In this document: in pieces, positions 1-32,451 of the stretch
How the letters are laid out: each line of letters opens with the position of its first letter
How positions within the stretch are numbered: the stretch's first letter is position 1
From: Gammaproteobacteria bacterium
Lineage (GTDB): Bacteria; Pseudomonadota; Gammaproteobacteria; GCA-001735895
Length of the DNA: 32,451 bases
Direction of reading: 5' to 3'
Assembly: GCA_024638385.1 (NCBI GenBank)
Contig: JAHEKJ010000034.1
Span: 1 to 32,451 of the forward strand
Position numbers and translations under genes: made by a program
The notes under the pieces: generated by a model
What the model was told of the DNA's origin: nothing
The model's input: only the letters and a program-made list of their open reading frames with translations
Database searches by the model: none

Positions 1-560
1 CCGCCTACGCGCTGGCGTGGATGGATTTTCCCGGCCGCGCGCTGCTGATCGCCGCGGTCGTCGGCCTGCTGGTCGTGCCATTGCAACTCGCGCTGATTCC
101 GCTGCTGCAGCTGCACAACGAGGTCGGCATCGGCAAGGGTTACCTCGGCGCCTGGCTCGCGCATACGGGGTTCGGCATGCCACTGGCGATCTATTTATTG
201 CGCAATTATATGGTCGGCTTGCCACGCGACATCATCGAGAACGCCAAGGTCGACGGCGCGACCGAGTTTCAGATCTTCGCCAGGATCATCCTGCCGCTCA
301 GTTTCCCGGCGCTGGCGTCGTTCGCGATCTTCCAGTTCCTGTGGACCTGGAACGACCTGCTCGTCGCCCTCGTGTTTCTCGGCACCGACGACCAGACCCT
401 GGTTTTGACCGGACGGCTGGTCAACCTGCTCGGTTCGCGTGGCGGCCAGTGGGAAATCCTGGCGACCTCGGCTTTCGTCTCGATCGTCGTGCCGCTGGTC
501 GTGTTCTTCACGATGCAGCGCTTCCTCGTGCGCGGCCTGCTCGCCGGTTCGGTGAAATGA
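1..560 (+). CDS. aglG: CUT1 sugar ABC transporter permease, AglG-like (5' truncated)
   Basis: C-terminal part of an inner-membrane permease of a carbohydrate ABC importer. The frame is open to the left edge (first whole codon at 3), so the true start lies outside. Several hydrophobic segments are visible, together with the cytoplasmic EAA loop (DGATEFQIFARIILP, bases about 255-297) that docks the ATPase. The tail, with LGSRGG, WEILATSAF and FLVRGLLAGSVK, closely recalls AglG of the rhizobial alpha-glucoside transporter from memory of that family. The next gene is an AglK-like ATPase 85 bases downstream, which supports a common operon. The identification as a CUT1 MalG-type permease is secure. 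The alpha-glucoside assignment is an inference, because the binding protein and the other permease lie outside the window. Confidence 0.85.
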   Translation, partial: AYALAWMDFPGRALLIAAVVGLLVVPLQLALIPLLQLHNEVGIGKGYLGAWLAHTGFGMPLAIYLLRNYMVGLPRDIIENAKVDGATEFQIFARIILPLSFPALASFAIFQFLWTWNDLLVALVFLGTDDQTLVLTGRLVNLLGSRGGQWEILATSAFVSIVVPLVVFFTMQRFLVRGLLAGSVK

Positions 561-608
561 TCGAGCTCGCGCAAGCGGCCCCGATCGATTGCGCGCGGTC
601 CGTCCGTC

Positions 609-625
609 GTAATCGAAATAATTAC
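609..625. promoter_or_regulatory. GTAA-N9-TTAC palindrome upstream of the aglK-like gene
   Basis: A 17-base inverted repeat (arms GTAAT and ATTAC around a 7-base centre) lies in the 85-base gap, ending 20 bases before the ATPase start codon. It is AT-rich in a GC-rich setting. A very similar 17-mer occurs at 27081-27097 upstream of the anhydrofructose reductase gene, matching at 13 of 17 positions. The position would suit a repressor operator. The binding protein is unknown and not recognisable in the window. Confidence 0.4.
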
Positions 626-645
626 TTCAAAGAGTAGTAGTCGAC

Positions 646-1761
646 ATGGCTCAAATTACCCTTCACGACGTCTTCAAATCCTACGGCCCGGTCGAAGTGC
701 TGCGGGACATCGATCTCGAAATCGAAGCCGGCGAATTCGTCGTTTTCGTCGGGCCGTCGGGCTGTGGCAAGTCGACCCTGTTGCGCATGGTCGCCGGTCT
801 CGAAACCATTACCTCCGGCAGGCTCGAGATCGACGGCATGGTCATGAACGACGTGCCGCCGGCGCAGCGCGGCATCGCGATGGTGTTCCAGACCTACGCG
901 CTCTACCCGCACATGACGGTCGCCGACAACATGAGCTTTTCGCTGCAAATCGCCGGCATGAGCAAAACGGAAATCGAGAAGGCGGTCAGGCAGGCCGCGG
1001 AGGTCCTGCAACTCGACCATCTGCTCGATCGCCTGCCGAAGGAGTTGTCCGGCGGCCAGCGCCAGCGTGTCGCGATCGGCCGCGCGATCGTGCGCAATCC
1101 GGCGGTCTTCCTGTTCGACGAGCCGCTGTCGAACCTCGACGCGGCGCTGCGGGTACAGACCCGGATCGAGATCGCCAAGCTGCACGAGAGCCTCAAGGCG
1201 AGCATGATCTACGTCACCCACGACCAGGTCGAGGCGATGACGCTGGCGGACAAGATCGTGTTGCTCAACGCCGGGCCGGCGGTGCAGCGCGACGGCAGCA
1301 TCGCCCAGGTCGGCCCGCCGCTCGAGCTTTATCACAACCCGGTCAACCGCTTCGTCGCCGGTTTCATCGGCTCACCGAAAATGAACTTCATCCCGGGCGA
1401 GCTGGTCTCCGCCGACGAACAATCGGCGACGGTGCGCCTGTCCAATGGCGGCGTCGTTCACGCCGCAGTCGACGCGCGCGCGGCCAGGGCCGGCGATCCG
1501 GTCGAACTCGGCATCCGGCCGGAGCACTTCGGTGACGAAGGCGCCGAGGGCGACGTGCTCGAGGGCAAGGTCGTCTACGTCGAGCGGCTCGGCGAGGCCT
1601 CGTATCTCTACCTCGAGGTCCTCGGCAACGACGACCTGATCACGGCGCGCAACGAGGGCGACACGCAGGCCAATCCCGGCGACAACGTCGGCCTCAATCT
1701 GCCGGCGCAGCATTGCCACCTGTTCGACGCCGACGGGCGCGCCTTCCCACGGAAGGCCTAG
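646..1761 (+). CDS. aglK: CUT1 sugar ABC transporter ATPase, AglK/UgpC/MalK type
   Basis: ATP-hydrolysing subunit, 371 residues, the normal MalK-family length. Walker [10 protein letters not shown] is at residues 36-44, the Q-loop near 82, signature LSGGQ at 134-138, Walker B VFLFDEP at 154-160 and the switch histidine at 192. A C-terminal OB-fold/TOBE regulatory domain follows from about residue 235, beginning after the family motif [10 protein letters not shown] short extra segment (PAVQRDGS, about residues 211-218) sits before the QVG motif compared with shorter family members. ATPases of this type energise alpha-glucoside, maltose or related disaccharide import and are sometimes shared between permeases. 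The start follows a weak ribosome-binding sequence (AAGAG). Which sugar is carried is inferred only from the upstream AglG-like permease; alpha-glucosidase (aglA), which separates aglG and aglK in Sinorhizobium, is absent here. Confidence 0.9.
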
Positions 1762-1801
1762 CCCGGACAACTCGCGAAGGCAATACCGGCCGACGGTAGA
1801 C

Positions 1802-1836
1802 AGCGGCTCGAGCCGCTATCCGGCAAACGGCCGGAT
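1802..1836. terminator. possible bidirectional terminator between convergent genes
   Basis: The 99-base gap between the converging aglK-like and frcK genes holds a perfect 16-base palindrome (AGCGGCTC arm and its complement, 1802-1817). A second stem follows directly (ATCCGG 1818-1823 with CCGGAT 1831-1836, 7-base loop). No clear T-run follows on either strand, so intrinsic termination is plausible but not proven. Confidence 0.35.
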
Positions 1837-1860
1837 TCGGATACTTCTATTGGAATCGGT

Positions 1861-2814
1861 TTACTCGCCGGTCGGCAATGACCAGGCCTCGAGATCGGCG
1901 CGAGTCGGCAAGTCGGCGCCGCGGCGCGAGCAGGTGATCGCCGCGGCGCGCGCGGCCAAATCGAGCAGCGCGTCGACGCCATCACGGTCGAGGTCGCGCA
2001 GGGCCTGGCGCAGGTCGCCGGCCGCCTGCAACTGCGCCAGCATCGTCGCCTGGAAGGTGTCGCCCGCGCCGACGGTATCGACGACCTTCGATTTCGGCGG
2101 CGTCACGCGGGTCGTCAGGCCATCCTGCTTCCACGCGTTGACCGCGTCGCCGCCGTCGGTCACGACGACCAGCTCGACGCCGGCCGCGATCCAGTCGGTG
2201 GCGCGTTTCTCCGGGGCCTCGCCCGGGTAGAGCGCTTCGAGGTCCTCGGTGCTGATCTTGAGCAGGTCGGCGCGCGCGGCATATTCGGCGACGCGTTCGC
2301 GCCAGACGTCGAGATCCGGCTCGACCATCGTGCGCACGTTCGGATCCACCGAGACGAAGCGCTCGCCGGCGTCGCGGAGCAGTTGCGCAAACGCGTTGGC
2401 AACCGGTTTGACCACCAGCGAGTAGGAGCCGAAGTGCATCCCGTCGATGTCCGCGGTCAGCGGCGGCAGCTTTTTACGCTTGACGTTGCAATCGGCCGAG
2501 CCGAGGCCGTAGAACATGTAGGCCGGCACGCCCTCGGCGTCGAGGCCGACGAGGCTTAACGTGGTGCGCCGCCCCGAGCGAATCAGAAACCTCGTATCGA
2601 CCCCCTCGCGCTCGAGCGCCGCGGCCAGGCGCACGCCGAGCATATCGCGCGAGATGCCGGTCAGCAGCGCGCTCTTGCCGCCGAGTCGCGAAATCCCGAC
2701 CGCGACGTTGAACGGCGAACCGCCGATGCGCGCATCGAAACGCAGCGTGCCGTCGTCGTCCTCGCAGTCGAGGAACATGTCGTAAAGAGCTTCCCCGCAG
2801 ATCAACAGCGTCAT
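1861..2814 (-). CDS. frcK: PfkB-family sugar kinase, fructokinase FrcK
   Basis: ATP-dependent cytoplasmic kinase of 317 residues, expected to phosphorylate fructose after import. It begins MTLLICGEALYDMF, has the ribokinase-family N-terminal glycine motif GGSPFNVAVG near residue 33, and the C-terminal anion-hole signature DTVGAGDTF, in which Asp is the catalytic base. The ATG at 2814 overlaps the TGA of the ATPase gene by 4 bases (ATGA), giving translational coupling and fixing the start; the open frame continues far upstream but only as a shadow of the ATPase gene. The order frcB-frcC-frcA-frcK is that of the described Sinorhizobium meliloti fructose operon. Another hexose or 2-keto sugar kinase activity is possible. 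Confidence 0.88.
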   Translation of the reverse strand: MTLLICGEALYDMFLDCEDDDGTLRFDARIGGSPFNVAVGISRLGGKSALLTGISRDMLGVRLAAALEREGVDTRFLIRSGRRTTLSLVGLDAEGVPAYMFYGLGSADCNVKRKKLPPLTADIDGMHFGSYSLVVKPVANAFAQLLRDAGERFVSVDPNVRTMVEPDLDVWRERVAEYAARADLLKISTEDLEALYPGEAPEKRATDWIAAGVELVVVTDGGDAVNAWKQDGLTTRVTPPKSKVVDTVGAGDTFQATMLAQLQAAGDLRQALRDLDRDGVDALLDLAARAAAITCSRRGADLPTRADLEAWSLPTGE

Positions 2815-3596
2815 GTCATTGTCCCCTCGGGTGGTTGCATCGCGCCGGTCATGATCGCGACCGCATCGGACATCGAAATGGCCTTGGGGTCGACGATGCA
2901 GGCGCGGCGGCCGAGCCGATGAATGTGAATGCGATCGGCAACCTCGAACACGTGCGGCATGTTGTGCGAGATCAGCACGATCGGCAGGCCGCGTTGCTTG
3001 ACGTCGAGGATCAGGTCGAGCACGCGGCGGCTTTCCTTGACGCCGAGCGCGGCGGTCGGCTCGTCCATGATCACGACCTTGGAGCCGAAGGCGGCGGCGC
3101 GCGCGACCGCGACGCCCTGGCGCTGGCCGCCGGACAGGGTCTCGACCGCCTGGTTGATGTTCTGGATCGTCATCAGGCCGAGCTCGGTGAGTTTTTCCCG
3201 CGCGATGCGCTCCATCTCGGCGTGATCGAGCATCTTGAGCGCCTTGCCGAGGAAGCCGGACATGCGAATCTCGCGCCCCATGAACAGGTTGTCGGTGATC
3301 GACAGCGCCGGCGACAGCGCCAGCGTCTGGTAGACGGTCTCGATGCCGGCCTCGCGCGCGTCCATCGGCTCGGCGAAATTGACGACCTGGCCTTCGAGGC
3401 GGATCTCGCCCTCGTCGACCTTGACCGCGCCGCACAGGGCCTTGATCAGCGACGACTTGCCGGCGCCGTTGTCGCCGATGACGGCGAGGATCTCGCCGGG
3501 ATAAAGATCGAAATCAGCATGATCGAGCGCCGTCACCCGGCCGTAGCGTTTGACCAGCCCGCGACCGGTCAGTATGGGTTCCTGTTGAGTATTCAT
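2811..3596 (-). CDS. frcA: CUT2 sugar ABC transporter ATPase FrcA
   Basis: Single-domain ATPase of 261 residues for a fructose/ribose-class importer. Walker [10 protein letters not shown] is at 41-49, signature LSGGQRQ at 154-160, Walker B VVIMDEP at 174-180, followed by TAALGV, and the switch His at 211. Most CUT2 ATPases (RbsA, XylG) carry two fused nucleotide-binding domains of about 500 residues; FrcA proteins are known half-size exceptions, presumably working as homodimers. The ATG at 3596 overlaps the permease stop (ATGA), which selects this start over upstream in-frame codons lying inside the permease gene. It lies between the permease and the kinase in a tightly coupled operon. Confidence 0.92.
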   Translation of the reverse strand: MNTQQEPILTGRGLVKRYGRVTALDHADFDLYPGEILAVIGDNGAGKSSLIKALCGAVKVDEGEIRLEGQVVNFAEPMDAREAGIETVYQTLALSPALSITDNLFMGREIRMSGFLGKALKMLDHAEMERIAREKLTELGLMTIQNINQAVETLSGGQRQGVAVARAAAFGSKVVIMDEPTAALGVKESRRVLDLILDVKQRGLPIVLISHNMPHVFEVADRIHIHRLGRRACIVDPKAISMSDAVAIMTGAMQPPEGTMT

Positions 3597-4675
3597 GATG
3601 CGAGCTTCCTGATCCACTGGTCGACACCGACCGCGATGATGATGAGCCAGCCGATGGCGAACACCTGCCACAGCACGTCCACGCCGGACAGGCGCAGCCC
3701 CGACTGGAATACGCCGACGATCAGCGCGCCGAACAACGGTCCGACGATCGAGCCGCGCCCGCCGAACAGCGAAATGCCGCCGATCACGACCGCGGTAATC
3801 GACTGCAGGTTGCCCTCGTAGAAGCTTTGCGGCGAAATCGAACCGACGCGTCCGATCGCGGCCCAGGCGCCGAGCGCGCAGATGAATCCGGCCAGCATGT
3901 AGACCTGGACCAGCGTGCGGTCGGTGCGGATACCGGACAGTTCCGCCGACTCCTTGTCGTCGCCGATGGCGTAGACGTGTCGCCCCCACGCGGTCTTGTT
4001 CAACAGGTACCAGAGGGTGGCGAAGATGAGCACCATCAGGATCGCGCCGTAGGTGAACTGGGCGTTGCCGACGGCGAAGTTTTCACCCCAGAGTTTGAGC
4101 AACGGTGCCTTGTCGTCGATGTCCTGGCTGCGAATCGATTGCGCCCCCGACAGCCACAGGTTGAGCGCAAAGAAGATATTCCAGGTCCCGAGCGTGACGA
4201 TGAACGGCGGCAGCTTGAAGCGGGTGACGAGCAGGCCGTTGGCGAGCCCGGCCAGCGTGCCCCCGCCAAACGCGACCAGCAGCGCGAGCGGCGCCGGCAC
4301 GCCCATCTTGACCGCGAGATTGCCCGCGATCACCGACATCAGCACCATGATCGCCGCGACCGACAGGTCGATCCCGGCGGTGATGATGACGAGGCTCTGC
4401 GCCGCGGCCAGAATGCCGATGATCGACACCTGCTGGATGATCAGCGACAGGTTGAAGGCCGAGAAAAAGCGCTCGCCGGCGACGATGCCGAACGCGAGCA
4501 GGCTGATCAGCAGCACGATGACCGGCACCATCGTCGGATTCTTGTGCAGGAAATGCTGCACCTTGTCGAGCAGCGTTTTTTCCTGGACCTCGAACGACGC
4601 GACCTGCTGGTCGGCCTGTTCCGCGGCTTTCTCGAATTCCGCCTTGTCGCCGCCCTTTTCGTTATCTGAACTCAT
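3593..4675 (-). CDS. frcC: CUT2 sugar ABC transporter permease FrcC
   Basis: Inner-membrane permease of 360 residues (BPD_transp_2 family). A hydrophilic, charged N-terminal extension of about 45 residues precedes a run of roughly eight to ten hydrophobic helices. Family hallmarks are AGIDLSV after the third helix region, LPPFIVTLGT, and the ATPase-contacting GGISLFGGRGS loop near the C-terminus. The length and the long polar N-terminus match rhizobial FrcC. It is separated from frcB by 137 bases containing a strong stem-loop and is coupled to frcA by a 4-base overlap. With FrcB and FrcA it should import fructose, and in Sinorhizobium the homologous system also accepts ribose and mannose. Confidence 0.92.
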   Translation of the reverse strand: MSSDNEKGGDKAEFEKAAEQADQQVASFEVQEKTLLDKVQHFLHKNPTMVPVIVLLISLLAFGIVAGERFFSAFNLSLIIQQVSIIGILAAAQSLVIITAGIDLSVAAIMVLMSVIAGNLAVKMGVPAPLALLVAFGGGTLAGLANGLLVTRFKLPPFIVTLGTWNIFFALNLWLSGAQSIRSQDIDDKAPLLKLWGENFAVGNAQFTYGAILMVLIFATLWYLLNKTAWGRHVYAIGDDKESAELSGIRTDRTLVQVYMLAGFICALGAWAAIGRVGSISPQSFYEGNLQSITAVVIGGISLFGGRGSIVGPLFGALIVGVFQSGLRLSGVDVLWQVFAIGWLIIIAVGVDQWIRKLAS

Positions 4676-4750
4676 GACATCTCCCCTGGTTGCGACTGCC
4701 GGCCCGCGACACCCGCTCGAACTACCGCTACGGCGCGATCTTTATTCGAA

Positions 4751-4775
4751 CCCGGGGAGCATCGCGCTCCCCGGG
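4751..4775 (-). promoter_or_regulatory. intercistronic stem-loop between frcB and frcC
   Basis: A perfect 10-base-pair inverted repeat (arms CCCGGGGAGC and GCTCCCCGGG) with a 5-base loop lies downstream of the frcB stop and upstream of the frcC start. In the direction of transcription it is followed by TTCGAATAAA and not by a T-run, so it is more likely a partial attenuator or a 3'-end stabiliser of a separate frcB message than a full terminator. Such elements raise binding-protein output relative to the permease. Confidence 0.7.
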
Positions 4776-4812
4776 GCGATGGGTGTGACCTACCCCCGAC
4801 AATACGGTCCGC

Positions 4813-5844
4813 TCAGCCCCAGCACTCCTTCAGGCCTTCTTTCGCGCTGATCGATTGAATCCCCGGTACCGGCTCGTCGGTGATCAGCTTGACCCCGGTG
4901 TCGTAAAAATCGAGACCCGGCGTGGTCTTCGGCTTGACGCCGTTTTCGGCCCAGTTCTTGATCGCCTCGATGCCCTTCGCCGCCATCAGCAGCGGAAACT
5001 GCATCGAGGTCGCGCCGATCACGTCTTCCTTGACGTTGCGCACGCCCGGGCAGCCGCCGTCGACCGACACGATCAGCACGTCTTTTTGCTTGCCGAACGC
5101 CTTCAGCGCCTCGTAGGCGCCCGCCGCGGCCGGCTCGTTGATCGTGTAGACCAGGTTGATGTTCGGATCGATCTGCATCAGGTTCTCCATCGCCTTGCGC
5201 CCGCCTTCCTCGTTGCCGTTGGTCACGTCGCTGCCGACGATGCGCGGGTCGGTCTCGTCGCCGATCCGTTTCGGATCCTTGATGTCGATGCCGAAGCCCT
5301 GCAGGAAACCGTTGTTGCGCAGGTAGTCGACCGACACCTGCGACGGGTTCAGGTCGAGGGTGGCGATCTTCGCGTTGGCCGCCCGGTCGCCGAGCTTGGC
5401 TTTCGCCCACTGGCCGATCAGCACGCCGGCCTTGAAGTTGTCGGTGGCGAAGGTCGCGTCGGCGACGTCTGCTGGCTCGAACGGCGTATCCAGCGCGATC
5501 ACGAGCAGCCCTGCGTCGCGCGCCTTTTTTATCACCGGCGTCAGCGCGCGCGAATCCGTCGGCGTGATCAGGATCCCCTTGGCGCCCGAGGCGATGCAGG
5601 TCTCGACCGCCACGACCTGGGTCTCGACGTCGCCGTCGAGCTTGCCGGCGAAGGTTTGCAGCTCGATGCCGTGCTGCTTGGCGCCGGCCAGCGCGCCTTC
5701 CTTCATCTTGACGAAGAACGGGTTGGTGTCGGTCTTGGTAATCAGGCATGCGCCGGTCGCGGCCTGCGCCGACGGCGACAGCGACATCACGCCGAGCGCG
5801 GCGGCACCGATTGCGGTAAATTTCAACTGGGTTGCGAGTTTCAC
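4813..5844 (-). CDS. frcB: periplasmic fructose-binding protein FrcB
   Basis: Solute-binding protein of 343 residues, Peripl_BP_4/ribose-binding-protein family. A classical Sec signal peptide (MKL followed by a hydrophobic core, ending PSAQA-AT near residue 28) directs it to the periplasm. The mature start [15 protein letters not shown] has the typical first strand and ligand-contact loop, and later landmarks are [15 protein letters not shown] and the hinge region [15 protein letters not shown]. Translation appears to start at GTG (5842-5844), as no ATG is suitably placed, with a GGAGAA ribosome-binding site 6 bases upstream. It is the first gene of the frcBCAK operon. Its leader contains a large GC-rich hairpin and palindromic candidate operators. 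The fructose ligand is inferred from operon synteny. Confidence 0.9.
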
Positions 5845-5884
5845 TTTTGCTTCTCCGATGGTTTGCTGGTTGTATCGAATTTCG

Positions 5885-5918
5885 GCCGTCGACGCGCGCC
5901 GCGCGGCGCGCGGACGGC
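5885..5918 (-). promoter_or_regulatory. GC-rich hairpin in the frcB leader
   Basis: A perfect 20-base palindrome made only of G and C occupies 5893-5912. It is extended by outer complementary arms GCCGTC (5885-5890) and GACGGC (5913-5918), with a 2-base bulge at 5891-5892. In mRNA it would form a stem of about 14 pairs ending roughly 40 bases before the frcB GTG. It is an unusually stable leader structure and could affect message stability or translation, or act as a DNA-binding site. Confidence 0.55.
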
Positions 5919-5937
5919 TATTCGATTCGGCCGGACT

Positions 5938-5990
5938 GAAATTTGATCAAAATTCCGGGCTCTTGTCGATAAATAAATCACTGTTATTTA
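5938..5990. promoter_or_regulatory. two palindromic candidate operators at the frcB promoter
   Basis: Site 1 (5938-5955) is an 18-base near-palindrome with 8 of 9 pairs matched, centred on GATC within TTTGATCAAA and with outer GAA/TTC. Site 2 (5970-5990) is TAAATAA-N7-TTATTTA, a perfect 7-base inverted repeat lying immediately downstream of the minus-strand TATAAT at 5994-5999. Both would be placed to block transcription initiation or elongation. No cognate regulator is adjacent. Confidence 0.45.
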
Positions 5991-6339
5991 CTAATTATAC
6001 CCTGGGCGCGCAATCTCCGCATGCTGAATTGCTGACTGATCGCTTGCCTCGTCCCCGGGCTGCCTTCGCGTCGGCTACCTTCTGTTTTATGCGGGGATGG
6101 TAACACGATTGCGGCGGATTGCAGCACCCGCGCGACCTCCAGACCCACGCCAACCATCCCGTCAGAATCCCCCGCGACCCGGGCACGCGGCGCCTGCATT
6201 CCGCCGCGATGTTCCCTATAATTCCAGCCAGGGGCGCGGCCGACGGCATCTCGGCAACCGTCGTGCCGGCAACCAGGGCGTGCGGACCGGCGGGGGATTC
6301 CGGCATGAACATCTTAAGACCAAGCATCCGGCGGCCGGC

Positions 6340-7560
6340 GTGAGCGCGCCGATCGTCGTCGTCGGCGCCGGCCAGGCCGCGGCGACCTTCGCCGTCCGCC
6401 ACGCCGCGCTCGGCAATCCGCAACCGGCCTTGCTACTGGGCGACGAATCCCATCCGCCGTACGAACGCCCGCCGCTGTCGAAGAAATTTCTCGTCGGCAA
6501 ACTCGAGCGCGAGCGGCTGCCGATCCGCCCGCAGGAATGGTATGACGCGCAGGGCATCGCGACCCGCTGGTCGACCCGCGTCGCGCGCATCGAGCGCGAC
6601 GCCCGCCAGGTCGTGACCGATGGCGGCGAGCGCATCGACTACGACAAGTTGTTGCTGTGTATCGGCGCCAGCGCGCGCGGCCTGCCGCGCGACATCGGCG
6701 GCGACCTGCCCGGCGTGTTCACGCTGCGCACGATCGCCGACGTCGAACGGCTGGCGCCGGAACTCAAACCCGGGCGCCGCCTGCTGATCGTCGGCGGCGG
6801 CTACATCGGCCTCGAGGTCGCCGCGTCGGCGCGCGGCCTCGGGCTCGACGTCACCATCGTCGAAATGGCCGAGCGCATCCTGCAGCGCATCGCCGCGGCG
6901 CCGACCTCGGACTACTTTCGCGAACTGCACCGCGCGCACGGCGTCGACCTGCGCGAATCCGCGCGCATGACGCGGCTGCTCGAGGCCGGCGGCCGCGTCG
7001 CCGGCGCCGAACTCGAGGGCGGCGAGACCCTGCTCGCCGACGTCGTCCTCGTCGGCATCGGCGCAAGCCCCAATACCGCGCTCGCCGAGGCCGCCGGGCT
7101 CGCCTGCGACAACGGCATCGTCGTCGACGAATGCTGCCGCACGGCCGATCCCGATATCTTCGCCGCCGGCGATTGCTGCAATTTTCCGCGCGACGGCGCG
7201 CGCGTGCGCCTCGAATCGGTGCAAAACGCCGCCGACCAGGGCGACCTGATCGCGCGCGTACTCGCCGGCGAGGATACGCGCTACGACGCGGTGCCGTGGT
7301 TCTGGTCGGATCAATACGATTGCATGCTGCAGATCGCCGGGCTCAACCTCGGCCATACCGACACGGTGGTCCGGCGCGATTCCGATCCCGGGGTCCGCTC
7401 GGTCTGGTATTACGCCGGCGATCGCCTGCTCGCGGTCGACGCGATCAACGACACCAGGGCCTACGTCTTCGGTCGCAAGCTGATCGAACTCGGCAAGCAT
7501 CCGCCGCCGGAAATCGTCGCCGCCCCAACAACCGACCTGAAGGCGCTGGTCAAGGGTTGA
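6340..7560 (+). CDS. FAD-dependent ferredoxin/rubredoxin reductase
   Basis: NAD(P)H-dependent flavoprotein of 406 residues that passes electrons to a small iron-sulfur carrier serving a Rieske oxygenase or cytochrome P450. The FAD dinucleotide fold starts at residue 4 (VVVGAGQAAA, 6-15), followed by PYERPPLSK. The NAD-binding GGGYIGLEVA is at 152-161 and the second FAD motif PDIFAAGD ends at Asp278. A C-terminal Reductase_C-like domain with WFWSDQYD and a conserved tail completes the usual BphA4/PuxA length. The start is taken as GTG at 6340 because the fold begins immediately after it; longer in-frame starts add a nonhomologous Arg-rich stretch. No ferredoxin or oxygenase partner lies beside it, so its physiological partner is unknown. 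Its stop codon directly abuts the opposing aldolase gene. Confidence 0.88.
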   Translation: MSAPIVVVGAGQAAATFAVRHAALGNPQPALLLGDESHPPYERPPLSKKFLVGKLERERLPIRPQEWYDAQGIATRWSTRVARIERDARQVVTDGGERIDYDKLLLCIGASARGLPRDIGGDLPGVFTLRTIADVERLAPELKPGRRLLIVGGGYIGLEVAASARGLGLDVTIVEMAERILQRIAAAPTSDYFRELHRAHGVDLRESARMTRLLEAGGRVAGAELEGGETLLADVVLVGIGASPNTALAEAAGLACDNGIVVDECCRTADPDIFAAGDCCNFPRDGARVRLESVQNAADQGDLIARVLAGEDTRYDAVPWFWSDQYDCMLQIAGLNLGHTDTVVRRDSDPGVRSVWYYAGDRLLAVDAINDTRAYVFGRKLIELGKHPPPEIVAAPTTDLKALVKG

Positions 7561-8409
7561 TCAGGACCGGACGGCGGCGTCCGGGCGCAACAGGTCGATC
7601 ATTCGCCCGGCCTCGGCGGTCACCGCCGGCATGACCCGGCGCATGATCGTCAGCCGGTCGAACAACTCCGGGTCGGCGGCGAGCGTCTCGCGCAGCGCAT
7701 CACCGAAACTGCGGCGCACCGTGGTGCCGATATTGAACTTGCAGACGCCGCCGCGCGCGAGTCGCACCAGGTCCGCCTCGCGGATGCCGCTGGTGCCGTG
7801 GATCACGAGCGGCAGGTCCACGCATTCCAGCAGCGCGTCGAAACGCGTGAAATCGATCTCGGCGGCCTGGGTCTGCAGGCGGTGGACGTTGCCGACCGAG
7901 ACCGCGAGCGCGTCGGGATCGCCCCGCTCGGCCATCGCGATCGCGTCGTCGATCGCCGTCAGCTCGGACTTGATGTGATCGCGGCCGCTGGCGTAGGGCA
8001 CCGAGCCGACCTCGGCCTCGACCGAGACCCCGCGCGGGCGGGCGTAGTCGACGACCCGGCGCACGCCGGCGACGTTGTCGTCGAGCGGCAGCTGCGAACC
8101 GTCGTACATGACCGAGGTAAATCCCGCGTCGACCGCGGCGAGCACGGTGTCGATCTCGTAGTTGTGATCGAGATGCAGGCACACCGGCACCGCGGCGGCC
8201 TCGGCCAGCGGGTTGAACAGGCCGACGATGCTGTCGAGCGACATGAAGTCGAGCATGTCGAGGTTGACCGCGAGGATCACGCCGGTGCCGCGCGCCTCGG
8301 CGGCGTCGACCACCGCGCGCGCGTCCTCGTAGCCGAACACGTTGAAGCAGCCGACCGCGTAGCCGCCGGCGCGCGCCGGCGGCAACAAGTCCCGTAAATT
8401 GGCCCGCAT
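7561..8409 (-). CDS. iolJ: class II fructose-bisphosphate-type aldolase, IolJ-like
   Basis: Zinc-dependent aldolase of 282 residues. Metal and catalytic residues are visible in HLDH (H79, D81, H82), EAEVG (131-135), GNVH (H176) and VIHGTSG (H204), and the phosphate-binding KFNIGT is at 224-229. The SVEAEVGSV segment and the overall length resemble Bacillus IolJ, which splits 2-deoxy-5-keto-gluconate 6-phosphate into dihydroxyacetone phosphate and malonate semialdehyde. Placement as the last gene after an IolB-like isomerase and a PfkB kinase supports this. It starts 4 bases after the isomerase stop. A tagatose- or fructose-bisphosphate aldolase role for a related substrate remains possible, since operon B appears to carry its own aldolase domain. 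Confidence 0.85.
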   Translation of the reverse strand: MRANLRDLLPPARAGGYAVGCFNVFGYEDARAVVDAAEARGTGVILAVNLDMLDFMSLDSIVGLFNPLAEAAAVPVCLHLDHNYEIDTVLAAVDAGFTSVMYDGSQLPLDDNVAGVRRVVDYARPRGVSVEAEVGSVPYASGRDHIKSELTAIDDAIAMAERGDPDALAVSVGNVHRLQTQAAEIDFTRFDALLECVDLPLVIHGTSGIREADLVRLARGGVCKFNIGTTVRRSFGDALRETLAADPELFDRLTIMRRVMPAVTAEAGRMIDLLRPDAAVRS

Positions 8410-8413
8410 GAAC

Positions 8414-9253
8414 TTACTTGAACTTGCTGATCATGTCCTTGATGCCCGGAATGGTCTCGAGCTGGTAGGCATGTTCGGGGTGGAAGAACTGGTGCAGCGG
8501 CCGCTGCGACTGGCCGGCGAGAACCGTGAAGTAATACATTTCGTAGCCCGGCGCGGAGACGCAGGGATGGTAGCCTTCGTCGATCAGGATCGTCGAGCCG
8601 TTGCGAATGTGGTAGACCTCGCCCATGTCCTCGCCGTCGCCGGTCAGAAACTGCGCGCCGAAGCCGTGCTCGGGATTGAAGCGGAAGTTATAGACTTCGT
8701 CGTGGCGGGTCTCCTCCGGCAGGCTGTCGGTGTCGTGCTTGTGCGGCGGAAAGCCGGACCAGCCGCCGGCGCCGACGGTGAACAGTTCGCTGACCAGCAG
8801 TCGCCCCACCTGCCCGGGCGGCGACTTGCCGAGGATGTGCTTGATCTTGCGGTGCGTCTTGGTGTCGTCCGAGCCGTACTGCACCGGGTCGATGTCGGCC
8901 TCGCGCACGACGAAGGGCGCGTAGACCTCGTCGTGGCGGGCGCCGGCGACGAAGACTTCGACGGCGTCGCTGACACAGGTGATCTCGGCGGCGGCGCCGA
9001 CCGGCACGTAGACGCCCTCGGGTTCGCGCTGCCAGATGTGTTCGCGGTGGCCCACGGCGTCGAAGGTCTGCCCCATGACGGCGACGTCGACGCTGCCGGT
9101 CGCCGGCACGATACAGGTCTCGTAACCGTCGACCTGCGAGACGAAGGATTCGCCGCGCTTCAGCTTGACGATATTGAAGTAACACAGCGGAACCCGCTCG
9201 TTGTCGCGATCGACGATCGCCTCGTTGTGGTTGTCGTAATGTGGAATATGCAT
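8414..9253 (-). CDS. iolB: divergent IolB-family 5-deoxy-glucuronate isomerase
   Basis: Bicupin isomerase of 279 residues. The metal-binding set HKHD (H171, H173), E180 in LPEE, and H229 in GYHP is intact, and the FPPHKHD-LPEE core identifies the IolB/KduI-like family. It is clearly different from the canonical IolB at 19504-20307. The canonical LEETYYH block reads RHDEVYNF here, and the block VYTDDRSLDETM and the C-terminal HNDPAHEW are replaced. It therefore probably acts on a related deoxy-uronate or keto acid, or is an old paralogue. ATG at 9253 (MHIPHYD) lies 2 bases after the kinase stop. It sits between kinase and aldolase in operon A. Confidence 0.8.
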   Translation of the reverse strand: MHIPHYDNHNEAIVDRDNERVPLCYFNIVKLKRGESFVSQVDGYETCIVPATGSVDVAVMGQTFDAVGHREHIWQREPEGVYVPVGAAAEITCVSDAVEVFVAGARHDEVYAPFVVREADIDPVQYGSDDTKTHRKIKHILGKSPPGQVGRLLVSELFTVGAGGWSGFPPHKHDTDSLPEETRHDEVYNFRFNPEHGFGAQFLTGDGEDMGEVYHIRNGSTILIDEGYHPCVSAPGYEMYYFTVLAGQSQRPLHQFFHPEHAYQLETIPGIKDMISKFK

Positions 9254-9255
9254 GT

Positions 9256-10242
9256 CTAGCTCCAGTGGGATGCGGGCTGCATCCGGTTGTCTCGCTGCAC
9301 CGCGGCGAGTTGCGCCGGGTCGGGCATCGCCGCGCCGCAGCCGCGGCGCGAGACCGCGAACGCGGCCGCCGCGCTGGCGGCGGCGATCGCGCGCTGCCAG
9401 TCGCCGTCGGCGTCGAGGTGAACGATCAGGTTGCCGAGGAAGGCGTCGCCCGAACCGTAGGGTTTCAGCGCCGGCAGCGGGTAGATGCCCGAGTCGAGGC
9501 GGCCGTCGTCGACGAATACGCTCGAGCCGGCCGCGCCGCGCTTCTGCACCATTACCTGCCCGCGCGCACGGCAAGTGGCAGCCAGGCGCTCGATATCGTC
9601 GTCGAGCACGGCGAACTCCTCGTCGTTGCCGACCAGCACCTGCGCCGCGGCCGCGGCCTCGGCATAAACCTCGCGGGTCTGCTCCGGCGACGGCCAGTTC
9701 CACGCGCGGTAGTCGAGGTCGAACCAGATCCGGCAGCCGTGTTCGCGCGCGGATAGCATCGTCGCCGCGACCGCCGCGCGCGAGGCCGCGTCGATCAGGC
9801 TGGTGCCGGTCACGACCAGATGCGAGGTGCCGGCGAGCGCCGCGTCGACGGCCGGGGTAAAACGATAGGCCAGGTCCGCCGGGTCGTTGCGGTAGATGAC
9901 GACCTCGCAGTCGGCGGCGCGCACCTCGGCCAGCGCCAGGCTCGTGCGCTCGTTGCCGCGGGTCTCCGCTACCAGCTCGAGCTCGACGCCGAGGCCGGCC
10001 AGGCGCGCGCGGACGAATTCGCCGACGCCGTCGGCCGACAGCGCCGACAGCAGCCCGACGCGGGCGCCGGCGCGCGCCATCGCCGCGGCGATGTTGCCGG
10101 CCGAACCGCCGAGATCGGCGGCGAAGGATTCGGCCTCGGCGAGGCGGCAGCCATCGGGTTGCGGGTACAGATCGAGCCCGGCCCGGCCGAGCACCAGCGC
10201 GAGGCGCTCGCGCGACCTGGACCGGGTCGCCGGCTCAGACAT
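9256..10242 (-). CDS. iolC: PfkB-family kinase, 5-dehydro-2-deoxygluconokinase-like (single domain)
   Basis: Sugar-acid kinase of 328 residues. The N-terminal GRAGLDLYPQP (19-29) and GGSAGNIA (45-52) parallel the IolC in operon B, and the C-terminal catalytic motif is GSGDAF (263-268, Asp266 as base), a Ser variant of the usual GAGD. The segment FDLDYRAWNW (174-183) corresponds to DIDYRPNLW of canonical IolC. It lacks the C-terminal DUF2090 domain found on the second IolC. The first 10 residues are polar and poorly conserved. The gene overlaps the upstream dehydrogenase by 8 bases. Context (isomerase and aldolase downstream) implies phosphorylation of 2-deoxy-5-keto-gluconate or an analogue. 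Confidence 0.82.
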   Translation of the reverse strand: MSEPATRSRSRERLALVLGRAGLDLYPQPDGCRLAEAESFAADLGGSAGNIAAAMARAGARVGLLSALSADGVGEFVRARLAGLGVELELVAETRGNERTSLALAEVRAADCEVVIYRNDPADLAYRFTPAVDAALAGTSHLVVTGTSLIDAASRAAVAATMLSAREHGCRIWFDLDYRAWNWPSPEQTREVYAEAAAAAQVLVGNDEEFAVLDDDIERLAATCRARGQVMVQKRGAAGSSVFVDDGRLDSGIYPLPALKPYGSGDAFLGNLIVHLDADGDWQRAIAAASAAAAFAVSRRGCGAAMPDPAQLAAVQRDNRMQPASHWS

Positions 10243-11359
10243 CGACCCACTCCCCGGACAGAGCCGAGCGGTCGATCGCGTCCATGACCCGCTCGATCTT
10301 GATGCCGTCGGCGAACGCGGGCCAGGCCGGCTCGCCGGTCTCGATCGCGCGCAGCAACTGGCGCAACTCGCAGACCTTGACGTCGATAAAGCCGAGGCCG
10401 TGGCCGGCGTTCGGCAGGAAGGCGGCGTAGGGTTCGTGGTACTGGCCGGACAGGATCGTGCGGAAGCCCTGTTGCCGCGGGTCTTCGCTGCGGGTGTAGA
10501 GCTGGATTTCGTTGAGCCGCTCCTGGTCGTGACAAATCATGCCCTGCGCGCCGTGGATCTCCCAGCGCAGGCCGCACTTGCGCCCCCAGGCGACGCGGCT
10601 GACCCGCAGCGTGCCCTTGATGCCGCTGGCGAAATGCGCCAGCGCCATGCAGACGTCGTCGTTGTCGACGTTGCGCAGCCGGGCGGGGTCGACCGGGTCG
10701 CGGCGCTCGCGGTGCACGGTGTCGTAGTCGCCGACGACCCGGGTGATTTCGCTGCCGGTCATCAGGTGCGCCATGCTGACGAGGTGGCACATGACGTCGG
10801 CGTTGGCGCCGGTGCCCGAGGCTTCGCGGCTCATGCGCCAGCTGAACGGGCGCTCGGGGTCGGCCTCGTTGTCGACGTCGTAGACGCCGTGAAAACCGAT
10901 CACGCGGCCGATCGCGCCCTCGTCGATCAGGTCGCGCGCCGCGCGCACCAGCGGGTTCTGCGTGTAGTTGTAGCCGAGCAGCGTCTGGCAATCCGAGCCG
11001 CGCGCCGCGGCGAGCATCGCCTCGGCCTCGGCGACGCTGGTCGCCATCGGCTTTTCGCACCAGACGTGCTTGCCCGCGGCGAGCGCGGCGACCGCGATTT
11101 CGCGGTGCATCGCGTTGGGTACGCAGATGGAGATCAATTCCACCGCCGGGTCGGCGACGACGTCGCGGTAATCCGTGGTCGCGCGGGCGAAACCCATCTC
11201 GGCCTGTTTCGCGCGCACGCGCTCGGCATCGATATCGCACAGCATTTCCAGGCGCGGGCGCAAGCCGTCGCCGAATACCGTGCCGGCGGCGGCGTAGGCG
11301 ATCGAATGCGCCTTGCCCATGAACGCGGTGCCGATGACACCGATGCCGATTTCTTTCAT
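10235..11359 (-). CDS. Gfo/Idh/MocA-family dehydrogenase (inositol/sugar type), operon A copy
   Basis: NAD(P)-dependent oxidoreductase of 374 residues. The Rossmann motif GVIGTAFMGKAH (7-18) is followed by the catalytic lysine in CEKP (K103) and the active-site pair D188 and H192 in ADVMCH. It aligns along its length with the protein at 22264-23373 (shared AVGAVF/AAGTVF, GLRPRLEM, GFARATTD/GFSRATAD, LLGYNY/MVGYNY, AGHGLGF/AGHGTGY), so the two divergent operons carry paralogues. The start at ATG 11359 is chosen because the fold begins at residue 4; an upstream extension has no such support. Its likely role is oxidation of an inositol isomer, an inosose or a sugar entering operon A. The exact substrate is unknown. 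Confidence 0.85.
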   Translation of the reverse strand: MKEIGIGVIGTAFMGKAHSIAYAAAGTVFGDGLRPRLEMLCDIDAERVRAKQAEMGFARATTDYRDVVADPAVELISICVPNAMHREIAVAALAAGKHVWCEKPMATSVAEAEAMLAAARGSDCQTLLGYNYTQNPLVRAARDLIDEGAIGRVIGFHGVYDVDNEADPERPFSWRMSREASGTGANADVMCHLVSMAHLMTGSEITRVVGDYDTVHRERRDPVDPARLRNVDNDDVCMALAHFASGIKGTLRVSRVAWGRKCGLRWEIHGAQGMICHDQERLNEIQLYTRSEDPRQQGFRTILSGQYHEPYAAFLPNAGHGLGFIDVKVCELRQLLRAIETGEPAWPAFADGIKIERVMDAIDRSALSGEWVDV

Positions 11360-11474
11360 CCGTTGTCTCGATCGAATGCCAAATCGATTCTTGCCTTCAA
11401 AATGCCGGTCGCCGGGGCCGCATTCGGGCTCCAACTATACCAACATCTCGAACATCCCATTACTCCAGCCGAAA

Positions 11475-12263
<789 letters not shown>

Positions 12264-12264
12264 G

Positions 12265-13389
12265 TCATCGCTCCCCCGTGATGATGCGGCGAATATAGGT
12301 GTTCAGAATGACCGCGAACAGCAGGATCACGCCGAGGAATACGCGGAACAGAGAACTTTCGACACCGGCGAAGAACAGGCCCTGCTGGACCACGCCGAAT
12401 ATCAGCGCCCCGAGCGCCGCGCCGATGACCGAGCCGTAACCGCCGGTCAGCAGCGCGCCGCCGATGACGACCGCGATAATGGCCTCGAATTCCTTCAGCA
12501 GTCCGCGGTCGGCGCCGGCCGAACCGAATTCCATCACCTGGCAGGTGGCGAAGACCGTCGCGCAAAAGGCGGTGAACATGAACATCAGGATCTTGACGCG
12601 ATTCACCGGCACACCGGTGTAGCGGGCCGCCTGGGCATCGCCGCCGGCAGCGAAAATCCAGTTGCCGAAACGGGTCCGGGTCAGCAGCACGTGGCCGAAG
12701 ATGACCAGTACGATCGCCCAGACGATCAGCATCGGCACGCCGTCCACCACCGGTTGCCCGGCGCGGGTACCGCGCTCGAAGGTCGCGATGATGCCCGCCT
12801 CGCCCATCCACTGAAACGCCCCGGTGAAGATCTTGCCGCCGAACAGCGGCGCCAGCCAGTCGCCCTGTGCCGTGTCCCGGATGCCGCCGATGATGGTTTT
12901 CCGTTCGATCGTCTGCGGCAGATAAATCGTAAAACCGCGCAGGATGAACAGGAATGCCAGGGTTACGATGAAGCTCGGCAAGCCGGTGCGCACGACGATA
13001 TATCCGTTGAGGGCGCCAATCGACAGCGCCAGCACGAAGGTAACGAGAATCGCCAGCCAGATCGGCCAGCCCAGCACCACGCCGAATATGGCGATCATCA
13101 TGCCGGCGAAACCGATCATCGACCCGACCGACAGGTCGAATTCGCCGGCGATCATCAACAGGCAGGCGCCGACGGCGATGATCATGAACTGGGCCGAAAC
13201 CTGGCTCCAGTTCATGATGCCCTGGGAGTTGAACATGCCGCTGTCGAAGGCGAACAGCAGAAACAGCGCGAATACGACGATCGTACCCACTATGCCGCCG
13301 AGTTCGGGGCGGATCATGGCTTCGCGCAAGCGGGACCGCTGTTTGACCCGTTCGTCTTCAGCGGCGGTTGGTGGCGTTGTGTCTGACAT
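12265..13389 (-). CDS. CUT2 sugar/inositol ABC transporter permease
   Basis: Polytopic inner-membrane protein of 374 residues, BPD_transp_2 family. A polar N-terminus of about 30 residues precedes the first helix ([18 protein letters not shown]). The hallmark GEFDLSVGS occurs after the second or third helix, [11 protein letters not shown] in the middle, and the ATPase-contacting [15 protein letters not shown] near the C-terminus. A loop of about 60 residues between helices (around residues 150-210) is longer than in FrcC. A GAGG ribosome-binding site lies 8 bases before ATG 13389. Substrate is inferred as a cyclitol from the neighbouring operon genes. Confidence 0.9.
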
Positions 13390-13424
13390 ATCCGAACCTC
13401 GATTGATTTCGAATCTGTTGAAGT

Positions 13425-13458
13425 GGCGGGCAGCCGGTCGATGCCCGGCCGCCCCGCC
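13425..13458 (-). promoter_or_regulatory. intercistronic stem-loop after the operon A binding-protein gene
   Basis: Imperfect GC-rich hairpin between the binding-protein stop and the permease start: outer stem GGCGGG/CCCGCC (6 pairs), a 2-by-3 internal loop, inner stem GCCGG/CCGGC (5 pairs) and a 7-base loop. No T-run follows. It occupies the same place as the stem-loops after frcB and after the gtsA-like gene. Confidence 0.6.
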
Positions 13459-13468
13459 TCAGGCCGGT

Positions 13469-14425
13469 CTAGCGGTATTCACCCGCATACTTTTCCACCA
13501 TCTCCAGTGCGTCGGCGGTCACGAAACCGGGACCGGAGTTGATGTTGTTGCCGGGCAGCACGCCGTAGCGGTGGTAGTTGGTCATCACCACGACCGGCAG
13601 GTAAGCCTGCAGGAAGGGTTGCTGATCGATGCCCCACTCGATAATGCCCGCCTTGATGCCCTTGACGATTTCCTCGCCCAGATCGAAGGTGCCGAAGTAA
13701 ATGTCCCCGGCCATGCCGTTTTCCTGCAGGGCCTGCATGGTCGGATCGGCCGACACCGGTCCCAGCGTCAGTATGGCCTCGGTCTTCGGGTTGGCGGCAA
13801 GATAAGCCTTTACCTTGTTCTTGATTTCCGACGGGTCGGTGCCGCTGTCGAGCATCGAATTGCCGAGCTCGATGCCGAGGCCGTCGGCAAATCCGCGGCA
13901 GCGTTCGCCCAGGGTCGGTTGCTGAATCGAGTGGTTGACGCAAAGAAAGCTGCCGATGCCGTCACCCTTCGCGCGCAGGCCGGCGGCGTAGCCGGCGTCG
14001 TATTCGGGCTGACCCACGTACATCAGCGCGCCGACCTCGCGCGCCTGATCCGGCGTGCCCGTGTTCATGATGATCACGTCGATACCGGAGGCAACCGCGT
14101 TCTTGATGGGTCCTTCGAGTACGTCGTAGTCGGCCAGGGTGGTGATGATGCCGTTCGGTCCGGACGCGGCCGCCTGGTCGATGATGCGCGCCATGTCGGC
14201 GATGTCACCGGTCGGCGGGTTGCGATACTCGACGTCGACGCCCATTTGCTTGCCGGCCAGGGCGATGCCGTTCTTGATCGTGTTCCACCAGGAATCGGAA
14301 TCGGGCGCATGGCTGACGAGGATGTATTTTTCGCCGGCGGCCGAGACCGATGTCGAAATCAGTGCGAGAGGAGCCGCGACCGCCAGTGACAAGGCAGCCG
14401 CCGTCCATAGTTTCATTTTTTTCAT
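13469..14425 (-). CDS. periplasmic sugar/inositol-binding protein, Peripl_BP_4 family
   Basis: Solute-binding protein of 318 residues. The Sec signal peptide (MKKMKL, hydrophobic core, SVSA-AGEK, cleavage after about residue 29) is clear. The mature protein opens YILVSHAPDSDSWWNTIKNG, the first strand and ligand loop of the ribose/inositol class, with later TTLADYDVLEGPI and the conserved AILTLGPVSAD. A strong GGAGG ribosome-binding site lies 5 bases before ATG 14425; a second ATG at codon 4 is less well spaced. It is the first gene of operon A, divergent from the RpiR regulator, so probably controlled by it. Similar proteins occur beside iol genes in rhizobia; inositol as ligand is an inference. 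Confidence 0.88.
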   Translation of the reverse strand: MKKMKLWTAAALSLAVAAPLALISTSVSAAGEKYILVSHAPDSDSWWNTIKNGIALAGKQMGVDVEYRNPPTGDIADMARIIDQAAASGPNGIITTLADYDVLEGPIKNAVASGIDVIIMNTGTPDQAREVGALMYVGQPEYDAGYAAGLRAKGDGIGSFLCVNHSIQQPTLGERCRGFADGLGIELGNSMLDSGTDPSEIKNKVKAYLAANPKTEAILTLGPVSADPTMQALQENGMAGDIYFGTFDLGEEIVKGIKAGIIEWGIDQQPFLQAYLPVVVMTNYHRYGVLPGNNINSGPGFVTADALEMVEKYAGEYR

Positions 14426-14831
14426 CCGATCCTCCAGAATATGGTTCAGGTTGTTTACTGTCGTAAATGTATTGAGTACGTTTTAAGAGCTATCGCTCCA
14501 GTTGCCAGTGAGTCAAGCATTTGTCCGGGTCCGGTTGACGGTTGCGGGTTTTGCGGTTTCCACCCGATCTCGATCGGGTAAGTCTGACCCCGTCGTTTTT
14601 ATCCACGTCCCTCTTAGCTTGCGCTTAACCCCGAGACAGCCGAGTTTTAACACTTTAAAAAAAAAATTACAACTTAATCAGAAATGAAATAAATATTCCA
14701 AATATAAAACGGATTGGGTATACTGCTCCGCCATCGAGGTCGATTCGCAATAATCCGTTGCAGCAAGCGCGTTCCGCCGCCCCGGCCGACTGGACGACTC
14801 GCAGCTAACGCCAAAAACCGGAACAGGCAAT
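14426..14831. promoter_or_regulatory. 406-base divergent control region between operon A and the rpiR/iol operon B
   Basis: No gene is supported here. From the operon A side the region holds an inverted repeat TTTAC-TGTC-GTAAA (14454-14467) about 30 bases upstream of the binding-protein start, then a 7-pair hairpin ACCCGAT-CTCG-ATCGGGT (14562-14579). An extremely AT-rich block (about 14642-14710) follows, including ten consecutive A residues (14657-14666), which could act as an UP element or bent DNA. Then come a palindromic candidate operator and a plus-strand -10-like TATACT (14719-14724). The placement suggests that both operons are controlled from here. Confidence 0.6.
14685..14700. promoter_or_regulatory. 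candidate RpiR/IolR operator
   Basis: A 16-base inverted repeat TGAAATA-AA-TATTCCA with six of seven arm pairs matched. Within it GAAA-N6-TTCC resembles the GGAA-N6-TTCC element proposed for the RpiR-type IolR of Sinorhizobium, differing at one base. It overlaps the place where the -35 region of the TATACT promoter would fall, upstream of the regulator gene, which fits autorepression and control of operon B. Confidence 0.5.
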
Positions 14832-15656
14832 ATGGCCACCGTCATCGAACAGGAACCGCCGCGGGTATTCAGTCAATTGAAACCCTGGCTGCAGGAGCAC
14901 TTCACCGCATTGCCCAAGCGGCTGCAAAGCGTGGCCGTTTTTGCGCTGCATAATCCGGATATCATCGCGCTGAATACGATTGCCGTGATCAGCGAAAAGG
15001 CCGAAGTGACGCCGTCGACGCTGGTCAGATTCGCCAAGTCGATCGGCTACAGAGGTTTTTCCGACATGCAGGAAGTATTTCAGGAAAGCATGCGTCACAT
15101 GCCGCAGCCGTATACCCAGCGCCTGCATCGGCTCGAAGACGCCGGCGCAGCCGAGCAGACCGTATTGCATCGATTCAGCCGCGCGGCCGCGGCCTCGATA
15201 GACCGGCTCGAGCAGCAGGTCGACGAGCAGGCGATCAAACAGGCGAGCCGGCAACTGGCCGCGGCGCGGACGATTTATATTGCCGGTCAGGGCAGGGCCA
15301 CGCCGGTGACGACTTATTTGCACTACACCCTGATCAAAATGGGCCTGCAAGCGGTACTGTTGGACGGCATCGCCTCGACGTTCTCCGACAAGACCCGGCT
15401 GATTCGCCGCGACGAGATTCTGATCGCGGTCAGTTTCAGTCCATATACCGCGAATACCCGCGAGATCGTGGATATTTGTCTCGCGCAAAAGGTCCCGGTG
15501 GTCGCAATAACCGATTCCACGCTGAGTCCGATCGCGCGATCGGACGATTTGCATCTCGAGGTGCTCGAGGAAGAGGTCGGCGGCATTCGCGGGCTATCGG
15601 CGACCATGTGTCTCGCGCTCTGTCTCGCCGTCGAAACCGGCAAGCTGGCCTCGTGA
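14832..15656 (+). CDS. iolR: MurR/RpiR-family transcriptional regulator, IolR-like
   Basis: DNA-binding regulator of 274 residues. An N-terminal HTH_6 domain (about residues 14-90, with LNTIAVISEKAEVTPSTLVRF and RFAKSIGYRGFSDMQ as the recognition region) is followed by a SIS domain (about 125-265) that normally binds a phosphosugar. GQGRATPVTTYLHY marks the start of the SIS fold. It stands between the divergent operons and immediately before iolC, the place taken by rhizobial RpiR-type IolR, a repressor relieved by a late inositol intermediate such as 2-deoxy-5-keto-gluconate 6-phosphate. The start at ATG 14832 is the first codon with family-like sequence and leaves the operator and -10 box upstream. 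Confidence 0.9.
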   Translation: MATVIEQEPPRVFSQLKPWLQEHFTALPKRLQSVAVFALHNPDIIALNTIAVISEKAEVTPSTLVRFAKSIGYRGFSDMQEVFQESMRHMPQPYTQRLHRLEDAGAAEQTVLHRFSRAAAASIDRLEQQVDEQAIKQASRQLAAARTIYIAGQGRATPVTTYLHYTLIKMGLQAVLLDGIASTFSDKTRLIRRDEILIAVSFSPYTANTREIVDICLAQKVPVVAITDSTLSPIARSDDLHLEVLEEEVGGIRGLSATMCLALCLAVETGKLAS

Positions 15657-15729
15657 AAGCATTCGAGACAGCCCCGTGTCGGTCCCGCTTTCGCCGGCGA
15701 TCGGATGAGTATTATTGCGAGGCGACGTT

Positions 15730-17634
15730 ATGAAACCTGATCTGGACGTCATCTGCATCGGCCGCGCCGGCGTCGATTTGTACGGTCAACAGGTCGGCGG
15801 TCGTCTCGAGGATATGGCCAGTTTCGCCAAGTACGTCGGTGGCAGCCCGACCAATACGTCGATCGGCGCCGCGCGTCTCGGCCTGAAGTCGGCGCTGCTG
15901 ACCCGGGTCGGCGACGAACACATGGGGCGATTCATTCGCGAAACCCTCGAGTCGGAGGGTGTCGACACGAGCAACGTGATCACCGATCCCGAGCGCCTGA
16001 CGGCCCTGGTGTTGCTCGGCATTCAGGACGAGAAGCGCTTCCCGCTCATTTTCTACCGTGAAAACTGTGCCGACATGGCGCTGTGCGAGGACGATATCGA
16101 CGCCGGGTTCATCGCCCGCAGCCGCGCCGTCCTGGTGTCGGGCACCCATCTGAGCACCGCCCGGGTCGCGGCCGCAAGCCACCGGGCGATGAAACTGGCG
16201 CGGGCCAATGGCGCCAGGGTTGCGCTCGACATCGACTACCGCCCCAATCTGTGGAATCTCGCCGGCCATGGCGAAGGTGAATCGCGGTTCATCGCCGATC
16301 AGGGCGTCAGCCGGCACTTGCAGAATTACTTCGGCGACTGCGATCTGATCGTCGGGACCGAGGAGGAATTTCACATTGCCGGCGGCAGTGAAGACAGTCT
16401 GCAGGCGCTGGCCAACGTGCGCGCGCTCACCGACGCGACCCTGGTCTGCAAGCGCGGGGCGCTGGGCTGCCGCGTGTTCGAGGGGCGGATCGATGGTTGG
16501 GAATCGGGGGTCGCGGGACCGGGTTTCAGGGTCGAAGTGTTCAACGTGCTGGGCGCCGGCGACGCCTTCATGGCCGGAATACTCCGCGGCTGGCTGCGCG
16601 ACGAAGACTGGCCAACGACCTGCGCCTACGCCAATGCCTGCGGCGCCCTCGCGGTATCGCGCCACGGCTGTTGCCCGGCCTACCCGTCCGAAATCGAATT
16701 GCTCGGATTCATCGAATCCGGCAGCGAATTCGAGGCGCTCAGATTCGATCGCCGGCTGAATTACATTCACCGGGTCACCAACCGGCGCCGCCGCTACGAC
16801 CGCCTGCTGGTGTTTGCCTTCGATCATCGCCGCCAGTTCGAATCCTGGGCCGCGGACCACGCCAGGCAGCGGGATGCGATCGGCCGATTCAAGCAACTCG
16901 CATGGCAGGCCGCCGCCGCGGAAGGCGAGCAAGATCGCGGCTTCGGCGTTCTGGTGGATGACCGGCTGGGGCGCGAGGCCCTGCATGCCGCCACCTCGAG
17001 CGGCGCCTGGGTGGGCAGGCCGATCGAAGCATCGGGCCAGTTTCCACTCGCTTTCGAGGCCGACGGTGAACTGGCCGAACACCTGGCGGACTGGCCGGTG
17101 ACGCAGACGGTCAAGGTGCTCTGTCCGTACCGAATCGACGATGACGCGGGCATCCGCGATCATCACGAAAGCATGATTCTTAAGCTGGATCGGGCTTGCC
17201 GCCACAGCGGGCACGAATGGTTGCTGGAAATCGTCACCGCGCGCGATGGCGGCCACCCGCAATTCGATACCGTGGCGGAAATCATGTCCCGTTTCTACGA
17301 AATCGGGGTAAAGCCCGACTGGTGGAAACTCGAGCCCGGGCCGGCGGAGGAATACTGGCAAGCGATCGGGGCGGTGATCGAAGCCAACGACGCTTATTGC
17401 CAGGGCGTGATCGTGCTCGGTCTCGACGGCAGTATCGAGTCGATTTCGAAAACCTTTGAAGCGGCCGCGCGGCAATCCCGGGTCAAGGGGTTCGCGATCG
17501 GCCGCACGATTTTCGGCGAATCGGCCCGATCGTGGCTGGCCGGGCGAATCGACGACGCCACCGCGGTAGCGCAAATGCGCGCCCGTTACCGGGAACTGAT
17601 CGCTGCCTGGGACGAGGTCCGCGCGCAAGTATAA
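15730..17634 (+). CDS. iolC: bifunctional 5-dehydro-2-deoxygluconokinase / DUF2090 aldolase-like protein
   Basis: Two-domain protein of 634 residues. Residues 1-330 are a PfkB kinase: GRAGVDLYG (11-19), GGSPTNTSIG (37-46), DIDYRPNLW (167-175) and GAGDAF (275-280, catalytic Asp278). Residues about 345-634 are a DUF2090 domain, related to class I-type TIM-barrel aldolases, with FAFDHR (362-367), LEIVTARDGG and DWWKLEP; K533 in the last is a possible Schiff-base lysine. Such fusions are annotated as kinase plus 5-dehydro-2-deoxyphosphogluconate aldolase, which would phosphorylate and cleave the same intermediate. The ATG at 15730 has a GAGG site 8 bases upstream; a TTG 15 bases earlier is unlikely. 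It is the first catabolic gene of operon B. Confidence 0.92.
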   Translation: MKPDLDVICIGRAGVDLYGQQVGGRLEDMASFAKYVGGSPTNTSIGAARLGLKSALLTRVGDEHMGRFIRETLESEGVDTSNVITDPERLTALVLLGIQDEKRFPLIFYRENCADMALCEDDIDAGFIARSRAVLVSGTHLSTARVAAASHRAMKLARANGARVALDIDYRPNLWNLAGHGEGESRFIADQGVSRHLQNYFGDCDLIVGTEEEFHIAGGSEDSLQALANVRALTDATLVCKRGALGCRVFEGRIDGWESGVAGPGFRVEVFNVLGAGDAFMAGILRGWLRDEDWPTTCAYANACGALAVSRHGCCPAYPSEIELLGFIESGSEFEALRFDRRLNYIHRVTNRRRRYDRLLVFAFDHRRQFESWAADHARQRDAIGRFKQLAWQAAAAEGEQDRGFGVLVDDRLGREALHAATSSGAWVGRPIEASGQFPLAFEADGELAEHLADWPVTQTVKVLCPYRIDDDAGIRDHHESMILKLDRACRHSGHEWLLEIVTARDGGHPQFDTVAEIMSRFYEIGVKPDWWKLEPGPAEEYWQAIGAVIEANDAYCQGVIVLGLDGSIESISKTFEAAARQSRVKGFAIGRTIFGESARSWLAGRIDDATAVAQMRARYRELIAAWDEVRAQV

Positions 17635-17663
17635 TATTCAACCGAATTTCGAGGACAGTCATC

Positions 17664-19502
17664 ATGGGGACAATTCGACTCACCGCCGCGCAGGCGATAA
17701 CGCGATACCTGATCAACCAGTTCGTGCGCCTGGACGACGGTTCCGAACTGCCGCTGTTTGCCGGCGTCTGGGCCATTTTCGGTCACGGCAACGTCGCCGG
17801 ACTCGGCGAGGCGCTATACCACGTGCAGGATCAGCTGCCGACCTATCGCGGCCACAACGAGCAGAGCATGGCGCACGCGGCAATCGCTTATGCCAAGGCG
17901 AGGCGCCGCCAGCAGATCATGGTGGCGACCTCGTCGATAGGTCCGGGCGCAACCAACATGGTAACCGCCGCCGCGGTGGCGCACGTCAATCGAATTCCCC
18001 TGCTGTTGATTCCGGGTGACGTTTTCGCCTCGGGATTGCCCGACCCGGTGCTCCAGCAGGCCGAGGATTTTGCCGATGGCAGCGTCAGCGTCAACGACGC
18101 CTTCCGCCCGGTGAGCCGTTACTTTCACCGCATCACGCGCCCGGAGCAACTGGTGCAGGCCTTGCCCCGGGCCATGGTGGCGCTGACGGATCCCGCTTAC
18201 TGCGGCCCGGCCACGATCAGTCTCTGCCAGGACGTGCAGTCGATGGCCTTCGATTTTCCCGAGGCCCTGTTCGAACGGCGCAGCCGGAGCCTGCGGCGGC
18301 CGGCGCCGGACGCGGACGAACTGGAACAGGCGCGCGACGCGCTGCGAGCGGCGCGCAAACCGGTCATCGTCGCCGGTGGCGGCGTACGCTACTCGCGCGC
18401 CGAGGCCGCTTTACAGGCATTCGCCGAAGACCACCGGATTCCCGTGGTCGAGACCCAGGCCGGCAAGTCCTCGCTGCCGGCCGGGCATGCGCTCAACTAC
18501 GGCGCGGTCGGCGTCACCGGCGTCAGCTGCGCCAATGAGCTGGCGCGCGCGGCCGACCTGGTGCTGGCGGTCGGCAGCCGCCTGCAGGACTTTACCACCG
18601 GCTCCAACAGCCTGTTCAAGGGCCGCGTCATTCAGCTCAACGTGCAGGCAATGGATGCGGCCAAATACCGCGCCCAGCCCTGCATCGCGGATGCGCGGGT
18701 CGGTCTCGAAACGATTTCCGCGGGACTGGGCGACTACCAGGCCGATGCGCAATGGCTGGCTTTTGCCGATCAGGCGCGCGAGGAATGGCTCGGCGTCCAG
18801 CGCCAGCATGTCGAGGCGACCGACGACCAGACCATACCGAGCGATGCCCAGGTCGTGACCGCGGTCAACCGCAGCGTGCCGCAGGATGCGATCGTCGTCG
18901 CCGCCGCCGGCAGCCTGCCGGCGGAACTGCACAAACACTGGAACAGCGCCGATGTCGGGGGCTACCACCTCGAATACGGTTATTCCTGCATGGGTTACGA
19001 AATTGCCGGCGGGGTCGGGGTCAAGCTGGCCGAACCCGAGCGCGAGGTCGTGGTCCTGGTCGGCGATGGTTCGTACCTGATGCTGAATTCCGATATTGCC
19101 ACCGCCGTAAGCCTGGGTCTCGAGCTGACCGTCGTGGTGCTCGACAATCGCGGCTTCAGCTGCATCAATCGCCTGCAGATGGCGACCGGCGGCGCCAACT
19201 TCAACAACCTGTTGCGCGATACGCGCAATCAGGGCCTGGCCGAAATCGATTTTGCCGCGCACGCGGGCTCGATGGGTGCCCGCGCCGAACAGGTCGAAAC
19301 CATCGGCGAGTTGAAAGCGGCGGTGGCCGCGGCTTCGTCGCGCGACGGCGTCAACGTGATCGTCATCGATACCGATCCGGTGCACTCGACCCCGGGGAAT
19401 TGCTGGTGGGAAGTCGAGGTGCCGGAAGTGTCCGCGCGCAGCGAGGTGGTCGACAAGCACCGCGCCGCGGTGGCAACGCGGATTCGTGAGCGAGGATACT
19501 GA
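17664..19502 (+). CDS. iolD: 3D-(3,5/4)-trihydroxycyclohexane-1,2-dione hydrolase IolD
   Basis: Thiamine-diphosphate enzyme of 612 residues that opens the inositol-derived ring to 5-deoxy-glucuronate. The cofactor-activating glutamate is E66 in YRGHNEQSMAHAA. The central FAD/nucleotide-like domain follows (about 205-330, VIVAGGGVRYS). The ThDP-Mg motif starts at GDG (467-469) and ends 26 residues later at N495, with D468 and N495 as metal ligands. C-terminal NCWWEVEVPEVS is typical of IolD. A GAGGA ribosome-binding site lies 8 bases before ATG 17664. It is followed at a 1-base gap by the canonical iolB. Family and length match well. Confidence 0.96.
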   Translation: MGTIRLTAAQAITRYLINQFVRLDDGSELPLFAGVWAIFGHGNVAGLGEALYHVQDQLPTYRGHNEQSMAHAAIAYAKARRRQQIMVATSSIGPGATNMVTAAAVAHVNRIPLLLIPGDVFASGLPDPVLQQAEDFADGSVSVNDAFRPVSRYFHRITRPEQLVQALPRAMVALTDPAYCGPATISLCQDVQSMAFDFPEALFERRSRSLRRPAPDADELEQARDALRAARKPVIVAGGGVRYSRAEAALQAFAEDHRIPVVETQAGKSSLPAGHALNYGAVGVTGVSCANELARAADLVLAVGSRLQDFTTGSNSLFKGRVIQLNVQAMDAAKYRAQPCIADARVGLETISAGLGDYQADAQWLAFADQAREEWLGVQRQHVEATDDQTIPSDAQVVTAVNRSVPQDAIVVAAAGSLPAELHKHWNSADVGGYHLEYGYSCMGYEIAGGVGVKLAEPEREVVVLVGDGSYLMLNSDIATAVSLGLELTVVVLDNRGFSCINRLQMATGGANFNNLLRDTRNQGLAEIDFAAHAGSMGARAEQVETIGELKAAVAAASSRDGVNVIVIDTDPVHSTPGNCWWEVEVPEVSARSEVVDKHRAAVATRIRERGY

Positions 19503-19503
19503 G

Positions 19504-20307
19504 ATGAGCCGATTACTGGTCAAACCGGCCGCGCGTCAACCGGTTCAGCGCATCACGCCGGACAGCGCCGGCTGGAAGTACGTCGGCTTCGAATTGTACG
19601 ACCTGGATGCCGGCGAAGAACTGGAGCTGCAGCAGGACGGGCGCGAACTATGCCTGGTCGTCTTATCCGGCACCGCCCGGGTCGAGGTCGCGGCGCAGCG
19701 CTGGGATGAAGTCGGCGGCCGCGGCTCGGTGTTCGAAGACCGGGCCCCCGGCGCGGTTTACGTGCCCGCCGGCGAGGCCGCGCGGGTCGCGGCGCAATCG
19801 CCGCTCGAGCTTGCCGTATGCAGCGCGCCGGGGACGGGGGCAAGCGGGCCCGCGCGCCTGATCGAGGCTGCGAAAATGTCGCGCGAGGTGCGGGGCAAGG
19901 GTACCAACACGCGCCACGTGCGCAATATTCTGCCCGAGACCGAGCCGGCGGATAATCTACTCGTGGTCGAGGTCATTACGCCGCCGGGTCACTGGTCTTC
20001 CTATCCGCCGCACAAGCACGATCGCGACGCCCTGCCCGAAGAAAGCCGGCTCGAGGAAACCTATTACCATAGACTCGACCCGTCCAGCGGCTACGTGCAT
20101 CAGCGGGTTTATACCGACGATCGCAGCCTCGATGAAACCATGAGCGCCGAGGATCGCGACGTGGTGCTGGTGCCCGAGGGTTATCATCCCGTCGGCGTGC
20201 CGCATGGCTATACCAGTTACTATCTGAACGTGATGGCGGGGCCGGTGCGGGAATGGCATTTCCACAACGACCCGGCGCACGAGTGGATCATCGAGCAGGC
20301 AGGTTGA
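19504..20307 (+). CDS. iolB: 5-deoxy-glucuronate isomerase IolB (canonical)
   Basis: Bicupin isomerase of 267 residues converting 5-deoxy-glucuronate to 2-deoxy-5-keto-gluconate. Conserved blocks are RHVRNILPE (137-145), WSSYPPHKHD (164-173; metal ligands H170 and H172), E179, LEETYYH (183-189), VYTDDRSLDETM (202-213), GYHPVGVPHGYTSYYLNVMAGP and the C-terminal HNDPAHEW. These match Bacillus IolB closely. ATG at 19504 follows the IolD stop by one base with GAGGAT upstream; a GTG 18 bases earlier would overlap iolD and is less likely. This is the working IolB of operon B, in contrast to the divergent copy in operon A. Confidence 0.95.
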   Translation: MSRLLVKPAARQPVQRITPDSAGWKYVGFELYDLDAGEELELQQDGRELCLVVLSGTARVEVAAQRWDEVGGRGSVFEDRAPGAVYVPAGEAARVAAQSPLELAVCSAPGTGASGPARLIEAAKMSREVRGKGTNTRHVRNILPETEPADNLLVVEVITPPGHWSSYPPHKHDRDALPEESRLEETYYHRLDPSSGYVHQRVYTDDRSLDETMSAEDRDVVLVPEGYHPVGVPHGYTSYYLNVMAGPVREWHFHNDPAHEWIIEQAG

Positions 20308-20311
20308 GCCG

Positions 20312-21211
20312 ATGCAACTGAAATTCGGCATGTCCCCGATTTCGTGGACCAACGACGACCTGCCGCAGCTCGGCGGAGACACTTCGCTCGAAACCTGTCT
20401 GCGTGAAACCCGCCAGGCCGGATACTCGGGCACCGAAATGGGCGGCAAGTTTCCCCGCGACGAAGCGTCGCTGCGTCGGGTGCTGGCGGCACACGACCTG
20501 AAACTGGTTTCGGGCTGGTATTCCGGGACCCTGCTCGACAACACGGTGGCGCGCGAGATCGAACGCATCAAGCCGCAGCTCGAGTTGTTCGCCGCGCTCG
20601 AAGCCCCGGTTATCGTCTACGGGGAAACCTGGCAGACGGTGCAGAATCGCCGGGACCAGCCGCTGCAAAACAAACCGCTGCTGGCGGAGGCGGAATTTCC
20701 CGCCTATGGCGAACGCCTGACCGGCGTCGCCGAGTATTGCGCCGGGCAGGGGGTGCCGTTGACCTTTCATCACCACATGGGCACCGGGGTCGAGACCGAG
20801 GAAGAGCTCGATCGGGTGATGGCCAATACCGGCGAGGCGGTGGGGTTGCTGGTCGATACCGGTCATCTGCTGTTTGCCGGCGGCGATATACTGGCCGTCA
20901 TTGCAAGATACGGGTCGCGGATCAATCACGTGCACGCCAAGGATATTCGCGCCGAGGTACTGGCCACGGTGAACCGTGAAACCGACTCGTTCCTCGACTG
21001 CGTGCTGCGCGGCGTTTTTACCGTCCCGGGAGACGGCATGATCGATTATCGCGGCGTGATGCAGGCGCTTGCCGAGCAGCGCTACGAGGGCTGGGTCATC
21101 GTCGAGGCGGAGCAGGACCCTGCATTGGCCGATCCCTACGAATACGCCTGTATCGGCTACCGGGCATTGCAACAGGCGGCGCTTGCCGCCGGCTACACGA
21201 TAACCCGGTAG
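20312..21211 (+). CDS. iolE: inosose dehydratase IolE
   Basis: TIM-barrel enzyme of 299 residues, xylose-isomerase-like fold, dehydrating scyllo-inosose to the trihydroxycyclohexanedione used by IolD. Characteristic pieces are FGMSPISWTNDD at the N-terminus, TEMGGKFP, the HHHMGTGVET loop (153-162), LLVDTGHL (179-186), INHVHAKD (204-211) and VIVEAEQDP (262-270). The probable metal ligands include D182, H206 and E265. It follows iolB by 4 bases and precedes iolG by 8 bases, so it is co-transcribed. The identification is firm. Confidence 0.95.
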   Translation: MQLKFGMSPISWTNDDLPQLGGDTSLETCLRETRQAGYSGTEMGGKFPRDEASLRRVLAAHDLKLVSGWYSGTLLDNTVAREIERIKPQLELFAALEAPVIVYGETWQTVQNRRDQPLQNKPLLAEAEFPAYGERLTGVAEYCAGQGVPLTFHHHMGTGVETEEELDRVMANTGEAVGLLVDTGHLLFAGGDILAVIARYGSRINHVHAKDIRAEVLATVNRETDSFLDCVLRGVFTVPGDGMIDYRGVMQALAEQRYEGWVIVEAEQDPALADPYEYACIGYRALQQAALAAGYTITR

Positions 21212-21219
21212 GCGCGGCG

Positions 21220-22218
21220 ATGATCAAATTCGGACTGTTCGGTGCCGGACGAATCGGGTCGATTCACGGTAACAATACCCGGCTTCACCGCGATGCCGAA
21301 CTGGTCGCGCTGCACGATCCGGTGGAGAAAAATTCCGCCCGGCTCGCCGCCGAACTCGGCTGCGAACAATGGACGGCCGAGCGGATTTTCGCCAGCGATG
21401 CGATCGACGCGGTATTGATCTGTTCGGCCACCGATACCCATGCCGGGCTGATCGAGCAAGCCGTCGACAGCGGCAAACACGTGTTTTGCGAAAAGCCCAT
21501 CGACCTGTCGCTGCCGCGCGTGCGGCAGTGCTGCCAGCGCGTTGCCGCCAGTGACATTCGCGCGATGGTGGCCTTCAATCGCCGCTTCGACCCGAATTTT
21601 CGGCGCTTGCGCGAACAACTCGATGCCGGCGCGGTCGGCGAACTCGAAATGCTCGGTATCGTGTCCCGGGACCCGGCGCCGCCCCCGATCGAGTACGTTC
21701 GGGTCAGCGGCGGCCTGTTTCGCGATATGATGATTCACGATTTCGACATGGCGCGCTATCTGCTGGGCGAAGAAATCATCGCGGTCAGCGCGCAGGCTTC
21801 CTGCCTCGTCGATCCGGCCATCGGCGAAGCCGGTGACGTGGATACCGCGGTCGTCACCCTGACGACGACCAGCGGCAAGCTGGCGCAAATCTCGAATAGC
21901 CGGCGGGCGAGTTACGGTTACGACCAGCGCATCGAAATCCACGGTTCCGCGGGAATGCTCGAGGCCCGCAACGTCAACGAGAATACCGTGGTCAGTCATA
22001 CCCGCGATGGCGTCACGGGAGCGAAACCGATGTACTTTTTTCTCGAGCGCTACGCCGCGGCCTATCGCCGCGAACTGGATGAATTCATCCGCTCGCTGCA
22101 GGGTGAGCCGGTCGATTTACCGGGCATGGAAGACGGATTGCAGGCAATGTTGCTGGCCGAGGCGGCCTTGCAATCGCTCGCGCAGGGGCGGTGCGTCAAG
22201 CCCGGTGGAGACGACTAG
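21220..22218 (+). CDS. iolG: inositol 2-dehydrogenase IolG
   Basis: Gfo/Idh/MocA oxidoreductase of 332 residues, the first step of myo-inositol catabolism. GAGRIGSIH (8-16) is the Rossmann loop, and an acidic residue after the second strand (LHDP, D33) fits NAD preference. The catalytic triad is visible as K92 in CEKP and D169 with H173 in RDMMIHDFD, at the positions expected from Bacillus IolG. It is preceded by iolE with an 8-base gap. Four other members of this superfamily lie in the window, but this one has the best match to authentic IolG. Confidence 0.92.
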   Translation: MIKFGLFGAGRIGSIHGNNTRLHRDAELVALHDPVEKNSARLAAELGCEQWTAERIFASDAIDAVLICSATDTHAGLIEQAVDSGKHVFCEKPIDLSLPRVRQCCQRVAASDIRAMVAFNRRFDPNFRRLREQLDAGAVGELEMLGIVSRDPAPPPIEYVRVSGGLFRDMMIHDFDMARYLLGEEIIAVSAQASCLVDPAIGEAGDVDTAVVTLTTTSGKLAQISNSRRASYGYDQRIEIHGSAGMLEARNVNENTVVSHTRDGVTGAKPMYFFLERYAAAYRRELDEFIRSLQGEPVDLPGMEDGLQAMLLAEAALQSLAQGRCVKPGGDD

Positions 22219-22263
22219 CTATCTGGTCAGGCCAACGGTCGAGGCCGCAACGGGGGAAGGCTC

Positions 22264-23373
22264 ATGCCAGAAATAGGAATCGGAATCGTCGGCGGCGGAT
22301 ACATGGGCAAGGCCCATTCGGTGGCCATGGCCGCGGTCGGCGCGGTTTTCGACACCGGCTTGCGGCCGCGACTGGAAATGATCGCCGCGACCAGCGCCGA
22401 CTCGGCCGAAGGCTACCGCCGGGCCTACGGTTTTAGCCGGGCCACCGCCGACTGGCGCGAACTGGTCGACGACGCGCGGGTCGAAGCGGTGATCATCGCA
22501 TCGCCGCAAGCCACGCACCGGGCGATCGCCGAACGCGCCTTCGCCGCCGGCAAACCGGTCCTCTGCGAGAAACCGCTGGGCGCGAGCCTCGAAGACACGC
22601 GCGCGATGGTCGCCGCGGCCGAAGCCTCGGGGCTGGCCAACATGGTTGGCTACAACTATATCCGCACGCCGGCGTCGCAGTTCGTGCGGCAGCTGCTCGC
22701 CGACGGCGCGATCGGCCAGATGACCTGGTTTCGCGCCGAACACACCGAAGACTTTCACGCCGACCCCGGGATTCCCGCCGACTGGCGCAGCCAGGGCGAG
22801 GCCAACGGTTGTCTCGGCGACCTGGCGCCGCACATCGTCAACGCCGCGCTGGCGCTGGCCGGACCGATCCGGGCGCTGACCGCGGAAGTCGAAACCGTGC
22901 ACCCGACCCGCGGCGGAGTCGCGGTCGGCAACGACGACCAGGTGCAGGTCATGTGCCGCTTCGCCAACGGCGTCATGGGTCATTTATTCGCGTCGCGCAC
23001 CGCGACCGGGCGCAAGATGGGATACGCCTACGAAATTACCGGAACCCATGGCGCGATTCGCTTCGACCAGGAAGACCAGAACGCGGTCTGGCTTTACCGC
23101 AGCACGGACCCCGACGCCGAGCGCGGCTTCCGCAAGATACTGACCGGTCCCGCGCATCCCGATTACGTCGAGTTTTGCCAGGGCGCCGGCCACGGCACCG
23201 GCTACCAGGACCAGATCATCATCGAGGCGCGCGACTTCCTGCGCGCCATCGACAGCGGCGAGCCGGTGTGGCCGACCTTTCGCGACGGGCTGGCGGTGGC
23301 CGAGGTCATCGCCGCGATTCGCGCGGCCGATCAGAGCCGCGGCTGGGTAGAGGTAGAGCCGGCCCGGTCATGA
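22264..23373 (+). CDS. Gfo/Idh/MocA-family dehydrogenase, operon B copy
   Basis: NAD(P)-dependent oxidoreductase of 369 residues, paralogous to the operon A protein at 10235-11359. The Rossmann motif GIVGGGYMGKAH is at 7-18; catalytic K103 lies in CEKP, and D186 and H190 in GDLAPH. A strong GGGGGAAGG-type ribosome-binding region precedes ATG 22264. The stop overlaps the next gene by 4 bases. In inositol clusters such extra dehydrogenases often act on scyllo- or D-chiro-inositol or on O-substituted forms. Substrate is unassigned here. Confidence 0.86.
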   Translation: MPEIGIGIVGGGYMGKAHSVAMAAVGAVFDTGLRPRLEMIAATSADSAEGYRRAYGFSRATADWRELVDDARVEAVIIASPQATHRAIAERAFAAGKPVLCEKPLGASLEDTRAMVAAAEASGLANMVGYNYIRTPASQFVRQLLADGAIGQMTWFRAEHTEDFHADPGIPADWRSQGEANGCLGDLAPHIVNAALALAGPIRALTAEVETVHPTRGGVAVGNDDQVQVMCRFANGVMGHLFASRTATGRKMGYAYEITGTHGAIRFDQEDQNAVWLYRSTDPDAERGFRKILTGPAHPDYVEFCQGAGHGTGYQDQIIIEARDFLRAIDSGEPVWPTFRDGLAVAEVIAAIRAADQSRGWVEVEPARS

Positions 23374-24527
23374 GCGGCGCCGTCCACTACGACGAATCGA
23401 GCTGCGATGCGGACGAATTCCGCCGTCTGATCGAGACCCGAACCGACGCCGGCGAGGTCCCGCGGGCAAGCGAAATCGCAGGCAAGATTCCGATCTACGA
23501 TACTGCCGCGCTCGAGCCCGAACTGGCCGGCGCGGCGCGGCCGTCGATTCTGGCGGAGTGGGCGCGCGTGCTCGGCACCGGACCCGGCGTGCTGATGCTG
23601 CGTGGTCTGATCGCGGATGCCGCCGTCGTCGCCAGCGTCAGCCGGGAATTTCGCCGAATCCTCGCCGCCGAGGCCGAAGCTTCGCTCGGCCGGGGCGACC
23701 ATTTTGCCGCCGCCGGACGCAATGCCCGCATCTGGAATTCGGCGCAGAAACTCTGCCTCGCGTCACCCGCCTCGTTTGCACGCTATTTCGGCAACGTCGC
23801 GCTGGCCGCGGTCTGCGAAGCCTGGCTCGGGCCCGGCTACCAGATGACCGCCCAGGTCAACCTGGTCTATCCGGGGGGCGTGGCGCAGCGAGGTCATCGC
23901 GATTACCATCTCGGCTTCCAGTCGCCCGCAACAATGACACGGTTTCCCGCCCACGTGCACGCGCTGTCGCCGGCGCTGACGCTCCAGGGCGCGATCGCGC
24001 ACTGCGACATGCCCATCGCCAGCGGGCCGACCCGGCTGTTGCCGTATTCGCAAACCTATGGCCCGGGTTACCTCGCGACGGCTCGAGAAGATTTCCGCGA
24101 AATATTCGAGGCGCACTGCGTGCAGCTGCCGCTGGCCGCCGGCGACGCGCTGTTTTTCAATCCGGCGCTGATGCATGCGGCGGGGCAGAATCGCAGCGCC
24201 GAGATCGAACGCCTGGCCAACCTGCTGCAGATCTCGTCCGCCTTCGGCCGGGCGATGGAAAGCGTCGATCGCGCGGCCATGTGCAGCGCGCTCTACCCCA
24301 CGCTCGACGCGCTGCGCGGCGAGCTCGGCGAGGCGCGCGTCGCCGCCGCGGTTGCGGCCTGCGCCGAAGGCTACCCGTTTCCGACCAACCTCGATCGCGA
24401 CCCGCCGGTCGACGGACTGGCGCCGCCGAGCCAGGCCGACCTGATGCGCCAGGCGCTCGCCGAACACTGGTCGGAAGATCGCTTCGCCGCCGCGTTGGAC
24501 GCCGGCGAACGGCGGCGCGAACCGTGA
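23370..24527 (+). CDS. phytanoyl-CoA dioxygenase (PhyH)-family Fe(II)/2-oxoglutarate enzyme
   Basis: Putative non-haem iron dioxygenase of 385 residues. The iron facial triad is visible as H176-R177-D178 in GHRDYH and distal H269 in FFNPALMHAAGQNRS, with R281 twelve residues later placed to bind 2-oxoglutarate. VNLVYPGG upstream and GDALFF before the second histidine also fit the PhyH family. The ATG at 23370 overlaps the dehydrogenase stop (ATGA), which implies translational coupling and a shared pathway. The family hydroxylates or O-dealkylates diverse small molecules, so the substrate cannot be read from sequence. A role in removing a substituent from an inositol or sugar is a hypothesis only. 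Confidence 0.75.
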   Translation: MSGAVHYDESSCDADEFRRLIETRTDAGEVPRASEIAGKIPIYDTAALEPELAGAARPSILAEWARVLGTGPGVLMLRGLIADAAVVASVSREFRRILAAEAEASLGRGDHFAAAGRNARIWNSAQKLCLASPASFARYFGNVALAAVCEAWLGPGYQMTAQVNLVYPGGVAQRGHRDYHLGFQSPATMTRFPAHVHALSPALTLQGAIAHCDMPIASGPTRLLPYSQTYGPGYLATAREDFREIFEAHCVQLPLAAGDALFFNPALMHAAGQNRSAEIERLANLLQISSAFGRAMESVDRAAMCSALYPTLDALRGELGEARVAAAVAACAEGYPFPTNLDRDPPVDGLAPPSQADLMRQALAEHWSEDRFAAALDAGERRREP

Positions 24528-24591
24528 ACCGGTTGACGACGCGCTCGGGAACGCCGACGAGTTCCGACCCCGTCGCGGCCGCGGTGGGGCC

Positions 24592-24798
24592 GTGAACGGC
24601 TTTCTCGGCCTGCACGACCCTTTCTTCCGGCCGGTCTGGCGCCGCATCGTCACGGTCGCGGCGTGCCTCGGCTGGGCCCTGTTCGAATTCGTCGCCGGTG
24701 CGCCGATCTGGGGCGCCCTCTTCGTCGCGCTCGGGGTGGCCGCGGCCTGGCATTTTTTTATCGTTCCCTGGCCCGATGACGGAGATGACAAACCATGA
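24592..24798 (+). CDS. small two-helix membrane protein
   Basis: Tiny hydrophobic protein of 68 residues starting at GTG. A conserved-looking start HDPFFRPVWRR is followed by two predicted helices (about 19-35 and 39-58) and an acidic tail. Its stop overlaps the ATG of the next gene by 4 bases (ATGA), which argues that it is translated. It resembles short proteins that I recall being annotated DUF3329 in proteobacteria, but that link is from memory. Function is unknown; it may be an inner-membrane accessory protein. Confidence 0.6.
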   Translation: MNGFLGLHDPFFRPVWRRIVTVAACLGWALFEFVAGAPIWGALFVALGVAAAWHFFIVPWPDDGDDKP

Positions 24799-26009
24799 AC
24801 CCGATCTCGCCCGACGACGCGCCCGATTTCGCCAGTCGCGAATTCCTCGAAGGCCATATCCGCGACGTCCTCGCGTTCTACCAGCCGAAGGTCTACGATC
24901 CCGCCGGCGGTTTCTTCCAGCACTTTCGCGACGACGGCAGCGTCTACGACGCCGCCACCCGGCATCTCGTCAGCAGCGCGCGCTTCGTCTTCGACTACGC
25001 GATGGCCGAGCGGCATTTCGCCGATCTCGACTACCGCGACTGGATCGTCCACGGCCTCGAGTACATCGAACGGCGGCATCGCCAGCCGGACAGCCGCGGC
25101 TATGCGTGGCTGCTCGGCGCCGACGGCGTGCGCGACGCGACCAATCACGCCTACGGGCTCGCCTTCGTCATCGTCGCCGGCGCGACCGCGCTGCTCGCCG
25201 GCGTCGAGCAGGGCCGGGACACGCTGAACCATGCCTGGGATTTACTCGAGCGTCATTTCTGGGACGAACGCCACGGCCTCTACGCCGACGAGGCCAGCCC
25301 CGATTTCTCCCGACTCGCGCCCTATCGCGGGCAGAACGCGAACATGCACGCCTGCGAGGCCATGTTGTGGGCCTTCGAGGCCACCGGCGAGGCGCGCTTC
25401 CTCGAGCGCGCGGCGACGCTCGCCGACCACGTGACCCGGCGCCAGGCGGGCAAGGCCGGCGGCCTGATCTGGGAACACTACGACGAAGACTGGGAACCCG
25501 ACTGGGACTACAACCGCGACGACCCGAAGCACTTGTTTCGCCCCTGGGGATTCCAGCCCGGGCACCAGACCGAGTGGTCCAAGCTGCTGCTGATCCTCGA
25601 TCGCTTCGATCCGCAGCCGTGGCATCTTTCACGCGCGCGCGAACTGTTCGACGCCGCGCTGGCCAAAGCCTGGGACGACGAGCACGGCGGTATTTGCTAC
25701 GGCTTCGCGCCGGACGGCGAGATCTGCGACGACGACAAGTATTTCTGGGTGCAGGCCGAAAGCTTTGCCGCCGCCGCGCTGCTCGAGCGCGCGACCGGCG
25801 ATGCGGTCTATGGCGACTGGTACCGGCGAATCTGGCAATATAGCTGGGCGCATCTGGTCGATCATCGTTACGGCGCCTGGTTCCGGATCCTGACGCGCGA
25901 CAACCGCAAGTACGACGATCTCAAGTCGCCGGCCGGCAAGACCGACTACCATACGATGGGCGCCTGCTACGAAGTCTTGCGCAGCCAATCAGCAGCCGGG
26001 TCGGCGTAA
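24795..26009 (+). CDS. AGE-family sugar epimerase/isomerase (mannose isomerase-like)
   Basis: (Alpha/alpha)6-barrel enzyme of 404 residues, N-acylglucosamine 2-epimerase superfamily. Active-site landmarks expected from YihS and mannose isomerases are present: an arginine near R56, N183-M184-H185 in RGQNANMHACEA, H257 and E260 in GFQPGHQTEWSK, and H386 in DYHTMGACYE. The family interconverts aldoses and ketoses (mannose/fructose, sulfoquinovose) or epimerises at C2. It is followed by two Gfo/Idh/MocA oxidoreductases and a glucose/mannose-type importer, so a hexose substrate is likely. ATG at 24795 overlaps the small membrane protein stop. The exact substrate is open. Confidence 0.87.
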   Translation: MNPISPDDAPDFASREFLEGHIRDVLAFYQPKVYDPAGGFFQHFRDDGSVYDAATRHLVSSARFVFDYAMAERHFADLDYRDWIVHGLEYIERRHRQPDSRGYAWLLGADGVRDATNHAYGLAFVIVAGATALLAGVEQGRDTLNHAWDLLERHFWDERHGLYADEASPDFSRLAPYRGQNANMHACEAMLWAFEATGEARFLERAATLADHVTRRQAGKAGGLIWEHYDEDWEPDWDYNRDDPKHLFRPWGFQPGHQTEWSKLLLILDRFDPQPWHLSRARELFDAALAKAWDDEHGGICYGFAPDGEICDDDKYFWVQAESFAAAALLERATGDAVYGDWYRRIWQYSWAHLVDHRYGAWFRILTRDNRKYDDLKSPAGKTDYHTMGACYEVLRSQSAAGSA

Positions 26010-26045
26010 TGCCGGGGCCGGCAACACACCACGGAGGACATTGAC

Positions 26046-27011
26046 ATGGCAGAACACATCCGCTGGGGCGTCCTCGGCGCGGCCAATTTCGCGCGCAAGC
26101 ACATGGCGCCGGCGATCCACGCCGCCGCCGACGGCGAACTCGCCGCGATCGCGACCCGCGACGCCGACAAGGCGCAAGCCTTTGCCGCGTTCGCGCCCGG
26201 CCTGCGCGTGCACACGGACTATGATGCGCTGCTCGCCGACACCGGCGTCGACGCGATTTATATCCCGCTGCCGAACCACCTGCACGTCGAATGGAGCAAG
26301 CGCGCGCTCGCGGCCGGCAAGCACGTGCTCTGCGAGAAACCGATCGCGCTGCAGGCCGGCGAGATCGACGAGTTGATCGAGTTGCGCGACCGCAGCGGCC
26401 TGCTGCTCGCGGAAGCCTACATGATCGTGCATCACCCGCAGTGGCAGCACACCAAATCGCTCTACGAATCGGGAGCGATCGGCGAGTTGCGCCTGGTAGA
26501 CAGCGTCTTCACTTATCACCTGCTCGATCTCGATAACATCCGCAACCAGGCCGATACCGGCGGTGGCGGCATCCGCGATATCGGCGTCTACAACTACGGC
26601 TGCACGCGTTTCGTCAGCGGCGCCGAGCCGACGCAAATTCGCGCGGTCGAGCTCGTCGAGGAAGGCGGCGTCGATGTCTATGCCCACGTCGTCGCCGAGT
26701 TCCCCGGGTTTCACTGTTCGGCGATCGACAGCATGCGCCTCGCGCCCCGGCAGGAAGTGACATTCCACGGCGACAAGGGTTTCATTCGCCTGGCCTGCCC
26801 GTTCAACGCCAACGTCTACTCGCAGGCCGAGGTCGAATTGCACCGGCCCGGCCACGAAGTGACGATCAAACGCTTCCCGGGCGTCGACCAGTATCGCCTG
26901 CAGGTGGAAAGCTTCAACCGCGCGCTGCTGCACGGCGACAGCTTCCCGTGCCCGCTGGAATTCAGCCGCGGGACCCAGGCGATGATCGACCGGGTGCTTG
27001 CGGCCAGGTGA
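26046..27011 (+). CDS. Gfo/Idh/MocA-family oxidoreductase (xylose/dihydrodiol dehydrogenase subgroup)
   Basis: NAD(P)-dependent oxidoreductase of 321 residues. The Rossmann loop is GVLGAANFARKH (8-19), the catalytic lysine K98 lies in CEKP, and the second motif reads RDIGVYN (D178, Y182), with Tyr where inositol dehydrogenases have His. The Tyr form, together with EAYMIVHHPQW (123-133), is typical of NADP-dependent D-xylose 1-dehydrogenase, dimeric dihydrodiol dehydrogenase and glucose-fructose oxidoreductase relatives. A GGAGG site lies about 10 bases before ATG 26046. It is placed between the AGE-family enzyme and the anhydrofructose reductase. It probably oxidises an aldose to a lactone, or reduces a keto-sugar. 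Confidence 0.83.
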   Translation: MAEHIRWGVLGAANFARKHMAPAIHAAADGELAAIATRDADKAQAFAAFAPGLRVHTDYDALLADTGVDAIYIPLPNHLHVEWSKRALAAGKHVLCEKPIALQAGEIDELIELRDRSGLLLAEAYMIVHHPQWQHTKSLYESGAIGELRLVDSVFTYHLLDLDNIRNQADTGGGGIRDIGVYNYGCTRFVSGAEPTQIRAVELVEEGGVDVYAHVVAEFPGFHCSAIDSMRLAPRQEVTFHGDKGFIRLACPFNANVYSQAEVELHRPGHEVTIKRFPGVDQYRLQVESFNRALLHGDSFPCPLEFSRGTQAMIDRVLAAR

Positions 27012-27080
27012 GCGTAATCACGCAGTAGCAACGCGACCGCCAATCGGCGCGCCGAGTAATGGTAGAATTGCCGAACTCGC

Positions 27081-27097
27081 GTAAATCGAATAATTAC
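27081..27097. promoter_or_regulatory. GTAA-N9-TTAC palindrome upstream of the anhydrofructose reductase gene
   Basis: A 17-base element with arms GTAA and TTAC lies 29 bases before the start codon. It matches the element at 609-625 at 13 of 17 positions, including AATAATTAC-like right halves. A second inverted repeat CCGGA-TCGT-TCCGG (27097-27110) abuts it. It is a candidate operator of a regulator shared with the agl-like transporter. Confidence 0.4.
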
Positions 27098-27126
27098 CGG
27101 ATCGTTCCGGACAAGAGGCATTCGCC

Positions 27127-28134
27127 ATGAGATGGGGTTTGATCGGTGCCAGCACGATCGCGTCCGAATGGATGATCGATGCGATTCGGGCGCAAGCGGG
27201 CCACGAAGTCGGCGCGGTTCTCAGCAGCGACCGCGCGCGCGGGGCCGCCTACGCCCGGCGGCATGACATCGACACCTGCCACACCGAACTCGACGCGCTG
27301 GTGGGCGACGCCGGCCTCGATGCGGTCTACATCTCGACCACCAACGAGAAGCATCGGCCCCAGGCGCTCGCCGCGATCGCCGCCGGCAAGCACGTACTGT
27401 GCGAGAAACCGCTGGCGATGAGCGTCGCCGAGGCCCGGGAAATGGTCGCAGCGGCCGCCGCGCGAGGCCTGACCTTCGCGACCAACCATCATCTGCGCTG
27501 CGCCGGATCGCATATCGCGATTCGCGAGCTGATCTCCGCTGGACGAATTGGCGAAGTCCTCAGCCTGCGCGTTTTCCACGCGGTCGAGCTGCCCGAACAT
27601 CTGCGCGGCTGGCGCATCGATAATGCCGCCGCCGGCGGCGGCGTGATCCCCGACATAACCGTGCACGACGCCGACACGGTGCGTTTTTATCTCGACGAAG
27701 ATCCCCTCGAAGTCGTCGCCCGGGCCGGCGCCTCGGGCATGGGCGACGGGGTCGAGGACAGCGTCATGTCGGTCTGGTCGATGCCGTCCGGCGTCATGGT
27801 GCAGAGCCACGAAAGCTTTACCCATCCCTACGCCCACACCGGCATCGAGGTGCACGGCACGCGCGGCTCGATCGTCGCGCGCGACGTCATGACCCAGCGC
27901 CCGGTCGGCGAGGTCACGCTGACCGACGCCGACGGCGATCACGCGATCGATTTCTCGAAGCACAATCTCTACGAACACGGCGTCGCAGCGTTTGCCGCCG
28001 CGGTGGCCGGCGACGGCCGTCCCGCGGCCGACGGCGAGGACGGCGTCAAATCGCTCGCGGTCGCGCTCGCGGTGCGCGACGCCGCGGCCAGCGGCAGGGC
28101 GGTCACGGTCGATTACGGACGCGACGCGCGATGA
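27127..28134 (+). CDS. afr: 1,5-anhydro-D-fructose reductase (Gfo/Idh/MocA family)
   Basis: NADPH-dependent reductase of 335 residues forming 1,5-anhydro-D-mannitol. It matches my memory of the Sinorhizobium/Ensifer enzyme almost block for block: MRWGLIGASTIASEW, VYISTTNEKHR, HVLCEKPLAMS, TNHHLR, VFHAVELPEHLRGWR, GGVIPDITVHDADT, GMGDGVEDSVM and GTRGSIVARDVMTQRPVG. Catalytic K94, D176 and H180 fall at the residues known for that enzyme, and S33, tied to its cofactor choice, is present. A GAGG ribosome-binding site precedes ATG 27127. The 115-base upstream gap with its own palindromes suggests an internal promoter. The identification is strong for this family. Confidence 0.9.
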   Translation: MRWGLIGASTIASEWMIDAIRAQAGHEVGAVLSSDRARGAAYARRHDIDTCHTELDALVGDAGLDAVYISTTNEKHRPQALAAIAAGKHVLCEKPLAMSVAEAREMVAAAAARGLTFATNHHLRCAGSHIAIRELISAGRIGEVLSLRVFHAVELPEHLRGWRIDNAAAGGGVIPDITVHDADTVRFYLDEDPLEVVARAGASGMGDGVEDSVMSVWSMPSGVMVQSHESFTHPYAHTGIEVHGTRGSIVARDVMTQRPVGEVTLTDADGDHAIDFSKHNLYEHGVAAFAAAVAGDGRPAADGEDGVKSLAVALAVRDAAASGRAVTVDYGRDAR

Positions 28135-28365
28135 CGAAAGAGTATTGTCGACTTCGACGACGATGTGCGCCGGCGCCAACGGCCTGGCGGTCTTGCGCGC
28201 ACAACGCAAAGCCGCGTTCCGGGGAAGCCGACGATGACAAACCATTTCGAGGTATAATTCGGTCAAGCAGTGCGATAAGCTCGACAACGGGTCCGAAATA
28301 GTCACAATAAACGCCTGCAGGACTCGGAAAAATCACAATTGCAAACAACCAGGAGGAGCCATTCC
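28135..28365 (+). promoter_or_regulatory. 231-base region upstream of the gtsA-like gene
   Basis: No gene is seen. A plus-strand TATAAT at 28253-28258 is a possible -10 box, but there is no acceptable -35 hexamer at 15 to 18 bases (ATGACA at 28234-28239 is only 13 bases away). Initiation would need an activator or lie elsewhere. A strong AGGAGG ribosome-binding site (28351-28356) lies 9 bases before the start codon. Confidence 0.35.
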
Positions 28366-29610
28366 ATGCGTAAATTGACACAAACCGTGACCGCGCTCGC
28401 GTTCGCAGCGTCGGCCGGCCTCGCGACCGCCGCGGACGTCGAAGTATTGCACTGGTGGACGTCGGGCGGCGAAGCCGCGGCGCTCAACGTGTTGAAAAAG
28501 GATCTCGAAGGCCAGAATATCGGCTGGAAAGACATGCCGGTCGCCGGTGGCGGCGGCACCCAGGCGATGACCGTGCTGCGCGCGCGCGTGACCTCGGGCA
28601 ACCCGCCGACCGCGGTACAGATGCTCGGCTTCGACATCACCGACTGGGCCAAGGAAGACTCGCTCGCCAACCTCAACGCGCTCGCCAAGAAGGAAGGCTG
28701 GGACAGCGTCGTGCCCGAAGCGTTGCAATTCTTTTCCAAGCACAAGGGCCAGTGGGTCGCCTCGCCGGTCAACGTGCATTCGACCAACTGGGTCTGGGCC
28801 AACAAGTCGGTGCTCGACGGCCTCGGCATCAAGCCGCCGCAAACCTGGGACGAGCTGGTCGCGGCGATGAAGAAGGTCAAGGCGTCCGGCAAGGTCGCGG
28901 TCGCGCACGGCGGCCAGGCCTGGCAGGACGCGACGATCTTCGACGCGGTGGTCATGTCGACCGGCGGGCCGGCATTCTACAAGAAGGCCTTCATCGACCT
29001 CGATCCGAAAGCGCTCGGCTCGGACACGATGAAGCAGGCCTTCGACCGCATGTCGGTGATCCGCGGCTACGTCGACGACAACTTTTCGGGGCGCGACTGG
29101 AACCTCGCCACCGCGATGGTCATCAACGGCAACGCGGCGTTTCAGTTCATGGGCGACTGGGCCAAGGGCGAATTCCTCAACGCCGGCAAGAAGCCGGGGC
29201 GGGATTTCCTCTGCTTCCGCTTCCCCGGCACGCAGCGGCAGGTGACCTTCAACTCCGACCAGTTCGCGATGTTCGACCAGGGCGGCAAGGTCAGCCAGGA
29301 ACAGGCCGCGCTCGCCAGCGCGATCATGTCGCCGACCTTCCAGTCGGCGTTCAACGTCGCCAAGGGCTCGGTGCCGGCGCGCGTCGACGTCTCCGATGCG
29401 GCCTTCGACGACTGCGGCAAGCAGGGCATGAAAGATCTCGCCGCGGCGGCAAAATCGGGCAACCTGTTCGGCTCGATGGCGCACGGCCATGCCAACCCGG
29501 CCTCGGTCAAGAACGCGATCTACGACGTGGTCACCGCGCACTTCAACGGTGAGTACGATTCCTCGACCGCAATCGAGGAGCTGGTCAGCGCGGTCGAGAT
29601 CTCGCGATAA
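28366..29610 (+). CDS. gtsA: CUT1 glucose/mannose-type solute-binding protein, GtsA-like
   Basis: Periplasmic binding protein of 414 residues (SBP_bac_1 fold). A Sec signal peptide (MRKLTQ, hydrophobic core, cleavage around residues 22-23, ATAADV) is followed by [16 protein letters not shown] and [15 protein letters not shown]. Further conserved pieces are [29 protein letters not shown] and [13 protein letters not shown]. These match pseudomonad GtsA and related rhizobial glucose/mannose-binding proteins. ATG 28366 is set by AGGAGG nine bases upstream; an earlier in-frame start would add nine polar residues before the signal peptide. It is the first gene of a four-gene importer operon. A stable stem-loop separates it from the permease. 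Confidence 0.88.
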
Positions 29611-29628
29611 GCCTCATTCGCTAGAAAC

Positions 29629-29652
29629 GGGAGGGCGCTTCGGCGCCCTCCC
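29629..29652 (+). promoter_or_regulatory. intercistronic UUCG tetraloop stem-loop between gtsA- and gtsB-like genes
   Basis: A perfect 10-pair GC-rich stem (GGGAGGGCGC with GCGCCCTCCC) is closed by a C(UUCG)G tetraloop, one of the most stable RNA loops known. It starts 18 bases after the binding-protein stop and ends 18 bases before the permease start. C residues and no T-run follow, so it looks like a message-stabilising or partial-attenuation element. Confidence 0.75.
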
Positions 29653-29670
29653 CCATCCGGAGATCGAGCC

Positions 29671-30561
29671 ATGGCGAGCCATGCCCGCACGCACAAAGAC
29701 TGGTTGCGCGAAGCCGTACCGAAGCTGGTCTTGAGTCCCAGCCTGGCGATGGTGCTGATCTTCGTCTACGGCTTCATCATATTCACGTTTTTCCTGTCGT
29801 TCACCGACAGCCGCATCCTGCCGAGCTACGGCTTCGTCGGCTGGCAGAACTACGCGCGGCTGTTTTCGCTGCGCGCCTGGGGCATCGCGATCGACAACCT
29901 GCTGCTCTTCGGCGCGCTCTATATCATTATTTGCTGCGCGCTCGGCCTCTTCCTCGCGATCCTGCTCGACCAGAAGATTCGCGCCGAGGGCTTCATCCGC
30001 ACGATTTACCTCTACCCGATGGCGCTCAGTTTCATCGTCACCGGCACCGCGTGGAAATGGTTTCTCGATCCCGGTATCGGCCTGCAGGCGGTGGTCCAGG
30101 GCTGGGGTTTCGAGAGTTTCACCTTCGGCTGGATCAAGGACCGCGAAATGGCGATCTACACGATCGTCATCGCCGCGGTCTGGCAAACCTCGGGCTTCGT
30201 TATGGCGATGTTTCTCGCCGGGCTGCGCGGCATCGACAACGAGGTCCTGAAGGCCGCGCAGATCGACGGCGCGTCGACCTGGGCGCTGTACCGGCGTATC
30301 GTCATCCCGCAGCTGCGGCCGGCGTTCATGTCGGCTTTCGTCGTGCTCGCGCACATGGCGATCAAGTCCTACGATTTGGTCATCGCGTTGACCGGCGGCG
30401 GCCCCGGCACCGCCACCGAGCTGCCGGCGACCTTCATGTATTCCTACACTTTCACCCGCAACCAGATGGGCATCGGCGCGGCCTCGGCGACGATCATGCT
30501 GATGTCGATCGCGGCGATCATGGTGCCGTACATCTGGTCCGAACTCCGGGAGAAAAAGTGA
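29671..30561 (+). CDS. gtsB: CUT1 sugar ABC transporter permease, GtsB-like
   Basis: Inner-membrane permease of 296 residues, MalF-type. About six helices are visible, starting with LAMVLIFVYGFIIFTFFLSF. The EAA loop NEVLKAAQIDGASTWALYRRIVIPQLRP lies in the C-terminal half, followed by AHMAIKSYDLVIALTGGGPG and TFMYSYTFTRNQMGIGAASA, characteristic of glucose/mannose systems. Its TGA overlaps the ATG of the next permease by one base (TGATG), giving coupled translation. It forms the heterodimeric channel with the next gene product. Confidence 0.9.
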   Translation: MASHARTHKDWLREAVPKLVLSPSLAMVLIFVYGFIIFTFFLSFTDSRILPSYGFVGWQNYARLFSLRAWGIAIDNLLLFGALYIIICCALGLFLAILLDQKIRAEGFIRTIYLYPMALSFIVTGTAWKWFLDPGIGLQAVVQGWGFESFTFGWIKDREMAIYTIVIAAVWQTSGFVMAMFLAGLRGIDNEVLKAAQIDGASTWALYRRIVIPQLRPAFMSAFVVLAHMAIKSYDLVIALTGGGPGTATELPATFMYSYTFTRNQMGIGAASATIMLMSIAAIMVPYIWSELREKK

Positions 30562-31442
30562 TGGCGAGCAACGCTTCGGCCAACGTGGTCCCGATCGGCG
30601 CGGGCGGGCGCTTTTTCATCTACCTGCTGCTCCTGCTGTTCTGCCTCTACTACCTGCTGCCGCTGTACGTGATGCTGGTCAACTCGCTCAAGCCGCTGGC
30701 CGAGATCCAGGCCGGTGGCATGATGGCGCTGCCCGGTGACTGGACGACCGCGCCCTGGGCGAGCGCCTGGTCGACCGCGCAGATCGGCGTCGAGGCGACG
30801 GGCTTGAAGCCCTATTTCCTCAACTCGATCCTGATGGTGGTGCCGGCGGTCGCGATCTCGACCGTGCTCGGCGCGCTCAACGGCTACGTGTTGACCAAGT
30901 GGCGCTTTCGCGGCGACACGATCATCTTCGGCCTGCTGCTGTTCGGCTGCTTCATCCCGTTCCAGATGGTGCTGATCCCGATGGCGCGGATGCTCGGCCT
31001 GATGCAGCTCGCCGGCACCGTACCCGGGCTGATTTTCGTTCACCTGGTCTACGGCATCGGTTTCTCGACGCTGTACTTCCGCAACTACTACGAGCAGTTT
31101 CCGACCGAACTGGTGCGCGCGGCGATGATCGACGGCGCCGGCTTCTTTACGATTTTCTACCGCATCCTGCTGCCTTCGTCGGGGCCGATCGCGGTGGTCT
31201 GCATCATCTGGCAGTTCACCAACATCTGGAACGACTTCTTGTTCGGCGCGAGTTTTTCCGACTTCGACAGCCAGCCGATGACGGTGGCGCTGAACAACCT
31301 GGTGCAATCCTCGACCGGCGTCAAGGAGTACAACGTCCACTTCGCCGGCGCGATCATGGCGGCGTTGCCGACGCTGCTCGTCTACATCGTCGCCGGCCGC
31401 TATTTCGTGCGCGGCCTGATGGCCGGCAGCGTCAAGGGGTAA
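30561..31442 (+). CDS. gtsC: CUT1 sugar ABC transporter permease, GtsC-like
   Basis: Inner-membrane permease of 293 residues, MalG-type. The N-terminal helix (FFIYLLLLLFCLYYLLPLYV) follows a polar start, and later helices include FGLLLFGCFIPFQMVLIPM. The EAA loop ELVRAAMIDGAGFFTIFYRILLPSSGP and IIWQFTNIWNDFLFG are clear, and the C-terminus ends YFVRGLMAGSVKG, paralogous to the AglG-like permease tail at the left edge. A GGGAG ribosome-binding site lies inside the upstream gene. The ATPase gene starts 5 bases after its stop. Confidence 0.9.
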   Translation: MASNASANVVPIGAGGRFFIYLLLLLFCLYYLLPLYVMLVNSLKPLAEIQAGGMMALPGDWTTAPWASAWSTAQIGVEATGLKPYFLNSILMVVPAVAISTVLGALNGYVLTKWRFRGDTIIFGLLLFGCFIPFQMVLIPMARMLGLMQLAGTVPGLIFVHLVYGIGFSTLYFRNYYEQFPTELVRAAMIDGAGFFTIFYRILLPSSGPIAVVCIIWQFTNIWNDFLFGASFSDFDSQPMTVALNNLVQSSTGVKEYNVHFAGAIMAALPTLLVYIVAGRYFVRGLMAGSVKG

Positions 31443-31447
31443 TAACG

Positions 31448-32451
31448 ATGGGATTTCTCGACATCAACAAGGCAACCAAGTCCTACGGCAGCGTGAAGGT
31501 GCTGCACGAAACCGACATCTCGGTCGAAGAGGGCGAGTTTCTCGTGCTGGTCGGCCCGTCGGGTTGCGGCAAATCGACGCTGCTCAACATGATCGCCGGG
31601 CTCGAGGAGGTGACCACCGGCGACATCGCGATCAAGGGCCGCTCGATGACCGGCGTGCGCCCGGCCGAGCGCAACATCGCGATGGTGTTCCAGTCCTACG
31701 CGCTCTACCCGAACATGAACGTCGGCCAGAACATCGTCTTCGGCCTCGAGATGCACGGCGTGCCCAAGCCCGAGCGCGACAAGGCCATGGCCGAGGTCGC
31801 CGACCTGCTGCAGATCGAGCACCTGCTCGACCGCAAGCCGGGGCAACTGTCGGGCGGCCAGCGCCAGCGGGTCGCGATGGGCCGCGCGCTGGTGCGCAAC
31901 CCCGACGTGTTCCTGTTCGACGAGCCCTTGTCGAATCTCGACGCCAAGCTGCGCGTCGACATGCGCACCGAAATCAAGAAGCTGCACCATAAGCTCGGCA
32001 CCACCATCGTCTACGTGACCCACGACCAGATCGAGGCGCTGACGCTGTCGACGCGAATCGCGGTGATGTACAACGGCTACGTGCAGCAACTCGGCACGCC
32101 AAAGGAAATCTACGCTCGTCCGGCCAACCTCTTCGTCGCCGGGTTCATGGGCTCGCCGTCGATGAACCTGTTCCCGGCGAAGGTCGAGGCGACCAACGGC
32201 CAGGCCACGGCGCGGGTCGAACTCGGCGACGGTTCGATGGCGGCGCTGCCGCTGGTTACCGGCAGCGAGATCAAGGCCTACGCCGGCCGCGACATCGTCC
32301 TCGGCATTCGCCCCGAAGCGATAACCGACGTCGACGGCGCCGACCGCAACAGCAGCGCGATCCATCAGATCGACACGCGGGTCGAGGTCACCGAACCGGC
32401 GGGCTCCGACACCTTCGTCGTGACCCACCTCGGCGGCAAGGAAGTGATCGG
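31448..32451 (+). CDS. gtsD: CUT1 sugar ABC transporter ATPase, GtsD/MalK type (3' truncated)
   Basis: ATPase subunit of the preceding importer, running off the right edge after 334 codons. It starts MGFLDINKATKSYGSVKVLHE. Walker [10 protein letters not shown], signature LSGGQRQRV, Walker [17 protein letters not shown] and the switch His in YVTHDQIEALTL are all intact. The TOBE-domain region begins after FMGSPSMNLFPAKV. It is closely similar to the AglK-like ATPase at 646-1761 but lacks that protein's short insertion before the QLG/QVG motif. AGGGG upstream of ATG 31448 serves as ribosome-binding site. Family length of about 360 residues suggests that only some 30 residues are missing. Confidence 0.92.
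   Translation, partial: MGFLDINKATKSYGSVKVLHETDISVEEGEFLVLVGPSGCGKSTLLNMIAGLEEVTTGDIAIKGRSMTGVRPAERNIAMVFQSYALYPNMNVGQNIVFGLEMHGVPKPERDKAMAEVADLLQIEHLLDRKPGQLSGGQRQRVAMGRALVRNPDVFLFDEPLSNLDAKLRVDMRTEIKKLHHKLGTTIVYVTHDQIEALTLSTRIAVMYNGYVQQLGTPKEIYARPANLFVAGFMGSPSMNLFPAKVEATNGQATARVELGDGSMAALPLVTGSEIKAYAGRDIVLGIRPEAITDVDGADRNSSAIHQIDTRVEVTEPAGSDTFVVTHLGGKEVI

What the first reader, a model, noticed from the sequence alone, without database searches (positions are those of the whole stretch)
7561..20307. Two complete but non-identical isomerase-kinase-aldolase sets in divergent operons
Operon A (minus) encodes a divergent IolB, a single-domain PfkB kinase and a class II zinc aldolase. Operon B (plus) encodes a canonical IolB and a kinase fused to a DUF2090 aldolase-like domain. 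The two sets use different aldolase folds, and the IolB copies differ in several conserved blocks while keeping their metal ligands. This is not a recent duplication. Operon A has its own CUT2 importer and dehydrogenase but no IolE or IolD. Either it borrows ring opening from operon B for another cyclitol, or it is a self-contained transporter-dehydrogenase-isomerase-kinase-aldolase route for a different open-chain or deoxy substrate. The latter would be a pathway I do not recognise as described.
Basis: partly seen in the sequence, partly recalled or inferred. Interest (0 to 1): 0.75.

Follow-up and report, generated by a model that had tools for sequence, protein, structure and literature searches.

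The report
Two lower inositol pathways, one ring-opener
A bacterium carries two different enzyme sets for the last steps of breaking down inositol, but only one set of ring-dehydrating and ring-opening enzymes, so the "mystery" operon is most likely a second half of a known inositol pathway rather than a new pathway.

Summary
Operon A (minus, 7561-14425) has a class II aldolase, a divergent IolB, a PfkB kinase, a Gfo/Idh dehydrogenase and a CUT2 importer. Operon B (plus, 14832-24527) has RpiR, IolC-DUF2090, IolD, IolB, IolE, IolG, a second Gfo and a PhyH-like gene. The IolBs are 36% identical and fall in separate clades.

The self-contained-route reading is not supported. Operon A's kinase-IolB-aldolase trio is contiguous in 79 of 80 loci; at least 47 of these also hold iolD, an IolE-family gene and a Gfo. 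45 of 49 genomes searched have iolD. In a genome tagged as Phaeobacter, the trio supplies the only IolB and class II aldolase found; P. inhibens' IolJ-like aldolase was assigned to myo-inositol catabolism from published fitness data. Operon A's dehydrogenase keeps seven of eight residues that act or bind in scyllo-inositol dehydrogenase. A conserved palindrome lies between the operons.

Most likely, operon A imports and oxidises inositol, uses operon B's IolE and IolD, then runs a second lower branch (IolB2-IolC2-IolJ). Whether that branch handles the same intermediate or a stereoisomer is open. It is a new variant of a known kind.

The parts
7561..8409 (-). class II zinc aldolase, IolJ-like (type-2 lower module)
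   Evidence: PF01116 234 bits, no NCBIfam model over its cut-off; next to IolB2 in 79 of 80 loci; the only PF01116 match at E<=1e-20 of Phaeobacter-tagged genome G164 is its counterpart
8414..9253 (-). IolB2, divergent 5-deoxy-glucuronate-isomerase-type cupin
   Evidence: PF04962 265 bits; TIGR04378 178.7 bits, below cut-off 205; separate clade from canonical IolB; only solved relative found at E<=0.01 is 2QJV, an IolB-like protein
9256..10242 (-). IolC2, single-domain PfkB kinase
   Evidence: TIGR04382 255 bits, below cut-off 300; best PDB match 2QCV putative 5-dehydro-2-deoxygluconokinase
10235..11359 (-). Gfo/Idh dehydrogenase of the scyllo-inositol dehydrogenase type
   Evidence: best PDB match 5YA8, 366 bits; K106, Y135, Y163, R178, D191, H195, H318 kept, E165 is V (residue roles from PMC5969746 passages)
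11475..12263 (-). CUT2 importer ATPase
   Evidence: 84-85% identical to the ATPases beside the type-2 inositol clusters L008 and L164; lower in some other loci
12265..13389 (-). CUT2 importer permease
   Evidence: 85-86% identical to the permeases beside the type-2 inositol clusters L008 and L164; lower in some other loci
13469..14425 (-). CUT2 substrate-binding protein, rhizopine/inositol type
   Evidence: NF052284 rhizopine SBP 265 bits, below cut-off 420; 84% to the one in L008; top PDB match 4RU1, 131 bits
14685..14700 (.). candidate shared operator: TGAAATAAATATTCCA, one mismatch from the palindrome form TGGAA-N6-TTCCA
   Evidence: a site with at most 1 mismatch stands in 5 of 5 loci with a divergent rpiR gap (window, L012, L013, L015, L020; three of them aligned, where the pattern was first seen). 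Absent in L018 and L022, where rpiR follows iolG directly. Arms and spacing match the Caulobacter inositol motif GGAANATNCGTTCCA (PMC2597717 passage). In the window alone such matches are common by chance
14832..15656 (+). RpiR-type regulator, likely the shared iol regulator
   Evidence: PF01418 + PF01380; same position in G020 and G033
15730..17634 (+). IolC-DUF2090 kinase-aldolase fusion (type-1 lower module)
   Evidence: NF047869 729 bits, over cut-off 600
17664..19502 (+). IolD, canonical clade; the only iolD found in the genome
   Evidence: TIGR04377 866 bits, over cut-off 715; canonical side of the IolD tree
19504..20307 (+). IolB1, canonical
   Evidence: TIGR04378 344 bits, over cut-off 205
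20312..21211 (+). IolE, canonical; the only iolE match of the genome
   Evidence: TIGR04379 400 bits, over cut-off 290
21220..22218 (+). IolG inositol 2-dehydrogenase
   Evidence: TIGR04380 423 bits, over cut-off 355
22264..23373 (+). second scyllo-inositol-dehydrogenase-type Gfo, close to a Gfo of type-2 clusters
   Evidence: 68-74% to that Gfo in L006-L008; best PDB 5YA8, 311 bits, Y163 is H. Not found in the G033 stretch, where the PhyH-like gene follows iolG
23370..24527 (+). PhyH-like protein sometimes found near iol clusters
   Evidence: 51% to a neighbour in L007; in 13 of 80 loci; 'PhyH' is my reading, no NCBIfam model matched and Pfam was not run on it

Best explanation
Operons A and B are two halves of one inositol divergon. 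Operon A supplies the inositol-type CUT2 importer, a scyllo-inositol-dehydrogenase-type Gfo and a second lower module (IolB2-IolC2-IolJ). Operon B supplies the regulator, IolG, the only IolE and IolD, and the canonical lower module (IolB1 and the IolC-DUF2090 fusion). Proposed steps: import of inositol; oxidation to an inosose by IolG or a Gfo; dehydration by IolE; ring opening by IolD to 5-deoxy-glucuronate; then either module isomerises, phosphorylates and cleaves to DHAP and malonic semialdehyde, which an MMSDH/IolA elsewhere in the genome takes up. Shown by computation: gene content, families, kinship of the trio to complete inositol clusters, single iolD and iolE, presence of an MMSDH, conserved inositol-contact residues, shared palindrome. 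Inferred: the actual substrates, that IolB2 takes IolD's product here, and co-regulation.
For: The three closest plasmid relatives that I opened (63-67%; three of eight between 60 and 80%) lie in one cluster with iolD, an IolE-like TIM barrel, Gfos and, in TM1040, iolG. The trio is contiguous in 79 of 80 loci and iolD is local in 57 of 80. iolD is found in 45 of 49 genomes; of 23 loci without a local iolD, 19 lie in genomes that have one, one of them only a partial match below cut-off. Phaeobacter-tagged G164: one PF04962 (A-type, E<=1e-40), one PF01116 (A-type, E<=1e-20), no DUF2090 (E<=1e-20), one iolD, a complete cluster. Fitness data assign the P. inhibens IolJ-like aldolase to myo-inositol catabolism (PMC9007349, passage). 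G074, G080 and G083 have an A-type IolB, no canonical-range one, and a DUF2090 protein, which hints at interchangeable parts. Gfo contacts conserved. Kinase closest to 2QCV. Single iolD and iolE in G000. MMSDH in G000, G020 (partial) and G033. Three Thioglobus-like loci (L018, L022, L023) hold both IolB/IolC sets with one IolD and one IolE on one strand. Shared palindrome.
Against: 4 of 49 genomes have the trio and no iolD at E<=1e-100: G042, G049, G057 (MAGs) and G054 (draft isolate); G042, G049 and G054 also lack an IolE-family match. 13 positions separate IolB2 from IolB1 at 97% or more, three of them (H184, N189, F190) close in sequence to E186, so specificity may differ. G164 is a Phaeobacter relative by 95% DNA identity over 2,231 of 2,689 bases of one P. 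inhibens plasmid stretch, not proven to be P. inhibens; that PGA1_c07220 lies in this cluster is inferred. No result shows that IolB2 accepts 5-deoxy-D-glucuronate. Operon A's Gfo has V where 5YA8 has E165.
Confidence: 0.62

Rival explanations
1. Stereoisomer branch: operon A's Gfo oxidises an inositol at another position or another isomer. IolE and IolD accept the resulting inosose, and a diastereomeric 5-deoxyhexuronate results that only IolB2-IolC2-IolJ can process. Both branches end at DHAP and malonic semialdehyde because the aldol cleavage removes the differing stereocentres.
For: Both IolB types stand in 37 of 50 genomes examined, all known beforehand to hold the A-type (plus 2 with a truncated canonical IolB), and in Thioglobus-like assemblies of 1.6-1.7 Mb (G067, G069, G070; completeness not told) with one iolD and one iolE. 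5YA8-type scyllo-IDH was reported to bind myo-inositol so that L-epi-2-inosose would form (PMC5969746 passage). Diagnostic residues lie close in sequence to E186. Type-2 clusters have their own IolD clade and an IolE-like protein below the IolE cut-off.
Against: In Phaeobacter-tagged G164 and seven other genomes with an A-type IolB, no canonical-range IolB and no DUF2090, the trio is the only lower branch found, and the P. inhibens IolJ-like aldolase is assigned to plain myo-inositol. Canonical iolG sits in the type-2 cluster of TM1040, with a 73% counterpart in G164.
Confidence: 0.26
2. Self-contained importer-dehydrogenase-isomerase-kinase-aldolase route for an open-chain or deoxy sugar, independent of IolD and IolE.
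For: 4 of 49 genomes have the trio without a detected iolD, three of them also without an IolE-family match. L017 has operon A-type genes followed by a second IolC-like kinase, an alcohol dehydrogenase and another IolB-like gene, with no iolD in its bin above 251 bits.
Against: 19 of 23 loci without a local iolD lie in genomes with one. Three of the four exceptions are MAGs; the fourth, Aliiruegeria haliotis, has the LacI gene and the trio with no more than short weak matches to other cluster genes between them. The Gfo keeps ring-substrate contacts.
Confidence: 0.06
3. Redundant or decaying horizontally acquired leftover of a type-2 cluster with no distinct role.
For: The window's genome has one iolD, of the canonical clade, and one iolE, canonical; the type-2 IolD and IolE-like protein common elsewhere are absent.
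Against: All seven operon A genes are intact in the window, and their layout is conserved at 58-84% identity in G020 and G033.
Confidence: 0.06

Closest known systems
Inositol cluster of roseobacters with IolJ-type aldolase (Phaeobacter inhibens PGA1_c07220, by inference; Ruegeria sp. TM1040 megaplasmid cluster)
   Same: related IolB2-IolC-IolJ trio in the same order, same CUT2 importer type (84-86% permease and ATPase), related Gfo
   Different: there with its own type-2 IolD, IolE-like protein, LacI regulator and second Gfo; here those are absent from operon A and a canonical RpiR iol operon stands opposite
Canonical proteobacterial iol operon with IolC-DUF2090 (DUF2090 proposed as DKGP aldolase, PMC9007349, passage)
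   Same: operon B's IolC, IolD, IolB, IolE and IolG pass their NCBIfam cut-offs
   Different: paired here with a second, paralogous lower module
Bacillus subtilis IolB/IolC/IolJ lower pathway (recalled; IolJ also cited in PMC9007349)
   Same: isomerase, single-domain kinase, class II aldolase
   Different: operon A's IolB and kinase fall below the NCBIfam equivalog cut-offs; not compared directly with the B. subtilis sequences
scyllo-inositol / L-glucose dehydrogenase of Paracoccus laeviglucosivorans (5YA8)
   Same: catalytic and most contact residues kept in operon A's Gfo
   Different: E165 replaced by V; activity unknown

Membership tests
5-deoxy-glucuronate isomerase (IolB, TIGR04378 equivalog) | score over the curated cut-off of 205 bits | tested here: not met
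   IolB2 178.7 bits; Ruegeria counterpart 154 bits. The model may be too strict: an A-type protein is the only PF04962 match of G164
KduI/IolB superfamily (PF04962) | over gathering score, HxH...E...H residues kept | tested here: met
   265 bits against 23.9; H171, H173, E186, H229 at >=97% in 96 A-type and 51 canonical sequences
5-dehydro-2-deoxygluconokinase (TIGR04382) | over cut-off of 300 bits | tested here: not met
   operon A kinase 255 bits; the Ruegeria counterpart passes with 310 bits
class II DHAP aldolase (PF01116), IolJ type | LDH, GxxH, HGxSG, KxNxGT motifs for zinc, catalysis and DHAP (motif roles recalled) | tested here: met
   all four seen in the window protein, with HGTSG and KFNIGT. 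Across 101 relatives the plain pattern LDH is found in 85, HGxSG in 100 and KxNxGT in at least 89. That the enzyme is IolJ rather than another class II aldolase was not tested by activity
scyllo-inositol dehydrogenase subfamily (5YA8) | K106, D191, H195 catalytic; Y135, Y163, E165, R178, H318 contacts | tested here: inconclusive
   7 of 8 kept in operon A's Gfo (E165 is V); 7 of 8 in operon B's second Gfo (Y163 is H)
self-contained pathway without IolD/IolE | occurs regularly in genomes lacking iolD and iolE | tested here: not met
   iolD in 45 of 49 genomes; iolE-family match in 47 of 50; lacking both: G042, G049 (MAGs), G054 (draft isolate)
inositol catabolic pathway | enzymes act on inositol-derived intermediates; growth needs them | not testable with these tools
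   indirect: published P. inhibens fitness result for the IolJ-like aldolase (PMC9007349 passage)

The most novel reading that the evidence does not exclude
A bacterium runs two stereochemically distinct lower branches from one IolE/IolD pair. IolB1/IolC-DUF2090 takes the myo-inositol-derived 5-deoxyhexuronate and IolB2/IolC2/IolJ a diastereomer made from another inosose. That would explain why even small Thioglobus-like genomes hold both, and would give a route for inositol isomers that needs no prior epimerisation to scyllo-inosose.
Probability: 0.22. Interest if true: 0.6.

Novelty: new variant of a known kind. Interest (0 to 1): 0.33.

Why it matters
It separates two paralogous inositol pathway types in Pseudomonadota: RpiR / IolB1 / IolC-DUF2090 / canonical IolD and IolE, and LacI / IolB2 / IolC / IolJ / type-2 IolD / IolE-like. 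Current models blur them: NCBIfam's IolB cut-off excludes both A-type proteins tested, yet an A-type protein is the only IolB found in several genomes. It shows natural hybrids in which two lower modules share one ring-opening step. That makes it directly testable whether inositol isomers are handled by separate lower branches or all funnel through one inosose.

Tried and rejected
Considered and rejected: recent duplication (36% identity, separate clades); assembly or contamination artefact (same synteny in G020 and G033); open-chain substrate route (see rivals); viral carriage of IolB2 (no confirmed relative in viral contigs). The Caulobacter motif with 3 mismatches gave no more hits than chance in the window, and the looser TGGAA-N6-TTCCA pattern is also common by chance there. 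Only its conserved position across 5 loci carries weight, and three of those five were used to see the pattern. A sigma-70 and terminator scan gave nothing beyond shuffles. Structure prediction and fold searches were not run. Paper searches that led nowhere; one search returned only the paper already in hand. In the listings I saw no paper describing the two cluster types or the hybrid. The survey PMC9430895 (passages only) mentions duplications and divergons, kept one representative cluster per genome, and in the passages I saw does not separate IolB types. The automatic Gfo residue patterns were too crude and are not used; Gfo residues were read off the printed alignments. The GxxH pattern matched anywhere in the protein and is not used as a count.

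Recalled, from no call: that 4RU1 was solved with myo-inositol; that PGA1_c07300-07320 are the P. inhibens inositol transporter; metal-ligand and aldolase motif roles; the steps of the canonical pathway; MocF.

Changed on checking: the count of loci with an IolC-DUF2090 match is 11, not 12, because L017's match covers only the kinase part; 'often iolG' became 17 of 80; operon B identities in G020 and G033 start at 62% (a partial iolG).
Full report
What is there. The window is a whole 32,451-base contig (C107) of genome G000, 232 contigs, 91.14% complete and 5.41% contaminated. Operon A reads leftwards from 14425 to 7561: CUT2 binding protein, permease and ATPase; a Gfo/Idh dehydrogenase; a PfkB kinase; an IolB-like protein; a class II aldolase. 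Operon B reads rightwards from 14832: RpiR regulator, IolC-DUF2090, IolD, IolB, IolE, IolG, a second Gfo and a PhyH-like gene. Operon B's IolC, IolD, IolB, IolE and IolG all pass their NCBIfam cut-offs. Operon A's IolB (178.7 of 205 bits) and kinase (255 of 300) do not. The IolBs are 36% identical, the kinases 32%.

The layout is real and conserved. Two related genomes, G020 and G033, have the same A|RpiR|B arrangement. Operon A genes are 58-84% identical there. Operon B genes are 62-83% (the lowest a partial iolG in G020, whose contig ends there), except the PhyH-like gene (44% in G033); operon B's second Gfo was not found in the G033 stretch.

Operon A's trio is a known-looking module from complete inositol clusters. 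The best matches to IolB2 in plasmids (eight records at 60-80%) include Rhizobium sp. WL3, Marinovum algicola and Ruegeria sp. TM1040, the three that I opened. In each, IolB2 lies directly between a kinase and a class II aldolase and downstream of iolD, with an IolE-like TIM barrel and Gfo dehydrogenases. In TM1040 the IolD (802 bits), kinase (310) and IolG (431) pass the NCBIfam cut-offs, while IolB2 (154) and the IolE-like protein (174) do not. Kinase-IolB2-aldolase is contiguous in 79 of 80 (exception L093). A Gfo is near in 70, iolD in 57, an IolE-family gene in 57, the CUT2 binding protein in 26 and the PhyH-like gene in 13. A LacI gene is near in 45, iolG in 17 and a match to IolC-DUF2090 that reaches beyond the kinase part in 11. 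The set of LacI, type-2 IolD, IolE-like, Gfo and trio is complete in 31 of 80; any iolD with an IolE-family gene and a Gfo in 47 of 80. As 20 of 80 loci are shorter than 18 kb, these are floors.

Co-occurrence with ring opening. I searched 49 genomes (those of 50 of the 80 loci, including all 23 loci without a local iolD). iolD is found in 45 of 49 at E<=1e-100 and over the curated cut-off in 43. Of the 23 loci without a local iolD, 19 lie in genomes with one elsewhere, one of these (G041) only a partial match below cut-off. The exceptions are G042, G049 and G057 (MAGs) and G054 (Aliiruegeria haliotis). With a looser limit, G054, G057 and G049 still show none, and G042 only a 251-bit match, well below the 715-bit cut-off. 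IolE-family matches at E<=1e-25 occur in 47 of 50 genomes; the three without are G042, G049 and G054. In the A. haliotis locus the region between the LacI gene and the trio shows only short weak matches to other cluster genes. These exceptions count against a strict link to ring opening, but three are MAGs, which may be incomplete.

A-type as the only IolB. Among 50 genomes searched with PF04962 (49 chosen for holding the A-type, plus G000), 37 have a canonical-range match (300 bits or more) besides the A-type, 2 a truncated canonical one (G049, G069), and 11 none (G042, G054, G057, G068, G073, G074, G079, G080, G083, G086, G089). G068 has two further matches of uncertain type (229 and 183 bits), and G042, G054 and G080 weaker ones. 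To reach the experimentally studied Phaeobacter, I used a named P. inhibens plasmid stretch as a tag. The best genome, G164, matches it at 95% over 2,231 of 2,689 bases, the next at 75%. G164 has one PF04962 match, which is A-type, one PF01116 aldolase at E<=1e-20, which is the one in the cluster, no DUF2090 and one iolD. Its locus reads ATPase, permease, binding protein, LacI, Gfo, IolE-like, Gfo, IolD, kinase, IolB2, aldolase, IolG, PhyH-like. Four further genomes among the 36 (G310, G290, G401, G138) likewise have an A-type match alone and no DUF2090. Price et al. state that the IolJ-like protein PGA1_c07220 of P. inhibens was identified using fitness data, and that only two of 11 bacteria with myo-inositol data encode IolJ-like proteins while the other nine have IolC-DUF2090 fusions (PMC9007349, passages). 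That PGA1_c07220 and the cluster's aldolase are the same gene is my inference. G074, G080 and G083 have an A-type IolB, no canonical-range one, and a DUF2090 protein, so the parts may mix.

Trees. IolB2 and canonical IolB separate cleanly (93 rows, 48 A-type, 43 canonical, 2 intermediate; quick method, SH-aLRT only: A-type branch 89, canonical 100). IolD of type-2 clusters also forms its own side of the tree (57 rows). The window's IolD falls with the canonical group of 9, which includes the four Thioglobus-like loci (66 rows). The window lineage is therefore a hybrid: a full type-1 pathway plus only the lower module, a Gfo and the importer of type 2. The second Gfo of operon B is 68-74% identical to a Gfo of type-2 clusters. 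In three Thioglobus-like loci (L018, L022, L023) both sets stand on one strand with one IolD and one IolE; a fourth, L021, is cut off at one end. The three of these genomes that I searched (G067, G069, G070; 1.6-1.7 Mb, completeness not told) have one iolD and one iolE each.

Chemistry hints. The dehydrogenase's best solved relative is scyllo-inositol / L-glucose dehydrogenase 5YA8 (366 bits). Reading the alignment against the residues given in PMC5969746 (passages), K106, Y135, Y163, R178, D191, H195 and H318 are kept and E165 is V. Operon B's second Gfo keeps all but Y163, which is H. IolB2 and IolB1 share 33 positions that are at least 97% conserved in both, including the HxH...E...H set, and differ consistently at 13 (96 A-type against 51 canonical sequences). 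A malonate-semialdehyde dehydrogenase is present in G000, G020 (partial) and G033, and in G033 one copy lies on the same contig just past the iol genes.

Regulation. Between the divergent operons lies TGAAATAAATATTCCA (14685-14700). A site with zero or one mismatch to TGGAA-N6-TTCCA stands in all five divergent-rpiR loci I scanned (window, L012, L013, L015, L020). The expectation is 0.003-0.043 per region, by a simple mononucleotide shuffle. The pattern was first seen in an alignment of three of these five, so only L015 and L020 are fresh tests. In L015 the neighbour across the gap is a different importer. The arms resemble the Caulobacter inositol motif (PMC2597717 passage). The two Thioglobus-like loci scanned have no such site; rpiR there follows iolG after about 20 bases.

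Conclusion. The most likely meaning is a hybrid inositol divergon in which operon A imports and oxidises inositol and supplies a second lower branch, while ring dehydration and opening come from operon B. It is not a self-contained new pathway on this evidence. The open and interesting part is whether the two branches are redundant or stereo-specific.

Noticed in passing
L010 11965-18019 (Rhizobium johnstonii 3841 pRL10) and L011 12001-12822: A third IolB-like group (43-46% to IolB2), in L010 beside a peptide-type ABC importer, a glycosyl hydrolase, a TIM-barrel protein, a hydroxyacid dehydrogenase and a mandelate-racemase-type enzyme, with no kinase or aldolase annotated in the stretch shown: possibly a sugar-acid route.
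   Followed up: no
L017 6563-10771 (uncultured Desulfofustis MAG contig): Operon A-type genes followed by a second IolC-like kinase, a zinc alcohol dehydrogenase and another IolB-like protein; no iolD over cut-off in the bin. Short contig, possibly misbinned.
   Followed up: partly
L059 6450-11661 (Aliiruegeria haliotis): LacI gene and the kinase-IolB2-aldolase trio without a detected iolD or iolE in the genome; the region between them holds only short weak matches to cluster genes.
   Followed up: partly
1861-5844: A second CUT2 importer (binding protein nearest RbsB, below its cut-off) with a PfkB kinase, on the minus strand.
   Followed up: no
6097-7560: FAD-dependent ferredoxin reductase nearest to aromatic-dioxygenase reductases (below cut-offs), abutting operon A's aldolase end to end on the other strand; rhizopine catabolism also uses a ferredoxin reductase (MocF, recalled).
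   Followed up: no
24795-32449: Downstream of operon B: an AGE-type isomerase/epimerase (nearest D-mannose isomerase, below cut-off), two further Gfo/Idh proteins and a CUT1 importer, suggesting a glycoside or keto-sugar utilisation island.
   Followed up: no
L093 746-19045 (Bauldia sp. MAG): Both pathway types interleaved in one locus, with the type-2 aldolase separated from IolB2 by an importer: the only one of 80 loci where the trio is not contiguous.
   Followed up: no

Follow-up and report, generated by a model that had tools for sequence, protein, structure and literature searches.

The locus described here raised the question of why a gene for a predicted Fe(II)/2-oxoglutarate oxygenase should close a run of genes for inositol catabolism, and of what such an enzyme might oxidise. 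The window, 32,451 nucleotides long, is part of a gammaproteobacterial metagenome assembly. No earlier description of an inositol-linked PhyH subfamily was found in the literature searched, where a PhyH protein in inositol catabolism appeared solely in an RNA-seq table whose surrounding passages made no remark on the link (PMC6637203).

The oxygenase gene (23370..24527, + strand) encodes a protein of 385 residues, of which residues 73–278 matched PF05721 with 98.9 bits against a cut-off of 22. The iron ligands His176 and Asp178, located from homologue alignments, belong to an HRD motif (23895..23903, + strand) within the sequence HRDYHLGFQ, and the distal ligand is His269 (24174..24176, + strand). 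Arg281 (24210..24212, + strand), the presumed anchor of the 2-oxoglutarate carboxylate, was placed by the spacing typical of the PhyH family. Conservation of these four residues reached 97% or more among 99 aligned sequences, and a 50-sequence alignment of homologues showed no variation at them; the assignment to the PhyH family with an intact HxD...H triad, made in the preliminary description, was thus borne out. The homologue alignments also placed these residues within a strong signature (GDHFA..G.N.RIWN, MTAQ.N...PGG.AQ, and HRDYHLGFQ). A chance open reading frame was ruled out, because one scan of GTDB genome contigs confirmed homologues at 417 loci, and the 80 best of these were retained. 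The start codon matched that of a 64%-identical relative. The open reading frame is a genuine PhyH-family member, predicted from its sequence to be active as an Fe(II)/2-oxoglutarate oxygenase.

The AlphaFold model of the protein, with a mean pLDDT of 88.5 and a pTM of 0.90, had the double-stranded β-helix fold of Fe/2OG oxygenases; its confidence dropped around residues 109–112 and 171–180, close to the metal site. The closest solved folds were the fungal Fe/2OG oxygenases FtmOx1, PrhA, and AsqJ, with Z scores of 21–22 over about 260 residues. Sequence identity was 12–19% throughout the solved structural neighbours, KanJ included. Since the nearest folds span several chemistries, the fold confirms the class of enzyme and leaves its reaction and substrate unfixed. 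The window protein shares the fold, the HxD...H triad, and the 2-oxoglutarate arginine with phytanoyl-CoA dioxygenase, EctD-type, and related enzymes of the PhyH family. However, its profile match to human PhyH was limited to a stretch of some 34 residues surrounding the distal histidine, no NCBIfam model was matched (0 families at an E value of 1e-3), and its genomic role is inositol catabolism.

The oxygenase gene is the last of a tight run on the + strand in the order iolC-D-B-E-G-dehydrogenase-PhyH. A regulator of the RpiR/SIS family, likely IolR-like (14832..15656, + strand; PF01418 and PF01380), lies upstream of an IolC kinase fused to a DUF2090/IolJ-type aldolase domain (15715..17634; NF047869, 729.6 bits, cut-off 600). 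The following genes encode the IolD acylhydrolase (17676..19502 from the start of the model match, longest open reading frame from 17532; TIGR04377, 866 bits, cut-off 715), the IolB 5-deoxy-glucuronate isomerase (19486..20307; TIGR04378, 344 bits, cut-off 205), the IolE myo-inosose-2 dehydratase (20312..21211; TIGR04379, 400.5 bits, cut-off 290), and the IolG inositol 2-dehydrogenase (21220..22218; TIGR04380, 422.9 bits, cut-off 355). The gene directly before PhyH (22264..23373) encodes a Gfo/Idh/MocA dehydrogenase resembling LgdA and scyllo-inositol dehydrogenase. Its best PDB sequence match (E value of 9.6e-92) was 5ya8, the scyllo-inositol/L-glucose dehydrogenase LgdA of Paracoccus, which is the nearest solved relative by sequence of this partner; the likeness belongs to the dehydrogenase and not to the oxygenase. 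All of these iol genes scored above their NCBIfam cut-offs, and this partner is the gene earlier designated an inositol-cluster dehydrogenase.

From IolD on, the junctions consist of a 17-base overlap, gaps of 4, 8, and 45 bases, and a 4-base ATGA overlap, in which the ATG of PhyH (23370–23372) and the TGA of the dehydrogenase (23371–23373) stand exactly at the position and in the frame first described. PhyH therefore ranks seventh among the structural genes of a compact iol operon, which goes beyond a coupling to one dehydrogenase. A role of PhyH as a substitute for a core iol enzyme was rejected, since IolB–E, IolG, and IolC all adjoin it in the window and in locus L096. After a gap on the 3′ side of PhyH, genes in the same direction encode an epimerase/isomerase, two Gfo dehydrogenases, and a sugar ABC transporter. 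A small hydrophobic open reading frame of about 68 codons (24593–24799, + strand) lies between PhyH and the epimerase/isomerase gene and overlaps the start of the latter.

A set of genes on the minus strand (7561–14425), with second partial inositol genes and a rhizopine-type ABC transporter, points away from the main iol operon. The partial iol genes (7561..10242) encode an IolJ-like class II aldolase (7561–8409), an IolB-like protein with an N-terminal extension (8414–9703), and an IolC-like kinase (9256–10242). The adjoining block 10235..13389, also on the minus strand, encodes a second LgdA-like dehydrogenase (10235–11434), 43% identical to the first, an ABC transporter ATPase (11475–12263), and a permease (12265–13389). 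The substrate-binding protein of operon A (13469..14425, minus strand) was closest to the rhizopine-binding family NF052284, with 265.5 bits, below the cut-off of 420. Although the score fell short of membership, this likeness was counted in favour of the earlier proposal that the transporter would fit a role in the use of substituted inositols, the closest family being one that binds rhizopine, an O-methyl-inosamine. Proteins 79–83% identical to the binding protein occurred in the PhyH/iol loci L034, L055, L058, L090, and L096. An orphan Rieske-dioxygenase-type ferredoxin reductase (6097–7557, + strand), which has an N-terminal extension of 85 residues, lies between two transporter clusters and has no obvious oxygenase partner.

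Among the Pseudomonadota genomes sampled, IolD was encoded in all 27 carriers of the subfamily, compared with 99/397 overall (hypergeometric 2.6e-18, uncorrected for kinship). As a control, genomes with other PhyH proteins had IolD at the base rate (33/126). The test was repeated inside one family with about one genome per genus (150 genomes, 149 genera), which reduced the effect of kinship, and IolD was again present in every carrier (30/30, against a base rate of 82/150; 6.9e-10). Carriers of the subfamily always encoded inositol breakdown, with no exception in the two samples. IolD lay within 15 kb of PhyH in 12 of the 27 Pseudomonadota carriers, a proximity for which the binomial estimate ignores kinship between genomes. 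The converse failed, as the subfamily was present in a minority of IolD genomes (27/99 and 30/82). Strict dependence on IolD, together with absence from most IolD genomes, is the pattern of a peripheral, accessory entry enzyme for an unusual substrate.

Gene neighbourhoods of the PhyH loci were scored with the window proteins as queries. The genes iolE and iolB flank PhyH in Mameliella (L017, L023, L028, and L033) and in L065, L069, L078, and L086; in Mameliella, L065, L069, and L078 the operon order is iolC-iolD-iolE-PhyH-iolB. In L018, L072, L082, and L091, iolB adjoins PhyH. The oxygenase gene directly follows iolG in the iolCDBEG-PhyH run of L096, stands at the end of an LgdA-iolG-iolB-iolC-iolD run in L095, and comes after IolG-LgdA in L014/L094, where L014 matches the contig of a same-genus relative (G012). 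A block like the second partial iol set of the window adjoins PhyH in L022, L037, L040, L045, and L083, with IolG, IolJ-like, IolB-like, IolC-like, IolD, LgdA, and IolE-like genes beside it. A tblastn search returned 47 plasmid records for the subfamily, and PhyH was likewise beside iol genes on annotated plasmids of Tsukamurella, Thioclava, Marinovum, and Paracoccus. On the PhyH gene tree the iol-linked label switched 16 times, at least 8 of the switches being forced by well-supported branches; the count of 16 is approximate, since this was a quick tree with several long branches (L095, L096, L100, and L101). Therefore, iol linkage was gained or lost repeatedly.

Among all loci clustered by neighbour, the commonest neighbour of PhyH was a divergent LacI regulator (57/87 loci), followed by LgdA-like and IolD clusters with 11 each. 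Many copies are thus lone LacI-PhyH or LacI-PhyH-SDR units, as in Sinorhizobium meliloti, and 69 of 99 copies had no iolB, iolC, or iolD match within the fetched flank. The LgdA-like dehydrogenase was adjacent to PhyH in the window and L014/L094; L095 has both genes in one operon, about ten more loci have the dehydrogenase nearby, and most loci lack it. The adjacency proposed in the preliminary description was therefore found, but as a minority arrangement. Local contexts varied, whereas the genome-level link to inositol was exceptionless in both samples, so that the orthologues were not mainly in unrelated contexts and the connection proved wider than had been claimed. An SDR of NCBIfam NF004847 (PRK06198) lies downstream of PhyH in L098 (10528–11349) and L100 (10131–10919), where the model was checked, and similar SDRs are found downstream in other loci, L053 and L068 among them. 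This arrangement recurs in Rhizobiaceae, Thalassospira, and Tsukamurella, and the SDR is likely a pathway partner of PhyH.

The LacI-PhyH intergenic regions had in common a direct repeat, TTGATG..TTTTTGATG... The tandem form TGATGxxTTTTTGATGxxT was observed upstream of PhyH in L022, L040, L042, L097, L098, L105, and others, spanning Rhodobacteraceae and Rhizobiaceae. The repeat is probably an operator, of an unusual form built from direct repeats. A strict version of the repeat (TGATGTG, 2 to 5 bases, TGATGTG) had no other occurrence within 10 kb, and so it gives no tie between the PhyH and iol promoters. The conservation of the direct repeat suggests that PhyH has an inducer of its own in those lineages, and a special substrate would explain this more readily than an intermediate of the core pathway.

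When Ensifer adhaerens OV14 was on plant roots, expression of nine genes was lowered at all time points between day 1 and day 7 (PMC6637203, Table 1). Among them are the PhyH gene OV14_RS14055, three rhizopine-type ABC transporter genes, and genes for IolG, IolC, and a Gfo/Idh/MocA protein. OV14_RS14055 is very probably the Ensifer orthologue of the inositol-linked PhyH, because the sole PhyH protein encoded on the 3.7 Mb record with the S. meliloti gene belongs to this subfamily, and because the 76% identity between the S. meliloti and Agrobacterium proteins fits the 78% given for Ensifer and Agrobacterium (PMC6637203).

The co-occurrence with IolD, the repeated placement in iol operons, and the probable published co-regulation make a dedication of PhyH to inositol metabolism well supported. 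The enzyme probably makes a modified inositol of plant or algal origin usable by the known pathway. The evidence argues strongly for a cyclitol as the substrate and points weakly to O-methyl as the group removed. The favoured explanation, held tentatively at somewhat below an even chance, is an accessory oxygenase of an inositol-dedicated subfamily that oxidises a modified cyclitol, the likeliest reaction being O-demethylation of an O-methyl-inositol. The modified cyclitol would be taken up, and cytoplasmic PhyH would oxidise one of its C–H bonds; IolG or the LgdA-like enzyme would dehydrogenate the product, which would then pass through IolE-IolD-IolB-IolC/J. With ononitol, pinitol, or a similar O-methyl-inositol, hydroxylation of the methyl group would be followed by spontaneous loss of formaldehyde, while 2-oxoglutarate and O2 would yield succinate and CO2.

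We know of no established bacterial single-enzyme route from methyl-inositols into the iol pathway. Methyl-inositols are common soluble compounds of legumes and salt-tolerant plants. They also accumulate in legume nodules (PMC8730688). O-demethylation is favoured because it would need no other component, because methyl-inositols are abundant, and because the binding protein in the window resembles rhizopine-binding proteins, albeit below the family cut-off; the accessory, non-core distribution of the subfamily was also counted toward it. Several observations count against it. No formaldehyde-handling gene was seen to recur beside PhyH (purU, the one such gene sought in all neighbourhoods, was present at one locus), the structural neighbours differ in their chemistry, many loci have an SDR or Gfo partner for which demethylation has no obvious need, and the copies whose fetched flank had no iolB, iolC, or iolD match are numerous, many of them beside their own LacI.

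Four other explanations were weighed and are given in order of decreasing probability; two of them, hydroxylation of a deoxy-inositol and deamination of an inosamine, suit the evidence nearly as well as O-demethylation does and are serious rivals. The canonical PhyH reaction is a stereospecific C–H hydroxylation, which was counted for hydroxylation of the CH2 group of a quercitol- or viburnitol-type cyclohexanepentol directly to an inositol. Such a product would enter the iol pathway in one step, in keeping with the strict dependence on IolD and the accessory distribution, but neither the neighbours nor the rhizopine-type binding protein point toward deoxy-inositols, and this reaction appears unlikely. 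Oxidation of unsubstituted inositol or an inosose, as a side branch or as detoxification of a pathway intermediate, would suit the location of PhyH within the core iol operon of several lineages and the apparent co-regulation in the Ensifer table. It is distinctly unlikely, as PhyH is absent from most IolD genomes and the adjacent LacI and conserved upstream repeat, where present, suggest an inducer of its own.

A deamination like that of KanJ is slightly less likely still. Here the amine-bearing carbon of an inosamine would be hydroxylated, ammonia would leave, and the inosose ketone would pass to the paired dehydrogenase. To our knowledge, rhizopine is not used by strains of S. meliloti that lack moc genes, and the presence of the subfamily gene in S. 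meliloti was weighed against this reading. The kanamycin B dioxygenase KanJ, a PhyH-type oxygenase whose substrate is an aminocyclitol glycoside, works with the reductase KanK (PMC5533434), just as PhyH frequently has an SDR or a Gfo dehydrogenase as its partner, and the binding protein in the window is rhizopine-like. KanJ is also a structural neighbour of the PhyH model (VIA Z score of about 19 over 254 residues, 3.6 Å, 14–15% identity), but neighbours of other chemistries have better Z scores, and the KanJ/KanK context is biosynthetic, unlike the window. Finally, an unrelated substrate, with hitch-hiking within sugar clusters, would suit the wide spread of PhyH proteins and the 69/99 flanks, but is improbable given the exceptionless IolD co-occurrence, the base-rate control, and the repeated iol linkage across the gene tree.

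MocDEF, a multi-component oxygenase with a ferredoxin and a reductase, has been proposed to bring an O-methylated cyclitol into the iol pathway by oxidative demethylation. The moc genes form the rhizopine catabolic locus of rhizobia (PMC6668481), and this route resembles the role favoured for PhyH, although the class of enzyme differs; no MocD-like gene was present among the window open reading frames scanned. The chances seem evenly balanced that inositol catabolism has a widespread Fe/2OG oxygenase branch, so far unrecognised, by which proteobacteria and some actinobacteria use plant and algal cyclitols that are methylated or modified in other ways. Such a branch would be a soluble one-component counterpart of the multi-component rhizopine demethylation. 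The subfamily is usually annotated as phytanoyl-CoA dioxygenase, so that an inositol role would correct hundreds of annotations, and the candidate could be tested directly in tractable hosts, S. meliloti, Ruegeria, and Mameliella among them. Of the ten PhyH-family genes in the genome to which the window belongs (G000), three lie on contig C213, and the window copy alone matched the inositol-linked subfamily.
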